Shown here: piece after piece, positions 1-64,000 of the stretch
Layout: every line of letters starts with the position of its first letter
How positions within the stretch are numbered: position 1 is the first letter of the stretch
DNA from: an uncultured Sphingomonadaceae bacterium
GTDB lineage: Bacteria > Pseudomonadota > Alphaproteobacteria > Sphingomonadales > Sphingomonadaceae
Reading direction: 5' to 3'
Assembly (NCBI GenBank): GCA_903871605.1
Contig: CAIQHF010000019.1
Location: 62,001 to 126,000 of the forward strand
Length of the DNA stretch: 64,000 bases
Notes under the pieces: generated by a model
Database searches by the model: none
Told to the model about the DNA's origin: nothing
Seen by the model: the letters and a program-made list of their open reading frames with translations, nothing else
Made by a program: the position numbers and the translations under genes

Positions 1-2828
1 TCGTAGAGGATGCCGAGCACGATGTAGATCGTCACCAGCGCGGCAAGGATGAGCAGCGGCTGCTCGCCCTGCGACTGCTGATAGCTTGCCGCGGTGCCCG
101 AGAAGCTGCCGTGGACGCTCGTCGGCATCGCGATCTGCGCCTCGGTCTGCTCGATGATCGTCTTGGCCTGCGACAGCGAGGTGCCCGGCGCGAGGTCGAA
201 CGAGACGGTCGCCGAGACCTCGGTGCCGTCGTGATTGACGGTCGCGGCGGTCGGCGCCTGCGTAACGGTCGCGATGGCGGGCAGCGGCACCATCTGGTGC
301 GCGGTGGTGGCGAGCGCCGAGCCGGTCGAGGGATCGCGCAGGCCCGGATTGGTCGAGACCGCAGCGGTGCTCGTGCCGGTCGTCGCCGGGCTGCTGCCCG
401 CAGCGGAGGTGCCGGTGGTCGTGTTCGCGGTCGTCGCGCCCGACACCGCGGTGACCGCACCGCTCGCTGCCGCCGCGACCGCGTCCGTCGCGACCGAATT
501 GGCGGGTATCCGCACGTCCGGCAGGTTCGCCGGCCCGGTGGTCGCCGAGGCGGTCCAGCCCATGATGACGCTATATTGGTTGATGTCCTCGTAGATCGTC
601 GCGACGCTGCGCTGCCCGAACGCATCGTAGAGGGCATTGTCGACGTCGAGCGGCGAGATGCCGACGCGCGAGGCGGCATCGCGATCGATCGTGACATAGC
701 TCTCGACGCCATTCTCGGCGAGGTCGCTGTCGACATTCTTGAGCTTGGGATTGGCATTGAGCGCGTCGGTCAGCTTCTGCGACCAGAGCTTGAGATTGGC
801 GGTGCTGTCGGCGACCAGCGTATATTGATAGGTGCCGTTCGACTGCCGGCCACCGACGCGTAGATCCTGCACCGGCGACAGGAACAGGCGGATCCCGCTC
901 ACCGGCTGGAGATGCTTCTGCAGCCGGGCGATCACGTCGGTGCTGGTCAGCCCGTGGCGGTCGCCGACGGATTTCAGCGACATGAAGATGAATGCGCCGC
1001 CCGCGCGGCTGCCGCCGGTGAAGCCGACCACGCTCTGTACCGCGCGATCCTTGTGGATGATCCCGACGATCTGCTCGAGCTTGCCCTGCATCGACTGGAA
1101 GGACACGCTCTCGTCGGCGCGCACGCCGGCCATGATCAGCGGGCTTTCCTGTTGCGGGAAGAAGCCCTTGGGAACGACGATATAGAGATAGACGGTGAGC
1201 CCGATCACTGCGACGAGCAGGAAGATCACCACCGGCTTCATCGCCAGCGCCCAGTCGAGCGAGGCGGCATAGGTACGTTCGGCGCGCTGATAGCCGCGCT
1301 CGAGAAAGCGCGACACGCGGCCGGGCTGGCGCTCGCGCTCGGCCTGATCGGGGCGCAGGAACCACGCGCAGAGCATCGGCGTCATCGTCAGCGAGAGCAC
1401 CAGGCTGATCATCACCGCAACCGACAGCGTCACCGCGAACTCGCGGAACAGCCGGCCGACGATCCCGCCCATGAACAGCAGCGGAATGAACACCGCGACG
1501 AGGCTGATGCTGATCGACAGCACGGTGAAGCCGACCTCGGACGCGCCCTGCAGCGCCGCCTCGAGCCGCCCCATCCCCTGCTCGAGATGCCGCGTCGTAT
1601 TCTCGAGCACCACGATCGCGTCGTCGACGACGAAGCCCGTCGCCACCGTGATCGCCATCAGCGAGAGATTGTTGAGGCTGAACCCCAGCATGTACATCAC
1701 GCCGAACGTGCCGAGCAGCGAGACGATCGTCGCGACCGCCGGGATCATCGTCGAACGGACGTCGCGCAGGAAGGCGAAGACGACGATCACGACGAGGACC
1801 AGCGCAATCAGCACGGTGATCTCGATCTCCTTGATCGACGCGCGGATCGAACTGGTGCGATCGACCGCCACGGCGAGCTTGATGTCCGAGGGGATCTGCG
1901 CGGCGAGCGCGGGCAGCTCGGCATCGATCGCATCCGCCATCTTGATCAGATTGGCGCCCGGCTGCTGCGTGATGTTGACGATGATCGCGCGCTTGCCGTT
2001 GTAGAGCCCGAGCGTGCGCGTGTCGGCGACGCTGTCGGTCACCTCGGCGATGTCGCCGAGCCGCACCGCCGCATTGTTGCGCCACGCGATCACCAGCGGC
2101 CGGTAGTCCACCGCGGCGCGCCCGGCGGCATTGGTGTAGATCTGCCAGCTGCGCCCGTCGGCGCCCTGGAGGAGCCCCTTGGGGCGGTTGGCGTTGGCCG
2201 CCTCGATCGCGGCGCGGACGTCCTCCATCGCGATGCCGTAGCTGTTGAGCCGGTAGGGGTCGACGTTGACGCGCACCGCGGGCAGCGACCCGCCGCCGAC
2301 CTCGACGTCGCCCACGCCCTGGATCTGCGAGATGTGCTGCTGGACGATGTTCGAGACGGCATCGTAGATCTGCCCTGCGGTGCGCGTATCCGAGGTCAGC
2401 GCCAGCGTGATCACCGGCTGGCTCGCCGGGTTCATCTTGCGATAGGTCGGGTTCTGGCGGAGCGTCGCGGGAAGGTCGACGCGGCTGGCGTTGATCGCCG
2501 CCTGCACCTCGCGCGCGGCGCCGTCGATATCCTTCGAGAGATCGAATTGCAGCGTGATCCGCGTCGAGCCGAGACTGCTCTGCGAGCTCATCTCGGTGAC
2601 TCCCGAGATCGTCGACAGGCGGCGCTCGAGCGGCGTCGCGATGCTCTGCGCCATCACCTCGGGGCTTGCGCCGGCGAGCGTTCCGGTGACCGCGATCGTC
2701 GGGAAATCGACCTGCGGCAGCGGCGCCACCGGCAGCGACAGGAAGCCGCCGATCCCGGCGAGCGCCAACCCGATGGTCAGCAGGATCGTGGCGATCGGCC
2801 GCCGGATGAAAGGCGCCGAAAGGTTCAT
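1..2828 (-). CDS. mdtC: RND multidrug efflux permease, MdtC-like (3' end beyond window)
   Basis: Inner-membrane subunit of a proton-driven tripartite RND efflux pump. About 942 residues are visible from the ATG at 2828; the C-terminal membrane segments lie beyond the left edge, which is why the ORF track misses it. The reading opens with MNLSAPFIRRPIATILL, typical of this subfamily, then the first membrane helix, the periplasmic porter domain, and the TM4 motif FVVDDAIVVLEN carrying the proton-relay aspartates. It starts 10 nt after the mdtB stop, so it is co-translated with the MdtA/MdtB-like genes. An Ala/Thr/Ser/Gly-rich stretch at about residues 775-840 lengthens a periplasmic loop well beyond the family norm. 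The plus-strand ORFs here are shadows. Confidence 0.93.
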   Translation of the reverse strand, partial: MNLSAPFIRRPIATILLTIGLALAGIGGFLSLPVAPLPQVDFPTIAVTGTLAGASPEVMAQSIATPLERRLSTISGVTEMSSQSSLGSTRITLQFDLSKDIDGAAREVQAAINASRVDLPATLRQNPTYRKMNPASQPVITLALTSDTRTAGQIYDAVSNIVQQHISQIQGVGDVEVGGGSLPAVRVNVDPYRLNSYGIAMEDVRAAIEAANANRPKGLLQGADGRSWQIYTNAAGRAAVDYRPLVIAWRNNAAVRLGDIAEVTDSVADTRTLGLYNGKRAIIVNITQQPGANLIKMADAIDAELPALAAQIPSDIKLAVAVDRTSSIRASIKEIEITVLIALVLVVIVVFAFLRDVRSTMIPAVATIVSLLGTFGVMYMLGFSLNNLSLMAITVATGFVVDDAIVVLENTTRHLEQGMGRLEAALQGASEVGFTVLSISISLVAVFIPLLFMGGIVGRLFREFAVTLSVAVMISLVLSLTMTPMLCAWFLRPDQAERERQPGRVSRFLERGYQRAERTYAASLDWALAMKPVVIFLLVAVIGLTVYLYIVVPKGFFPQQESPLIMAGVRADESVSFQSMQGKLEQIVGIIHKDRAVQSVVGFTGGSRAGGAFIFMSLKSVGDRHGLTSTDVIARLQKHLQPVSGIRLFLSPVQDLRVGGRQSNGTYQYTLVADSTANLKLWSQKLTDALNANPKLKNVDSDLAENGVESYVTIDRDAASRVGISPLDVDNALYDAFGQRSVATIYEDINQYSVIMGWTASATTGPANLPDVRIPANSVATDAVAAAASGAVTAVSGATTANTTTGTSAAGSSPATTGTSTAAVSTNPGLRDPSTGSALATTAHQMVPLPAIATVTQAPTAATVNHDGTEVSATVSFDLAPGTSLSQAKTIIEQTEAQIAMPTSVHGSFSGTAASYQQSQGEQPLLILAALVTIYIVLGILY

Positions 2829-2838
2829 GCCCGGCTCT

Positions 2839-5800
2839 TCATGCGCGCGCTTCCGGGCCGAGCGCGGCGGGCGCCGCACCGCCCCAGCCACGCCGCGCGA
2901 AGCGCTGCTGCGCACGATCGAACCACAGATAGATGATCGGCGTGGTGAACATGGTGAGCAGCTGGCTGACCAGCAGGCCGCCGAAGATCGCGATGCCGAG
3001 CGGCCGGCGCAGCTCGGCGCCCTCGCCGACGCCCAGCATCAGCGGCACCGCGGCGAACAACGCTGCGAGCGTGGTCATCAGGATCGGGCGGAAGCGCAGC
3101 ATCGCGGCCTGGCGGATCGCGTCGACGGGGGCCAGCCCCTCGTCGCGTTCGGCGGCGATCGCGAAGTCGATCATCATGATCGCGTTCTTCTTGACGATGC
3201 CGATCAGCAGCACGATCCCGATGATCCCGATGATGTCGAGGTCATGGCCGGTCACCCACAGCGCGAACAGCGCGCCGACCGCCGCCGACGGCAGCGTCGA
3301 GAGGATCGTCACCGGGTGGATGAAGCTCTCGTAGAGCACGCCGAGCACGATATAGACACAGACGACCGCGGCGAGGATCAGCCAGAGCTGGTTGTTGAGC
3401 GAGCTCGAGAAGGCGCCCGCTGCGCCGAGGAAGCTGATCGTCACGCCGCGCTTCAGATGCAGCGCGTCGACCTTGGCCTGCACGGCTTTCACCGCGGTGC
3501 CGAGCGAGACGCCGGGTGCGGTGTCGAAGCCGATCGTCGCCGCCGGGAACTGCGCGACATGCGTGATCGCGAGCGGCGACTTGCCCTCGGTGATCCTCGC
3601 CACCGCCGACAGCGGCGTCGCGCCGCCGGACGCGGCGAGGTGGAGCAGGCCGAGCGACTGCGGGCCGCTCGGCAGCCCGGGGGCCGCCTCGAGGATCACG
3701 CGATATTGCGTCGTCTCGGTGAAGATCGTCGAGACGATGCGCTGTCCGAATGCCGAATAGAGCGTGTCGTCGACGCTCGACGCGGTGATGTCGAGCCGCG
3801 CCGCCGCGTCGCGGTCGATCGCGATATTGGCGGACGAACCCTGCGCGCCCGCGTCGGTGGTGACGTTCGCGACCTTCGCGACCGATTGCAGCGCCGCGGC
3901 GATGCGCTGCGCCTCGCCGTTGACGTCGGCGGTGTTCGATCCCTCGACCGAGAAGCGATATTGCGTCGGGCCGCCCTCGGCGTCGATCGTGAGGTCCTGC
4001 GTCGGCTGCAGATAGAGCGTCAGCCCGGCGATATGGTCGACCGCGCGCTTGAGGCGGCGCATGATCGTCGCCTGGTTGGCGTGGCTGGTGTTGAGGTTGA
4101 TCAGCATCGTGCCCGAATTGAGCGATGCGTTGTTCGATCCATCGACGCCGACGAAGGACGATAGCGATGCGACGTCCGCGTCCTGCAGGATGACGTTCGC
4201 CGCCTGCGACTGCAGCGCCGCCATCCGGTCGTAGGAGACGCTCGTCGAGGCGACGATGCGCGCCTCGAGCTGACCGGTGTCCTGCGTCGGGAACAGACCC
4301 TTGGGGATGACCAGATAGAGCAGCACCGTCACCACCAGCGTCAGCACCGCGACGATCAGCGTGGCGGTGCGGCGCGCGAGCACGAAATCGAGCCCGCGCC
4401 CATAATGATGCTCGATCCGCGCGAACATCGCCGCCGAGCGTTGCGCAACGCGGCTCGGCTTCTCGTCCTCGGGACGCCTGAGCCAGCGCGCCGACAGCAT
4501 CGGCGTCAGCGTCAGCGACACCGCCGCCGAGATCAGGATCGTCACCGCCAGCGTGACCGCGAATTCGCGGAACAGGCGGCCGACGATGTCGCCCATGAAC
4601 AGCAGCGGGATCAGCACCGCGATCAGCGAGATCGTCAGCGAGATGATCGTGAAGCCGATCTCGGCGGCGCCCCTGAGCGCGGCCTCGAACGGCGCGATGC
4701 CGTCCTCGATATGGCGCTGAATATTCTCGATCATCACGATCGCATCGTCGACGACGAAGCCCGTCGCGATGGTCAGCGCCATCAGGCTGAGATTGTCGAG
4801 GCTGTAGCCGAGCAGATACATCACCCCGAAGGTGCCGACGAGGCTGATCGGCACCGCCAGCCCCGCCACCAGCGTCGCCCGCGCCGAATGGAGGAAGAAG
4901 AAGATCACCAGCACGACCAGCACCACCGCGAGCACCAGCTCGAACTCGACATCGTGGACCGAGGCGCGGATTCCGGTGGTGCGATCCGAGAGGATCTGCG
5001 CGTCGAGACCGGCGGGGAGGCTCTTGAGCAGCTCGGGCAGCTGCGTCTTGATCGAGTCGACCGTCTGGATGACGTTGGCGCCGGGTTGGCGCTGGACGTT
5101 GAGGATGATCGCCGGCGTCTTGTCGGCGAGCGCACCCAGCCGGGCGTTCTCGGCGCCCTCGACGACCTGCGCGACGTCGGAGAGCCGCACCGGCGCGTTG
5201 TTCTGATACGAGATGATCAGCTTCTTATAGTCGTCGACGCTCTCGAGCTGATCGTTGGCGTTGATCTGGTACGCGCGGTTGGCGCCGTCGAAACTGCCCT
5301 TGGCCGAATTGGCGTTGGCGTTGTCGATCGCGGTGCGCAGCTGAGCGAGGCTCAGCCCGTAGCTGGATAGCGCCTGCGTGTCGGCGCGGATCCGCATCGC
5401 GGGCTTCTGCCCGCCGGCGAGCGTGACGAGGCCGACGCCCGAGATCTGGCTGATCTTCTGCGCCAATCGCGTGTCGACGATCGACTGCACCTGGGTCAAC
5501 GGGATCGTCTTCGAGGTGACCGCGATCGTCAGCACCGGCGCATCGGCCGGGTTGATCTTGGCATAGACGGGCGGCGCGGGAAGATCGGCGGGCAGCAGCG
5601 CGGTCGAGGCGTTGATCGCGGCCTGGACCTCCTGTTCGGCAACGTCGAGGCTCGAGGTCAGCCCGAATTGCAGCGTCACGATCGAGGCACCCGCCGAACT
5701 GGTCGACGCCATGCGCGACAGGCCCGGCATCTCGCCGAACTGACGCTCGAGCGGCGCGGTCACCGTCTGGCTCATCACCTCGGGGCTGCCGCCGGGATAG

Positions 5801-5949
5801 AGCGTGGTCACCTGGATCGTCGGATAATCGACTTCGGGCAGCGCCGAGAGCGACAGCAGGTGGAAGCCCAGCAGCCCCGCCAGCACGATGGCGACCATGA
5901 CCAGCGCGGTGGCGACCGGCCGCAGGATGAAGATGCGCGAGGGGCTCAT
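2839..5949 (-). CDS. mdtB: RND multidrug efflux permease, MdtB-like
   Basis: Second inner-membrane RND permease of 1036 aa; MdtB and MdtC form a mixed trimer in the characterised E. coli system. It begins MSPSRIFILRPVATAL, the usual N-terminus, and TM4 carries FVVDDAIVMIENIQRH with the paired aspartates of the proton relay. The ORF track starts ten codons earlier at a GTG inside mdtA; I prefer the ATG at 5949, which follows the mdtA stop (5960) by 10 nt and gives the conserved start. Length matches the family (about 1040). Membership of RND/AcrB is certain; the MdtB name rests on gene order (adaptor, then two unlike permeases). Substrates cannot be read from sequence. Confidence 0.94.
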   Translation of the reverse strand: MSPSRIFILRPVATALVMVAIVLAGLLGFHLLSLSALPEVDYPTIQVTTLYPGGSPEVMSQTVTAPLERQFGEMPGLSRMASTSSAGASIVTLQFGLTSSLDVAEQEVQAAINASTALLPADLPAPPVYAKINPADAPVLTIAVTSKTIPLTQVQSIVDTRLAQKISQISGVGLVTLAGGQKPAMRIRADTQALSSYGLSLAQLRTAIDNANANSAKGSFDGANRAYQINANDQLESVDDYKKLIISYQNNAPVRLSDVAQVVEGAENARLGALADKTPAIILNVQRQPGANVIQTVDSIKTQLPELLKSLPAGLDAQILSDRTTGIRASVHDVEFELVLAVVLVVLVIFFFLHSARATLVAGLAVPISLVGTFGVMYLLGYSLDNLSLMALTIATGFVVDDAIVMIENIQRHIEDGIAPFEAALRGAAEIGFTIISLTISLIAVLIPLLFMGDIVGRLFREFAVTLAVTILISAAVSLTLTPMLSARWLRRPEDEKPSRVAQRSAAMFARIEHHYGRGLDFVLARRTATLIVAVLTLVVTVLLYLVIPKGLFPTQDTGQLEARIVASTSVSYDRMAALQSQAANVILQDADVASLSSFVGVDGSNNASLNSGTMLINLNTSHANQATIMRRLKRAVDHIAGLTLYLQPTQDLTIDAEGGPTQYRFSVEGSNTADVNGEAQRIAAALQSVAKVANVTTDAGAQGSSANIAIDRDAAARLDITASSVDDTLYSAFGQRIVSTIFTETTQYRVILEAAPGLPSGPQSLGLLHLAASGGATPLSAVARITEGKSPLAITHVAQFPAATIGFDTAPGVSLGTAVKAVQAKVDALHLKRGVTISFLGAAGAFSSSLNNQLWLILAAVVCVYIVLGVLYESFIHPVTILSTLPSAAVGALFALWVTGHDLDIIGIIGIVLLIGIVKKNAIMMIDFAIAAERDEGLAPVDAIRQAAMLRFRPILMTTLAALFAAVPLMLGVGEGAELRRPLGIAIFGGLLVSQLLTMFTTPIIYLWFDRAQQRFARRGWGGAAPAALGPEARA

Positions 5950-5959
5950 GGTGAGGCGG

Positions 5960-7303
5960 TCAGCCCGCTCCGCCGCCACGATGGCGCTTGCCGCCGCCCT
6001 TGCCCGCGGCCGCGGGCTTGTCGCCCGGCAGCGACACCTTGGCGCCCTCGGTCAGCCGGTCGCCGCCATCGGTGATCACGGTGTCGCCGACCGCAAGGCC
6101 GTCGGTGATCTGCACCAAGTCGGCGGTCTGCACGCCGGTCTTGACCTTGCGCTCGGTGACGCTGCGATCGGGCTTGAGCAGCCAGACGAAGCTGCCGTCG
6201 GGTCCCGAGCGCACCGCCGAAGGCGACACCGTCACCGCGTTGCGGACCGTGTCGATCGTCAGCCGGACATTGACGAACTGGCTCGGATAGAGCTGGAAAT
6301 TGCCGTTTCCGAAGCGCGCCTTGCCCTTGATCGTGCCGGTGGTCGAATCGCCGCGGTTGTCGAGCGTCGAGAAGCGGCCGGTATCGAGCGTCGTCGTGCG
6401 CGTGCTGTCGAGCGCGATCGCGGGGATCTCGGCGCCCTGCGCGACGCGCTTCTGGATCGCCGGCGCCTGCTGCTGCGGGATCGCGAACTCGACGTCGATC
6501 GGCTGGAGCGTGGTCACCACCGCGACCCCCGTGGTCGTGCCCGACGCGATATAATTGCCGATGTCGACGACGCGAAGGCCGATCCGCCCCGCCACCGGCG
6601 AGACGATGTTGGTGTAGCCGAGGTTGATCTGCGCGGTCTGCACCTGGCCCTGATCGACCGCGATCGTGCCCTGCAGCTGGTTGACCAGCGCCGCTTGCGT
6701 ATCGACGTCCTGCCGCGCGATCGAATCCTGGCGGAGCAGCGTCTGGTCGCGGCTGAGCAGCAGACGGGCATTTTGGAGCTGCGCCTTGTCGCGGGCGAGC
6801 GCGCCCTGCGCCTGGAGCAGCAGCGCACGATAAGGCCGCGGATCGATGATCGCGAGCGTTTGTCCGCGGTGGACGAGCTGCCCTTCGCGAAACCGAATCT
6901 CGGTGATCGTGCCCGAAACCTGCGGGATCACCGTCACCGTCGCGGCGGGCGTCACCGTGCCGAGCGCCTCCGTCGTGATCGGCAGGTCGGCCGTCGCCGC
7001 CTTGGCGGTGCCGACCGTCGTCGGCTGGCTCGCGCCGCCGGGTCCGCCGCCGCCGCGACCGCCGCCGCCTGCGCCCTTATGACGGCCGCCACCCTGCCCG
7101 CCGCCGCTCGACGACGCGGCATGGCTCGACAGATACACGGCGAGCAGCACCAGCAACAGCAATCCGACGATTGCGCCGATCCACGAAAACAGCCTTGACC
7201 GGCCGCCGAAATGGCGGGGTTCATCTGCAATCCACTGCGCGGACGCCGGCTCGGGCGGCGCGGCCGAATGGCCGGCTGGAGGAGTCAGGTCGTCTTCGTG
7301 CAT
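5960..7303 (-). CDS. mdtA: RND efflux periplasmic adaptor, MdtA-like
   Basis: Membrane-fusion adaptor of 447 aa linking the RND permeases to an outer-membrane channel. The start chosen is MHEDDLTPP at 7303, which has a GGGA ribosome site; the ORF track extends 20 codons further. After a short cytoplasmic leader come one transmembrane anchor (WIGAIVGLLLLVLLAVYL), an unusually glycine-rich linker, the lipoyl/barrel-sandwich half, an alpha-hairpin (LLSRDQTLLRQDSIARQ), and the second lipoyl half (GYTNIVSPVAGRIGLRVVD). The tail is again Gly/His/Lys-rich. First gene of the minus-strand efflux operon, divergent from the MFS exporter with a 232-bp shared upstream region. No outer-membrane factor is in the window. 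Confidence 0.94.
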   Translation of the reverse strand: MHEDDLTPPAGHSAAPPEPASAQWIADEPRHFGGRSRLFSWIGAIVGLLLLVLLAVYLSSHAASSSGGGQGGGRHKGAGGGGRGGGGPGGASQPTTVGTAKAATADLPITTEALGTVTPAATVTVIPQVSGTITEIRFREGQLVHRGQTLAIIDPRPYRALLLQAQGALARDKAQLQNARLLLSRDQTLLRQDSIARQDVDTQAALVNQLQGTIAVDQGQVQTAQINLGYTNIVSPVAGRIGLRVVDIGNYIASGTTTGVAVVTTLQPIDVEFAIPQQQAPAIQKRVAQGAEIPAIALDSTRTTTLDTGRFSTLDNRGDSTTGTIKGKARFGNGNFQLYPSQFVNVRLTIDTVRNAVTVSPSAVRSGPDGSFVWLLKPDRSVTERKVKTGVQTADLVQITDGLAVGDTVITDGGDRLTEGAKVSLPGDKPAAAGKGGGKRHRGGGAG

Positions 7304-7535
7304 GGTGGTCCCGCTATCGCTACGCGCGGCCCGTACCGGCGATGAGATACGCCCGTATGTCAAGCCTGCAACGCCGGCCCGTCTACATGGGCGGTTCCCA
7401 AAGCGGGCATGCGCGCCTATCTGGCGGATACTGCGGCCAGCCGGCGTTCAGACAGGCAGCCGATCGAGGGGACGCCGTCCACCACGAAAGCCTGCTATTG
7501 TCGATGTTCCCACCCCCACGCCGCGCCGGCGGTTC

Positions 7536-9086
7536 ATGCTGAGGCCGAGGCGGCGCGGCCTTGCTTCGGTCAATGCCGAGGTGCGCGACGGCATCGTCCC
7601 CGCCGCCGGCCGGCTCACGCAGACGCTCGACGAAGGTCCGCCCAAGTCGGGGCCGAGCTACCGCGTGATCGCGCTGATCATCGCCTGCGCCCTGTTCATG
7701 GAAAATCTCGACGCGACCGTGCTTGCCACCGCGCTGCCGACGATGGCGCACGATTTCGGCGTCCGCGCGCCCGCGATGAGCGTGGCGCTCACCTCCTATC
7801 TGCTCGCGCTTGCGGTGTTCATCCCCGCTTCGGGGACGTTCGCGGACCGGTTCGGATCGCGCACCGTATTCCGGTCGGCGATCCTGCTGTTCATGGCGGG
7901 CTCGCTCGCCTGCGGGATCGCGCCGACGCTCGGGCTGATCGTGCTCGCGCGCTTCGTGCAGGGAATCGGCGGCGCGATGATGATCCCGGTCGGGCGACTG
8001 GTGCTGCTCCGCTCGGTCGCCAAACGCGACATGGTGAATGCGATGTCGTGGCTGATCATGCCCGCGCTGATCGGCCCGATCGTCGGTCCACCGCTGGGCG
8101 GGTTCATCGTCACCTATCTCGACTGGCGCTGGATCTTCTACCTCAACCTGCCGATCGGCGTGATGGGGGTGCTGCTGGTCGGCAGGTTCATCCCCAATCT
8201 GCGCGAGGATCATGTCGCTCCCTTCGATCCGCTGGGCTTCGGCCTGAGCGGGCTGTCGCTCGGCTGCCTGCTGTTCGGATTCGAGATGACCAGCCGCGCC
8301 GGCGACGGGCGGCTCGCGATCGGGCTGATTGCGATCGGGCTGGTCAGCGGGCTGCTCTATATCCGCCATGCCCGCCGTCATGCCGAGCCGATCCTCGATC
8401 TCGCGCTGCTCCGCGACGACAATTTCCGGCTCTCGGTGATCGCGGGTTCGCTGACCCGGATCACGCAAGGCTCGCTGCCCTTCCTGCTGCCGCTGATGAT
8501 GCAGCTCGGCTTCGGCTATTCCGCCGCCAAGAGCGGTGCGATCACCGTCGCAACCGCAATGGGCTCGCTCGCCATGAAGGGATTCGCGCCGCGCATATTG
8601 CGGCGCTTCGGGTTCCGCAGCACGCTCGTGATCAACGGCCTGATCGGCAGCGCCGGCTATGCGATCTGCGGGATGTTTCGCCCGGCCTGGCCGCTCGCGG
8701 CGATCTTCGCGACGCTGGTCGCGTGCGGCTTCTTCATGTCGTTCCAGTTCACCGCCTACAACACGATCGCCTATGACGGCATCGACAAGCACCGGATGAG
8801 CGTCGCGACCAGCTTCTATTCAACCTTCCAGCAACTGATGCTGTCGCTCGGCATCTGCATCGCGGCGACCGCGCTACACGTCTCGATGCTGCTGCACCAT
8901 GTCGACAAGCCGCGCCTGGGGGATTTCAGCGCGGCCTTCCTGGTGGTCACCGCCATTTCCGCGCTGGCGACGGTGTGGAACCTGCGCTTCGCCGCCGACG
9001 CCGGCGCCGAGATCAGCGGCAGGTCGCCCAAAATCCCCGCCCAGCAACCGACACCCGAGCCCCACGAAAGCGTTGGAGGTCTTTGA
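7536..9086 (+). CDS. MFS drug exporter, DHA2 (EmrB-type) family
   Basis: Integral membrane proton antiporter of 516 aa, about 14 helices. DHA2 features: MENLDATVLATALP in TM1, the motif-A loop GTFADRFGSRTVF after TM2, and an antiporter motif C in TM5 (GPIVGPPLGGF). The ORF track opens at 7302 and includes non-homologous leader codons; the ATG at 7536 (MLRPRRRGLAS) is the first start giving a sensible N-terminus, with only a weak GGCGG site, so the start is uncertain. It is divergent from the mdtABC-like operon. No EmrA-type adaptor accompanies it, so it may work alone. The -35 box of the hpd promoter overlaps its stop codon. Family certain, substrate unknown. Confidence 0.88.
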   Translation: MLRPRRRGLASVNAEVRDGIVPAAGRLTQTLDEGPPKSGPSYRVIALIIACALFMENLDATVLATALPTMAHDFGVRAPAMSVALTSYLLALAVFIPASGTFADRFGSRTVFRSAILLFMAGSLACGIAPTLGLIVLARFVQGIGGAMMIPVGRLVLLRSVAKRDMVNAMSWLIMPALIGPIVGPPLGGFIVTYLDWRWIFYLNLPIGVMGVLLVGRFIPNLREDHVAPFDPLGFGLSGLSLGCLLFGFEMTSRAGDGRLAIGLIAIGLVSGLLYIRHARRHAEPILDLALLRDDNFRLSVIAGSLTRITQGSLPFLLPLMMQLGFGYSAAKSGAITVATAMGSLAMKGFAPRILRRFGFRSTLVINGLIGSAGYAICGMFRPAWPLAAIFATLVACGFFMSFQFTAYNTIAYDGIDKHRMSVATSFYSTFQQLMLSLGICIAATALHVSMLLHHVDKPRLGDFSAAFLVVTAISALATVWNLRFAADAGAEISGRSPKIPAQQPTPEPHESVGGL

Positions 9087-9125
9087 CAGCGCGCATCGCG
9101 ACGCGTATCTGGTAACATATGTTAC
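9083..9125 (+). promoter_or_regulatory. hpd promoter with overlapping palindromic operator
   Basis: TTGACA at 9083-9088, 17 nt, then TATCTG at 9106-9111 give a near-consensus sigma-70 promoter. A perfect 14-bp palindrome, GTAACATATGTTAC (9112-9125), abuts the -10 and would cover the transcription start, the classical position for a repressor. The hpd ribosome site follows at about 9132. The binding protein is not identifiable here. Confidence 0.65.
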
Positions 9126-9145
9126 TTGATCGAAGGAGCCATGGC

Positions 9146-10207
9146 ATGGCGCAGGATGACAGCGATCCGTCCCCCAATCCGCTTGGCCTCGACGGCTTTG
9201 CCTTCTGCGAATTCACCTCCCCCGACCCGGCCGCGGTGGCGGCGCAGTTCGAGCAGCTCGGATTCGTCGCCGCGGCGCGCGTGGCGGACCGTGGGCTCAC
9301 GCTGTATCGCCAGGGGCGAATCGCGCTGATCCTCAACGCGGGCGCCGGACAGGCCGCCGACTTCCGCGCCGAGCACGGCCCGTCGGCCAACGGCATGGCG
9401 TTCCGCGTCGCCGATGCATCCGCCGCACACGCCGCGGCGATCGCGCGCGGTGCCACCGATGCCGCCACCGCCGACAGCGCGCTGCCCGGTGCGAGGGCGA
9501 TCACGGGGATCGGCGGCTCGCTGCTCTATCTGGTCGATGCCGATCCGTTCGCCGACTGGGAGGCCGTGCCCGGCTGGGAGCAGGCGGCGGCCGAGAACAA
9601 TGTCGGGCTCGATCTGCTCGACCACCTGACCCACAACGTCAAGCGCGGGCAGATGCGCGTCTGGTCGGCATTCTATGCGAAGCTGTTCGGCTTCGAGGAG
9701 CAGAAATATTTCGATATCAAGGGCAAGGCGACCGGGCTGTTCAGCCAGGCGATGATCGCCCCCGACAAGGCGATCCGCATCCCCTTGAACGAGAGCCAGG
9801 ACGATCACAGCCAGATCGAGGAATTCCTGCGCGACTATAATGGCGAGGGCATCCAGCATCTCGCGCTCACCACCGACGATATTTTCGCGACCGTCGAGAA
9901 GCTGCGCGCGCGCGGCGTCCGGCTGCAGGACACGATCGAGACCTATTACGAGCTGGTCGACAAGCGCGTGCCCGGGCATGGCGAGGATCTCGAGCGGCTG
10001 AAGCGCAACCGCATCCTGATCGACGGCGATATCGAGCAGGAGGGCATATTGCTGCAGATCTTCACCGAAAACATGCTGGGCCCGATCTTCTTCGAGATCA
10101 TCCAGCGCAAGGGCAATCAGGGCTTCGGCAACGGCAATTTCCAGGCGCTGTACGAATCGATCGAGCTCGACCAGATCCGCCGCGGCGTGATCACGGTGGA
10201 CGCCTAG
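9146..10207 (+). CDS. hpd: 4-hydroxyphenylpyruvate dioxygenase
   Basis: Non-haem Fe(II) enzyme turning 4-hydroxyphenylpyruvate into homogentisate in tyrosine catabolism. 353 aa, normal length. The start at 9146 has a strong GAAGGAG site 7 nt upstream; the track's start at 9119 lies inside the promoter palindrome and is rejected. The metal triad is visible: H160 (DHLTHNV), H238 (QHLAL) and E317 (FFEIIQRKG); the C-terminal GNGNFQALYESIE is diagnostic. The next enzyme of the pathway, hmgA, follows 102 nt downstream after a palindromic repeat. Expression is likely controlled at the promoter/palindrome directly upstream. Confidence 0.97.
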   Translation: MAQDDSDPSPNPLGLDGFAFCEFTSPDPAAVAAQFEQLGFVAAARVADRGLTLYRQGRIALILNAGAGQAADFRAEHGPSANGMAFRVADASAAHAAAIARGATDAATADSALPGARAITGIGGSLLYLVDADPFADWEAVPGWEQAAAENNVGLDLLDHLTHNVKRGQMRVWSAFYAKLFGFEEQKYFDIKGKATGLFSQAMIAPDKAIRIPLNESQDDHSQIEEFLRDYNGEGIQHLALTTDDIFATVEKLRARGVRLQDTIETYYELVDKRVPGHGEDLERLKRNRILIDGDIEQEGILLQIFTENMLGPIFFEIIQRKGNQGFGNGNFQALYESIELDQIRRGVITVDA

Positions 10208-10215
10208 CGTCTGCT

Positions 10216-10296
10216 GTCGCCCCGGGCTTGATCCGGGGTCTCGCTTCTTCATTCTGGGGCAAGCGCAGCGGGACCCGCCACGGGGGCCGGGGTGAC
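10216..10296. repeat. Imperfect palindromic intergenic repeat (GCCCCGGGCTTGATCCGGGG type)
   Basis: Arms beginning GTCGCCCCGGGC and ending GCCGGGGTGAC are complementary with G-T wobble, enclosing TCTCGCT...AGCGGGAC. This gives a long foldback filling nearly all of the hpd-hmgA gap. It resembles dispersed palindromic elements common in sphingomonad genomes. It might attenuate read-through into hmgA. Confidence 0.55.
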
Positions 10297-10309
10297 GACA
10301 GGAGACGAC

Positions 10310-11599
10310 ATGGCCGACTACCTCACCGGTTTCGCCAACCATTTCGCGACCGAAGCCGTCGCCGGTGCACTCCCGGTCGGGCGCAACTCGCCGCAGCATG
10401 TCCCCTTCGGCCTCTATGCCGAGCAACTCTCCGGCACCGCATTCACCGCACCGCGCGCGGAGAACCGGCGCTCGTGGCTCTACCGCCTGCGACCCACTGC
10501 GGGCCACGCCGCCTTCGAACGCTATGCGCCCGATACGCTGATCCGCTCGGCACCGTTCGACGACGTCCCGCCCTCGCCCAACCGTCTGCGGTGGGATCCG
10601 CTGCCGCTACCGGAGACCGCGGTCGATTTTGTCGACGGGCTCACCACCTATGGCGGCAATGGCGACGTCGCGACCGGGACCGGCTGCGCGATCCATATCT
10701 ACGCCGCGACGCGATCGATGCGGCACCGCGTCTTCTTCTCGGCCGATGGCGAGTTGCTGATCGTCCCGCAGCTGGGGCGGCTGCGCCTGGTCACCGAATT
10801 TGGCGCGATCGACGTCGCCCCGCTGCAGATCGCGCTGATCCCGCGCGGCGTGCGCTTCTGTGTCGAGCTGGTCGACGGCACCGCGCGCGGCTATGTCTGC
10901 GAGAATTACGGCGCGCTTCTCGGCCTGCCCGATCTCGGCCCGATCGGCGCCAACGGCCTGGCCAATCCGCGCGACTTCGAGACGCCGGTCGCCGCCTATG
11001 AAGACATCGACGAGCCCACCGAAGTCATCCAGAAATTCCAGGGCAGCCTGTGGCGCGTGCTGCTCGATCATTCGCCGCTCGATGTCGTCGCCTGGCACGG
11101 CAATCTCGCGCCGTGCCGCTACGATCTCGGCCGCTTCAACACGATCAACACGGTCAGCTTCGATCACCCCGATCCATCGATCTTCACCGTGCTGACATCG
11201 CCATCGGACACGCCGGGCACCGCCAATATCGACTTCGTCATCTTCCCGCCGCGCTGGATGGTCGCCGAAGGCACCTTCCGCCCGCCCTGGTTCCACCGCA
11301 ACGTGATGAGCGAATATATGGGCCTGATCGAGGGCGCCTATGATGCCAAGGACGGCGGCTTTTCGCCCGGCGGGGCCTCGCTGCACAACCAGATGAACGG
11401 CCACGGCCCCGATCGTGCCAGCTACGACAAGGCGGTCTCCGCCGCGCTGGCGCCCCACAGGATCGAGAACACGATGGCGTTCATGTTCGAGACCCGCCAC
11501 GTCATCCGTCCGACACGCTGGGCGATGCAGACCCCGCTGTGTCAGCCCGATTACGACGACGCCTGGTCGGGTTTCGCCAAGGCGACGCTTCCACGGTGA
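10310..11599 (+). CDS. hmgA: Homogentisate 1,2-dioxygenase
   Basis: Opens the homogentisate ring to maleylacetoacetate, the step after Hpd. 429 aa, full length. The start [12 protein letters not shown] (10310) has AGGAGA about 5 nt upstream; the ORF track adds six codons. Family landmarks are the N-terminal [10 protein letters not shown], the metal-site region [14 protein letters not shown] with histidine and glutamate ligands, and MNGHGPD with the last histidine. The stop overlaps the GTG start of the Rieske protein, indicating translational coupling. The following steps (isomerase, fumarylacetoacetase) are not in the window, so the pathway is completed elsewhere. Confidence 0.97.
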
Positions 11600-11952
11600 G
11601 CGAGCGGCTGAGCGCCACCCCGGCAGGCGTGACGCTCTGCCCGCTCGATGCGATTGCGGACGGCGCGGCGCGCAACTTCGTGCTCGAGATGCGCGCGGGG
11701 CGCTTCCATGGGTTCGTCGTGCGCGCCGGAACGAGCGTCCACGGCTATGTCGATCGCTGCCCGCACGCCGGCCTGCCGCTCGCGCGGACGCTCGACGACT
11801 ATCTGACCCCCGATGCCAGCCTGATCGCCTGCGGCTGGCACGGCGCGTTGTTCGAGGTCGCGAGCGGCGCCTGTGTCGGCGGCCCGTGCGTCGGCCGATC
11901 TTTGACCCCTTGGCCGGTCACGGTGCAGGACGGCCGGATCGTCACCGCCTGA
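11596..11952 (+). CDS. Small Rieske [2Fe-2S] protein
   Basis: A 118-aa single-domain Rieske protein. Both cluster motifs are present: C55-P-H57 and C79-G-W-H82, with normal spacing. The true start is the GTG at 11596 (VSERLSATP), forming a GTGA overlap with the hmgA stop; the ORF track starts 19 codons earlier inside hmgA. No signal peptide or membrane helix, so a cytoplasmic electron carrier or subunit is likely. It could serve the FAD enzyme encoded next, or be an orphan Rieske protein as often found beside hmgA-type genes. No terminal oxygenase subunit is nearby, so its partner is unknown. Confidence 0.88.
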
Positions 11953-11979
11953 GCGGTCGAATCGCGGCGGGAGGCCAAA

Positions 11980-13209
11980 CTGGACAGCGGATACGATATT
12001 GCGATCGTCGGCGCGGGCGCGGCGGGAATCGGCGCGGCGCGACGGATCGCGCGCAGCGGCCGCAGCGTGGTGGTCCTCGAAGCCGCCACGCATGTCGGCG
12101 GGCGGGCGCATACCGTGGGCTTTGCGGGGATGGCGCTCGATCTCGGCTGCGGCTGGCTCCATTCGGGTGAGCGCAACCCCTGGACCGCGATCGCCGAGGC
12201 GGCGGGCTTCACCGTCGACCGATCCGAATCCGCCTGGCGCGAACAATATCGCGACCTGGGCTTTTCCAAGCCCGATCAGGCGGCCGCCTCCGACGCCTGG
12301 GAAGCCTTTCAGCAGCGTCTCCGGCACGATCCGCCGGCGAGCGACCGCGCCGCGGATGCGCTCCACCCCGGCGCACCGTGGAACGCCTATGCCGAGGCGC
12401 TGAGCGGCTACATCAACGGCGCCGGGCTCGATCGCCTCTCGGTCGCCGACTATCTCGCTTATGACGATGCCGCCAGCGAGACCAACTGGCGCGTCCGCGA
12501 GGGCTATGGTGCGCTGGTCGCGGCCAGTCTGCCCCCCGTTCCGCTCCATCTCGCAACCCCCGTCACCGCGATCGACCATCGCGGACGCGCGATCCGGCTC
12601 GAGACACGTGCCGGGGTGATCGAGGCTCGCGCCGCGATCGTCACCGTCTCGACCGCGATGCTTTCCGGCGGCGCGATCGTCTTCCGGCGCGCGATCGACG
12701 ACCATCTCCACGCCGCCTCGCGTCTGCCGCTGGGGCTCGCCGACAAGCTTTTCCTCGCGCTCGGCGACGGTCACGGGCTCGAGCCCGAGACGCATCTGAT
12801 CGGCAATCCGCGCGATGCCGCGACGGGCAGCTATTATCTCATGCCCTTCGGCCGGCCGGTGATCGAGGGCTTCTACGGCGGCGGCGGCGCCGCGATGCTC
12901 GAACGCGAGGGGCAGGCCGGCGCCTTCGCCTTCGCGATCGACGAACTGGCGGCGCTGTTCGGCAACGGCATCCGCGCCAGGCTCCGCCCGATCGCGGGAT
13001 CGGCGTGGTGCCGCACGGACCATGTCGGCGGCTCCTACAGCCATGCGCTGCCCGGCCACGCCGCCTGTCGCGCGACGCTCGCCGCGCCGATCGAAGACCG
13101 GCTGTTCTTCGCCGGAGAGGCGACGCATAGCACCGACTTCTCGACCGCCCACGGCGCTTACCAAAGCGGCGTCCGCGCGGCCGAGCAGGCGCTGGAGGCT
13201 CTCGCATGA
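11980..13209 (+). CDS. FAD-dependent amine oxidase family protein (apparent CTG start)
   Basis: Flavoprotein of about 409 aa in the monoamine/polyamine oxidase family. The N-terminal dinucleotide-binding fold is GYDIAIVGAGAAGIGAARR, then EAATHVGGRAHT, and near the C-terminus the FAD signature FFAGEATHSTDF. The ORF track begins at an internal GTG (12067) that would delete the FAD-binding glycines. Between the in-frame stop at 11950 and that point there is no ATG, GTG or TTG; a CTG at 11980 sits 5 nt after GGGAGG and gives a complete fold, so I take it as the start. It follows the Rieske gene by 27 nt and overlaps the GH47 gene by ATGA. The substrate is unknown; a role in amine or aromatic metabolism is inference. 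Confidence 0.85.
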   Translation: MDSGYDIAIVGAGAAGIGAARRIARSGRSVVVLEAATHVGGRAHTVGFAGMALDLGCGWLHSGERNPWTAIAEAAGFTVDRSESAWREQYRDLGFSKPDQAAASDAWEAFQQRLRHDPPASDRAADALHPGAPWNAYAEALSGYINGAGLDRLSVADYLAYDDAASETNWRVREGYGALVAASLPPVPLHLATPVTAIDHRGRAIRLETRAGVIEARAAIVTVSTAMLSGGAIVFRRAIDDHLHAASRLPLGLADKLFLALGDGHGLEPETHLIGNPRDAATGSYYLMPFGRPVIEGFYGGGGAAMLEREGQAGAFAFAIDELAALFGNGIRARLRPIAGSAWCRTDHVGGSYSHALPGHAACRATLAAPIEDRLFFAGEATHSTDFSTAHGAYQSGVRAAEQALEALA

Positions 13210-14609
13210 CATCGATCCGTTTCGGCCGTCGCACGTTGCTCGGCGCCACGCTCGCGCTGGCCGCGGCGCCGGCCTTCGCGCGAGACGCGGACGACACCGA
13301 CTGGCACGCGCTCGGCGACGATGTCCGCGCGGAGATGCGCTGGGCATGGGGCCAGTATCGCGACCGCGCCTTCGGGCTCGACCAGATCAGGCCGATCAGC
13401 GGCGGCGCCGAATGTTTTCCGCTCAAGGCCCATCATCTCGGCCTCACGCTGATCGAGGCGATGGACACATTGTGGGTGATGGGGCTCGACGCCGAATTCG
13501 CCGACGCGCTCGCCTGGACGAAGACGCATCTCGATTTCGCGATCGACGGCGAGGTCTCGGTGTTCGAGACATCGATCCGCATCGTCGGCGGGCTGCTTTC
13601 GGCGCATCATGCCTGCGGCGATCCGCTGCTGCTGGCCAAGGCGCGCGACATGGCGGACAGGCTGCTGCCTGCCTTCGCGACGCCGACCGGCATGCCGTAT
13701 CGCTTCGTCAATCTGAAGACCGGCGCGGTGCGCGATGCCGCGACCAACCCCGCCGAGGTCGGCACATTCCTGCCCGAATGGGGCACGCTCAGCCGGCTGA
13801 CCGGCGATCCGCGCTACCACGACACCACCAAACGCGCGGCGGTCGCGCTGTTCGACCGGCGCTCGACGCTCGACCTGCTCGCCGACACGATCGACGCCAC
13901 GACCGGCCGGTGGCTCGGTCGCCGCGCCAGCGTGGGTTCGGGCGCCGACAGCTATTACGAATATCTCTGGGACGCATGGCAATTGCTCGGCGATGCCGAT
14001 TGCAAGCGGATGTACGATGTCTGCACCGCCGCGATCCTGCGCCATCAGCAGGACGAGCGTTACGGAGAGCTGTGGATCGCCGATGTCGATTTCGAGACCG
14101 GCGCCCGCGTCTCGACCGAGCAGGACGAGCTTGCGGCCTTCTATGGCGGGCTGCTCGCGCAGGGCGGCGCACGCGAGGCCGGCGCCGCCTATACGCGATC
14201 CTGGGCGGGCGTGCAGCATCGCTTCGGCATTCTCCCCGAGAGCTTCGACTATGCCGCGGCGAGGCCGACCAGCGTCACCAATGCGTTGCGCCCCGAACTC
14301 GCCGACGCGGCGTTCAACCTCTGGCTGCTCGATCGCGCACCCGAATGGCGGAGGATCGGACGCGATCATTTCCACGCGATGAAGCGCTGGAACCGCGCCC
14401 GCTACGGTTATGCCGACATCGCCGACGTCACGGCGCGACCGATGCTGCAGGCGGATCACTGCCCGGCCTATTGGTGGTCCGAGCAGATGAAATATTATTA
14501 TCTGCTGTTTTCGGACACGCCGCGTTTCGACTATGCCGACAATTATCTGTCGACCGAAGGCAATGTGCTGCGCGGCTTGCGACGCCCCCTCGCGCCGGCG
14601 ATTGGCTAG
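13206..14609 (+). CDS. GH47 alpha-mannosidase, Tat-exported
   Basis: Glycoside hydrolase family 47 (alpha-1,2-mannosidase fold), 467 aa. The N-terminus RFGRRTLLGATLALAAAPAFA is a twin-arginine-like signal with an Ala-x-Ala cleavage site, so the enzyme is probably periplasmic. GH47 landmarks in order: EAMDTLWVMGLDAEF, VSVFETSIRIVGGLLSAHH, RLLPAFATPTGMPY, SYYEYLWDAWQLLGD, and the terminal STEGNVLRGL region containing the calcium-site threonine. Family members hydrolyse alpha-1,2-mannose with inversion; GH47 is mainly eukaryotic, with a few bacterial relatives. ATGA overlap with the upstream amine oxidase gene is odd company. Family assignment is strong; the natural substrate is unknown. Confidence 0.88.
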   Translation: MTSIRFGRRTLLGATLALAAAPAFARDADDTDWHALGDDVRAEMRWAWGQYRDRAFGLDQIRPISGGAECFPLKAHHLGLTLIEAMDTLWVMGLDAEFADALAWTKTHLDFAIDGEVSVFETSIRIVGGLLSAHHACGDPLLLAKARDMADRLLPAFATPTGMPYRFVNLKTGAVRDAATNPAEVGTFLPEWGTLSRLTGDPRYHDTTKRAAVALFDRRSTLDLLADTIDATTGRWLGRRASVGSGADSYYEYLWDAWQLLGDADCKRMYDVCTAAILRHQQDERYGELWIADVDFETGARVSTEQDELAAFYGGLLAQGGAREAGAAYTRSWAGVQHRFGILPESFDYAAARPTSVTNALRPELADAAFNLWLLDRAPEWRRIGRDHFHAMKRWNRARYGYADIADVTARPMLQADHCPAYWWSEQMKYYYLLFSDTPRFDYADNYLSTEGNVLRGLRRPLAPAIG

Positions 14610-14726
14610 GCGCTCCGCGCAATTCTCTGCTAGGGATGATGCCGCCCGCCGGAGTATCCCGCCATCGCCCATGTCCCGATCGGCATTCACCGCGCGCACG
14701 CCACGCTGCGTGACGCGGCCTGGTTC

Positions 14727-15296
14727 ATGGGTTCGACCGAGCAGCGGCGGGCGGCGCAATCGGCCGCGCCGAGCAAGGTGCTGGGCAATGCTTTGCGCGA
14801 GCTCGACCGCTTCCTTAGCGTGCTGATCGACGAGGTCGCCGCCGCAACCGGCATCGACGACGCAGCACTCGCAAGGCTGCGCACGCGCCGCAACACCGCC
14901 AACAAGCTGCGCTGGCTGCTCGGCAAGCTCGGCCAGGCCAGCCCCGATCATCTGCGGCTGCGCGCGCTCGGCCGCGCGCGCGATTGCTTCTTCCACTGCG
15001 GCGGCTGGGTGCGCCGTGCCGACCACCGAGCAGGCGCGTCGATGACGACGGGCTGGTGGGCGCGGTCGCCGACCGGAGCGCCGGCACTGCAAACCTTCCC
15101 GATCGGCGGACGACTGCGGATCGACAGCATCGATATCGACGATATCTGTCGCTTTTACGATCGGATCGCGGGCGATCTCGTCGCATCGTCGCGGGCTTTT
15201 CGCGCCCGCCGCCATGTGTCGCCGCGCAACTCGGTTGCATTTTCGCGCAATAAGGCCCATAACAGCGTGGCTATCGTCGCCTGCGACGGATTGTGA
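14727..15296 (+). CDS. Hypothetical protein
   Basis: 189-aa protein of unknown function. The first half is predicted helical (NALRELDRFLSVLIDEVAAATG; LRTRRNTANKLRWLLGKLG); the second half contains RDCFFHCGGWVRRAD. No signal peptide, membrane helix or recognised motif. The only canonical start after the upstream stop (14637) is the ATG at 14727, without a clear ribosome site. A much larger opposite-strand ORF (13158-15422) also spans this region but covers the certain GH47 gene and looks like a shadow. This frame looks protein-like; I consider it probably real. Confidence 0.55.
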   Translation: MGSTEQRRAAQSAAPSKVLGNALRELDRFLSVLIDEVAAATGIDDAALARLRTRRNTANKLRWLLGKLGQASPDHLRLRALGRARDCFFHCGGWVRRADHRAGASMTTGWWARSPTGAPALQTFPIGGRLRIDSIDIDDICRFYDRIAGDLVASSRAFRARRHVSPRNSVAFSRNKAHNSVAIVACDGL

Positions 15297-15336
15297 CGCC
15301 CTCAGCGGTATCGTTTTCCCTTTCTCGCTTCTTGGC

Positions 15337-15358
15337 CCTGCAGGCGAGTGCCTGCGGG
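15337..15358 (+). promoter_or_regulatory. Hairpin in the cold-shock gene leader
   Basis: GCAGGC-GAGT-GCCTGC (15340-15355) plus flanking pairs forms a short stable hairpin 26 nt before the csp start. Cold-shock genes often carry structured leaders that control translation; that role here is inference. Confidence 0.4.
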
Positions 15359-15384
15359 TACTCTGCTCGCGAAAGGGCTTCTCC

Positions 15385-15591
15385 ATGCCGATCGGCACCG
15401 TCAAATTCTTCAATTCCGACAAGGGCTATGGCTTCATCGCGGCCGAAGACGGCTCGGGCGACAGCTTCGTGCACATCACCGCGGTCGAGCGCGCCGGCAT
15501 GGCGACGCTCAACAAGGACCAGCGCGTGTCCTACGAGCTCGAGACCGACCGTCGCGGCAAGATGTCCGCCGTCAATCTCCAGTCGGCCTGA
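15385..15591 (+). CDS. Cold-shock protein (CspA family)
   Basis: 68-aa single cold-shock (OB-fold) domain, a nucleic-acid chaperone. RNP1 KGYGFIAAEDG and RNP2 SFVHITAVE are intact. The start MPIGTVKFFNSDKG at 15385 is the conserved N-terminus; the ORF track's longer version reads through the leader hairpin. A second OB-fold gene, an IF-1 paralogue, begins 6 nt after its stop, so the two are almost certainly co-transcribed. Together they suggest an RNA-structure or translation adaptation module. Which Csp paralogue this is cannot be decided. Confidence 0.95.
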   Translation: MPIGTVKFFNSDKGYGFIAAEDGSGDSFVHITAVERAGMATLNKDQRVSYELETDRRGKMSAVNLQSA

Positions 15592-15597
15592 TCGTTC

Positions 15598-15861
15598 ATG
15601 GCCAAGGAAGAACCGATGACCTTCGAGGGCCGGATCGACGAGATCCTGCCCGACGGTCGCTTCCGGGTCTGCCTCGATAATGATCACAAGATCATCGCCT
15701 ATACGGCGGGGAGGATGCGGCGTGGCCGTATCCGCTCCGTCGTGGGCGATGCCGTCCGCGTCGAGATGACACCCTATGATCTCGACAAGGGCCGGATCGT
15801 CTATCGCGAGCGCACCCCCGGTGCGCCGGGCACGCCCTTCGCCAGGAACAAGCGGCGCTAG
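15598..15861 (+). CDS. infA: Translation initiation factor IF-1 paralogue
   Basis: 87-aa OB-fold protein with clear IF-1 signatures: [39 protein letters not shown] and [18 protein letters not shown]-1 normally has about 72 residues; this one carries a 14-residue basic tail ([15 protein letters not shown]). IF-1 binds the ribosomal A site during initiation and also has RNA-chaperone activity. Because it lies in a cold-shock operon rather than a housekeeping locus, it may be a second, stress-linked copy; the rest of the genome would show this. An internal ATG at 15616 with an AAGGA site is possible, but the MAKEE start matches the family. Confidence 0.9.
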
Positions 15862-15910
15862 CGCCACTCCACCACACACACGCGCGGCGTCGCCGCGCTC
15901 AAGGATATCG

Positions 15911-16048
15911 ATGTTCTCTCAATCGCTGACTAAACTCGCTTCTACCCTGTCGTCTTCCCGTTCGCCGCGTACCCCATCGGCCACACCGGCCACCGTCGCC
16001 CTGTCGCGCAGCGACTGGCAGCGGATCGTCGCCGAGATGCTCGACTGA
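15911..16048 (+). CDS. Small hypothetical protein (45 aa)
   Basis: Starts at the ATG at 15911 after AAGGA with 6-nt spacing. Sequence is Ser/Thr/Pro-rich in the middle and ends in an amphipathic segment (LSRSDWQRIVAEMLD). No membrane helix. It sits 49 nt after the IF-1 paralogue, and a strong hairpin follows its stop, so it may be the last gene of the cold-shock operon. Function unknown. Confidence 0.5.
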   Translation: MFSQSLTKLASTLSSSRSPRTPSATPATVALSRSDWQRIVAEMLD

Positions 16049-16057
16049 TCGCGCCTT

Positions 16058-16087
16058 CTCCGCCCGCGCCAAACGCGACGGGCGGAG
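16058..16087 (+). terminator. Strong hairpin, probable terminator
   Basis: CTCCGCCCG (16058-16066) pairs perfectly with CGGGCGGAG (16079-16087), with further CGC/GCG pairing inside. It lies 9 nt after the small ORF stop. There is no long T-run (CGACTTTC follows), so termination is inferred from stem strength and position. Confidence 0.5.
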
Positions 16088-16149
16088 CGACTTTCGGGCG
16101 GTAAGGCCGTTCTCCCATCACCGCCCTCGGGCCTCACGGAGACGCTCCC

Positions 16150-16608
16150 ATGCTCGACCCCTTCACCACCTGGCGCCGCATGCTCGGCGCTGCCGCGAGC
16201 GTCGCCACGACCGGGCACCGCGTCTCCGAGACGCTCACCGCCGCGCAGGAGGTGGTCGCACGGCGCACCACCATGATGCAGTCGCCACTGACCGCGGACT
16301 ATGCCGAACTCGGTCGCATGATCCCCGAGAAGCTTGCCGCCTTTTCGAGCGCCGGCGCTGCCGTCGCGAGCGAATGGTGGGCGATGCAGGCCGAATGCCT
16401 CGCCGAAGCCCAGCATGCCGCTGCGATAGCGATGCGCGGGCGGGCGCCCAGCCTCGACGAATGGACGTCGCTTGCGTCGCGCAACGCGTCGCATGCGCTG
16501 CGGATGATCGAGCGCGGCGCCGCGCTCGGCGCGTCTGCCGTCGCACCGATCCATCGCAGCGCGACCGGCAATGCACGGCGGTTGCGCCGGAAGACCGCGC
16601 CCGTCTGA
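16150..16608 (+). CDS. Phasin-like hypothetical protein
   Basis: 152-aa helical, alanine-rich protein with repeated Met/Ala/Glu helices (LGRMIPEKLAAFSSAGAAVASEWW; LAEAQHAAAIAMRG) and a basic C-terminal tail. No signal peptide or membrane segment. The amphipathic helical composition recalls phasins of polyhydroxyalkanoate granules, but I see no diagnostic motif, so this is only a resemblance. GGAG lies upstream of the ATG. Convergent with the molybdoenzyme gene, whose stop is 10 nt away. Confidence 0.6.
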   Translation: MLDPFTTWRRMLGAAASVATTGHRVSETLTAAQEVVARRTTMMQSPLTADYAELGRMIPEKLAAFSSAGAAVASEWWAMQAECLAEAQHAAAIAMRGRAPSLDEWTSLASRNASHALRMIERGAALGASAVAPIHRSATGNARRLRRKTAPV

Positions 16609-16618
16609 TCGTCCAGGA

Positions 16619-18907
16619 TCAGGCTCTGATCCGCACCGGAACCGACTTGGCTGCGGGCACATGGCTCTGTTCGGCATGATGATCGAGCGACATCAGCACG
16701 TTGCACTCGGGATAATAGGCGCCGAGACAGCCTTCGGGGATGCTGTAGGGCATCACGATAAGCCCCTCGCGGGCGCGCCGCATGCCATCCTGCGCGTCGC
16801 TTTCGAGCGCGACGATCTGGCCTTCGCTCAGGCCCGCTTTGGCGATGTCGTTCGCGTTCATGAACAGCACGTCGCGGGTATTCCGCACGCCGCGGAAGCG
16901 GTCGTGATAGCCGTAGATCGTCGTGTTGAACTGATCGTTCGACCGCAGCGTCATCAACCGGTATCGACCCTCGGCATCGTCGAACCCGGTGGCGCATAAT
17001 CCGGTCGGCGCCAGAAACTCGGCCTTGCCGCTCGGCGTCAGCCAGACGCGTCCGGCCGCCTTGTTGCCCTTCCAGAAGCCGCCGGGCTCGAACATGCGCC
17101 GGTTGAAATCCTTGAACGGCTCGGGATAGGTCCGTTCGATCGCGTCGCGGATCGTCGCATAGTCGGCGACCCAGCCCGTCCAGTCGACCGCGGGATTGGC
17201 CGGCAGCAGACGCACGGCGATGCCCGCTACGATCGCAGGCTCCGAACGCAGATGCGGGCTGGCGGGCTCGGCCTTGCCGCGTGAACCGTGGATGCAGCCG
17301 GTCGAATCCTCCACCGAGACCGCTTGCGGGCCGGACGCCTGCACGTCGCGCTCGATCCGCCCCAGGCAGGGCAGCAAATAGGTGACCGCCCCGGCGAAGA
17401 GATGATTGCGGTTGAGCTTGGTGGCGATCTGCACCGACAGCCGCAGCCGTGGCCATGCCTCTTCCATCGCCGCCGTCTCGGGCACCGCGCGCAGGAAATT
17501 GCCGCCCAGCGCGACGAATGCGCGGACGCTCCCGTCGATCACGCCGCGGCAGCTCTCGACCGTATCCAACCCCTTTTCGCGCGGGCAGTGGAAACCATAT
17601 TGCGCCTCGATCCGCTCGACCGGGACGAGTTCGGTCTTCTCGGTGATCCCGACGGTGCGCTGACCCTGGACGTTCGAATGGCCGCGGACCGGCGTCGGCC
17701 CGGCACCGGGCTTGCCGATGTTGCCGCGCATCAGCAGCAGGTTGACGATCATGCGGACATTCTCGACACCCTTGACGTGCTGCGTGATCCCCATGCCGTA
17801 GATCGCCATCACCGCCGTCGCCTTGGCATAGAGCCGGGCGGACTCCTCGATCTCGGCGCGCGCCAGCCCCGATTCGCGCGTGATGTCGAGCCAGTCGGCG
17901 GCGCGGACCGCCGCGACGAATGCGTCGAAGCCGGTCGTATGCTCGGCAATGAAGGCATGATCGAGCACGCCTTCGCGCCCATTCGCCAACGCAGCATCGT
18001 CCCACTCGACGAGGCATTTGGCGATTCCCATCATCGCGCCGAGATCGCCGCCCGCGCGGAGCTGATGATATTGCGTCGAGATACGCGTTTCGCCGAGCGT
18101 CGCCATCTCGAGCGGGTTCTGCGGATCGGTGAAGCGCTCGAGCCCGCGCTCGCGCAGCGGATTGAAGGTGACGATCTCGACCCCGCGCTTTCGGCACGCG
18201 CGCAGATCGTGCAGCATCCGCGGCGCGTTCGATCCGACATTCTGCCCGAAGAAGAGGATCATGTCGGTATGCTCGAAATCCTCGAGCCGGGTCGTGCCGA
18301 CGGGCACGCCGATCGCCGCCTTCAGCCCGACCGAGGTCGATTCGTGGCACATGTTCGAGCTGTCGGGGAGGTTCTGGTTGCCGTACATCCGCGCCATCAG
18401 CGCATACATGTACGACGCCTCGAGGCTGGTGCGGCCCGAGGAATAGAACACCACCGATCGGGGATCGAGCGGCTGCAGCTCGCGGGCGATCTCGTCGAAT
18501 GCATCCTCCCACCCGCAGGCGACATATTTGTCGGTCGCGGGATCGTAGCGCAGCGGCTGTGTCAGCCGGCCATGTTGCTCGAGCTCGTAATCCGTCCAGC
18601 CGCGCAATTCGGTGAGCGTATGCTCGGCGAAGAATTCGGGCGTGGTGCGGTAGCTGGTGAGCTCCCACGCAGTCGCCTTCGCGCCCTCCTCGCAGAATTC
18701 GGCAGGATGGGGCTTGGCGGGCTTGGGCCAGGCGCAGCTGACGCACTGGAAACCGTCGGGCTTGTTCTGGCGGACGAGCTCGCGATAGCCCTCCGCCGGG
18801 ATCTTCTCGCGCGGCAGTATCTCGGCAAGCGAGCGCACCGAGCCCCAGCCCCCCGCGGGGCCGGCAAACGGGCTGAGGTCTGGCGAATCGGATTTCTGTT
18901 CGGTCAT
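16619..18907 (-). CDS. FdhF/YdeP-type molybdopterin oxidoreductase
   Basis: 762-aa molybdopterin enzyme of the DMSO-reductase superfamily, closest in layout to E. coli YdeP (about 759 aa, linked to acid resistance). Start MTEQKSDSPDL at 18907, behind GGGGACGG; the ORF track adds 25 codons. Features: an N-terminal C-x-x-C followed by WPKP, YSSGRTSLEASYMYALMAR, FFGQNVGSNAPRMLHD, RGHSNVQGQRTVGIT, and a C-terminal molybdopterin dinucleotide-binding domain with LMTLRSNDQFNTTIYG and FMNANDIAKAGLSEGQ. No signal peptide, so cytoplasmic. No partner FeS or cytochrome subunit is adjacent. Substrate unknown; the formate dehydrogenase label sometimes given to this family is not supported here. Confidence 0.88.
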   Translation of the reverse strand: MTEQKSDSPDLSPFAGPAGGWGSVRSLAEILPREKIPAEGYRELVRQNKPDGFQCVSCAWPKPAKPHPAEFCEEGAKATAWELTSYRTTPEFFAEHTLTELRGWTDYELEQHGRLTQPLRYDPATDKYVACGWEDAFDEIARELQPLDPRSVVFYSSGRTSLEASYMYALMARMYGNQNLPDSSNMCHESTSVGLKAAIGVPVGTTRLEDFEHTDMILFFGQNVGSNAPRMLHDLRACRKRGVEIVTFNPLRERGLERFTDPQNPLEMATLGETRISTQYHQLRAGGDLGAMMGIAKCLVEWDDAALANGREGVLDHAFIAEHTTGFDAFVAAVRAADWLDITRESGLARAEIEESARLYAKATAVMAIYGMGITQHVKGVENVRMIVNLLLMRGNIGKPGAGPTPVRGHSNVQGQRTVGITEKTELVPVERIEAQYGFHCPREKGLDTVESCRGVIDGSVRAFVALGGNFLRAVPETAAMEEAWPRLRLSVQIATKLNRNHLFAGAVTYLLPCLGRIERDVQASGPQAVSVEDSTGCIHGSRGKAEPASPHLRSEPAIVAGIAVRLLPANPAVDWTGWVADYATIRDAIERTYPEPFKDFNRRMFEPGGFWKGNKAAGRVWLTPSGKAEFLAPTGLCATGFDDAEGRYRLMTLRSNDQFNTTIYGYHDRFRGVRNTRDVLFMNANDIAKAGLSEGQIVALESDAQDGMRRAREGLIVMPYSIPEGCLGAYYPECNVLMSLDHHAEQSHVPAAKSVPVRIRA

Positions 18908-18996
18908 GTCCGTCCCCTTCACCGATCGAACGCGCCGCTTGCCACGAGGATGCGCCGCGGCGGGCGACTTTCTCGAGATCATGCTATGCCCGGCAG

Positions 18997-19626
18997 ATGC
19001 GCCGACCGCTCCGCCTTAGCCGCAGAACGCTGATCAGCGCGGCGGCGCCGGCATTGTTGAGCGTCGCATCGTCGCAAGCGCGATCCGCGCAACGGGGACT
19101 CGCCGCCGCCGCGCCGATGGTGAACCCCTGGCTGGTCGACCGCGCACTCGACTCGCTCGCACGGCACAATCCGCTCGTCTGGTCGCGCGACGTCGTGGCG
19201 ATCGTCGACTTCGGCCTGCCCTCGTCGGTGCCACGTTTCCACCTGGTCGATATCCTCGCGGGCAGGACGACCAGCCTGCGCGTCACGCACGGCAAGGGTT
19301 CGGACCCCGATCATACCGGTCTGCTGCAAAGCTTCTCGAACGCCGCAGGCTCGATGGCGACATCCGAAGGCGCCTATCTCACCGGCGACACCTATGTCGG
19401 CGTCCACGGCCTGTCGCGTCGCCTGACCGGGCTCGATTCGACCAACGATGCGGCGGAAGCCCGGGCAATCGTGATCCATGCGGCATGGTATGCCGATCCC
19501 GCGCTGATCGCGACGCAGGGCAAGCTCGGCCGCAGCGACGGCTGCTTCGCCGTCGGCGAGCAGGACATCGCGCTGCTGCTCGCGCGGCTCGGTCCCGGGC
19601 GGCTGATCTTTGCCGGACGCGCATGA
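18997..19626 (+). CDS. Murein L,D-transpeptidase catalytic-domain family protein (YkuD_2-like)
   Basis: 209 aa. The N-terminus RRPLRLSRRTLISAAAPALLSVA is an export signal with a twin-arginine character. The mature part has the pattern of catalytic-domain L,D-transpeptidase relatives: TYVGVHGLS, then ARAIVIHAAWYAD with the histidine, and GRSDGCFAVGE with the catalytic-type cysteine C183. Such proteins act on peptidoglycan peptides in the periplasm. Divergent from the YdeP-like gene with an 89-bp gap. Activity of this subfamily is inferred from motifs. Confidence 0.82.
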   Translation: MRRPLRLSRRTLISAAAPALLSVASSQARSAQRGLAAAAPMVNPWLVDRALDSLARHNPLVWSRDVVAIVDFGLPSSVPRFHLVDILAGRTTSLRVTHGKGSDPDHTGLLQSFSNAAGSMATSEGAYLTGDTYVGVHGLSRRLTGLDSTNDAAEARAIVIHAAWYADPALIATQGKLGRSDGCFAVGEQDIALLLARLGPGRLIFAGRA

Positions 19627-19717
19627 CGCATCCGCTGCGCGCCGCGCGCGTTGTCGGCTTGACAAGCCACCGCGCCCCGCGCGCCTATCGACCATCCTTC
19701 CGACCATTGGAGAGACG

Positions 19718-21013
19718 ATGAGCAAGCCCGCCCTACTGACCTCGTCGGGTCTGCATCTTCGCCCCGATCCGGCGCGCACGGTGATCCGGCCTTTCGATCT
19801 CGCCTATCCCGACGCCTTCCGGAACGACGCGCATCCGCGGATGGAGCAGATCGTCGACCGCGTGCTGTCGCTCGACGCCGCGAGCCTTGCCGATGAGCAT
19901 CGCGCGATCATCGCATCGCTCGACGAACGCCATCGCGACGTCGAGGGCCTGCTGAAGCGCCGGTTCGAGCAGGTTCGCGCGCAGGTGCCGCAGGCGGAAT
20001 CGCTGTCGGACGAGGCCAGGCTGGTCGTCGCGGCCTATTTCAGCGAGGAATATTCGTTCGAGGCGGCGGCGCTGTTCAATCCCAGCATGGTCGCGCGCGC
20101 CGATCAGACCGGCACCGCCCCCGGCGAGATCCGCTTCTTCCTGTCGCTACGGGGAATCGGCGAGGGGCATGTCTCGTCGGTCACCTTCCGCACCGGGACG
20201 TGGAGCGCCGCCAACGGCTTTGCGATCGACAATCCCAGTTCGCAGGCGGTGTCGCCACTGATCGAGACCTGCGCGAAGGGGGAAGAAACCGGCGTCACGC
20301 ACATCGTCTGCGAAGGCAGCCGCGACGTCTCGGAAAGCGTGCTGTTCCCGGTGACGCCGAGCCAGCGCCAGGGCATCGAGGATCTCCGCCTCGTCCGCTT
20401 CGTCGAGGACGACGGATCGGTCCATATCCTCGGCACCTATACCGCCTTCGACGGACGCGACGCGCGATCGGAGTTGCTGCGCGCGACGGGTTTCCGCAAT
20501 TTCGCGATGACGCCGCTCAAAGGATCGGCCGCCTCCGCCAAGGGCATGGCGCTGTTCCCGCGCCGGATCGACGGACGCTATTTCATGCTGGGCCGGCAGG
20601 ATAATGAAAGCATCTGGCTGCTCTCGTCGGACGACCTCTACAGCTGGGATGGCGGCGCCAAGCTGGTCTCGCCGCGCTACCCCTGGGAGTTCGTCCAGAT
20701 GGGCAATTGCGGCGCCCCGATCGAAATCGACGAGGGCTGGCTCGTGCTCACCCACGGCGTCGGCATGGTTCGCAACTATTGCATGGGCGCGTGCCTGCTC
20801 GACAAGGCCGATCCCTCCAAGCTTCTTGCGCGCACGGTCGAGCCGATCCTGCGGCCGAGCCCGCAGGAGCGCGACGGCTATGTCCCCAACGTCGTCTATA
20901 GCTGTGGCGCAATGGTACACGACCGGACGCTGTTGCTGCCCTACGGCGTCGCCGACAATTTCGCGACCTTCGCGAGCGGCTCGGTCGACGATCTGCTCCA
21001 GTCGATGGCATGA
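19718..21013 (+). CDS. GH130 family mannoside phosphorylase-like protein
   Basis: 431-aa five-bladed beta-propeller protein of glycoside hydrolase family 130, whose members mostly phosphorolyse beta-mannosides to mannose-1-phosphate. Start at 19718 with a GGAGAG site; the ORF track's 36 extra codons are upstream noise. Landmarks: FNPSMVARADQTG, EGSRDVSESVLFPVTPSQ, GRQDNESIWLLSSDDLYSW, GNCGAPIEIDEGWLVLTHGV and VVYSCGAMVHDRTLLLPYGVAD. No signal peptide, so cytoplasmic. The stop overlaps the start of a Kir-type channel gene. A GH47 alpha-mannosidase is 5 kb away, hinting at mannoside use, but they are not one operon. Confidence 0.88.
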   Translation: MSKPALLTSSGLHLRPDPARTVIRPFDLAYPDAFRNDAHPRMEQIVDRVLSLDAASLADEHRAIIASLDERHRDVEGLLKRRFEQVRAQVPQAESLSDEARLVVAAYFSEEYSFEAAALFNPSMVARADQTGTAPGEIRFFLSLRGIGEGHVSSVTFRTGTWSAANGFAIDNPSSQAVSPLIETCAKGEETGVTHIVCEGSRDVSESVLFPVTPSQRQGIEDLRLVRFVEDDGSVHILGTYTAFDGRDARSELLRATGFRNFAMTPLKGSAASAKGMALFPRRIDGRYFMLGRQDNESIWLLSSDDLYSWDGGAKLVSPRYPWEFVQMGNCGAPIEIDEGWLVLTHGVGMVRNYCMGACLLDKADPSKLLARTVEPILRPSPQERDGYVPNVVYSCGAMVHDRTLLLPYGVADNFATFASGSVDDLLQSMA

Positions 21014-21900
21014 CGCGCGCGCCGCGGCGCCCGCGCCGGCGCCATATCGATCTCGGCAGCTTCGAGGCGGTCAAGATCGGCGGCCCCGGCGCCTTCGTCG
21101 ATCTCTACTACGCGCTGATGGAGATACGCTGGCCGGCGTTCTTCGCGCTGGTGTCGGCCGCTTTCGTGCTCGTCAATCTGCTCTTCGGGCTGCTCTATGC
21201 GGCCCTCCCCGGTGCGATCGCCAATATGACGCCGGGATCGATCGCCGACGGATTCTTCTTCTCGGTCGAGACGCTGGGGACGGTCGGCTATGGTAATATG
21301 GCGCCGGCGACGCGGCTGGGCCATTCGATCGCCGCCACCGAAATCCTGCTCGGCCTGTTCTTCTCCGCGACGATGACGGGGCTGATCTTCGCGCGCTTCG
21401 CACGCCCCCGCGACAGCGTCCTGTTCAGCCGCGTCGCGGTGATCAGCGAGGTCGGCGACCAGCTGATGCTGATGGTTCGTCTCGCCTCGATCCGCGCGCG
21501 TCCGCTCGCCGACGTCAGCGCGCAGATGTCGTGGCTCGAGCGGATCGAGCTTGCCGACGGCCGCGTCTTCAGGCGGCTCAACGACCTGCCGCTGGTCCGC
21601 GCGCAGAACCCCGCGCTCGCGCTCGCCTGGACGTTGGTCCACGTCATCGAGCCCGGCTCGCCGATGCTTGCAGCGCTCAAGGGGACCGATCGTTTCCAGC
21701 TCACCGTAACGGTGGGCGGGATCGACACGCTGCTCGCCAGCCAGACGCTCGGCGGCCACAGCTATCGTCGCGAGGATATCCGCCTGGCGCATGACTTCGA
21801 GGACGTCATCCTCGACGAGGATGGCATCATCCACCTCGATCTCTCTAAACTCCACGACGTTCGACCGAGCGCCGCCCGCGCGCAGGAGCCGCCCGCTTAG
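21010..21900 (+). CDS. Inward-rectifier (KirBac-type) potassium channel
   Basis: 296-aa ion channel: basic N-terminus, slide-helix region (DLYYALMEIRWPAFF), TM1, pore helix, the selectivity filter TVGYGN at residues 91-96, TM2 (ILLGLFFSATMTGLIFARFARP), and a C-terminal immunoglobulin-like cytoplasmic domain. Length and layout match bacterial Kir channels, which form tetramers conducting potassium. ATGA overlap with the GH130 gene implies translational coupling to it, though no functional link is known to me. Confidence 0.93.
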   Translation: MTRAPRRPRRRHIDLGSFEAVKIGGPGAFVDLYYALMEIRWPAFFALVSAAFVLVNLLFGLLYAALPGAIANMTPGSIADGFFFSVETLGTVGYGNMAPATRLGHSIAATEILLGLFFSATMTGLIFARFARPRDSVLFSRVAVISEVGDQLMLMVRLASIRARPLADVSAQMSWLERIELADGRVFRRLNDLPLVRAQNPALALAWTLVHVIEPGSPMLAALKGTDRFQLTVTVGGIDTLLASQTLGGHSYRREDIRLAHDFEDVILDEDGIIHLDLSKLHDVRPSAARAQEPPA

Positions 21901-22002
21901 AGGCCTTGCTTTCCACGCGGAACCGCGGCACGCTCACTTCCGACACGCGAAAACGGAAACGCAGAGTTCCGGACCGCGTCGATCGATCGAGAGGATGACG
22001 AT

Positions 22003-22125
22003 ATGGCTGACAAGATTTTCGGTGCCGTGGGCTGCAACAAGAGCGAGCTCAAGCTGGTCAAGCGCCAGCCGGCGACGGCCGCCACCAGCCTGCCCGGCAA
22101 CGCCGACACGCGCACCACGCGTTGA
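22003..22125 (+). CDS. Small hypothetical protein (40 aa)
   Basis: Too short for the ORF track. MADKIFGAVGCNKSELKLVK, then a Thr/Ala/Arg-rich tail, terminated by TGA. AGAGG lies 8 nt upstream of the ATG. It contains one cysteine and no membrane segment. It lies 102 nt after the Kir gene in an otherwise empty interval. Coding potential is judged only from the ribosome site and composition; function unknown. Confidence 0.4.
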   Translation: MADKIFGAVGCNKSELKLVKRQPATAATSLPGNADTRTTR

Positions 22126-22295
22126 TCCGGGCGGCGCACGCCGCCTGACGCGCGCCGGCCGCGTGCTCGGGCCGCTCCGGTTGCCGGGGCGACTGAACGG
22201 TGTCCGGCGCGTCGCCGCCCGCCGTAATCGCCGCGCCGGAACCCAGGCCCATACCGATTGTTTCGTACCGGCAATCAACGGCTTGGGAGTGGCAC

Positions 22296-22451
22296 GTGCT
22301 CGGCACCATCCTCATCATCATCCTGATCCTCGCCCTGGTCGGTGCCCTGCCGACCTGGGGACACAGCCGCAGCTGGGGCTATGGCCCATCGGGCGGCCTC
22401 GGGTTGATCGTGATCATCCTGATCATACTGGTGTTGCTCGGCCGTCTCTGA
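22296..22451 (+). CDS. DUF3309 small membrane protein
   Basis: 51-aa protein with two hydrophobic segments (LGTILIIILILALVGALP and GLIVIILIILVLLGRL) around a conserved WGHSRSWGYGPSGG centre, typical of DUF3309. The ORF track opens at 22200 but adds a non-conserved leader; the GTG at 22296 follows GGGAG with good spacing and gives the family's usual N-terminus. Inner-membrane, function unknown. Convergent with holC. Confidence 0.85.
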   Translation: MLGTILIIILILALVGALPTWGHSRSWGYGPSGGLGLIVIILIILVLLGRL

Positions 22452-22482
22452 GCCGCACGCGTATGGCGGCTGGCGTGCAGCA

Positions 22483-22911
22483 TCAGGCGATCTGCGCCCA
22501 GCCTCCGGCCTCGTCCTGGCGCCAGTAGCGCGGCTCGACGCCGTCGCGGCCCCGGAGCGCGCGCCACGCGGCGCGCGCAGGCTCGATCGAGCGGTCGTCG
22601 AAGAAGTGGAACGCGCGCTCGAACCCAGTGGCCGCGTCGCGCCATTCGCCATCCACGAGCGCGACATGGCGAGCGGCATTGACGGGGTCGATCGAGGCTG
22701 CGATCAGCACCGGCTGGTCCGCGCCTTCGCGGCCGTGCGGCAGGAAGTCGTCGGCCGACACCGTCCATAATGCCTCGTCGAGCGCTGCCGCCTGCGCCTC
22801 GTCGCCGGTCACCACCAGCAGCCGCCCGCCCCCGGCGAGGACGCGCGTCGCGATCCGCACGAGCACGCTGGCGAGCGGATCGCGGCCGAGCTGGTAGAAA
22901 TCGACCTGCAT
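22483..22911 (-). CDS. holC: DNA polymerase III subunit chi
   Basis: 142-aa clamp-loader accessory subunit that contacts single-strand-binding protein. MQVDFYQLGRDPLASVLVRI is the typical N-terminus, and RAFHFFDDRSIEPARAAWRAL and YWRQDEAGGW are family features. It begins 18 nt after pepA on the same strand; the pepA-holC pairing is widespread in Gram-negative bacteria and supports both calls. Confidence 0.94.
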   Translation of the reverse strand: MQVDFYQLGRDPLASVLVRIATRVLAGGGRLLVVTGDEAQAAALDEALWTVSADDFLPHGREGADQPVLIAASIDPVNAARHVALVDGEWRDAATGFERAFHFFDDRSIEPARAAWRALRGRDGVEPRYWRQDEAGGWAQIA

Positions 22912-22929
22912 CGCCCGCGATCGCCCTTA

Positions 22930-24399
22930 TCAGCCTTCGATCGTGTCCGCGACGAACCGGTCGAGCAGCCGCACGCCGTAGCCGGTCGCGCCCTTGTCCC
23001 ACGTCGCGCCGGCCTTGGCCGACCAGGCCATGCCCGCGATATCGAGATGCGCCCACAGCACGCCGTCTTCGACATAGCGCTTGATGAACTGCGCGGCGGT
23101 GATCGATCCCGCCTGGCGGGGCCCGACATTCTTCATGTCGGCGATCGGCGAGTCGATCAGCTTGTCATAGGCGTCGGACAGCGGGAACCGCCACAGCTTG
23201 TCGCCGACGCCGAGGCCCGCCGCCGTGAGCTGACCGGCGAGCGCGTCGTCGTTCGAGAACAGACCGCCATATTCGTGGCCGAGCGCCACGATCATCGCAC
23301 CCGTCAGCGTCGCGAGATCGACGATCGTCTTGACGCCGTGCGTGCGCTGAACCCAGGTGATCGCATCGCACAGCACGAGACGCCCCTCAGCGTCGGTGTT
23401 GATGACCTCGATCGTCTTGCCCGACATCGAGGTGACGACGTCGCCGGGGCGCTGCGCATTGCCGTCGGGCATGTTCTCGACGAGGCCGCAGACACCGATG
23501 ATGTTCGCCTTCGCCTTGCGACCAGCGAGCGCGAGCATCGCGCCCGCGACCGCGCCGGCGCCGCCCATGTCCCACTTCATGTCTTCCATGCCCGCGGCGG
23601 GCTTGATCGAGATGCCGCCGGTATCGAAGGTGACGCCCTTGCCGACGAACGCGATCGGATCGACGTCCGCCCCCTTCCAGCGCAGCACCAGTAGCTGCGC
23701 CTCGCGTCGCGAGCCCTGCGCCACGCCGAGCAATGCGCCCATGCCGAGCTTGGCCATCTCCGCCTCGCCGAGCACCTCGATCTCGACGCCGGCCGCGGTC
23801 AACGGGCCGCGCACGCGCTCGACGAAGCTTGCCGGATAGATGATGTTGGCGGGCTCGGTGACGAGCTCGCGGGTCAGCAAGATGCCCTCGGCGATCGCCT
23901 TCAGCGGCGCCCAGGCCGCCTCGGCGCCGGCTTCGGCACCGACGATCACGATATCGGTGAGGCTGGGCCTCTGGCTCGGCTTGAGCGTGGTCCGGTAGCG
24001 ATCGTAGCGCCAGTTGCGCAGCACCGCACCGAATGCGATCCGCGCCGCGCGCTCTGCCGTCGTGCGATGGCCGGTCAGGTCGACGACCAGCACCGTCTCG
24101 CCCGAGACCTGCAGCTTGGCGGCGAGCGCCCCGCCCGCCCCCTCATAGGCGGAGTCGGTCGTCCCCGCGCCAAGCCCGGCGAGCAGGATGCGGCGAGACT
24201 CGCCGCCGTCGATCGCGAACAGCTCGACCACCGATCCGGCCTCGCCCTCGAAGCGCGTGGCCGCGGCGGCGCGGCGGACCAACTCGACGGCGTCGGCCGG
24301 GAGCGCGGCCAGGCGGCCCGCATCGGCGACGCCCGAGGCAAGCGGCAAAGCGAGCGCATAGGCGCCGGTGGGCCGGCGGTCGGCGAAACGCACGTTCAT
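22930..24399 (-). CDS. pepA: Leucyl aminopeptidase (M17)
   Basis: 489-aa cytosolic di-metal aminopeptidase removing N-terminal residues from peptides. The M17 signature NTDAEGRLVL is intact, and VGKGVTFDTGGISIKP and KWDMGGAGAV supply further metal ligands. Start MNVRFADRRP at 24399; the track's 19 extra codons run into the divergent lptD upstream region. Operon with holC. Confidence 0.96.
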   Translation of the reverse strand: MNVRFADRRPTGAYALALPLASGVADAGRLAALPADAVELVRRAAAATRFEGEAGSVVELFAIDGGESRRILLAGLGAGTTDSAYEGAGGALAAKLQVSGETVLVVDLTGHRTTAERAARIAFGAVLRNWRYDRYRTTLKPSQRPSLTDIVIVGAEAGAEAAWAPLKAIAEGILLTRELVTEPANIIYPASFVERVRGPLTAAGVEIEVLGEAEMAKLGMGALLGVAQGSRREAQLLVLRWKGADVDPIAFVGKGVTFDTGGISIKPAAGMEDMKWDMGGAGAVAGAMLALAGRKAKANIIGVCGLVENMPDGNAQRPGDVVTSMSGKTIEVINTDAEGRLVLCDAITWVQRTHGVKTIVDLATLTGAMIVALGHEYGGLFSNDDALAGQLTAAGLGVGDKLWRFPLSDAYDKLIDSPIADMKNVGPRQAGSITAAQFIKRYVEDGVLWAHLDIAGMAWSAKAGATWDKGATGYGVRLLDRFVADTIEG

Positions 24400-24575
24400 C
24401 GGATTCTGAAGCCTCCATCGCGAGCGCCGGAAGGCGCCGTGCCGCGCATATGGCAAGCCCGGCGCGTGCGCGCCAGCCCTTCACTCGTCGCTTCTCGCGC
24501 CGGGGGAGATTGCGGAGCCGGCGCGGCAATGCGATAGCCCCGCCAAAGCGCTGCCGAACGGGCACCGGGGGACGA

Positions 24576-26945
24576 GTGGATTTCAGCAGCCTCAGACTGA
24601 CGACGCATCGCCATGGACTGGCCACCGCGCTGCCGATCGTGCTCGCGCTGTTCGCTTCGCCGGCGGCGGCGCAGTCGACGCCCAACGCCGGCGCGCCGCC
24701 CCAGCCGGCGCAGCCCGCACAAGCCGGCATGGCGGCCGCCGACTCCGGATTCGGCGCGGGCGACGACGGCCGCCCCGCGCTCGTCGCGCCGCCGACCCCC
24801 AATCTCACCGTATCGGGGATCGACAAGCCGCTCGGCGACAACGAGGCCGCCTTCACCGCCAATGCGCTCGACTACGACTATAAGGCGCATCAGGTGGTCG
24901 CGACCGGCGACGTCCGCATGGTCCGCCAAGGCAACCGCCTGCGCGCCGACAAGGTGGTGTGGAACCGCGATACCGACGAGGTCCACGCGATCGGCAATGT
25001 CGCGATCGCCAATCCGCAGGGCGACGTCTCCTATGGCGACGACGTCGTGCTGACCAACTCGATGAAGGACGGCGTCGTCGAGGACATGCTGCTCGTGCTC
25101 GAAAATGGCGGGCGGATGGCAGCCACCAAGGGGGTGCGCAAGGACGGCGTCTATACGCTGACCAAGGCGTCCTACACGCCGTGCGACGTCACCACGAGCA
25201 AGGGCTGCCCGAAGAACCCGATCTGGAAGATCACCGCGGCACGCGTCGTCTATGATCCGGGCAAGCACCGGTTGTCCTATCGCGACGCGCGGCTGACCTT
25301 CCTCGGCATCCCGATCCTGTGGCTGCCGATCTTCTCGCATCCCGACGGATCGGACCAGGGCGGCTCGTCGGGCCTGCTCGTTCCCAACGTCAGCTACAAC
25401 AAGCGCAACGGCCTGCTCGTCGCGACGCCTTATTATATCCGGTTCGCCCCCAATCGCGATCTTACGGTCACGCCCTATCTCTACACCGCGGTCGCGCCGA
25501 TGCTCGAGGCGGAATATCGCTCGCTCGGCCCGCGGGGCGCGTGGCGCGTCCAGGGCTATCTGACCGACAGCACGCAGGCGGCCAACGACACGACGGCGGG
25601 ATCGCGCAACGTGCGCGGCTATCTCGAGGCCAACGGCACGTTCCAGCTGGGCGCCGACTGGACGCTCAGCGCATCGCTGCGCGCGGTGACCGACAAGACC
25701 TTCCTGCAGCGCTACGACCTCCAATATGACGACCGTCTGCGATCGACCGTGGAAGCCGAGCGGATCGACGACGACAGCTATCTCTCGATCGCCGGCTGGG
25801 AATTCGAGACGCTGGTGCCGGGTGCCAAGCAGTCCGCCGAGCCGATCGCGATCCCTGCGATCGACTATCGCCGGCGGATCCCCGAATCCCTGCTTGGCGG
25901 CACCTTTACCGTCGAGGGCAACACGCTCGGCATCACACGCACGCAGGGCGAGGACATGCAGCGTGCCTTCGCCAGCGCGCAGTGGGAGAAATGGCTGCTC
26001 ACCCCGCTCGGCCAGCAGGTGACCTTCACCGCGCTCGGCCGCGGCGACCTGTATCACAGCTCGGACAATGCCAGCACCAGCACGGTGATCTATCAGGGCC
26101 AGCCCGGCTGGCAGACGCGCGCGATCGCGGCCGCCGCGGTCGACGTCCGCTGGCCGTTCGTCGGCGAGTTTCTCGGCGGCACGCAGACGCTCACGCCGCG
26201 CGTCCAGGTGGTCGCCTCGCCGCACACCAAGAATCTCGTCATCCCCAACGAGGATTCGCGCGCGATCGATCTCGACGACACCAATCTCTTCGCGATCAAC
26301 CGTTTCCCCGGCTATGATCGGTGGGAGGACGGCACGCGGGTCACCTTCGGCGCCGAATATACGCTCGACGTGCCGCACTTCTCGCTGCAGTCGCAGATCG
26401 GCGAAAGCTATCGGCTGAGCAACCGCTCGTCGATACTGCCCGACGGCACGGGCCTGTCCGACAAGCTCTCCGACATCGTCGCGCGCGCGACGGTGCGCTA
26501 TGGCAGCTTCGTCAGCGTAACCGAGCGCATCCGTGTCGATCACACCAATTTCGCGGTGCGCAGCAACGAGCTCGATGCGACGCTGGGTAGCCAGCAGACC
26601 TATCTCGAAGTCGGCTATCTCGATCTCAACCGCCACATCAGCCCGACGATCGAGGATCTGCGCGACCATCAGGAGGTGCGGCTCGGCGCCCGCCTCGCGA
26701 TCGGCAAGCGCTGGTCGCTGTTCGGATCGACGACGCTCGATCTCACCGGCAACAAGAATGATCCGACGCTCGATTCCGAGTTCAACCAGGATGTCGGCCC
26801 GGTCCAGTCGCGCATCGGGATCGACTATTCGGACGACTGCTTCGAGTTTAGCGTCAACTGGCGCCGCGACTATACCTCGATCGGCGACGCGCAGCGCGGC
26901 AGCACCATCCAGTTCCGGCTGGCGTTCAAGAACCTCGGCCGCTAA
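24576..26945 (+). CDS. lptD: LPS-assembly outer-membrane protein LptD
   Basis: 789-aa beta-barrel that inserts lipopolysaccharide into the outer leaflet together with LptE. I place the start at the GTG at 24576, giving a basic leader plus the hydrophobic ATALPIVLALFASPAAAQ signal peptide; the ORF track overruns upstream into pepA's antisense. An LptA-like OstA domain follows (ANALDYDYKAHQVVATGDVR; ADKVVWNRDTDEVHAIGNVA), then the barrel from about residue 230, ending in RLAFKNLGR. First gene of an lptD-surA-pdxA-rsmA operon conserved with enterobacteria; divergent from pepA over 176 bp. Confidence 0.95.
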   Translation: MDFSSLRLTTHRHGLATALPIVLALFASPAAAQSTPNAGAPPQPAQPAQAGMAAADSGFGAGDDGRPALVAPPTPNLTVSGIDKPLGDNEAAFTANALDYDYKAHQVVATGDVRMVRQGNRLRADKVVWNRDTDEVHAIGNVAIANPQGDVSYGDDVVLTNSMKDGVVEDMLLVLENGGRMAATKGVRKDGVYTLTKASYTPCDVTTSKGCPKNPIWKITAARVVYDPGKHRLSYRDARLTFLGIPILWLPIFSHPDGSDQGGSSGLLVPNVSYNKRNGLLVATPYYIRFAPNRDLTVTPYLYTAVAPMLEAEYRSLGPRGAWRVQGYLTDSTQAANDTTAGSRNVRGYLEANGTFQLGADWTLSASLRAVTDKTFLQRYDLQYDDRLRSTVEAERIDDDSYLSIAGWEFETLVPGAKQSAEPIAIPAIDYRRRIPESLLGGTFTVEGNTLGITRTQGEDMQRAFASAQWEKWLLTPLGQQVTFTALGRGDLYHSSDNASTSTVIYQGQPGWQTRAIAAAAVDVRWPFVGEFLGGTQTLTPRVQVVASPHTKNLVIPNEDSRAIDLDDTNLFAINRFPGYDRWEDGTRVTFGAEYTLDVPHFSLQSQIGESYRLSNRSSILPDGTGLSDKLSDIVARATVRYGSFVSVTERIRVDHTNFAVRSNELDATLGSQQTYLEVGYLDLNRHISPTIEDLRDHQEVRLGARLAIGKRWSLFGSTTLDLTGNKNDPTLDSEFNQDVGPVQSRIGIDYSDDCFEFSVNWRRDYTSIGDAQRGSTIQFRLAFKNLGR

Positions 26946-27062
26946 AGCCTGCATTCATCGAGGACATGCGAGAGGCCAGCCGAATGCCGCAGCGATGGCG
27001 GCAACGGGGCACGACGCGGGCGGAACACTGAGGAAAGCGTGATTTCCATATCATCGACGATC

Positions 27063-28427
27063 ATGAAGCCGCGCCGAGCAGCGCTATGTCTGGCAACCGC
27101 GCTGGCGATCGGCCTCGCCGGCCACGCAATCGCGCAGAGCGATAGCCAGGGGCCGGATACGGGCGGCGCAGATGCCGGCGCGATCGACACCCCGCTCAAT
27201 CTGCCCAACGACGTCACGGTGTTCGGCAAGTTCGATCCGACGATCCGCAAGGCGACCGCGATCGTCAACGGCTTCATCATCACCGATACCGATGTCGACC
27301 AGCGGCTCAACCTCGTGCTCGCCGCCAATGCGCAGCAGGTCAGCGCCGAGGAGCGCGATCGCCTCCGCCTGCAGGTGCTGCGCAACCTGATCGACGAGAC
27401 GCTCGAGATCCAGGAAGCCAAGTCGAACGACGTCACCGTCCCGAGCGCCGATATCGATACGACCTTCGCGCGCGTCGGCGGCCAGTTCAAATACACGCCC
27501 GACCAGTTCGCCACCTTCCTCAAGTCCAAGGGCGCATCGGCAGCGACGATGCGGCGCCAGATCGAAGGGGAGCTCGCCTGGCAGCGGCTGCTCGACCGCA
27601 AGGTCCAGCCGTTCGTCAATGTCGGCGACGACGAGGTCAAGCAGGTGATCGCGCGGCTCAACGCGTCGAAGGGCACCAAGGAATATCATGTCGGCGAGAT
27701 CTTCCTCTCGGCGACGCCGGCGACCGATGCCGCGGTCCATGCCAATGCCGACAAGATCATGGACCAGATCCGCAAGGGCGGCAGCTTCGTCGCCTATGCG
27801 CGGCAATATTCGGAAGCCTCGACCGGCGCCGTCGGCGGCGATCTCGGCTGGGTCCACGCCGCCCAGCTTCCCGACGCGATCGCGCAGATGCTGCCGCAGA
27901 TGCAGCCCGGCACGGTGGCGCCGCCGGTCGCGGTGCCCGGCGGTTATTCGATCATCGCGGTGCAGGACGTCCGTCAGGTGCTCACCGCCGATCCGCGCGA
28001 CGCGTTGCTCAGCCTCAAGCAGGTGACGATGACCTTCCCCAAGGGCACGACGCAGGCGACCGCCTCGCCGCGCGTTGCCGCCTTCGCCGAGGCCACGCAG
28101 AAGATGGCGGGCTGCGGCGCGGTCAAGGACGTCGCCGCCAAGTTCGACGCGGAAGTCGTCGAGAACGACAATATCAAGATCCGCGACCTGCCGCCGCAGT
28201 TGCAGAACCAGATGACCGCGCTCTCGCTCGGCCAGTCGACCAGTCCGTTCGGTTCGGTCGAGGATGGCGTGCGCGTGCTCGTGCTGTGCGGCCGCGACGA
28301 TCCGCAGACGTCCGATGCGCCGTCGTTCGATGCGATCTACAACCAGATGGAGCAGGCGCGCGTCGACCAGCGCGCACGGCGCTATCTGCGCGATCTGCGC
28401 CGTGACGCGGTGATCGAATACCGATGA
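27063..28427 (+). CDS. surA: Periplasmic chaperone/peptidyl-prolyl isomerase SurA
   Basis: 454-aa periplasmic chaperone for outer-membrane proteins such as LptD. A signal peptide ([17 protein letters not shown]) follows MKPRR; a start eight codons earlier is possible. The N-terminal chaperone domain ([34 protein letters not shown]) precedes a recognisable parvulin domain ([39 protein letters not shown]). A second parvulin-like segment near the C-terminus looks degenerate. The stop overlaps the pdxA start (ATGA). Confidence 0.94.
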
Positions 28428-29425
28428 GCACCGCGCTCCAGCCGATCGCCGTTTCGATCGGCGATCCGGCCGGAATTGGCCCGGAGGTGTTGGCCAAGGC
28501 GTGGCAGCAGCGGCGCGAGCAGCGCCTCTCGCCCTTCTTCGCGATCGGCGACAGGCGCTCGATCGCCGCGGTGTGGGACGGCCCGCTGCGCAAGATCGGC
28601 GCGCCCGACGAGGCGCGCGCGTGCTTCGACGAAGCGCTGCCGATCATGGAGGTCGAGGACGCCGGCGAGATCGCACCCGGCGCGCCCAACATGCCGGGCG
28701 CGCGCTGCGCGATCGCCAGCCTCGAGATCGCGGTCGGCCTCGCGCGCGAGAATGCGGTCTCGGCGATCGTCACCGGCCCCGTCGCCAAGGCGGCGCTCTA
28801 TGCCGCGGGCTTCACCCATTCGGGACAGACCGAGTTCGTCGCCGAACGCTGCGGCGTCGCCCCCGGCAATGTCGCGATGATGCTCGCGGGCCCGACGCTG
28901 CGCACCGTCTGCATCACCACGCACGTGCCGCTAGCCGAGGTATCCGCGCTGCTCAGCGTCGAGCTCGTCGTAGCGCGGGCACGCGTCGCGGCGAAGGGGC
29001 TGCAGCGCGATTTCGGGATCGAGATGCCGCGTCTCGCGCTTGCCGGCTTCAACCCTCATGCCGGCGAAGGCGGGGCGCTCGGCCGCGAGGAGATCGACAT
29101 CCTGCTCCCCGCGCTCGAGCAGCTCCGCGAGGACGGCATCGACATCGTCGGGCCGCTCGCCGCCGACACGATGTTTCACCCGCGCGCGCGCGCGCGCTAC
29201 GACGCGGCGCTGTGCACCTATCACGACCAGGCGCTGATTCCGCTCAAGACGCTGCACTTCGACGAGGGCGTCAACATGACGCTGGGGCTCCCGATCATCC
29301 GCGTCGCGCCCGATCACGGTACCGCCTTCGAGATCGCCGGCGAGAACCGGGCCGAGCCCGGCGCGACGATCGCGGCGATCCGCATGGCCGGAGAGTGCGC
29401 CGAGCGCCGCGCGCGCTCCGCGTGA
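28424..29425 (+). CDS. pdxA: 4-hydroxythreonine-4-phosphate dehydrogenase
   Basis: 333-aa NAD-dependent enzyme of the pyridoxal-phosphate pathway. Motifs: [11 protein letters not shown] at the N-terminus, [45 protein letters not shown] (metal/active site) and [12 protein letters not shown]. Complete length. It overlaps surA upstream (ATGA) and rsmA downstream (GTGA if the earlier rsmA start is used). Confidence 0.97.
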
Positions 29426-29430
29426 CGTCG

Positions 29431-30249
29431 ATGGCCGACCTGCCCCCGCTGCGCGAGGTGATCGCGCGGCACGGGCTGGCGGCCTCCAAGGCGCTCGGCC
29501 AGAATTTCCTGCTCGATCCGCAGCTGCTCGATCGCATCGCGCGCGTCGCGGGCGATCTCCAGGGCCAGCGCGTCTATGAGGTCGGCCCCGGCCCCGGCGG
29601 GCTGACGCGCGCGCTGCTCAGGGCGGGGGCCGACGTCGTCGCGGTCGAGCGCGACCGCCGCTGCCTGCCCGCGCTGGCCGAGCTTGCCGAGGCGGCCGAC
29701 GGCCGGCTGCGCGTGATCGAGGGCGACGCGATGGCGGTCGATGCCGCCGCCGAAGCGGGCCGCGGCGCGCACATCGTCGCCAACCTGCCCTATAATGTCG
29801 GCACCGCGCTGCTCGTCCGCTGGCTAGAGCCCGAGGCGTGGCCGCCCTGGTGGTCCTCGCTCAGCCTGATGTTTCAGAAGGAGGTCGCCGAGCGGATCGT
29901 CGCGCGGCCCGGCAGCGATCATTTCGGCCGGTTGTCGGTGCTCGCGCAGTGGCGCAGCCGCGCCACGATCGCGCTAAACGTCCACCGCTCGGCGTTCGTG
30001 CCGCCGCCCAAGGTGATGTCGGCGGTGGTGCATATCGTGCCGGGCGCGATGCCCGCGGGCGTCGATCCCGCGACACTGTCCGCGCTCACCGCCGCCGCGT
30101 TCGGACAGCGCCGCAAGATGCTGCGTCAGAGCCTCAAGGCGATGCCGGGCGCGCTCGACGCGCTGGCGACGCTGCGGATTGCAAGCGACCGGCGCCCCGA
30201 GACGCTATCGGTCGACGAGTTCGTCGCGGTGGCGAAAACGCTGTCCTGA
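29431..30249 (+). CDS. rsmA: 16S rRNA (adenine1518/1519-N6) dimethyltransferase
   Basis: KsgA/RsmA, 272 aa, dimethylates two adjacent adenines near the 3' end of 16S rRNA. SAM-binding [14 protein letters not shown], catalytic [11 protein letters not shown], plus ALGQNFLLD and the C-terminal [13 protein letters not shown] are present. Either the ATG at 29431 or a GTG at 29422 overlapping the pdxA stop could be the start; neither has a strong ribosome site. Last gene of the lptD operon; a palindromic repeat follows. Confidence 0.96.
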
Positions 30250-30256
30250 CCGCTCG

Positions 30257-30347
30257 CTGGCGAAAGCCGGCCCCGGCCCCGGGCATGGGGCGCGCGCATC
30301 GTTTGATCAAATGCGTGGAGCCTGGGCCCCGGCTTGCGCCGGGGAAC
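30257..30347. repeat. Palindromic intergenic repeat (GCGAAAGCCGG family)
   Basis: Left part GGCGAAAGCCGG and right part CCTGGGCCCCGGCTTGCGCCGGGG are inverted copies of the same unit, with a central GTTTGATCAAAT palindrome. It lies between the convergent rsmA and TPR genes and could act as a bidirectional terminator. Same family as the elements at 40173, 41760 and 42441. Confidence 0.65.
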
Positions 30348-30355
30348 CGAGGCGA

Positions 30356-30895
30356 TCAGTTCTTGCCCGTATTGGGCACCGCGGACTTCTCCTGTCCCTT
30401 CGGCGGCACCTTGTCGGTCACCTGCGCGGTCTGGACGAGCGGCGGCGGCCCCTTGGCGATCGCGGCGGCAAGCGTCGTCGACGCCGGGCAGTCGCCCTTG
30501 CAGAGCGTCTTGATCCGCGCGAGATTCTCCTTGGCCCGATCGACCGCACCGCGCTGGACCAGCGCCTCGCCCTCGCCGCTGAGCGCGCCCACATCATTGG
30601 GCTCCAGCAGCAAGGCATCCTTGTAATAGGCGATCGCCTTGCCGGGCAGCGCCTGCGCCTGCGCGACCCGTCCGAGCATGACGAAGGCTGCGCGATTGCG
30701 CGGATCGGCGGCGAGCGCCGTTTCGAGCGCATCGTTCGCGGCCGCGTAGTTGCCCGCCGCAAGCGCCGCCTCGCCGCGCTTTTCAAAACTGAGCGAGGTC
30801 GGGTTGATCTGGTCGTCGGGCTTCTGGCCGAAGCTGCCGCTCGAGACCGCGAGAAGACCCATCGAGCAGGCGGCAGCGGCGGGCAGGAAACGCAT
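30356..30895 (-). CDS. Exported TPR-repeat protein
   Basis: 179-aa protein. The ATG at 30895 follows GGAGAAGC; the ORF track merges it with upstream noise. A short leader MRFLPAAAACSMGLLAVSSG suggests export, with a cysteine near residue 10 that may or may not be a lipobox. Two to three TPR-like helix pairs follow (AALAAGNYAAANDALETALAA; GKAIAYYKDALLLEPNDVGA). The tail is Pro/Lys-rich. It follows the rsmB-type gene by 32 nt and is probably co-transcribed. A scaffold or cell-envelope role is inference. Confidence 0.75.
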   Translation of the reverse strand: MRFLPAAAACSMGLLAVSSGSFGQKPDDQINPTSLSFEKRGEAALAAGNYAAANDALETALAADPRNRAAFVMLGRVAQAQALPGKAIAYYKDALLLEPNDVGALSGEGEALVQRGAVDRAKENLARIKTLCKGDCPASTTLAAAIAKGPPPLVQTAQVTDKVPPKGQEKSAVPNTGKN

Positions 30896-30927
30896 CAGCT
30901 TCTCCGAATATCGTGTTGCCGCCCGGT

Positions 30928-32085
30928 CTAGCACGGCGCCTTGAGCCTCGCGACGAAAAACCCGTCGGTGCCGTCGTCGATCGGGGTGAGCCGCAGCCCC
31001 GGGCCGTGCGCGCGCCCAGCGGGCAGGACGATCGGCTCGGCGGCCCAGTCGGGATGACGCGCGAGGAAGCCGGCGACCTGCCCCGCCCCCTCCTCGTCGA
31101 GCAGCGAGCAGACGATGTGGACCAGCGTGCCGCCCGGCCTGACCAGCGCCGCTGCGACATCGAGCAGCCGCGCCTGCAGCGCCACCAGGCGCTCGATCCG
31201 CGCACGCGTCAGCCGCCAACGCGCCTCGGGGTTGCGCCGCCAGGTGCCGGTGCCCGAGCAGGGCGCGTCGACGACGACGAGATCGGCTGCCGCGAGGCAA
31301 TCGGCGAACGCCTCGGCCTCGCGACTGCCGTCGAGCAGCCGCGGCTCGACGATGGTGACGCCGGCGCGCGTCGCGCGCGGCGTGAGGCGCGTGAGACGCG
31401 CGCGATCGGTATCGCTGGCGATGATCCGCCCGCGATCCTCCATCGCCGCAGCAAGCCCCAGCGTCTTGCCGCCCGCGCCCGCGCAAAGGTCGATCACCGT
31501 CATCCCGGCCTTGGCACCACAAGCCAGCGTGACGAGCTGGCTGCCCTCGTCCTGCACCTCGATCGCGCCCGCTTCCCACTCCGGCAGCGGCTCGACCTGC
31601 GTGCCCTCCGGCAGGCGCAGCCCGTCTGGGGCATGCGGCGTCGGATGCGCGCCCTCGATATGGATGTCGGCGCGCACCGCCTTGAGCCGGTTGACGCGCA
31701 GATCGAGCGGGGCGCGGTCGGCAAGCCCGAACCCGGTTAGCCGGTCGGCAAGCCAGCCGGGCATCTCGGCGGCGGGGGCGCTCTGCTCGTCGGCGGCGAT
31801 CGGCGCCGGGCCGTGATTGACTCCGTCGAAGGCGGCGGCGAGCTCGGGCCGATCGGACGCCAGCCCGACCAAAGCCGCGCGCCCGCTGTCCGGCCGTTCG
31901 CCGGCGCGGCGGATCGCCGCATAGACCAGCTCGCGCACCGCGCGACGGTCCTTCGATCCGGCGTAGCGACGCGTCTTGAAGTAGCGCTGGACGATCGTGT
32001 CGGCGGCAGCGCCCGCGTCGCGCGCGGCGCGGACGACCTCGTCGAGGATGTCGATCGCGGCCTGTGCGCGGGCTTGTGGAGTCAT
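30928..32085 (-). CDS. RsmB/NOP-family rRNA (cytosine-C5) methyltransferase
   Basis: 385-aa SAM-dependent m5C methyltransferase. N-terminal NusB-like helical domain (AAIDILDEVVRAARDAG; YAGSKDRRAVRELVYAAIRR), then the Rossmann methyltransferase domain: DLCAGAGGKTLGLAA, DAPCSGTGTWRRNPEARW with one catalytic cysteine and HIVCSLLDEEG with the second. Start MTPQARAQ at 32085; the ORF track extends into the repeat at 32156-32239. Downstream of guaB on the same strand. RsmB, RsmF or another member cannot be separated by eye, though the NusB-like domain favours RsmB. Confidence 0.9.
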   Translation of the reverse strand: MTPQARAQAAIDILDEVVRAARDAGAAADTIVQRYFKTRRYAGSKDRRAVRELVYAAIRRAGERPDSGRAALVGLASDRPELAAAFDGVNHGPAPIAADEQSAPAAEMPGWLADRLTGFGLADRAPLDLRVNRLKAVRADIHIEGAHPTPHAPDGLRLPEGTQVEPLPEWEAGAIEVQDEGSQLVTLACGAKAGMTVIDLCAGAGGKTLGLAAAMEDRGRIIASDTDRARLTRLTPRATRAGVTIVEPRLLDGSREAEAFADCLAAADLVVVDAPCSGTGTWRRNPEARWRLTRARIERLVALQARLLDVAAALVRPGGTLVHIVCSLLDEEGAGQVAGFLARHPDWAAEPIVLPAGRAHGPGLRLTPIDDGTDGFFVARLKAPC

Positions 32086-32155
32086 CGCGTCAAACCTTGC
32101 CAGAAGAAACCCGTTCGACCTGCGTGAACGATTGGGGGTGGCGCCCCGCCCAACC

Positions 32156-32239
32156 CCGTTCGTCCTGAGCGCAGTCGAAGGACGGGCTGCGAACGCCGCG
32201 CTCGGCAATATGCACTTCGACTGCGCTCAGGGCGAACGG
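32156..32239. repeat. 25-nt inverted repeat (CTTCGACTGCGCTCAG family)
   Basis: CCGTTCGTCCTGAGCGCAGT... (32156-32180) pairs with CTTCGACTGCGCTCAGGGCG... (32215-32239), flanked by further complementary C-rich and G-rich runs. It fills most of the guaB to rsmB-like gap and may terminate or attenuate guaB transcripts. A second copy lies at 39279-39349. Confidence 0.75.
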
Positions 32240-32276
32240 TGGGTGGGGGCGGTGCCCCTCCCAGCCGCCGCGCCCA

Positions 32277-33872
<1,596 letters not shown>

Positions 33873-33896
33873 CTAGTCCTGACACCGGGAGACTGC

Positions 33897-34865
33897 ATGA
33901 CGATCGACCGCCGCGCCCTGCTCGGCACGCTGGCGGCAACCGCCGCCGCGCCGCGCCCGGCGTCGTCCGGCAAACCCGCGCAGCCCGCGGCACCCGCTGC
34001 CGAAGCGGTTGCGCTCTGGCCCGGCGCGGCGCCGGGATCGCCGGCCGCGCTGCCGCAGCCGACGCTTCAGAAGGCGGGCGCGCCGGGCCGCAACGACTAT
34101 CATCTGCGCGGCGTCGCGGCACCGACGATGTTCGTCTATCGCCCCGTCTCGCCCAGCGGCGCGGCGCTGATCGTGATGCCCGGCGGCGGCTATGCCTATC
34201 TCTCGATGGAGAATGAGGGCAGCAACGTCGCCCGTTTCTACACGGCCCAAGGCTATACCGTGTTCGTGCTGAGCTACCGCTTGCCGGGCGAAGGCTGGAC
34301 CAACCGCGCCGACGCGCCGATCCAGGATGCGTTGCGCGCGATCCGGATCGTCCGCGCCCGCGCCGGGGCGTTCAAGATCGATCCGGCGCGCGTCGGCATC
34401 CTCGGCTTCTCGGCTGGCGGCCATGTCGCCGCCAGTCTCGCGACGGACCATGCGACGCCGCTCTACGACCCGGTCGATGCCGCCGACCGGCAGCCAGCCA
34501 AGCCCGCCTTCGTCGGGCTGCTCTACGCGGTGACGACGATGCGCCCGTTCGAGACGCATTCGGTGTCGCGCGCCAATCTGCTCGGCCCCGATCCCGACGC
34601 CGCGCTGGTCGCGCGCCGCTCGCCGCTGCTCCACGTCGGCAAGGACACGCCGCCCTGCTTCGTCGTCGCCGCACTCGACGACGGAACCGTGCCGCCGCAG
34701 TGCAGCGTCGATTGGTTGAGCGCCTGCCGCGCCGCCGCCGTGCCCGCCGAGGCGCATCTGTTCGAACGCGGCGGCCACGGCTTCGGCATGCGCTTGCCCG
34801 ACAGCGCGCCAGGATCGCTCTGGCCCGATCTCTTCCGTCGCTGGGCATCGCGCCACGGCGGGTGA
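33897..34865 (+). CDS. Exported alpha/beta-hydrolase esterase
   Basis: 322 aa. The N-terminus [19 protein letters not shown] resembles a twin-arginine signal. Alpha/beta-hydrolase core: oxyanion region [16 protein letters not shown], nucleophile elbow [11 protein letters not shown], acid [10 protein letters not shown], and histidine GGHGFGMR. The pattern is that of acetylxylan-esterase/BD-FAE-like hydrolases acting on esterified polysaccharides or small esters. Start at 33897 after GGGAG; the ORF track's extra 21 codons are leader. No sugar-degrading partner adjacent; substrate unknown. Confidence 0.85.
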
Positions 34866-34932
34866 CCGGCCGCGAAACAATCCGCATCGAGACGCCCTTC
34901 CCCATCCGGCTCGCGCTCTGCTAGGCGGAGGC

Positions 34933-35637
34933 ATGCCCGCCTCGATTGCCCTCGTCGACGACGACCGCAACATCCTGACCTCGGTGTCGATCGCGCTCCA
35001 GGCCGAAGGCTTTTCGGTGCGCATCTATTCGGACGGCGAGGCGGCGCTGCGCGCCTTTGCCGAGAACGCGCCCGATCTGGTCGTGCTCGACATCAAGATG
35101 CCGCGGCTCGACGGCATGGAAGTGCTGCGCCGGCTGCGCGAGAAGAGCCAGATCCCGGTGATCTTCCTTACCAGCAAGGACGACGAGCTCGACGAGGCGC
35201 TCGGGCTCGCGATGGGCGCCGACGACTATATCGCCAAGCCCTTTTCGCTGCGTCTGCTGACCGCGCGCATCCGCGCGATCCTGCGCCGCACCGAGGCGCG
35301 CGCAATGCCCGTATCGGACGAGAAGCCGCCGGCCGAACCGCTCGTACGCGGCCGCCTCGACATGGATCCCGCACGCCACAAGGTGCGGTGGGACGGCCAG
35401 GAGGTGGTGCTCACGGTCAGCGAGTTCATGATTCTCGAGGCGCTGGCGCAGCGCCCCGGCTTCGTGAAGTCGCGCGACCAGTTGATGGACGCCGCCTATC
35501 ACGACGACGTCTATGTCGACGACCGCACCATCGACAGCCACATCAAGCGGCTGCGGCGCAAATTCCGCCAGGTCGACAAGGACTTCAAGGCGATCGAGAC
35601 ACTCTACGGCGTTGGATATCGTTTTGGCGAAGAGTGA
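34933..35637 (+). CDS. chvI: Two-component response regulator ChvI
   Basis: 234-aa OmpR-family regulator: receiver with phospho-acceptor D53 ([12 protein letters not shown]), acidic pocket VDDDRN, lysine in DDYIAKPF, and a C-terminal winged helix ([31 protein letters not shown]). ChvI with ChvG governs envelope and acid responses in alphaproteobacteria. The identity is supported by the order chvI-chvG-hprK-rapZ-EIIA-HPr. Its 3' end overlaps the proposed chvG start. Confidence 0.95.
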
Positions 35638-37207
35638 TCGCCCGCTCGACAAATGGACCACCCCCGGCGACCGGCCGCTGAACTGGTCGGCGCGCTGGTC
35701 GCTGACCAGCCGGATCCTCGCGGTCAACATCTTCGCGCTCGCGATGCTCGCCGGCAGCTTCTTCTACCTCGACAGCTATCGCGCGCGGGTCTCCGAAGAG
35801 CGCACCGGGCAGACCGAGAACGATGTCCGGATGATCGGGCGCGCGATCGCGGTGGTGCCCGCCGGTGCGCGGCAGGCGCTCGCCGCGCAGATGGCCGGCA
35901 TCGATGGCGCGCGGCTGCGGGTTTACGATCCGGCGGGCGCGCCGATCCTCGACAGCTGGCGCGCGGGGCCGATCACCTATCAGCTCCGCGACCCGGACAC
36001 CGAGCCGTGGAAGAAGCATGTCGCGCGCTTCATGGATCGCGCGTTCGACCATATCGTCGGTGCCGACCCGATCCCCGAATTCGTCGAGCCCGCCGTCGAC
36101 GACCGCCAGGCGTGGCCCGAGGCGCAGGCCGCCACGACCAGGCCCGGCGTGGTGGTGTCGAGCCATCGCCGCGCCCCCGATCGCACGCCGGTGCTCTCCG
36201 CCGCGCTCGATCTGCCCGGCATCGGAACGATGCTGATCACCAACAATGTCCGCGACATCACGCGCATCGTCCGCGCCGAACGCTTCGCCATCGGCCTGGT
36301 CGTCGGCGGCGTGCTACTCGTCTCGGTGCTGCTCTCGCTGTTCCTCGCGCGGACCATCGCCCGCCCGCTGCGCCATCTCGCGATCGCCGCGCACCGCGTG
36401 CGGCTCGGGCGCGCGCGCGAGGTGGTGGTGCCCCGCCTGCCCTCGCGCCGCGACGAGATCGGCATGCTGGCGCGCGCGCTGTCGGACATGAGCCAGGCGC
36501 TGCGCCGCCGGATCGACGCGGTCGAGGCGTTTGCCGCCGATGTGTCGCACGAGCTCAAGAATCCGCTGGCCTCGCTGCGTTCGGCGATCGACAGCCTCAC
36601 CATCGTCAAGGACGAGGCGCTGCAGGCGCGGCTGCTCGACATCGTGCGCGACGACGTGATGCGGCTCGATCGGCTGATCACCGACGTCGCCGAAATCTCG
36701 CGGCTCGACGGTGAACTCTCGCGCGCACGCTTCGAGCCGGTCGATCTGGGTCCGCTGATCGAGGGGCTGCTCAAGGCACGCGAGGAGCGCGGCCGCAATG
36801 GCGAGGTTCGCATCGCCTTCGCGCGCCCCTATATGGATACCGCGGTCGTCTATGGCGACGGATCGAGGCTCGCGAGGATGATCGAGAATCTGGTGGACAA
36901 TGCCGTCTCCTTTTCGCCGCCCGGCGGTCTCGTCGAGGTCAGCGCGGTCGGCATCGAGGATATCGTGCTGGTCGGGATCGAGGACGAGGGTCCAGGCATT
37001 CCCGGCGCCAAGCGCGACACCATCTTCCGCCGCTTCCACACCGATCGCCCCGACGACGACCAGCCCGATCGCCACAGCGGCCTCGGCCTCGCCATCGCGA
37101 AGGCCATCGCCGACGGGCATGACGGCACGATCGAGGTGCGCGATCGCAGCGATGGGCGCAGCGGCGCCTATTTCCTGATCACGCTGCCGCGGCCGCCCAA
37201 GCCATGA
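35624..37207 (+). CDS. chvG: Sensor histidine kinase ChvG
   Basis: About 527 aa. There is no ATG near the conserved N-terminus; the TTG at 35624 (giving [17 protein letters not shown]) is my best choice and overlaps the chvI stop by 14 nt, with a second TTG at 35612 possible. Domains: TM1 ([19 protein letters not shown]), a periplasmic sensor to about residue 205, TM2 ([21 protein letters not shown]), HAMP, HisKA with H309 ([13 protein letters not shown]), and HATPase with [14 protein letters not shown] and the [14 protein letters not shown] box. Stop overlaps hprK (ATGA). Confidence 0.93.
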
Positions 37208-37629
37208 CCGAATTGTCGTCGGACACCATTCACGCCTCCTGCGTCGCGATCGACGGGCGCGCGGTGCTGCTCGCCGGCCGATCCGGCGTCGGCAAGTCGG
37301 ATCTCGCGCTGCGCCTGATCGATCGCGGCGCGACGCTGGTCTCGGACGACTATACGCAGCTCGTCCGGCGCGGCGACACGCTGCGCGCGGCCCCGCCTGG
37401 GACGATCGCGGGCCGCATCGAGGTGCGCGGCGTCGGCATCGTCGAGATGCGCCATGTCGCCGACGTCGCGGTCGCACTGCTGATCGAGCTCGATGCGCCG
37501 CTCGCCCGGATGCCCGAGTTCGCCACGCGACGGCTGGCGGGGATCGACGTGCCGGTGGCCGCGCTCGCGCCGCTCGAGGCATCGGCGCCGCTCAAGATCG
37601 AGTTGCTGCTCGCGGCGCTGCCCGCATGA
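37204..37629 (+). CDS. hprK: HPr kinase/phosphorylase, short alphaproteobacterial form
   Basis: 141 aa, corresponding only to the C-terminal kinase domain of Gram-positive HprK; the short form is normal in alphaproteobacteria. Walker A GRSGVGKS at residues 25-32 and the HprK signature TIAGRIEVRGVGIVE are intact. It phosphorylates a serine of HPr, encoded 1.3 kb downstream (likely S55). Overlaps both neighbours by ATGA, so translation is coupled to chvG and rapZ. Confidence 0.93.
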   Translation: MTELSSDTIHASCVAIDGRAVLLAGRSGVGKSDLALRLIDRGATLVSDDYTQLVRRGDTLRAAPPGTIAGRIEVRGVGIVEMRHVADVAVALLIELDAPLARMPEFATRRLAGIDVPVAALAPLEASAPLKIELLLAALPA

Positions 37630-38507
37630 GCGGCGAGGCGGGCCCGCGCCGCCTTTTGCTCGTCACCGGCATGTCGGGCGCGGGCAAGTCGACCGCGGTA
37701 CGCACGCTCGAGGATCTCGGCTGGGAGGTCGTCGACAATCTGCCGCTGATGCTGCTCGACCGCTTCCTCGACGCGCCCGTCGCACCCGGTGCAGAAAGCG
37801 GCGATCGTCCGCTCGCGGTCGTCATCGATTCGCGCACGCGCGGCTTCGATCCGCAGCGCATCGTCGCGCGGCTGGCAAGGCTGCGCGAGCATGGCGACGA
37901 TGTCGGGCTGCTGTTCCTCGAATGCCAGGGCGCCGAACTCGTCCGTCGTTTCTCCGAGACGCGGCGGCGCCACCCGCTCGCGCTCGACCGCCCGGCCGAA
38001 GACGGCATCGCACAGGAACGCGAGCTGCTCGGGCCGCTGCGCCGCGCGGCGGATCATCTGATCGACACCACCGACAGCAGCGCGAACACGCTCCAGCAGG
38101 AACTCCGCTCCCGATTCGCGATCCACGATACCGGCGCGACGCTGGCGATCATGTCGTTCGGCTTTGCGCGCGGCGTGCCACGCAACGCCGATCTCGTGCT
38201 CGACATGCGCTTCCTGCGCAATCCGCACTGGGACCAGACATTGCGCCCGATGACCGGGCTAGACGCGCCCGTCGCGGACTATGTCGCCGAGGATCCGGCC
38301 TATCCGCAGGCGATCGAGCGGATCGAGGGGCTGCTCGAGCTGCTCCTCCCGCGCTATGCCGCCGAGGGCAAGAGCTATGTCACGGTTGCCTTCGGCTGCA
38401 CCGGCGGCAAGCATCGCTCGGTCCATGTCGCCGAAACCATCGCGGCGCGGTTGCGCGCCCGCGGTTTTTCGCCCACCATCGTCCATCGCGATCTGGCCCG
38501 CACATAG
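37626..38507 (+). CDS. rapZ: RNase adapter protein RapZ
   Basis: 293-aa nucleotide-binding protein (YvcJ/RapZ). Walker A GMSGAGKST at residues 15-23, the family block GWEVVDNLPLMLLDRFL, and the C-terminal FGCTGGKHRSVHVAE domain. In E. coli RapZ guides RNase E to GlmZ sRNA to tune amino-sugar synthesis; whether that circuit exists here is unknown. Placement in the PTS cluster is typical. Confidence 0.95.
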   Translation: MSGEAGPRRLLLVTGMSGAGKSTAVRTLEDLGWEVVDNLPLMLLDRFLDAPVAPGAESGDRPLAVVIDSRTRGFDPQRIVARLARLREHGDDVGLLFLECQGAELVRRFSETRRRHPLALDRPAEDGIAQERELLGPLRRAADHLIDTTDSSANTLQQELRSRFAIHDTGATLAIMSFGFARGVPRNADLVLDMRFLRNPHWDQTLRPMTGLDAPVADYVAEDPAYPQAIERIEGLLELLLPRYAAEGKSYVTVAFGCTGGKHRSVHVAETIAARLRARGFSPTIVHRDLART

Positions 38508-38565
38508 GATGGCCGGGCGCGAGGAGAAGGATGCCGACGGAGAGAGGCCTAATTCGGGTGGATCG

Positions 38566-38973
38566 ATGATCGGTTTGGTGCTGGTGACGCATGGACGTCT
38601 GGCGGCGGAATTCGTCACCGCGATGGAGCATGTCGTGGGGCCGCAGGAGTCGGTCGTCCCGATCTGCATCGGCCCGGAGGATGACATGGAAGGTCGACGC
38701 AACGACATTGCCGCCGCGATCACGGCGGTCGATACCGGCGACGGGGTGATCCTGCTCACCGATCTGTTCGGCGGCACGCCGTCCAATCTCGCCATCTCGC
38801 TGATGAAGGCCGATCGGATCGAGGTGATCGCGGGGATCAACCTGCCGATGCTGATCCGGCTCGCCAGCGCGCGCCGCACGATGAAGATCAAGGCCGCGGT
38901 CGCCGCCGCGCGCGACGCGGGACGCAAATATATCTCTGTCGCCTCCGACCTGCTCGGCGAGGCAGCGGCGTGA
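38566..38973 (+). CDS. PTS EIIA component, mannose family
   Basis: 135-aa EIIA(Man)-type protein with the phosphorylated H9 in GLVLVTHGRLAAEF and the family block LLTDLFGGTPSNLAISLM. Start MIGLVLV at 38566; the ORF track overruns into rapZ. No EIIB, EIIC or EIID sugar-transport genes are nearby, so it is probably regulatory, as in the alphaproteobacterial regulatory PTS. Its stop overlaps the GTG of the HPr gene. Confidence 0.93.
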   Translation: MIGLVLVTHGRLAAEFVTAMEHVVGPQESVVPICIGPEDDMEGRRNDIAAAITAVDTGDGVILLTDLFGGTPSNLAISLMKADRIEVIAGINLPMLIRLASARRTMKIKAAVAAARDAGRKYISVASDLLGEAAA

Positions 38974-39263
38974 CCGACACGCCCCCTTCGGCGGAGCAGC
39001 TCAGCCAGATCGTCCAGATCACCAACAAGCGCGGGCTTCATGCGCGCGCCAGCGCCAAGTTCGTGACGCTCGCCGCGGGCCAGCCCTGCGCGGTCGAGGT
39101 CGAGAAGGAAGGATCGAAGGTCGCGGGCACCTCGATCATGGGGCTGATGATGCTCGGCGCGGCGATGGGCGACCATGTCACGATCAGCACCGCGGGCGAC
39201 GGCGCCGAAGAGGCGCTGACGCTGCTCGTCGAGCTCGTCGAGAACAAGTTCGGCGAGGAATAG
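38970..39263 (+). CDS. ptsH: Phosphocarrier protein HPr
   Basis: 97-aa HPr. Active-site H24 in NKRGLHARASAKF and the regulatory serine S55 in GTSIMGLMML, the expected target of HprK. GTG start overlapping the EIIA stop; the N-terminus is about ten residues longer than standard HPr. Last gene of the cluster; no enzyme I follows, a palindromic repeat does. Confidence 0.95.
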   Translation: MTDTPPSAEQLSQIVQITNKRGLHARASAKFVTLAAGQPCAVEVEKEGSKVAGTSIMGLMMLGAAMGDHVTISTAGDGAEEALTLLVELVENKFGEE

Positions 39264-39278
39264 ACCGACCATCCCACC

Positions 39279-39349
39279 CCGTTCGTGTCGAGCGTAGTCG
39301 AGACACCGTTCCCCGCCTCGCGTCCCTCGACTTCGCTCGGGACGAACGG
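39279..39349. repeat. Inverted repeat (CTTCGACT family), second copy
   Basis: CCGTTCGTGTCGAGCGTAGT... (39279-39302) pairs with CTCGACTTCGCTCGGGACGA... (39326-39349). Same family as 32156-32239 with changes in the arms. It sits just after ptsH, where a terminator is expected, and 12 bp before the trmH-type gene. Confidence 0.7.
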
Positions 39350-39361
39350 ATAGAGTCGATC

Positions 39362-40162
39362 ATGCCCCGCGAGATCACCGCCTTCTCCAACCCGCTCGTC
39401 AAGCGCGTCCGCAACCTGCGCGACAAGCGCCATCGCCGCGACGAAGGGCTGTTCATCGCCGAGGGGCTGCGCATCCTGGCCGAAGCCGAAGAGGCGGGCC
39501 GGCTGCCGCTGTGGGTGTTCTACACCGCCGAGATGCGGCATCACCCGCTCGTGCTGCGCCTCGCAGCGGCGTGCGAGGCGGCCGGCGGCGAGGCGATCGA
39601 GACCAATGTCGACATCCTCCACAAGCTCTCGGGCAAGGACAATCCGCAGACCGTGCTTGGCGTCTATGCCGAGTTCGACACCGCGCTCGAGCGGATCGAC
39701 CGCGCCACCGCCGACATCTGGATCGTCGCCCAATCGCTACGTGATCCCGGCAATCTCGGTACGATCCTGCGCACCGGCGACGCGGTCGGCGCGGGCGGGC
39801 TGATCCTCGTCGACGATTGCGTCGATCCCTTTTCGGTCGAGGCGGTGCGCGCCTCGATGGGGGCGTTGTTCACGCAAGCCATCGCACAGGCGAGCTGGAC
39901 CGACTTCCTCGCCTGGCTGCGGTCGGGGCCGGGCTCGCTGGTCGCGCTCAGCCTGCGCACCGAGATCGACTATCGCGCGCCCCGCTACCCCTCGCCCACC
40001 TTCCTGCTCGTCGGCAACGAAGCCAGAGGCTTGCCCGCGGAATACGAAGATGCCTGCGACCTGCGCGTCAAGCTGCCGATGCGCGGCAAGGCCGACAGCC
40101 TCAACGCCGCGGTCGCGACCGCGGTGATGGCGTATCAGGTCGCCGGGCAGCTGACGGAATAG
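39362..40162 (+). CDS. TrmH/SpoU-family RNA 2'-O-methyltransferase
   Basis: 266 aa. N-terminal substrate-binding domain (LRDKRHRRDEGLFIAEGLRIL), then the SPOUT knot: WIVAQSLRDPGNLGTILRTGDA, FLLVGNEARGLPAEY and KLPMRGKADSLNAAVATAVMAY, the three SpoU motifs. It methylates rRNA or tRNA ribose; the exact site cannot be read. Start MPREITAFSNPLVK at 39362. Confidence 0.93.
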   Translation: MPREITAFSNPLVKRVRNLRDKRHRRDEGLFIAEGLRILAEAEEAGRLPLWVFYTAEMRHHPLVLRLAAACEAAGGEAIETNVDILHKLSGKDNPQTVLGVYAEFDTALERIDRATADIWIVAQSLRDPGNLGTILRTGDAVGAGGLILVDDCVDPFSVEAVRASMGALFTQAIAQASWTDFLAWLRSGPGSLVALSLRTEIDYRAPRYPSPTFLLVGNEARGLPAEYEDACDLRVKLPMRGKADSLNAAVATAVMAYQVAGQLTE

Positions 40163-40172
40163 ACCAGCTTGT

Positions 40173-40250
40173 GTGCTCCTGCGAAGGCAGGAGCCCAGAG
40201 CCTCAAGCGCTGCGCCCGCTTCACCTGGGCTCCCGCCTACGCGGGAGCAC
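40173..40250. repeat. Paired-hairpin palindromic repeat, copy A
   Basis: Two small hairpins, CTCCTGC-GAAG-GCAGGAG and CTCCCGC-CTAC-GCGGGAG, flank a CCCAG/CTGGG stem, and the whole unit is also one large palindrome (GTGCTCC...GGGAGCAC). Between the convergent trmH-type and rmuC genes; a plausible bidirectional terminator. Confidence 0.8.
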
Positions 40251-40273
40251 AAAGCTGTTGCCTTGGTCGAATA

Positions 40274-41689
40274 TCACACGGACCGATCCACCTCGTCCGC
40301 CACCGGCGGCGCCAGCAGCGCATCCGATCCGCCCCGCGCCAGCGCCTCGACGGGCAAGACGTCCTCGATCTCGCGCCCGCCGGTCTCGATGTTGAGATCG
40401 CGGAACTTGCGGCCGGTGCTCACCAGATTGCGATCGAACGAGCCGACGAACTTGTTGTAATTCTCGACCGCTGAATTGAGTCCGCCGCCGACGCGCTTGA
40501 GATGCCCCGCCGCAACCGCCAGCCGCTCGTACATCTCCTTGCCGAGCGCACCGATCCGCTGCGCCTCCTTGGCCAGCTTCTCCTGCCGCCACACCGCCGA
40601 GACGGTGCGCGCGATCGCGACGAGGTTGGTCGGCGTCGACAGCAGCACGCGGCGCTCGAACGCATAGTCCCACAGCGTCGGATCGCTTTCGAGCGCGGCG
40701 GCGAGGAAATGCTCGCCCGGCACGAACATGATGACATAATCGGGCGCGTCGGCGAACTGGCTCCAATAAGCCTTGGCCGACAGCGCGGTGACATGCGCCT
40801 TCATCGCTCCGGCATGCTGCGCGAGAAAGCGTGCGCGCTCGCCCTCGTCGCCCGCCCCATAAGCGTCCTGATAGGCATTGAGCGACACCTTCGCGTCGAC
40901 CACCAGCGAGCGCTGCCCGCCGGGCACGCGGATCACCGCGTCGGGGCGCATCCGCCCGTCCTCGGTGGTGACCGAGACCTCCATCGCGAAATCGGTATGT
41001 TCGGCGAGGCCGCAGGTCTCGAGCACGTTGCGCAGCTGCTGCTCGCCCCAGCGTCCGCGCGCCTTGGGCGCCGCACGCAGCGCGTTGACCAGCTTGGCGG
41101 CCTCGCCGCGCACCGCCTCCTGCCCGTCGCGCATCGCCGAGATCAGCCCGGTAAGGTTGCCGTACGCCTCGCTGCGATCCTTCTCGACCTTGCCGACGCT
41201 CTCCTCATAGCGTTTGAGCGTGGTCTCGACCGGGCTGAGCAGCGCCTTCAATCGCTCGCCACTCTTCTCGTCGGCCTGCTGGAAACGCTGGTCGGCACGC
41301 TCGAGAAACGCCTTCTGCGCCTCGCCGAGCAGCTTGCCGCCGATCTCGCTGAACTGCGCGGAGAGCGCCTCGCGGTTCCTGCGCAGCTCGTCGATCTGTG
41401 CCGCCATCGCGGCTTCGCGCTGCTCCGCCCCCGCACGTTCGGCGGCGAGGTCGCGCAATGCCGCGTCGCGTTCGCGGGTGACCTCGTCGAGCGTCGCGCG
41501 GAGCAGCGGCGCGGCGCTGGCGCGCTCTTCGGCGGTGGCGCGGGCGGTCTCGGCGGCGCGCGAGCGTTCGTCGAGCCGGTCGCGCTCGGCCTTGAGCGCC
41601 GCGGTGGTGCGCGAGGCCGACAGCCAGCCGAGCAGCAGGCCGATGACCAGCGCGACGCAGGCGATCAGGATGGCGACGATCGGTTGCAC
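40274..41689 (-). CDS. rmuC: DNA recombination protein RmuC
   Basis: 471 aa: an N-terminal membrane anchor (VAILIACVALVIGLLLGWL), a long coiled coil to about residue 150, then the RmuC nuclease-like domain (KARGRWGEQQLRNVLETCGL; RSLVVDAKVSLNAYQDA; VPGEHFLAAALESDP). RmuC limits inversions between short inverted repeats in E. coli. Start MQPIVAILI. Flanked on both sides by palindromic repeats. Confidence 0.95.
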   Translation of the reverse strand: MQPIVAILIACVALVIGLLLGWLSASRTTAALKAERDRLDERSRAAETARATAEERASAAPLLRATLDEVTRERDAALRDLAAERAGAEQREAAMAAQIDELRRNREALSAQFSEIGGKLLGEAQKAFLERADQRFQQADEKSGERLKALLSPVETTLKRYEESVGKVEKDRSEAYGNLTGLISAMRDGQEAVRGEAAKLVNALRAAPKARGRWGEQQLRNVLETCGLAEHTDFAMEVSVTTEDGRMRPDAVIRVPGGQRSLVVDAKVSLNAYQDAYGAGDEGERARFLAQHAGAMKAHVTALSAKAYWSQFADAPDYVIMFVPGEHFLAAALESDPTLWDYAFERRVLLSTPTNLVAIARTVSAVWRQEKLAKEAQRIGALGKEMYERLAVAAGHLKRVGGGLNSAVENYNKFVGSFDRNLVSTGRKFRDLNIETGGREIEDVLPVEALARGGSDALLAPPVADEVDRSV

Positions 41690-41759
41690 GCACTGGCCCC
41701 TCTAAGAACGAAGGGCGAACGTATCAGGCGGTGTCCAACATCGCAACTGCTCTACCCTC

Positions 41760-41837
41760 GTGCTCCTGCGAAAGCAGGAGCCCAGAGCAACGGGCGGTGC
41801 GCTCGCTTCACCTGGGCTCCTGCCTACGCAGGAGCAC
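41760..41837. repeat. Paired-hairpin palindromic repeat, copy B
   Basis: Near-identical to copy A in the same orientation: CTCCTGC-GAAA-GCAGGAG and CTCCTGC-CTAC-GCAGGAG around CCCAGAG...CTGGG. Differences from copy A in the right hairpin are compensatory. Located between def and rmuC, both minus. Confidence 0.8.
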
Positions 41838-41847
41838 CGCCATGTCG

Positions 41848-42369
41848 CTACGCGGCGTGCTTCTGCCGCCGCATCTTCTCGAGCTTCTTGAGCAGCATGT
41901 CGCGCTTCATCCGCGACAGATGATCGGTGAACACGATCCCATCGAGATGATCGACCTCGTGCTGGAGCGCGGTTGCGAGCAGACCGTCGATCCGCTCGTC
42001 ATGTGCGGCGCCGTCGCGATCAAGCCACTTGGCGCGGATCGAGCGCGGCCGCACCACGTCGGCATATTGGTCGGGGATCGACAGGCAGCCCTCCTGATAG
42101 ACATTCTCGTCTTCGGAAGGCTCCGAAAATTCGGGATTGATGAAGACGCGTGGGTTCTTCACGCCCTCCTCTTCCTCCTGCAGGTCGATCACCAGCAAGC
42201 GCTTGGCGACGCCGACCTGGATCGCGGCGAGCCCGATGCCGGGTGCGTCGTACATCGTCTCGAACATGTCGTCGATCAGCCGCTGGAGCGCGTCGTCGAA
42301 CGTCTCGACGGGCGTCGAGATGGTGCGCAGGCGCGGATCGGGAATCTCGATGATGGGTAGGATCGCCAT
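41848..42369 (-). CDS. def: Peptide deformylase
   Basis: 173-aa metalloenzyme removing the N-formyl group from new proteins. All three motifs: GIGLAAIQVG, QEGCLSIP (metal cysteine) and QHEVDHLDG (metal histidines). Usually paired with fmt; here fmt is on the opposite strand 0.8 kb away with recR between, so the pair has been rearranged. Confidence 0.97.
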   Translation of the reverse strand: MAILPIIEIPDPRLRTISTPVETFDDALQRLIDDMFETMYDAPGIGLAAIQVGVAKRLLVIDLQEEEEGVKNPRVFINPEFSEPSEDENVYQEGCLSIPDQYADVVRPRSIRAKWLDRDGAAHDERIDGLLATALQHEVDHLDGIVFTDHLSRMKRDMLLKKLEKMRRQKHAA

Positions 42370-42440
42370 GGCTGTCAGCTATGATCGACGGGGGTTTTCG
42401 TCAAGCGAAGCGCTTCGATCAGCATGATCGGCCGATCCGT

Positions 42441-42512
42441 TCCCCGGCGAAAGCCGGGGCCCAGAGCCACAAGCGCAACGTTCGCAACCCTGGGCCCCGG
42501 CTTTCGCCGGAA
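42441..42512. repeat. Paired-hairpin palindromic repeat, GC variant
   Basis: CCCCGGC-GAAA-GCCGGGG and CCGGC-TTTC-GCCGG flank GCCCAG...CTGGGC. Same architecture as copies A and B with a different stem sequence, matching the 30257 element. Lies between recR and def. Confidence 0.75.
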
Positions 42513-42522
42513 AACTGTTCGG

Positions 42523-43119
42523 CTATTCGATCGGAAGCCGCGCCCGGAGCGCCTGCGCAAGCGTCCCCTCGTCGAGATAGTCGAGCTCGCCGCCGACCGG
42601 CAGGCCGTGCGCCAGCCGGGTCAGCCGCACCGGGAACCCCTCGAGCCGCTCGGCGATGTAGTGTGCCGTGGTCTGTCCCTCGAGCGTCGCGTTGGTGGCG
42701 AGCACGACCTCGTCGATCCCGCCCGCCGCGATCCGCCCGACCAGCCGGTCGACGCTGAGATCCTCAGGACGCACGCCGTCGAGCGCGGACAACCGGCCGC
42801 CGAGCACATGGTAGCGCCCGGGAAACAGCCGCGAGCGATCGAGTGCCCACAGATCGGCGACCTCCTCGACCACGCAGAGCGAGCGCTGGTCGCGGCGGGG
42901 ATCGGTGCAGATCGCACACGGATCGACCGTGTCGACATTGCCGCAGACATGACAATTGGACAGCCGCTGCTCGACCAGTTCGAGCGCGCGCAGCAGCGGC
43001 GCCAGCGCGGTCTCGCGGCGCTTGAGCAGGTGCAGCACGGCGCGGCGCGCGGAGCGCGGGCCCAATCCGGGAAGGCGGGCCAGCGCCTGCGTCAGGGCTT
43101 CGATTTCGGGAGATGCCAT
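42523..43119 (-). CDS. recR: Recombination protein RecR
   Basis: 198-aa RecFOR-pathway protein loading RecA at gaps. Helix-hairpin-helix ([21 protein letters not shown]), zinc finger [16 protein letters not shown], and Toprim domain ([37 protein letters not shown]). Start [11 protein letters not shown] at 43119; the ORF track overruns toward the divergent fmt gene. Confidence 0.96.
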
Positions 43120-43174
43120 GGTCGAGGGATGATATGGGCTCGCCCGGTCACTTGCCAAGCGTCCAGGAAAAACG

Positions 43175-44080
43175 ATGCGCATCGCCTTCATGGGAACCCC
43201 CGATTTCGCCGTCCCGACGCTCGATGCGCTGGTCGCGGCGGGGCACGATGTCGTCGCGGTCTATACGCAGCCGCCGCGTCCGGCGGGGCGCGGCAAGGCG
43301 ATGATGCCCTCGTCGGTGCAGAAGCGCGCCGAGTCGCTGGGCATTGCGGTGCGCGCGCCGGCAAGCCTGCGCGACGCGAACGAACAGGCCGCCTTCGCCG
43401 CGCTCGATCTCGATGTCGCCGTGGTCGCCGCCTATGGGCTGATCCTCCCCGAGCCGATCCTCGCCGCGCCGCGGCTGGGCTGCCTTAACGTCCATGCCTC
43501 GCTGCTGCCGCGCTGGCGCGGCGCGGCGCCGGTGCAGCGCGCGATCCTTGCGGGCGACGTCGAGACCGGGGTCGCGATCATGCAGATGGAACGCGGGCTC
43601 GATACCGGCGCGGTGCGGCTCGAGGGCCGCGCCCGCGTCGACAGCAAGACCGCGGGCGCGCTCACCATCGAGCTCGCGCAGATCGGCGCGCGACTGATGG
43701 TGGAGTTTCTGGCCGATCCCGACGCCTATCCACCCGTCGCGCAGGCCAAGGAGGGCGTCACCTACGCCGCCAAGATCGAGAAGGGCGAGGCACGGATCGA
43801 CTTTGCCCAGAGTGCCGCGCGGGTCGAATGCCATGTCCGCGCGTTCAATCCGGTCCCCGGCGCTTTTTTCGAGCTCGGCGGCGAGCGCATCCAGATTCTC
43901 GCGGTCACGATCGAGGACGGCGTCGGCGCACCGGGCGAGGTGATCGACGAGCGGCTCGGCATCGCATGTGGCGAAGGTGTCGTGCGACCGCTGCTCGTCA
44001 AGCGCGCGGGGCGCGGCACGATGCCGACGCCCGATCTGCTGCGCGGCTTCGCCATCCCCAAGGGAACGCGGCTGGCGTGA
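43175..44080 (+). CDS. fmt: Methionyl-tRNA formyltransferase
   Basis: 301 aa, formylates initiator Met-tRNA using 10-formyl-THF. [20 protein letters not shown]-terminus, catalytic [20 protein letters not shown] and [12 protein letters not shown]-terminal tRNA-binding domain ([18 protein letters not shown]). AGGA upstream of the ATG. GTGA overlap with truA. Confidence 0.97.
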
Positions 44081-44829
44081 CCCGCTTCCGGCTGACGGTC
44101 GAATATGACGGCCGCCCGTTCATGGGCTGGCAGCGCCAGGCGCACGGGCCGAGCGTCCAGCAGACGATCGAGCGGGCGGTGACGCTCGTCACCGGCGAGA
44201 CCGCCGCGGTCCATGCCGCGGGGCGCACCGATGCGGGAGTCCATGCGACCGGCATGACGGCGCATGTCGATATCGACAAGCCGATCACCCCCTATCGGCT
44301 GATGGAGGCGCTCAACGCGCGGACACGGCCGCATCCGGTCGCGATCCTCGATTGCGCTGCAGTGCCCGACGACTGGCATGCGCGCTTCTCGTGCATCGGC
44401 CGGCGCTATCGCTACCGCATCGTCGAACGGCGCGCGCCGCTGACCTTCGACGACGGCCGGGCCTGGCGCCTGCCTCCGCCGCTCGATGCCGATGCGATGG
44501 ACGCGGCGGCGCAGCGGCTGGTCGGCCTCCACGACTTCACCACCTTCCGATCGGCGCATTGCCAGTCGGCGAGCCCGGTCAAGACGCTCGATCGGCTCGC
44601 CGTGCGCCGTGTGGCAGGCGGGATCGAGATCGAGGCGGCGGCGCGTTCCTTCCTCCACCATCAGGTGCGATCGATGGTCGGCTGCCTGGCGCTGGTCGGC
44701 CGCGGCAGATGGTCCGCGGACGACCTCGCCGACGCGCTCGCGGCGAAGGATCGCGCCGCGTTGGGGCTCAACGCGCCGCCCGACGGGCTCTTTTTCGTCG
44801 AGGCGGTCTATCCTGACGCGGCAGCCTGA
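44077..44829 (+). CDS. truA: tRNA pseudouridine(38-40) synthase
   Basis: 250 aa. Catalytic D52 in [14 protein letters not shown]; typical [14 protein letters not shown] start and [22 protein letters not shown] start at 44077 overlaps the fmt stop; the ORF track's version begins inside fmt. fmt-truA order is common in alphaproteobacteria. Confidence 0.96.
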
Positions 44830-44954
44830 TCGCGCGCAGCGGCGACCTGGGCTCAATATATGCCGAGGCGCGAGCGGCGTACCCCACGCCTCTCGGATTG
44901 CCTGAGCATCGTCGCCCCCTTGCGCGCGGATTGCCGCCGGTGATCGCCGCGGCC

Positions 44955-45004
44955 CTATGCAAATCCTATGCGGATCAACCGCTTCCGATCTCGAATTTCT
45001 ATGG
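44955..45004 (+). promoter_or_regulatory. Putative response-regulator box and promoter for porin/kdp
   Basis: Direct repeat CTATGC-N5-CTATGC (44955-44971, 11-bp period), then exactly 17 bp, then TCTCGAATTTCTATGG (44989-45004), about 80 bp before the porin start. The 11-bp direct repeat is typical of OmpR/PhoB-family sites. The same layout recurs at 50628. Activation of the porin-kdp genes is inference. Confidence 0.55.
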
Positions 45005-45082
45005 CGGAGGCGCCTAATGCGCTGTCCTCGCAGGTAGGACGACCGGTTCCCGGCGTGCGACCAGCGCCACATGGGGACAATG

Positions 45083-45916
45083 ATGACCAGCCTTCCTATA
45101 CTGCTTTCGACGTGCGCGTTGCTCGCCGCGACCGCCGCGACGCCGGTCCTGGCACAGGACGCCGCCGACCAGACGGTCGACGCTTCGGCAGCGCCCGCCG
45201 CGCCGGCGTCGGACTTCACGATCACCGGCAGCGCCGGGATATGGTCGCAATATCGGTTCCGCGGCATCTCGCAGTCGGACAACAAGCCCGTCGTCCAGGG
45301 CGCGTTCACGGTCACGCACGCGTCGGGCTTCTATGTCTCGACCTGGGGCTCGAGCGCGAGCGCCAACGACGCCGTCAATCTCGGCGGTACCGAGATCGAC
45401 GTTTATGGCGGCTACAGCCACAGCTTCGCCAAGAGCGGCGTTACGGTCGATGCCGGGCTTTACGGCTATATCTATCCGGGCAGCCAGCGTGCCGTCGGGA
45501 TCAGCGAGAATTATTTCGAAGTCTATGGCGACGTCAGCAAGACATTAGGACCGGTCACCGCCAAGGCGGGCGTCAACTTCGCGCCAAACCAATCCTATTT
45601 CAAGGATTTCCGGACCGCGACGCGCCACAATTCCTATGTGTATGGCGAGCTCGGCCTGGCGCTCCCCAATTCGCCCGTCTCGCTGCACAGCCATGTCGGT
45701 CATACCGGCGGCGGGTTCGACTACGCCGGCACCGACTATGTCGATTACACGGTCGGCGCTACGTACAAATACAAGGCGCTCGCCTTCGACTTATCCGTCA
45801 CGGGTACGAACATCTCGAAGTCGGACACGCGCCCCTTCGATTTGGCGCTCGACACGAGCGACTTCCATCGCGCCGCCAAGACGGTGCTGGTGGGATCGGT
45901 CAGCGCGAGCTTCTGA
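45083..45916 (+). CDS. TorF-family putative outer-membrane porin
   Basis: 277 aa: signal peptide (LLSTCALLAATAATPVLAQ), then a beta-rich protein starting FTITGSAGIWSQYRFRGISQ, the hallmark of the Gcw_chp/TorF family, and ending VLVGSVSASF with the terminal phenylalanine of outer-membrane barrels. Three possible ATGs (45071, 45080, 45083); the last has the best distance from GGGGA. Directly upstream of kdp, so it may pass potassium or other ions across the outer membrane under the same control. Confidence 0.85.
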   Translation: MTSLPILLSTCALLAATAATPVLAQDAADQTVDASAAPAAPASDFTITGSAGIWSQYRFRGISQSDNKPVVQGAFTVTHASGFYVSTWGSSASANDAVNLGGTEIDVYGGYSHSFAKSGVTVDAGLYGYIYPGSQRAVGISENYFEVYGDVSKTLGPVTAKAGVNFAPNQSYFKDFRTATRHNSYVYGELGLALPNSPVSLHSHVGHTGGGFDYAGTDYVDYTVGATYKYKALAFDLSVTGTNISKSDTRPFDLALDTSDFHRAAKTVLVGSVSASF

Positions 45917-45975
45917 TGTCGCCCGTCATCCATAGCGCCGCTGTGCCGCGTACCGCCTCTTAAGGGAGCCCATCG

Positions 45976-46059
45976 ATGCAGGACATCATCTGGATCGCAA
46001 TCATGCTCGGGCTGCTGGCGGCGACGCTCGCCTATGTCAGCCTGTGCGACAACAGCTGA
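45976..46059 (+). CDS. 27-aa membrane microprotein upstream of kdpF
   Basis: MQDIIWIAIMLGLLAATLAYV plus a short LCDNS tail, a single membrane helix. AGGGAG about 8 nt upstream of the ATG. It lies 10 nt before kdpF and is not in the ORF track. Size and topology resemble KdpF, but kdpF itself is the next ORF, so this may be a second Kdp-associated peptide. Coding is judged from ribosome site, hydrophobicity and spacing. Confidence 0.6.
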   Translation: MQDIIWIAIMLGLLAATLAYVSLCDNS

Positions 46060-46069
46060 GGAGCCGGCC

Positions 46070-46159
46070 ATGAACCTCGACCTTTGGCTGGCGGCGATCA
46101 CCGCGCTCGGCCTTCTGATCTATCTCGTCGCGGTGCTGCTGCGCCCCGAACGCTTCTGA
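46070..46159 (+). CDS. kdpF: Potassium-transporting ATPase subunit KdpF
   Basis: 29-aa single-helix peptide (DLWLAAITALGLLIYLVAVLL, ending RPERF) that stabilises the Kdp complex. Length, composition and position 12 nt before kdpA identify it. Ribosome site GAGGAG upstream. Too short for the ORF track. Confidence 0.88.
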   Translation: MNLDLWLAAITALGLLIYLVAVLLRPERF

Positions 46160-46171
46160 GAGGAGCGACAC

Positions 46172-47875
46172 ATGACACTCCAGGGATGGCTGCTCATCCT
46201 CGCCTTCGTCGGGCTTCTGCTCGCGCTCACCAAACCCATGGGGCTGTGGCTCCACGCGCTTTACGAGGGCCGGCGCACGCCGCTGCACGGCGTGCTCGGC
46301 CCCATCGAGCGCGGCTTCTACAAGGTCTCCGGCGTCGATCCCACCGAGGAGATGGGGTGGAAGCGCTACGCGGTCCACATGCTCGTGTTCAACGCGGTGC
46401 TGATGCTCTTCACCTATGCGGTGCTGCGCCTGCAGGCGGTGCTGCCGCTCAATCCCAACGCATTCGCGGCGCTGCCCCAGCATCTCGCCGCGAATACCGC
46501 GATCAGCTTCACCACCAACACCAACTGGCAAAGCTATTCGGGCGAGTCGACGATGTCGAACCTCAGCCAGATGCTCGGCCTGACCATCCACAATTTCATG
46601 AGCGCCGCGACGGGCATCGCGCTCGCCTTCGCCTTCTTCCGCGGCTTCGCGCGGCGCGAGAGCCGCACGATCGGCAATTTCTGGGCGGACTGCACGCGCA
46701 TCACGCTCTATCTGCTGCTGCCCATCTCGATCGTCTATGCGCTCTATCTGGTCGCCTCGGGCGTGCCGCAAACGCTCGCGGGATCGGTCGACGTAACGAC
46801 GCTCGAGGGCGCCAAGCAGACGCTCATCCTCGGACCCGTCGCGAGCCAGGAGGCGATCAAGATGCTCGGCACCAATGGCGGCGGCTTCTTCAACGCCAAT
46901 TCGGCGCACCCGTTCGAAAATCCTTCGGCCGCGACCAATTTCGTCCAGATGATCTCGATCTTCCTGATCGGCTTCGGCCTGACCTGGACGTTCGGCAAGG
47001 CGGTCGGCAACACCCGCCAGGGCTGGGCGATCCTGTCGGCGATGATCATGATCTTCCTTGTCGGCGTCGCCGTCTGCTATTGGCAGGAGGCGTCGGGCAA
47101 CCCGATCGTCCACCATCTCGGCGTTGTCGGCGCCAACATGGAGGGCAAGGAGGTGCGCTTCGGCGCGGCCGCCTCGGCGCTGTTCGCCGCGGTCACCACC
47201 GCGGCGTCGTGCGGCGCGGTCAATGCGATGCACGACAGCTTCACCGCACTCGGCGGCATGATCCCGCTGATCAACATCCAGCTGGGTGAGGTCGTCGTCG
47301 GTGGCGTCGGCGCGGGCGTGTACGGCTTCCTGCTGTTCGCGATCCTCGCGGTGTTCGTGGCGGGCCTGATGGTCGGCCGCACCCCCGAATATGTCGGCAA
47401 GAAGATCGAGGGCCGCGAGGTCAAGCTCGCGGTGCTGGCGATCGCGGTGCTGCCGCTGATCATCCTCGGCTTCACCGCGGTCAGCGCAGTGGTGGGCGCC
47501 GGGCTGGCAGGGCCGCTCAACAAGGGTCCGCACGGCTTCACCGAGATCCTCTACGCCTTCACCAGCGCGGTCGGGAACAATGGTTCGGCGTTCGCCGGGC
47601 TGACCGCGAGCACGCCCTATTACGACTCGATGCTGGGCGTCGCGATGTGGATCGGCCGCTTCTTCATCATCGTGCCGATGCTCGCCATCGCGGGGTCGCT
47701 CGCGGCGAAGAAATACACCCCCGAGACCGCCGGCTCCTTTCCGACGACAGGCGTGCTGTGGGTCGGCCTGCTGGTCGGCATCGTGCTGATCCTGGGTGGT
47801 CTCACCTTCCTGCCGAGCCTCGCGCTCGGCCCCATCGCCGATCATCTCGCGATGATCGCCGGCAAAACCTTCTGA
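46172..47875 (+). CDS. kdpA: Potassium-transporting ATPase, channel-like subunit KdpA
   Basis: 567 aa, the potassium-binding membrane subunit related to K+ channels. Pore-like segments include [53 protein letters not shown] and [12 protein letters not shown], the four degenerate filter repeats. High-affinity K+ uptake, normally induced under K+ limitation. Part of kdpFABC. Confidence 0.98.
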
Positions 47876-47886
47876 GGACGACGCTG

Positions 47887-49917
47887 ATGGCGCGCACCGC
47901 AACCAAATCGCTGTTCACCGCCGAGCTGATAATGCCCGCGGTCGGCGACAGCTTTCGCAAGCTCAACCCCAAGGAGCTGATCCGCAATCCGGTGATGTTC
48001 ACGACCGGCGTCGTCGCGACCCTGATGACGGCGCTGCTCGTCATCGGACAGGACGGGCTCGGCGTCGGCTTCAAGCTCCAGCTCGTCGTCTGGTTATGGC
48101 TGACGGTGCTGTTCGGCACCTTCGCCGAGGCGCTCGCCGAAGGCCGCGGCAAGGCGCAGGCGGCCTCGCTGCGCGCCACCAAAGCCGAGCTCACGGCAAA
48201 GCGCGTCAAAGGCGACGGCACCGAGGACGTCTCCGCCAGTGCGCTCCGGGTCGGCGACATCGTCCATGTCCGGACCGGCGAGCTGATCCCATCCGATGGC
48301 GACGTCGTCTGGGGTGTCGCTTCGGTCAACGAAGCCGCGATCACCGGCGAAAGCGCCCCGGTGATCCGCGAGGCGGGCGGCGACCGCTCCGCCGTCACCG
48401 CGGGCACGCGCGTCATCTCGGACGAGATCAAGGTCCGGGTCAGCGTCAATCCCGGGCAGGGCTTCCTCGATCGCATGATCGCGCTCGTCGAGGGCGCCGA
48501 GCGCCAGAAGACGCCCAATGAGATCGCGCTGACCATATTGCTCGTCGGGCTGACGATCATCTTCCTGATCGCGGTCGGCACGATTCCCGGCTTCGCGTCC
48601 TATGCGGGCGGGTCGGTGCCCGTCGCGATGCTGGCCGCGCTGCTGATCACGCTGATTCCCACAACCATCGCGGCTTTGCTCTCGGCGATCGGCATAGCGG
48701 GCATGGACCGGCTGGTGCGCTTCAACGTGCTCGCCAAATCGGGTCGCGCGGTCGAGGCCGCGGGCGACATCGACACGCTGCTGCTCGACAAGACCGGCAC
48801 GATCACGATCGGCGACCGCCAGGCGACCGAATTCCGCCCGGTGACCGGCGTCACCCCCGCCGAGCTCGCCGAGGCGGCGCTGCTCGCGAGCCTCGCCGAC
48901 GAGACCCCCGAGGGTCGATCGATCGTGCTGCTCGCGCGCGAGACATTCGGTGTCAGCCATGCGCAGCTGCCGACGGGCGCCGAGATCATCCCGTTCACCG
49001 CGCAGACGCGCATCTCGGGGGTGAGGATCGGCGAGATGCTGATCCAGAAGGGCGCGGTCGATTCGGTGTTCCGCGCCAATCCCGGATCGGGGGACGGCGC
49101 GGCCGCGCAGGATCTGCGCCGCGCCACCGACGATATCGGCCGTGCCGGCGGCACCCCGCTCGCGGTCGCGCGCGACGGCCGGCTGCTCGGCGCGATCTAT
49201 CTCAAGGACATCGTCAAGGCAGGCATCCGCGAGCGCTTCGGCGAGCTGCGCCGGATGGGCATCCGCACGGTGATGATCACCGGCGACAATCCGCTCACCG
49301 CCGCGGCGATCGCCGCAGAGGCCGGCGTCGACGATTTCCTCGCGCAGGCGACCCCCGAGGACAAGCTCGCGCTGATCCGCAAGGAACAGCAGGGCGGCAA
49401 GCTGGTCGCGATGTGCGGCGACGGCACCAACGACGCACCCGCGCTCGCGCAGGCCGACGTCGGGGTCGCGATGAACACCGGCACGCAGGCGGCGCGCGAG
49501 GCGGGCAACATGGTCGATCTCGACAGCGACCCGACCAAGCTGATCGAGGTGGTGGGCCTGGGCAAGCAGCTGCTGATGACGCGCGGCGCGCTCACCACCT
49601 TCTCGGTCTCGAACGACGTCGCCAAATATTTCGCGATCATCCCGGCGATGTTCGTCGTGCTCTATCCAGGGCTCGCGGTGCTCAACGTGATGCATCTGGC
49701 GACGCCGCAGTCGGCGATCCTGTCGGCGATCATCTTCAACGCGCTGATCATCCCGCTGCTGGTGCCGCTGGCGCTCAAGGGGGTGAAATACCGACCGATC
49801 GGCGCCGGGCCGCTGCTCCGCCGCAATCTCGCGGTCTACGGGCTCGGCGGGATCATCGCGCCGTTCGTCGGCATCAAACTCATCGATCTGGCCGTCACCG
49901 GCCTCGGTCTCGCCTGA
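47887..49917 (+). CDS. kdpB: Potassium-transporting P-type ATPase KdpB
   Basis: 676-aa P-type ATPase subunit. Phosphorylated D301 in [12 protein letters not shown], actuator loop AITGESAPV, and hinge [18 protein letters not shown]. Start [10 protein letters not shown] at 47887, 11 nt after the kdpA stop; the ORF track's earlier start is in kdpA. It powers KdpA transport. Confidence 0.98.
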
Positions 49918-49928
49918 GGACAAACGAC

Positions 49929-50519
49929 ATGAGCAACGACATCACCGCCTCGCTCCGCCCCGCACTGGTCATGACCGGGCTGTTCGCCGCACTGCTGGGA
50001 ATCGGCTATCCGCTGGCGATGACGGGTATCGCGCAGGCGCTCTTCCCGCACCAGGCCAATGGCAGCCTGGTCGTGGAGAATGGCAGGCCGATCGGATCCG
50101 AGCTGATCGGCCAAGGCTTTGCGAGCCCCCGATATTTCCATCCGCGACCGTCTGCGGCCGGCAAGGGCTATGACGGCACGGCCTCGTCGGGCTCCAATTT
50201 CGGCCCCACCTCGCAACCGCTGGTCGACCGCATCAAGGGCGACATCGCCAATCTCAAACCGGCGGCGGCGGGCCGGCCGATACCCGCGGATCTCGTCACC
50301 GCCTCGGCCTCGGGTCTCGATCCCGACATCAGCCCCGCCGCGGCGCTCTATCAGGTGGCGCAGATCGCCAGGGTGCGCGGCATTCCCGAGGCGCGGCTGA
50401 CGCAACTGGTGAACGCGTCGGTCGAGACACCGATGCTGCCCTTCCTCGGCGATCCGCACGTCAACGTGTTCTCGCTCAACCGCCAGCTCGACGCGCTCGC
50501 CGCGCCGATCGAGCACTGA
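49929..50519 (+). CDS. kdpC: Potassium-transporting ATPase subunit KdpC
   Basis: 196 aa with one N-terminal membrane helix (ALVMTGLFAALLGIGYPLAMTG) and the KdpC domain (GSELIGQGFASPRYFHPRPSA; GSNFGPTSQPL; SASGLDPDISPAAALYQ). Start 11 nt after kdpB. A hairpin terminator follows rather than kdpD/kdpE. Confidence 0.97.
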   Translation: MSNDITASLRPALVMTGLFAALLGIGYPLAMTGIAQALFPHQANGSLVVENGRPIGSELIGQGFASPRYFHPRPSAAGKGYDGTASSGSNFGPTSQPLVDRIKGDIANLKPAAAGRPIPADLVTASASGLDPDISPAAALYQVAQIARVRGIPEARLTQLVNASVETPMLPFLGDPHVNVFSLNRQLDALAAPIEH

Positions 50520-50548
50520 TCCGCGCGGCACGACGACATAACCGCCCC

Positions 50549-50583
50549 GGGGCTCCCCGCACGCGTGTGTGCAGGGGAGCCCC
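50549..50583 (+). terminator. Hairpin terminator after kdpC
   Basis: GGGGCTCCCC (50549-50558) pairs perfectly with GGGGAGCCCC (50574-50583); two more pairs form inside. 30 nt after the kdpC stop; followed by GTTGCG, so T-poor. Marks the end of the kdp operon. Confidence 0.65.
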
Positions 50584-50627
50584 GTTGCGTCCGGGCCCTC
50601 TTCTCACTCCCCATCCCGCCCCAAATT

Positions 50628-50677
50628 CTATGCCATTCCTACGCGCGGCGCCTGCGGCGCGTCTCGAATTCATATGC
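50628..50677 (+). promoter_or_regulatory. Second copy of the porin/kdp promoter architecture
   Basis: CTATGC-N5-CTACGC (50628-50644), 17 bp, then TCTCGAATTCATATGC (50662-50677): same boxes and identical spacing as 44955-45004, although the intervening bases differ. It lies 46 bp before the GTG of the 97-aa membrane protein, so that gene probably shares the regulator of the porin/kdp genes. Confidence 0.55.
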
Positions 50678-50722
50678 GCGACCGCATAGCTCGACGTCGC
50701 ATTATCAAATCCGGATCGCGAC

Positions 50723-51016
50723 GTGGACTGGCAGAGACTCCCCGCAAGCCGTTGGGGATTACGGCAATTGGGCGCGCTTTGCCTCATCGGCGCCTATTCG
50801 GCGACGCGGCATCTCGTCGCGCTCGCGGCGAACCATGCCGGCGACCCGCCGCCGCCGCGCGCCTATCTGCTCGGGTTGATCGCATTCGTCTGCGGCAGCG
50901 CCGGTTGCGCGCTGCTGGTCCATGGTCACCACCTGTTCGACCCGGTCGACGTCGCCGATCGCTGGAAGCCCCGGCCGCGCACGCCGGACGAGCCGCCGGA
51001 CGACCATGCAATTTGA
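50723..51016 (+). CDS. Small membrane protein of unknown function
   Basis: 97 aa. Two hydrophobic helices (LGALCLIGAYSATRHLVAL and AYLLGLIAFVCGSAGCALLVHG) and a charged, Pro-rich C-terminus (WKPRPRTPDEPPDDH). GTG start with a weak ribosome site. It follows the kdp terminator and the duplicated promoter motif, suggesting a role in the same ion or osmotic response; nothing more can be said. Confidence 0.65.
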   Translation: MDWQRLPASRWGLRQLGALCLIGAYSATRHLVALAANHAGDPPPPRAYLLGLIAFVCGSAGCALLVHGHHLFDPVDVADRWKPRPRTPDEPPDDHAI

Positions 51017-51171
51017 CGGTCCGAGCCCCGGTTGGATCGCCGCGAGCGCGCGCGTGGAAACGCTTTGACAGAATCGAGCCTGCGCGGCAGGGCGCGAGCT
51101 TCGGCGGAGCTCCGCCGATCCTTGAGAGAAGTCACATAAACGATGCCAAGCGACAGTAGTCGACAGCCTGT

Positions 51172-51233
51172 GCCACCGAGGGCCTCCGTCCGGGACTGAT
51201 CGCATCGGTCTCGCCACGGGCGCCGGCGGTGGC
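51172..51233 (+). promoter_or_regulatory. Long leader hairpin upstream of the ABC/Nramp operon
   Basis: GCCACCG (51172) pairs with CGGTGGC (51227); inside, CCGT/ACGG and the 9-bp GGGACTGAT-CGC-ATCGGTCTC stem complete a 62-nt hairpin with internal loops. It ends 8 nt before the AGGTGAG ribosome site of the permease. The rest of the 233-bp gap holds nothing else I recognise. A riboswitch or thermosensor role is speculation. Confidence 0.45.
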
Positions 51234-51249
51234 GTTGCCGAGGTGAGAC

Positions 51250-52995
51250 ATGAGAGAATTGAGCTTTTCCGCGCGCGCGGTGCGGCCCTTCTCGCGCATC
51301 CTGCGCGTGACGCCGCCCAACATGGCCGACCTGATCGCGTTCGTGCTGCTCGCCGGCACCGCCGTACTGGTTATCCGCGGCGCGGTCGGCGTCGCCGAGC
51401 CGCTGTCGAGACTGTCGATCACCCCGGTCGCGCTCGATCCCTGGAACCTGCCCTGGTACGCGCTGCGCACGACGCTGCGCATGTTCGCCGCGTTGTTCGC
51501 CTCGCTGGTCTTCACGCTGGTCGTCGCCACGATGGCGGCACGCAGCAGGCGCGCCGAGCAGATCATCGTGCCCGCGCTCGACATCCTCCAGTCGGTCCCG
51601 ATCCTCGGCTTTCTGACCTTCACCGTCACCTTCTTCATGCACCTCTTTCCGGGCGAGCAACTCGGCGTCGAATGCGCGGCGGTGTTCGCGATCTTCACCA
51701 GCCAGGCCTGGAACATGGCGTTCAGCTTCTACCAGTCGCTGCGCTCGGTGCCGTCCGATCTCGAGGAGGTGTCGCGCGGCTTCGGGCTGTCGCCGATGCG
51801 GCGCTTCCTGCGGCTCGAATTACCCTTCGCGATTCCGGGGCTTGTCTGGAACGCGATGATGTCGATGTCCGGAGGCTGGTTCTTCGTCGTGGCGTCAGAG
51901 GCGATCACCGTCGGCAAGACCAGCGTCGCGCTGCCCGGGATCGGATCGTGGCTGGCGCTCGCGATCGCGCGGCAGGATGCGCATGCCGTCGCCTGGGCGG
52001 TGGGCGCGATGGGGGTACTGATCCTGCTCTACGACCAGCTCTTCTTCCGCCCGATCGTCGCCTGGGCGGACCGCTACCGCTTCGAGCAGACCGCCAGCGC
52101 CGAGCAGCCGGGCTCCTGGGCCTATGATCTCTTCCGCCGCACGCGGATGCTCAAGCTGCTGATGGGGCCGCTGCTCGGTGTCGGCCGCCTGCTGATGATG
52201 CTCGACGGCCCGGTGCGTGCCAAAGCCGCCAGACGCAGCGGCGAGCCGAGCCGGATCGGCGAGACTGCCTGGAAGCTGATCGTCGCGGTGCTGCTCGTCG
52301 CGGCGGCCTGGCTGATCGTCGACTATGTCGGGCGCACGCTGAGCTGGCGCGATGCGCTGACCGCGGTCGGCTATGCCTGCCTGACGCTGCTGCGCGTGAT
52401 CGTGTTGATCGCCGTGGCGAGCCTGATCTGGGTACCTGTCGGCGTGTGGATCGGGCTGCGGCCGCGATGGGCCGAGCGGCTGCAACCCGTCGCGCAGTTC
52501 CTCGCCGCCTTCCCCGCCAACGTGCTCTTCCCCTTCGCGGTGCTGGCGATCGTGCGCTGGCATGTGAGCCCGGGCATCTGGCTGTCGCCGCTGATGGTGC
52601 TCGGCACGCAATGGTACATATTGTTCAACGTCATCGCCGGCGCGAGCGTGATCCCGACCGACATGCGCGAGGCGGCCTCGATGTTCGGGGTGAAGGGCTG
52701 GCAATGGTGGCGCAGCGTCGCGCTGCCCGCGATCTTCCCTTATTACGTCACGGGCGCGCTGACCGCCTCGGGCGGATCGTGGAACGCGAGCATCGTCGCC
52801 GAGGCAGTATCCTGGGGAAACCGCCACCTCGAGGCGGCGGGGCTCGGCTCGTACATCGCCGATGCGACGGTGGCGGGCGACTATCCGCGCGTCGCGCTCG
52901 GCATCGCGACGATGTCGCTGTTCGTGATCGCCTTCAACCGGCTGGTGTGGCGCCCGATGTACGCCTTCGCCGAACGCCGTCTCCGCCTCGCCTGA
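51250..52995 (+). CDS. ABC transporter permease, two fused membrane domains
   Basis: 581 aa carrying two complete permease domains of the nitrate/sulfonate type in one chain. The first EAA-like loop is VSRGFGLSPMRRFLRLELP (about residue 175) and the second AASMFGVKGWQWWRSVALP (about residue 475); both sit between membrane helices. ATG behind AGGTGAG. The ATPase gene follows 24 nt later; no substrate-binding protein is present, unusual for an importer. Neighbouring Nramp-type gene suggests a metal, but the ligand is not shown by the sequence. Confidence 0.88.
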   Translation: MRELSFSARAVRPFSRILRVTPPNMADLIAFVLLAGTAVLVIRGAVGVAEPLSRLSITPVALDPWNLPWYALRTTLRMFAALFASLVFTLVVATMAARSRRAEQIIVPALDILQSVPILGFLTFTVTFFMHLFPGEQLGVECAAVFAIFTSQAWNMAFSFYQSLRSVPSDLEEVSRGFGLSPMRRFLRLELPFAIPGLVWNAMMSMSGGWFFVVASEAITVGKTSVALPGIGSWLALAIARQDAHAVAWAVGAMGVLILLYDQLFFRPIVAWADRYRFEQTASAEQPGSWAYDLFRRTRMLKLLMGPLLGVGRLLMMLDGPVRAKAARRSGEPSRIGETAWKLIVAVLLVAAAWLIVDYVGRTLSWRDALTAVGYACLTLLRVIVLIAVASLIWVPVGVWIGLRPRWAERLQPVAQFLAAFPANVLFPFAVLAIVRWHVSPGIWLSPLMVLGTQWYILFNVIAGASVIPTDMREAASMFGVKGWQWWRSVALPAIFPYYVTGALTASGGSWNASIVAEAVSWGNRHLEAAGLGSYIADATVAGDYPRVALGIATMSLFVIAFNRLVWRPMYAFAERRLRLA

Positions 52996-53019
52996 CCTGC
53001 CAAGACCGGAGTTGCATCC

Positions 53020-54333
53020 ATGGCCACCACCGCCACCGCCGTCTCTTCCCGCCCGCTCGTCGAGGTCGAGGCCGTCAGCCACAGCTACGGCCGGTCCGGC
53101 GCGACGGGCCAGGTGCTCGACAATGTCCACCTCACGCTCGTCGAGGACGAGATCGTCGGTCTGCTCGGCCGGTCGGGATCGGGCAAGTCGACGCTGCTGC
53201 GCTCGATCGCCGGGCTGATCCGGCCGAGCGAGGGCGAGGTACGCCTGATGCCCGACGCGGCCGGCACGCCGCCCAGCGTCTCGATGGTGTTCCAGACCTT
53301 CGCGCTATTCCCCTGGCTGACCGTGCTCCAGAATGTCGAGCTCGGGCTCGAGGCGCAGCGTGTGCCGCCCGCCGAGCGCCGCACGCGCGCGCTCGCGGCG
53401 ATCGACCTGATCGGGCTCGACGGCTTCGAGAACGCCTATCCCAAGGAGCTGTCCGGCGGGATGCGCCAGCGCGTCGGGCTCGCCCGCGCGATCGTGGTCA
53501 ATCCCTCGCTTCTGCTGATGGACGAGCCCTTCTCCGCGCTCGACGTGCTCACCGCCGAGACGTTGCGCACCGACCTGCTCGATCTCTGGGCGGAAAAACG
53601 GATGCCGATCAAGTCGATCCTGATCGTCACGCACAATATCGAGGAGGCCGTGCTGATGTGCGACCGCATCCTCGTCTTCTCGTCCAATCCGGGCCGCGTC
53701 GCCGCCGAGATCGTCGTCGACCTGCCGCAGCCGCGCGACCGGCTCGATCCGCCGTTCCGCGCGCTGGTCGACGACATCTATGCGCAGATGACCGCGCGGA
53801 CGGTCGCGACGCCCAGCCGCGACGGCACACCCGCCGGCGCGACGCTCGCGACCGCGCTGCCGATCGTCTCGACCAACGCGATGGCCGGGCTGATCGAGGA
53901 GGTCGACGCAGCGCCGTTCGACGGCACCGCGAGCATGGCGGAGCTGGCGGATTCGCTCCAGCTCGAGATCGACCAGCTCTTCCCGATCGCCGAGGCGCTG
54001 CAGCTGATGCGCTTCGCCGACCTGGCCGGCGGCGATGTCCGCCTCACCGCCTCGTCGCGCCAATATGCCAGCGCCGACGTCGATCAGCGCAAGGCTATCT
54101 TCGCGCAGGCGCTGCTCGCGCACGTGCCGCTCGCGCAGCATATCCGCCGTATCCTCGACGATCGCGCGAGCCATGCCGCGCCCGCGCGCCGCTTCCGTGA
54201 CGAACTCGAGGATCATATGTCCGAGGATTATGCCGACGAGACGCTACGCGCGGTGACGCATTGGGGCCGCTATGCCGAGGTCTTCGCCTATGACGAGGAC
54301 CGCGATCTGTTCAGCCTCGACAATCCGACCTGA
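53020..54333 (+). CDS. ABC transporter ATPase with C-terminal AAA-associated domain
   Basis: 437 aa. Nucleotide-binding domain to about residue 250: Walker A GRSGSGKST (50-58), Q-loop MVFQTFALFPW, signature LSGGMRQR, Walker B LLLMDEPF, H-loop IVTHNIEE. An extra domain of about 160 residues follows (ADSLQLEIDQLFPIAEALQLM; LRAVTHWGRYAEVFAYDEDRD), matching the ABC C-terminal AAA-associated type, probably regulatory. Pairs with the fused permease. Confidence 0.92.
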   Translation: MATTATAVSSRPLVEVEAVSHSYGRSGATGQVLDNVHLTLVEDEIVGLLGRSGSGKSTLLRSIAGLIRPSEGEVRLMPDAAGTPPSVSMVFQTFALFPWLTVLQNVELGLEAQRVPPAERRTRALAAIDLIGLDGFENAYPKELSGGMRQRVGLARAIVVNPSLLLMDEPFSALDVLTAETLRTDLLDLWAEKRMPIKSILIVTHNIEEAVLMCDRILVFSSNPGRVAAEIVVDLPQPRDRLDPPFRALVDDIYAQMTARTVATPSRDGTPAGATLATALPIVSTNAMAGLIEEVDAAPFDGTASMAELADSLQLEIDQLFPIAEALQLMRFADLAGGDVRLTASSRQYASADVDQRKAIFAQALLAHVPLAQHIRRILDDRASHAAPARRFRDELEDHMSEDYADETLRAVTHWGRYAEVFAYDEDRDLFSLDNPT

Positions 54334-54462
54334 TCGCAAACCCGTGCGACCGCGCCACGAAAGAATACGCAAGCGTAACTTGCTCCGTCCGCCATCCTCG
54401 TGTCTTTTCGCGCCTTTCCCGCGTGCCGCCCGATCGGTGGCCGGCCGGCCAAGGGGGTGTGG

Positions 54463-55731
54463 ATGACATTCGGTGAGCGCTTCCGCTCCGTCGCGCTCTT
54501 CGAGAAGCTCGGACCCGGCCTGATCACCGGCGCCGCCGACGACGATCCCAGCGGCATCGCCACCTATTCGCAGGCGGGCGCCCAATTCGGCTTCGGCCTG
54601 CTCTGGACGATGGTGCTGACCTATCCGCTGATGAGCGCGATCCAGCTGATCAGCGCGCATATCGGCCGCGTGACCGGCTGCGGCCTCGCCAAGAACATGG
54701 GCGACGTCCTGTGGCGGCCTCTCGTCACCGCGCTTGTCGCGATGCTGTTCGTCGCCAACACGATCAACATCGGCGCCGATCTCGCAGCGATGGGCGAGGC
54801 CGGCGAGCTCGCGCTCGGATCGGGCGCGCACGCCTTCACAATCGGCTTCGCGCTGCTGTCGCTCGGGCTGCAGCTGTTCATCCCGTATCGGCGCTACGCG
54901 CATCTGCTCAAATGGCTGACGCTGACGCTGCTGGCCTATGTCGCCGTCCTGGTCATGATCCACCTTGACTGGCGCGCGATCGCGATCGGCCTGGTCGTGC
55001 CCAGGCTCGAGGGCGCGGCTGCGGTCACCACGATCGTCGCGATCTTCGGGACGACGATCAGCCCCTATCTCTTTTTCTGGCAAAGCGCGCAGGAGGTCGA
55101 GGATGTTGCGCAGGACCCCGAGGCCGAGGCGCTGGTCAAGGCGCCCGATCAGGCCGATGCCGCCTTCGGCCGGATGCGGTTCGATACGTTCATGGGCATG
55201 GCGATCTCGAATTTCGTCGCGGTGGCGATCATCGTCGCGACCGCCGCGACGATCCACACCGCGGGCGGCACGACGATCAACACCGCTGCCGACGCCGCGC
55301 GCGCGCTCGAGCCGCTTGCCGGAAAATTCGCTTTCCTGCTGCTCAGCCTCGGCATCATCGGGACGGGTCTGCTGGCGGTACCCGTGCTCGCCGGGTCCGC
55401 CGCCTTCGCGGTCGGCGAGGCGCATGGCTGGACATGCGGCCTCGAGCATCGGCCGCAGGAGGCGGTGGGCTTCTACACCGTGATCACGCTGGCGACGCTG
55501 CTGGGCATCGCGATCGACTGGTCGCCGCTCGATCCGATCAAGGCGCTGTTCTGGAGCGCAGTGATCAACGGCGTCGTTGCGGTTCCGATCATGGCTGCGA
55601 TGATGATCGTCGTCACGCGCAAGAGCGCGATGGGCAAGTTCGTCGCTTCGCCGCTGCTCGTCGTCTCGGGCTGGATCGCCACCGCCGTCATGGCCGCCGC
55701 CGCCGTCGCGATGTTCGTGCTGCCGGGTTGA
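54463..55731 (+). CDS. Nramp-related divalent metal transporter, atypical site
   Basis: 422 aa, about 11 helices. TM1 reads GPGLITGAADDDPSGIATYS: the Nramp DPGN metal site is DPSG (residues 28-31). In TM6 the canonical MPH is replaced by SPY (GTTISPYLFFWQS, near residue 200). Such changes mark Nramp-related outgroups whose ion preference differs from Mn/Fe transporters. ATG at 54463 after AGGGGG; the ORF track adds 21 codons. 129 bp after the ABC ATPase on the same strand; TACGC-AA-GCGTA in that gap is a minor inverted repeat. Confidence 0.88.
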   Translation: MTFGERFRSVALFEKLGPGLITGAADDDPSGIATYSQAGAQFGFGLLWTMVLTYPLMSAIQLISAHIGRVTGCGLAKNMGDVLWRPLVTALVAMLFVANTINIGADLAAMGEAGELALGSGAHAFTIGFALLSLGLQLFIPYRRYAHLLKWLTLTLLAYVAVLVMIHLDWRAIAIGLVVPRLEGAAAVTTIVAIFGTTISPYLFFWQSAQEVEDVAQDPEAEALVKAPDQADAAFGRMRFDTFMGMAISNFVAVAIIVATAATIHTAGGTTINTAADAARALEPLAGKFAFLLLSLGIIGTGLLAVPVLAGSAAFAVGEAHGWTCGLEHRPQEAVGFYTVITLATLLGIAIDWSPLDPIKALFWSAVINGVVAVPIMAAMMIVVTRKSAMGKFVASPLLVVSGWIATAVMAAAAVAMFVLPG

Positions 55732-55765
55732 GCGTCACCGTGTGTGCGGGCTGGCGGCCGAGCCG

Positions 55766-56662
55766 TCAGGCGCCGAGCGCGGCGGTGGTGTCGTCGAAGA
55801 GCGCGTCGACCGACAGGCGGTGCGGGATGATCTTCTGGTCGAGCGCCCAGTCGATTGCGAGCTCGATGCCCTTGCGATTGGCCTCGAGCCCGATCGGCGG
55901 ATAGATCGCCGGCACGCCGCCGTCGGTCGCCGCGCGGCTTTCGACGAGCATGCGGTGGATTTCGCCGACGATGTCGGGCCGTTCGCGTGACAGCGTCTCG
56001 TGGACCACGAACATGTGGTTGATCGGCACCACGCCCTCGCGCGCGAACCAGTCCTTGGCCGCCTCGAAGGGCTCGGGGACGAGATAGGCGACGCGCGGAT
56101 CCTTGGGCAGGTCGACGCCCTGCAGCGTCGCGGTCAACTCACCGTCGAGCATCATCTGGCCGATATCCGAGCCCTTGGGCAGCCGCTCGGTGTTGGCGGG
56201 ATCGGTATATTCGAGCAGATGCCCCTCGCCGACGGTGCACCAGGTCACCTTGTCGAGATCGACGCCATATTCGTGGCGCAGGATGCCGCGGATCCACAGC
56301 CCGGTGGTCTGCGCATAGCTGCGCACGCCGACGCGCTTGCCCTCGATGTCGCGGGGCTTGAGATCGGGGAACAGCTCCTTGTTGAAACCCGCGCAATGAT
56401 GCTGGAAGCGGCCGTTGACCGGGATCGGCAGCGCGACATAAGGCTTGCCGTAGCATTTCGCCTGCAACAGCGTGACGATCGCGAGCTCGCCGCAATCATA
56501 GGCATTCTCGCGCAGCATCGCCTTGAAGCCGTTGTGCGCCTGGTCGGGCCCGCAAATGTCGAGCGTGACGATGTCCGAGCGCACCCGGCCGTCGCGGATC
56601 GCCTTGGTGACGGGATAGTCGGCGAGATTGGTCTTGAGCGTCGTGGTCGTGGTGGTGGCCAT
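55766..56662 (-). CDS. 4,5-dihydroxyphthalate decarboxylase (Pht5)-like protein
   Basis: 298 aa with a periplasmic-binding-protein fold (DIEGKRVGVRSYAQTTGLWI; RGILRHEYGVDLDKVTWCTV). Such proteins are often labelled ABC substrate-binding, but the N-terminus (MATTTTTTLKTNLADYPVTK) has no signal peptide and no ABC partner is in the operon, so an enzyme of the 4,5-dihydroxyphthalate decarboxylase type is more likely. Last gene of the aromatic operon, 13 nt after the ThDP enzyme. A relative lies at 63551. The exact substrate is unknown. Confidence 0.75.
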   Translation of the reverse strand: MATTTTTTLKTNLADYPVTKAIRDGRVRSDIVTLDICGPDQAHNGFKAMLRENAYDCGELAIVTLLQAKCYGKPYVALPIPVNGRFQHHCAGFNKELFPDLKPRDIEGKRVGVRSYAQTTGLWIRGILRHEYGVDLDKVTWCTVGEGHLLEYTDPANTERLPKGSDIGQMMLDGELTATLQGVDLPKDPRVAYLVPEPFEAAKDWFAREGVVPINHMFVVHETLSRERPDIVGEIHRMLVESRAATDGGVPAIYPPIGLEANRKGIELAIDWALDQKIIPHRLSVDALFDDTTAALGA

Positions 56663-56675
56663 GCCCCCAGCTCCT

Positions 56676-58226
56676 TCAGTAGAGTTTGACTTCGATCAGC
56701 ACCGGGCCCTCGGCGTCGACCGAGCGGACCATCGCGGCGTGGAAATCCTCGGCGCTGTCGACGCTCACCGACGGCACGCCCATGCTCTTGGCCATCGCGC
56801 ACCAGTCGATCGTCGGGCGATCGATGTCGATCATCGCCATCGCCTGCGGCCCCGGCGTCTGCCCGGCGCCCATGTTGGTATATTCGGCCTTGAGGATCGC
56901 ATATTGGTTGTTGGCGAAGATGATCGTCGTGATCGGCAATCCTTCGCGCGCGTGCGTCCACAGCGATTGGATCGTGTACATCGCCGACCCGTCGCCGACC
57001 ATGCAGAAGGTCCGCCGGTCGGGGCAGGCGAGCGAGGCGCCGGTGGCGACGGGGGTGCCGTAGCCGATCGAGCCGCCCATGTTGTTGATCAGGTCGTGCG
57101 GCCTGGCGCCCATGGTGAACCCCATCGACTGGCGCCCGGTGGTGAGCGATTCATCGACGAGGATGCAATTGTCGGGGAGCGCCGCGGCGAGCGCATAGGC
57201 GATGCTCTCCGGGGTCAGCGCGCCCGAGGGGGCCGGGGTCTCGACCCGCGCTTGCACCAGGCCCTGCACGCCGCCGAGCCCGAGCGCGTCGACGAGCATC
57301 TCCAGCCCCGCGACGCTGTCCTCGTCGGTCTCGACCAGCGGATGGACGATCGCCTCGGGTCCCTTGAGCAGGCTCGGCTTGTCGGGATAGCTGAAGAAGG
57401 CCACCGGCTCCTTGGTCTCCAGCGTCACGATGTGCCTGAAGCTGTTGAGGAAGGCCTGCGCCTGCGGCACCGCATAGGGGATGCGCTCGAGCGGCGTGCG
57501 CCCTGCCCCACGCTCGATCCGCGCGGTGAAGAATTGCGAGCCGAGCCGCGCACCGGTGCCCGCCGCGATCTTGCCGGCGAGTTCGAGCGCACGGCCCCGC
57601 GTCGCCTTGTTGCCGAGGATGATCAGCACCGGCTCGCCCGAGCGCAGCACGCGCGCGACCTGGTCGACGCGCGCCGGATCGGGGGCGGCGGGTGTCTTGG
57701 CGAGGCCCTTGGGCACCACGACGTCGCCCGCCTCCTTCCAGGCGGTATCGCCCGGCAGGATCAGCGTCGCGATCTGCCCGGGATGCTCGGAGGCCTTGGC
57801 GACAGCATTGGCGGTGTCCCAGGCGATCGTCTTCGAGCTTTCGGCGCGGCGCACCCAGTGGCTCAAGGGTCGCGCGAGGCCCTCGATGTCCGAGGTCAGC
57901 GGTGGATCATATTTGAGGTGGCTCGCCGAATGCTCGCCGACGATGTTGACCATCCCCGAACTGGCGCGCTTGGCATTGTGGATGTTGGCGAGACCGTTGG
58001 CGAGCCCCGGCCCGAGGTGGAGCAGCGTCGACGCCGGCGTGTCGCGCATCCGGTACCAGCCGTCGGCAGCGCCCGTGCACACCCCCTCGAACAGGCAGAG
58101 CACGCTCTTCATCCGCGGATTCTCGAGCGCGGAGAGGAAGTGCATCTCCGACGTGCCGGGATTGGCGAAACAGATGTCGACGCCCTGGTCGACGAGCGTG
58201 GTGACGAGGCTTTCGGCGCCGTTCAT
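56676..58226 (-). CDS. Thiamine-diphosphate-dependent enzyme (acetolactate synthase/benzoylformate decarboxylase-like)
   Basis: 516 aa, three-domain ThDP enzyme. Cofactor-activating E47 in LCLFEGVCTGAADG; ThDP/Mg motif GDGSAMYTIQSLWTHA ending in FANNQYAIL. Members of this group decarboxylate 2-oxo acids or ligate them; the size and pattern resemble unassigned acetolactate-synthase-like proteins in catabolic clusters rather than IlvB. Begins 2 nt after the aldolase stop. Decarboxylation of an aromatic 2-oxo acid feeding the ring-cleavage pathway is inference. Confidence 0.85.
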   Translation of the reverse strand: MNGAESLVTTLVDQGVDICFANPGTSEMHFLSALENPRMKSVLCLFEGVCTGAADGWYRMRDTPASTLLHLGPGLANGLANIHNAKRASSGMVNIVGEHSASHLKYDPPLTSDIEGLARPLSHWVRRAESSKTIAWDTANAVAKASEHPGQIATLILPGDTAWKEAGDVVVPKGLAKTPAAPDPARVDQVARVLRSGEPVLIILGNKATRGRALELAGKIAAGTGARLGSQFFTARIERGAGRTPLERIPYAVPQAQAFLNSFRHIVTLETKEPVAFFSYPDKPSLLKGPEAIVHPLVETDEDSVAGLEMLVDALGLGGVQGLVQARVETPAPSGALTPESIAYALAAALPDNCILVDESLTTGRQSMGFTMGARPHDLINNMGGSIGYGTPVATGASLACPDRRTFCMVGDGSAMYTIQSLWTHAREGLPITTIIFANNQYAILKAEYTNMGAGQTPGPQAMAMIDIDRPTIDWCAMAKSMGVPSVSVDSAEDFHAAMVRSVDAEGPVLIEVKLY

Positions 58227-58228
58227 GG

Positions 58229-59083
58229 TCAGTATCCCGCCAGTTCGCGGCCCTGGCCGACGACGCCGTAGCTGCGCGACGGGGCCGACATCAGGAATTT
58301 ATAGCCTTCGCCGAGCAGCCGCTCGACATTCTTGGCGCCGGTATGCGGGTTGCCGACCACGACCTTGTGCTTGTGGCAGGTCTCGACGATCCGGCGCATG
58401 GCACCCATCACCTCGGGATGCTCGTACTGGCGCGCGTAGCCGAGCGCCTGGCTGAGATCGCCCTCGCCGATCAGGCAGAAGCCGATGCCCGGGACGTTGG
58501 CGAGCATGTCGTCGAGATTCTCGATCGCCTCGGGGCTCTCGATCATCAGCCCGACGAGCAACTCGCCGTGCGGCGCGAGCGGCCAGACGTCGGCCTTGGC
58601 GTAATAGTCGGGCTGGCTGAGGCCCCAATAGCGCGCCGCCGTCGCCGGACCGTCGCCGCGCACCCCCTTGGGCTCGTACAGCGCCGCGCCGGTCGGCTTG
58701 GCGTAGCGGCACGAGGCAACCGCATTATACGCCTGCGCGGCGGTCGCCACATGCGGGGTGATCACGCCGTAGACGCCGCGATCGAGCACCTGCTTTGCCT
58801 GGAACTGGTTCATCTCGACGCCGTTCGCCGGGATCCGCGCGATCGGCGTGACCGACGGCGCGACCGATCCGGTCTCTGCGATCTTCTTGCGATTGAGCAT
58901 GTACTGCAGCGCGTCGCCGAGCGCCGCGACATCATAGGGGTTGTGCTCCATCTCGAACACGATGCCGTCATAGGGCGCGTCGGTCATTTCCTGTGCGGCG
59001 AGCTTCTCGACCTTGGAGAAGCAGGTGAAGGCGGGCTTGCCCGCTTCCCAGGCGCGGATGATGCCGTTGAGACGTTCGCTCAT
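58229..59083 (-). CDS. HpcH/HpaI-family aldolase
   Basis: 284-aa class II (metal-dependent) aldolase of the HpaI/citrate-lyase family. Features: DGIVFEMEHNPYDVAALGDAL, RIPANGVEMNQFQAKQVLDRG, and LMIESPEAIENLDDMLANVPGI followed by GEGDLSQALG. These enzymes split 4-hydroxy-2-oxo acids to pyruvate plus an aldehyde or oxo acid. Start MSERLNGIIR at 59083, ATGA overlap with the dioxygenase; the track's 13 extra codons lie in that gene. In this operon it could cleave 4-carboxy-4-hydroxy-2-oxoadipate (inference). Confidence 0.87.
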   Translation of the reverse strand: MSERLNGIIRAWEAGKPAFTCFSKVEKLAAQEMTDAPYDGIVFEMEHNPYDVAALGDALQYMLNRKKIAETGSVAPSVTPIARIPANGVEMNQFQAKQVLDRGVYGVITPHVATAAQAYNAVASCRYAKPTGAALYEPKGVRGDGPATAARYWGLSQPDYYAKADVWPLAPHGELLVGLMIESPEAIENLDDMLANVPGIGFCLIGEGDLSQALGYARQYEHPEVMGAMRRIVETCHKHKVVVGNPHTGAKNVERLLGEGYKFLMSAPSRSYGVVGQGRELAGY

Positions 59084-60102
59084 TCTGCTGCTTCCTTGCG
59101 TGCTGCTTCCTCGGGGGCCCAATACATGAAGCCCATGCCCTCGCCGGTGCCCGCGGCGGTGCGCCAGCAGGGGATGTAGTCGACCAGCGTCATCTCGGCG
59201 CCGGTGTGCTGCAGCGCCATCATCACGATGCTGTAGATCTTCACCTCGGAGGTGCCCGACTGATAATAGCCGTCTGGTATCGCGGCGAGGCCGTCGTAAT
59301 CATAGGCGGCGAGCTTGCCCATCACGTCGCGGTCGAACTGCTCGTCGTTGACGAAGTGTGACAGCCCGCCCGACGCGACCACCGCGACGCGGACGTCCTC
59401 GGGCCACGCCTCGATCGCGTCGCGCAGCACGCGGCCGAATGCGATACAGCGCTTCATCGACGGCTGGGTCGGCGGGTAGAAGAGGTTCATCAGCACGGGC
59501 ACGTGCGGCGGCGGCGCGTCGCCCATGATCTGGTGATAGACGAAGCTGTAGGCGTGCGGGACCACCGGATAGTCGGGCTTCATCCCCTGCCGCTGCGCCA
59601 TCCAGACATTCTCGGGCCAGGACTGCAGGTCGTTGAGATCGAAGCCTTCCTTCTGGAAAGCCTGGATCAGATAGGTGGCGAGCGCGGGATAGGCCTTGTG
59701 GACGACATGATGGTCGGGCGCATAGACGGGCCGCTGCGGCGGTCCGTTGTGGACCTCCTCGCCGGTGTAGATGGTGATCGACGGCGATTGATCGGGCCAG
59801 ATCTCCTTCTGGTCCTTGCCGAGGATGATCGCGACGTCGACATTGGCGCGCTTATAGGCCGCCGCCATCTCGTCGAGCGCGACGCGGCATTTTCGCGCGC
59901 GCGTGGTGCGCTCCTCGAGCGTCAGGAACGGCGCGAACGCGGCGCCGCGCTCCGCCTCCAGCGCATCGTAGGTCCAGGTCCTGTTGCGATACCAGAGCTC
60001 GGGATTCTTGCGGTCGCGCTCGCCATTGGTGAGCCAGTCCTCGGGCGCCTGCCCGAGCATGCCCGAATGCGGCACCGCCATCCCGAATACGATCTGCGCC
60101 AT
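59080..60102 (-). CDS. LigB-type extradiol ring-cleavage dioxygenase
   Basis: 340-aa class III Fe(II) extradiol dioxygenase. Iron ligands expected from LigB: H12 in AVPHSGMLG and E286 in GTSEVKIYS; the acid-base histidine lies in SGGLSHFV. LigB-type enzymes open protocatechuate, gallate or 3-O-methylgallate. No LigA-type small subunit gene is adjacent and no LigA domain is fused, so it differs from both LigAB and DesB. Translationally coupled to the aldolase (ATGA). Confidence 0.88.
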   Translation of the reverse strand: MAQIVFGMAVPHSGMLGQAPEDWLTNGERDRKNPELWYRNRTWTYDALEAERGAAFAPFLTLEERTTRARKCRVALDEMAAAYKRANVDVAIILGKDQKEIWPDQSPSITIYTGEEVHNGPPQRPVYAPDHHVVHKAYPALATYLIQAFQKEGFDLNDLQSWPENVWMAQRQGMKPDYPVVPHAYSFVYHQIMGDAPPPHVPVLMNLFYPPTQPSMKRCIAFGRVLRDAIEAWPEDVRVAVVASGGLSHFVNDEQFDRDVMGKLAAYDYDGLAAIPDGYYQSGTSEVKIYSIVMMALQHTGAEMTLVDYIPCWRTAAGTGEGMGFMYWAPEEAARKEAAE

Positions 60103-60174
60103 GTCTCAATTCTCCTGCCCGCCAGGGCATTGGGGTGCCGGCCTACTCTGCGCGCGCACGCTGCCGCCTATCCA

Positions 60175-61494
60175 TTATGCGTCGGCGGATATTGCTTCCT
60201 GCGCCTCGCCGGGCACCCTCGGCGCCCATTTGCGCTGCAACAATATCAGCGTCGAGGCGGCGCCGATCAGCAGGAAGACGAAGATCACCAGCATCGGCAG
60301 GTCGTAATTATTGTTGCTGATCTGGAGCAGCCAGCCGGTCAGCGCGCCCGCCACGCCGCCTGCCAGGCTGGTCGCGACCTGCTGCACGCCCGTCACAATC
60401 CCGACCGCCTGCTTGGGGATCAGCGTCAGCCGGCACAGCGCGAGGCTGTTGGCGGTGGTCAGCCCCAGGAAGGACAGCGAGAAGATGTTCCAGAACAGCG
60501 CGGTCGACAAAGACTGCGCATGAACGCCGAGCAGCACGGTGCAGGCGCCGAGGAAGCCCGCGATCACGAAGCTCTTGCGCACCACGACGGGATCGCCGCC
60601 GCGCTGGATCAGCTTGTCCGCCGCCCAGCCCGCCGCAACCGCGACCAGCGCGATGCCGGCGAAGCTGAAGAAGGTGTAGAGCCCCGACCCCTTCAGCGAC
60701 AGATGCCGCTGATTGTGCAGATAGTCGGGCATCCACTGCATGCAGAAGAAGGTGAAATAGCCGTAGCAGAAGTTGATGATCATCGCGCCCCACACGACCG
60801 GGCTCGTGAGGATGCTTCCGAAGGTGACCGTCGAGGCCCCTCTGCGCATCACCACGCGCGCCTCGCCCGAGGGAAGATCATTGGGCACGACCGCGACCCA
60901 CGCCGCGACCCAGACCAACCCGATCGCGCCGGTGACCAGAAACATCGCCTGCCATCCGTAATTGGTGATCAGCCACGGTGCGGCGAGCGCACCGATCGCC
61001 GGGCCGAACTTGTTACCCATCGTGAAGATGCCGACCGCCGTGCCGCTCTGCCCCTCCGCGAAATTATGGCGGATCCAGCGGTAACTGGCGGGCATCACCA
61101 CCGCCTCGGCCGCACCGACGATCAGCCGCATCATCAGCAGCGCGCCGATCGAACCGACCAGCCCGATCGCCGCCATCGCCGCGCACCAGAGCAGAAAGAT
61201 GATCGCATAGGGCCATTTTACCCCATAGCGATCGACCAGCCAGCCCGTCCCCATCTGCATCAGCCCATAGGACCAGAAGAACACCGAATTGACCCAGCCG
61301 CGATCGACGCTCGACAGCTTGAAATGCGCGACGAACGGCCCGTAGGCCAGCGCCGACCCCGTGCTCGCCCGATCCGAGAAGGCGATCATCACGCCGATCG
61401 CGAGCAGGAACAGGATTCCCCACCGCGCGAAGGCATGCGGCCTGGCGATGCTCGTCGCGGCATGCGGATCGAATGCCGTATCCACTAGCGCCAT
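60175..61494 (-). CDS. MFS transporter, anion:cation symporter type
   Basis: 439 aa, 12 helices. After TM1 comes AFSDRASTGSAL; motif A-like LVDRYGVKWPYA and GAAEAVVMPASYRWIRHNF are typical of the ACS family, which imports organic anions such as aromatic acids. Start MALVDTAFDP at 61494; the ORF track overruns into the amidohydrolase. Central position in the aromatic operon suggests it imports the pathway substrate. Confidence 0.88.
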   Translation of the reverse strand: MALVDTAFDPHAATSIARPHAFARWGILFLLAIGVMIAFSDRASTGSALAYGPFVAHFKLSSVDRGWVNSVFFWSYGLMQMGTGWLVDRYGVKWPYAIIFLLWCAAMAAIGLVGSIGALLMMRLIVGAAEAVVMPASYRWIRHNFAEGQSGTAVGIFTMGNKFGPAIGALAAPWLITNYGWQAMFLVTGAIGLVWVAAWVAVVPNDLPSGEARVVMRRGASTVTFGSILTSPVVWGAMIINFCYGYFTFFCMQWMPDYLHNQRHLSLKGSGLYTFFSFAGIALVAVAAGWAADKLIQRGGDPVVVRKSFVIAGFLGACTVLLGVHAQSLSTALFWNIFSLSFLGLTTANSLALCRLTLIPKQAVGIVTGVQQVATSLAGGVAGALTGWLLQISNNNYDLPMLVIFVFLLIGAASTLILLQRKWAPRVPGEAQEAISADA

Positions 61495-61522
61495 GGGCTC
61501 GTCTTTCCGGTCATGTCGTTGA

Positions 61523-62377
61523 TCACTCCGCAAGCGACGGATACAGATGTTGCGCGGTGCCGTGGAAGATCCACTCGAGATCGTCGGACGAAAGCGTTGC
61601 GAGCCGGCTCTTGGCGGTCGCGAGTATCTCCGACAGCGTACCCGGCGAGGTCGGGAAGTTCGATCCCCACGCCATCCGCCTGGCGCCGAAGGCCTCGACC
61701 AGTCTGGGGAACAGCGTCTCGGGAGTAGCCGCGCCCTTTTTGGAATCGCCCATGATCCGCGGGGTGAGCTTGAGATAGATATTCTCGATCGGCGCCAGAT
61801 CGAACAGGCTCTGCGCCGCCGCATAGGGCGGACCGTCGGTGACGTCCGGCCGCCCGAGATGATCGAGGATGATCGCGACGTCGGGGAAGCGCCTGGCCAG
61901 CGCGGTCACCTGCGGCAGCCCGACCGGGCCGGTCTGGATGCACATCGACAGGCCGAGTTCGCCGCACACGTCCCAGGCGGGGAAGGATTTCGGATCGTCG
62001 AGCTCGCTCGCATCGAACTCCTTGGTGCTGCCGCCGGTGAACAGCCGGAGGCCGCCCAGTCCCTTGGCGACCCAGTCGCGGATCACGTCCGGCGCGTCGA
62101 GCTGGAGCACGTCGACCGAGCCCACCGCCAGCAGGCGCTCAGGGTAGCGCGTGCAGGCATCGACGACATAGCTGTTGTCGAAGCCATAGGTGGTCGAGCT
62201 GTGGACGACGGCGGCCTTAGCGACGCCGGCCTCGTCCATCGCCGCGATCAGGCTCTCGACCGTGCTCGGCCGCTCCTGCGACCAGTCCGATCGTTTTCCG
62301 AACAGCGGCGCCGGCGGATAGGCGCGCTCGTCGTCCGAAATGACGTGCGGGTGGATGTCGACATAGTGAGACGGCAT
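61523..62377 (-). CDS. Amidohydrolase-family lactonase, LigI-like
   Basis: 284-aa amidohydrolase_2 barrel with the metal HxH motif VDIHPHV, and AIILDHLGRPDVTDG, closely resembling the corresponding segment of 2-pyrone-4,6-dicarboxylate lactonase (LigI), plus MAWGSNFPTSPG near the C-terminus. It probably hydrolyses a lactone or carboxylated ring-fission product. Precedes the MFS gene by 28 nt and follows the LigJ-type gene by 122 nt. Confidence 0.8.
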   Translation of the reverse strand: MPSHYVDIHPHVISDDERAYPPAPLFGKRSDWSQERPSTVESLIAAMDEAGVAKAAVVHSSTTYGFDNSYVVDACTRYPERLLAVGSVDVLQLDAPDVIRDWVAKGLGGLRLFTGGSTKEFDASELDDPKSFPAWDVCGELGLSMCIQTGPVGLPQVTALARRFPDVAIILDHLGRPDVTDGPPYAAAQSLFDLAPIENIYLKLTPRIMGDSKKGAATPETLFPRLVEAFGARRMAWGSNFPTSPGTLSEILATAKSRLATLSSDDLEWIFHGTAQHLYPSLAE

Positions 62378-62499
62378 GCGAGTCTATCCCCTCTTGCCCG
62401 GCGACGGCGCGGGTCTCGTTCGGCCCCGCCATCCTCCCTGCCGATGCGCGCGGGAATTTGATCTTGTGCCGCGAGCCATAAGATCGGCGACCTTGGGTC

Positions 62500-63525
62500 T
62501 CAGCGACCCTGCTGCTTGAGCAGCGCGTCGAGGCGCGGATAGACGCGCCGCGCATTGCCCTCGAAGATCTTGGCCTTGTCGGCCGCGCCAAGCGGCAGCG
62601 CATCGACATAGCGCTTGGTGTCGTCGAAATATTCGCCGGTGTTCGGATCGCGCCCGCGCACCGCGCCGATCATCTCGGAGCCGAACAGCACATTGTCGGT
62701 TGGGATCACCTTGGTCAGCAGCTCGACGCCGGGCAGATGATAGACGCAGGTGTCGAAGAAGATGTTGTCGAGCAGGCCCTCGAGCGGGCGGTCCATCATC
62801 TCGAGGCTCATGCCGCGATAGCGACCCCAATGATAGGGCACCGCGCCGCCGCCGTGCGGGATGACCAGCCGCAGCGTCGGGAAATCCTTGAACAGGTTCG
62901 ACTGCAGGATCTGCATGAACACCGAGGTATCGGCATTGAGATAATGCGCCCCGGTGCCGTGGAAATTGGGATTGCACGAGGCGGCGACGTGCACCATGCC
63001 GGGCACGTCGAGCTCGCACAACGCCTCGAACAGCGGATACCATTCGCGATCGGTGAAGGGCTTGCCGGTCCAATAGCCGCCGGTCGGATCGGGATTGATG
63101 TTGCAGCCGACGAAGCCGAGCTGCTCGACGCAGCGCCTGAGCTCGGGCACGGAGTTGGCGGGCGGCGCGCCCGGCGACTGCGGCAGCTGGCAGACCGGCA
63201 CGAAATTGTCCGGATAGAGTTCGGCGACGCGCTTGACGTTGTCGTTCGACACCTCGGCCCATTCGAGGCTGGTGCGCTCGTTGCCGAGATGATGCGACAT
63301 CAATCCTGCGATCGGCGAGAACAGCGTGACGTCGCTGCCGCGCTCCTGCTGGAGCTTGAGCTGGCCGCCCTCGATCCCCTCGCGGATCTGGTCGTCGGTC
63401 AGGATCGCGCCGTCGCTCCGCTTGGGCGCATTGGCGGGATCGTTGGCGGAATCGACCTGCTTCGTCCGCCAATCCCGGAAGGACTTGGGAACGGTGGTGA
63501 AGTGGCCGTGGCAATCGATGATCAT
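62500..63525 (-). CDS. ligJ: 4-oxalomesaconate hydratase, LigJ-type
   Basis: 341 aa, the length of Sphingobium LigJ. MIIDCHGHFTTVPKSF with HGH metal site, LFSPIAGLMSHH, NINPDPTGGYWTGKPFTDR, LVIPHGGGAVPYHWGRYRG, FDTCVYHLPG and EGNARRVYPRLDALL follow the LigJ pattern. LigJ hydrates 4-oxalomesaconate to 4-carboxy-4-hydroxy-2-oxoadipate in protocatechuate 4,5-cleavage and gallate pathways. This is the best-anchored enzyme of the operon and fixes its general chemistry. Confidence 0.88.
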   Translation of the reverse strand: MIIDCHGHFTTVPKSFRDWRTKQVDSANDPANAPKRSDGAILTDDQIREGIEGGQLKLQQERGSDVTLFSPIAGLMSHHLGNERTSLEWAEVSNDNVKRVAELYPDNFVPVCQLPQSPGAPPANSVPELRRCVEQLGFVGCNINPDPTGGYWTGKPFTDREWYPLFEALCELDVPGMVHVAASCNPNFHGTGAHYLNADTSVFMQILQSNLFKDFPTLRLVIPHGGGAVPYHWGRYRGMSLEMMDRPLEGLLDNIFFDTCVYHLPGVELLTKVIPTDNVLFGSEMIGAVRGRDPNTGEYFDDTKRYVDALPLGAADKAKIFEGNARRVYPRLDALLKQQGR

Positions 63526-63550
63526 GTCGGTAATCCTGGCAAAGGAGCAA

Positions 63551-64000
63551 TCAGGCGGGCTGGCGCGCCGCGACCGTCTCGGGATCGACGAAAAGTTCGT
63601 CCATCGTCATGCGGCGCGGGGTGAGGCCCTGCTCGAACGCGGTCTTCTCGAGCGCCTCGATCGTCGGGCGATTGGCCTCGATACCGTAGGGCAGCGGATC
63701 GGCGCCCACGATCGCCTGCAGCGCGCGATATTTGTCCGCGCCCGCGCCGGTCGCCTCGCCCGCGTTGAGCTTGGCGACCCATTCGTCCTTGGCGCGAGTG
63801 AACGCATCGTTGAGCGACTTGGCGACCCAGGGATGCTCGGCAAGCACCGCATCCTTGACGACGATCGTGCCGTGCATCGGATAGACGCCGGTGCGCTTGT
63901 AATAGTCGGCCTCGGCCTCGGCGGCATTGGGAATGAGATCGGGATAGTCCGCCTCGACCTCCTGCCACCCCCCCGTCGGCGCTCCGGTCCGGCCGATGCC
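63551..64000 (-). CDS. Pht5/4,5-dihydroxyphthalate decarboxylase-like protein (5' end beyond window)
   Basis: The C-terminal 149 codons of a second Pht5-like protein; the frame stays open to the right edge (GGWQEVEADYPDLIPNAA, then EAEADYYKRTGVYPMHGTIVV). The ATG at 63877 listed in the ORF track is internal, not the start. Same family as the gene at 55766, with matching C-terminal regions (IEANRPTIEALEKTAFEQGL here; LEANRKGIELAIDWALDQ there). 25 nt before the LigJ-type gene, so probably co-transcribed. The N-terminus, and thus any signal peptide, cannot be seen. Confidence 0.75.
   Translation of the reverse strand, partial: GIGRTGAPTGGWQEVEADYPDLIPNAAEAEADYYKRTGVYPMHGTIVVKDAVLAEHPWVAKSLNDAFTRAKDEWVAKLNAGEATGAGADKYRALQAIVGADPLPYGIEANRPTIEALEKTAFEQGLTPRRMTMDELFVDPETVAARQPA

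Follow-up and report, generated by a model that had tools for sequence, protein, structure and literature searches.

What does an ABC transporter import when no binding protein is encoded with it, and does an Nramp-type gene that follows it belong to the same machinery? These questions are raised by a locus in the window, the whole stretch of 64,000 nucleotides of uncultured Sphingomonadaceae DNA that was analysed, in which the open reading frames of a 581-aa permease, a 437-aa ATPase and an Nramp-family protein succeed one another on the + strand:

51250-52995, + strand: fused permease, 581 aa, with both BPD_transp_1 halves in one chain (two Pfam BPD_transp_1 stretches, E 2e-29; AF2)
52432-52944, + strand: second permease half, residues 395-565 (the best BPD_transp_1 stretch)
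53020-54333, + strand: ABC ATPase, 437 aa (Pfam ABC_tran, E 9e-32; invariant motifs)
53941-54294, + strand: C-terminal AAA-associated domain of the ATPase, PF09821 (AAA_assoc_C), residues 308-425 (E 5e-43; AF2)
54463-55731, + strand: Nramp-family gene (Pfam Nramp PF01566, E 2e-80), originally predicted to start at GTG 54400
54544-54555, + strand: helix-1 site of the Nramp protein, D-P-S-G (DxxG), from a motif scan and alignment to EleNRMT
55048-55065, + strand: helix-6 site of the Nramp protein, G-T-T-I-S-P (TxxS), from the same scan and alignment

The original prediction described these genes correctly one by one: both permease domains lie in a single polypeptide, the ATPase carries an AAA-associated tail, no binding protein is encoded alongside, and an atypical Nramp gene follows on the same strand. 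For the latter, ATG 54463 is preferable to GTG 54400, as it is preceded by AAGGGGG; the gap from the ATPase stop codon is then about 130 bases. The answer proposed here, from sequence comparison, is that the permease-ATPase pair fairly probably imports Mg2+ (and possibly Mn2+), is driven by ATP, needs no receptor and has been mis-annotated as an anion transporter.

The surroundings of the locus are as follows. A kdpABC operon lies directly upstream of the pair (46172-50519, + strand; KdpC was called from Pfam, KdpA and KdpB from reading of the ORFs). Convergent with the ABC and Nramp genes, the - strand of 55766-61611 encodes a 4,5-dihydroxyphthalate-decarboxylase-like protein, a TPP enzyme, an HpcH/HpaI aldolase, a LigB-type extradiol dioxygenase and an MFS transporter, which looks like an operon for aromatic-ring degradation. 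The decarboxylase family has a periplasmic-binding-protein-like fold, and its member here (55766-56662, - strand) was considered as a hidden receptor. It resembles 4,5-dihydroxyphthalate decarboxylase (PDB 9jp7, E 9e-21) and was not taken for a receptor because an obvious signal peptide is lacking and the gene is part of the opposite-strand aromatic-catabolism cluster.

The two ABC proteins have the features of an importer of the BPD_transp_1 type. Walker A, the LSGG signature, Walker B and the H-loop are invariant in 46 ATPase sequences, and the permease, with its two fused BPD_transp_1 halves, is consistent with the COG4986 family, of which it is a putative member. AF2 models the permease (pLDDT 75) as repeated six-helix halves and the ATPase with a mean pLDDT of 87. 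The C-terminal ATPase domain is well defined (pLDDT mostly above 90), is composed of helices and short beta hairpins, and can be read as winged-helix-like. As PF09821 is absent from the ATPases of the relatives in enterococci and E. albertii, this tail is optional, and its role is probably regulatory. In Foldseek the ATPase matches NrtBCD and CmpBCD, driven by the nucleotide-binding domain, while the permease has weak fold matches to FbpBC, CmpB and NrtB. Such matches indicate kinship, not cargo.

Is the receptor simply encoded elsewhere in the neighbourhood? No binding-protein gene accompanies the pair in the window and none is conserved near its relatives; in the search of the pair's surroundings, an NMT1-type binding protein was found only in three Bradyrhizobium loci, where it is distant and on the opposite strand. 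NitT/TauT systems are defined by a binding protein encoded with the transporter, which is lacking near the window pair, and the scores fall below the curated equivalog cut-offs (77 against 209 bits for ntrB, 193 against 357 bits for the taurine ATPase). This bears on the annotated function, according to which the pair would import nitrate, sulfonate, bicarbonate or another organic or inorganic anion, its links to Mg2+ being incidental or a matter of charge balance. It counts against the Mg2+ reading that nitrate or bicarbonate is the cargo of the closest relatives with solved structures: NrtBCD and CmpBCD are neighbours in sequence as well as in fold, and the database names agree. However, these solved relatives are NBD/TMD homologues within a broad family, the NMT1-type protein is not conserved beside the pair, genes of nitrate, sulfonate or carbon-fixation metabolism are not recurrent among its neighbours, and M-box control (see below) also speaks against an anion. 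We regard anion import as quite unlikely and retain Mg2+ import as the preferred reading.

Permease relatives were collected from GTDB genomes; the 80 loci used are the best matches listed and form an uneven sample. In nearly all of these best 80 the ATPase gene follows the permease gene: the permease-ATPase pair is a conserved unit. The fused permease itself occurs in 21 of 299 sampled Pseudomonadota genomes. The trio, as opposed to the pair, is ruled out as a conserved unit. An Nramp gene adjoins the pair in a single one of the best 80 relatives (L114; 54% identical, Nramp upstream); one further relative (L079) has it at a distance of about 5 kb. Among the genomes searched, the three closest relatives, with permease identities of 75-80%, have no Nramp gene near the pair. 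The original prediction had joined the three genes into one uncharacterised metal or ion module. Its uncharacterised transport system without an adjacent receptor gene stands, with evidence pointing to a divalent cation, most likely Mg2+; the inclusion of the Nramp gene does not, because that gene is not conserved beside the ABC genes.

An Nramp gene is nevertheless found close to the pair again in Caulobacteraceae, Thermus, Mycolicibacterium and an E. faecalis-associated record (the Thermus and Mycolicibacterium copies, L126 and L124, being plasmid records). Two subfamilies are represented: the proteins of the window, L114 and Mycolicibacterium pair DPSG with TTIS or TTIT, those of Thermus and the enterococcal record have the classical DPGN and ATVM. 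A recurrence of this kind in distant lineages is expected of members of one metal-homeostasis network and not of one complex. One functional module, in which ligand sensing falls to the additional ATPase domain and not to a binding protein, would fit the common strand, the short gap and the recurrence near the pair in L114, Thermus and Mycolicibacterium. It is nonetheless highly improbable, given the single adjoining case among the best 80 relatives, with none among the closest, the two different Nramp subfamilies and the existence of relatives devoid of the extra domain.

The Nramp protein of the window merits separate description. Its metal site reads DPSG/TTIS, not the DPGN/AxxM (DxxN with A/CxxM) of classical Nramp/MntH proteins; another Nramp copy of the same genome, on contig C46, has DPGN/ATVM. 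The best solved relative is EleNRMT (7qia, E 6e-35), all others scoring 3e-15 or weaker. Like the NRMT proteins EleNRMT and CabNRMT (PMC8806188), it has DxxG in helix 1. In helix 6, however, it has TxxS where NRMTs have TxxA/T, the threonine being kept and a serine occupying the A/T position, and it belongs to a subfamily with the motif DDDPSGI. It is probably a separate Mg2+/Mn2+ transporter with an NRMT-like site. The same genome encodes another DPSG-type Nramp with 49% identity to the first (G000, contig C14, about 3000-22000; L186). An MgtA-type P-type ATPase is encoded no more than about 15 kb from it, and this region is perhaps another Mg2+ locus.

One indication of the cargo comes from RNA elements. 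Distant relatives of the pair sit behind Mg2+-sensing RNAs, and this makes the pair a probable Mg2+ importer. In an Rfam scan of plasmid and phage records carrying relatives of the pair, M-box RF00380 was found immediately before the pair in Enterococcus raffinosus (E 3e-29), ahead of an MgtC-permease-ATPase operon in Tsukamurella (E 8e-23), and directly ahead of the permease in E. gilvus and in the E. faecalis-associated record (L135). The mgtC leader RF02887 lies upstream of the E. albertii pair (E 1.5e-9), to which E. coli complete genomes contain no near match. Mg2+-responsive elements thus precede the pair in five records. An M-box is directly upstream of the operon in 4 of 10 non-Pseudomonadota loci; among these ten, none was found at the Thermus, Meiothermus, Allomeiothermus or Nostoc loci. 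An M-box has also been described in the 5'UTR of B. breve Bbr_0406-07, which includes a COG4986 permease (PMC5746004). The permeases concerned are 46-48% (Tsukamurella) or 32-39% (enterococcal and E. albertii) identical to that of the window, and Tsukamurella is the one case, among the records scanned, of a PF09821-type relative with an M-box directly upstream. Rfam detected no Mg2+-responsive RNA in the window, where there are two sub-threshold matches only, or at 19 other Pseudomonadota copies, where only a tRNA was found. The argument is at its weakest where RNA evidence obtained for distant relatives is extended to the branch of the window itself.

Some of these records contain further elements. 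On the Mycolicibacterium plasmid (L124), a very strong M-box (1377-1549, - strand, E 2e-33) serves a neighbouring gene for a PRC-barrel/CBS protein, which may be MgtE-related; with the DPSG-type Nramp gene and the ABC pair, it possibly forms a plasmid-borne Mg2+ island. A second M-box in L135 (6536-6703) lies behind the enterococcal ATPase gene and is followed only by a short ORF from about 6769, possibly encoding a Mg2+-regulated small, probably membrane, protein. L135 is OR846633.1, filed as an Enterococcus phage; it contains mntH, the pair and a tRNA cluster, and the stretch is therefore probably bacterial host DNA.

The Mg2+ reading draws further support from the transporter complement of the genomes and from MgtC genes next to the pair. 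Among sampled Pseudomonadota, CorA and MgtE are both absent from 8 of 20 pair-bearing genomes (the window's own being left out) and from 2 of 80 pair-less ones (Fisher p 2e-5). If short C-terminal fragments of CorA are discounted, 9 of the 80 pair-less genomes lack both (p 0.005). These p values ignore phylogeny, and the eight genomes represent five families. Four of the eight (G218, G079, G334 and G154) are also without Nramp and without MgtA above the cut-off, and G218, a genome of 0.9 Mb that has kept the pair, has no P-type match at all. Gene order and a GC content of 37-38% suggest that G079 and G334, which belong to one genus, are Bartonella. A gene of the CNNM family, which is generally linked to Mg2+ export, is present in seven of the eight. 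Many pair-bearing genomes, that of the window included, carry CorA and MgtE as well.

MgtC occupies 10 of 158 immediate slots beside the pair in BLAST comparisons, as against 1 of 939 farther ones (p 3e-8): 0 of 155 in second place, 1 of 149 in third and 0 of 635 beyond. Some of the ten loci are syntenic relatives and the independent events are therefore fewer. In Tsukamurella and Azospirillum, MgtC is part of the pair's operon, and the gene after the pair in Bradyrhizobium is of the CNNM/CorC type. By Pfam, 144 immediate neighbours comprise 16 histidine kinases, 12 OprB porins, 9 MgtC, at least four metal-sensitive repressors, at least two CorA and at least two CDF proteins. MgtC proteins and the products of M-box-controlled genes need not all move Mg2+.

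Genes of Mn and Fe homeostasis are found nearby too, which weighs against the Mg2+ reading. They include a VIT-family gene that follows the pair in Burkholderia savannae, the adjoining CDF genes, a Mn2+ riboswitch in the Azospirillum cluster and canonical MntH near the pair in Thermus and the E. faecalis-associated record. Together with the ferric importer FbpBC being the permease's closest fold match, they could mean that the pair imports Mn2+ (or Fe2+) and that its Mg2+ links reflect the overlap of two homeostasis networks. Yet the gene behind the riboswitch is that of a Na/Ca exchanger and not the pair, M-boxes or mgtC leaders are the elements that immediately precede the pair, and it is Mg2+ channels whose loss is enriched in pair-bearing genomes. 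Import of Mn2+ or Fe2+ is thus unlikely. K+ systems also recur around the pair: the window has kdpABC, the Allomeiothermus plasmid L127 carries kdpC in the pair's vicinity, and Kup genes stand beside the pair in two loci and in Methylobacterium. The pair might accordingly be induced at low Mg2+ but move a compensating solute (K+, polyamine or phosphate), or else export a cation. We consider this very unlikely: among immediate neighbours K+ genes are rarer than Mg2+-linked ones, a compensating solute would not take the place of CorA and MgtE, and the permease has an importer fold. Mg2+ import remains the reading that we favour.

From these comparisons we infer the substrate, the direction and stoichiometry of transport, the role of the C-terminal domain and receptor independence in vivo. 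Porins (OprB is frequently encoded next to the pair) would let the ions through the outer membrane, and from there they would have direct access to the permease. Both halves of the membrane domain would come from the single fused chain, with import powered by two ATPase subunits. The lack of a dedicated binding protein has a plausible explanation in the free Mg2+ that is often plentiful outside the cell. The C-terminal ATPase domain would probably tune activity to an intracellular signal, and the neighbouring NRMT-like Nramp protein would be a second, independent Mg2+/Mn2+ route within the same homeostasis network.

If this is true, a common "nitrate/sulfonate/bicarbonate" transporter is in fact a Mg2+ importer, and an anion pump is wrongly attributed to these genomes in reconstructions. 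The Mg2+ supply of some bacteria without CorA, MgtE and MgtA would be explained, and an importer-type ABC transporter could do without a receptor when its cargo is abundant. PF09821 tails would also gain a suggested function, as would the "duplicated permease" B488_11500 of Liberibacter crescens, which is listed in an essential gene set (PMC4837290).

How does the pair compare with known systems? It shares its duplicated permease with the COG4986 "ABC-type anion transport system, duplicated permease", to which B. breve Bbr_0407 and B488_11500 are assigned; the two papers concerned (PMC5746004, PMC4837290) give no substrate for it. With the NitT/TauT importers (NrtBCD for nitrate, CmpBCD for bicarbonate, SsuBC/TauBC), which are its top PDB and Foldseek matches, it has NBD and TMD homology in common, but it differs from them in its one-chain permease halves, its PF09821 tail, the lack of a conserved binding-protein gene and a genomic context of Mg2+ and not of anions. 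The Thermus thermophilus ferric importer FbpBC (9j4r), the permease's best fold match, aligns over both halves, though with 19% identity and a poor superposition (rmsd 12), and has no PF09821 tail. A search of the open literature, outside which most subscription journals lie, yielded no ABC importer of Mg2+, the "Mg ABC transporter" mentions being mislabelled MgtA/MgtB. With CorA, MgtE and MgtA/MgtB the pair would share Mg2+ uptake, and M-box control is known for Mg2+ transporters as a class (PMC4072509). In sequence, however, it is unrelated to these proteins, which are channels and P-type ATPases. There is about an even chance that it adds a class to the bacterial Mg2+ importers CorA, MgtE, MgtA/B and NRMT, one that is primary-active, receptor-less and spread over several phyla, and that would provide the sole recognisable Mg2+ uptake in some reduced or Bartonella-like genomes.
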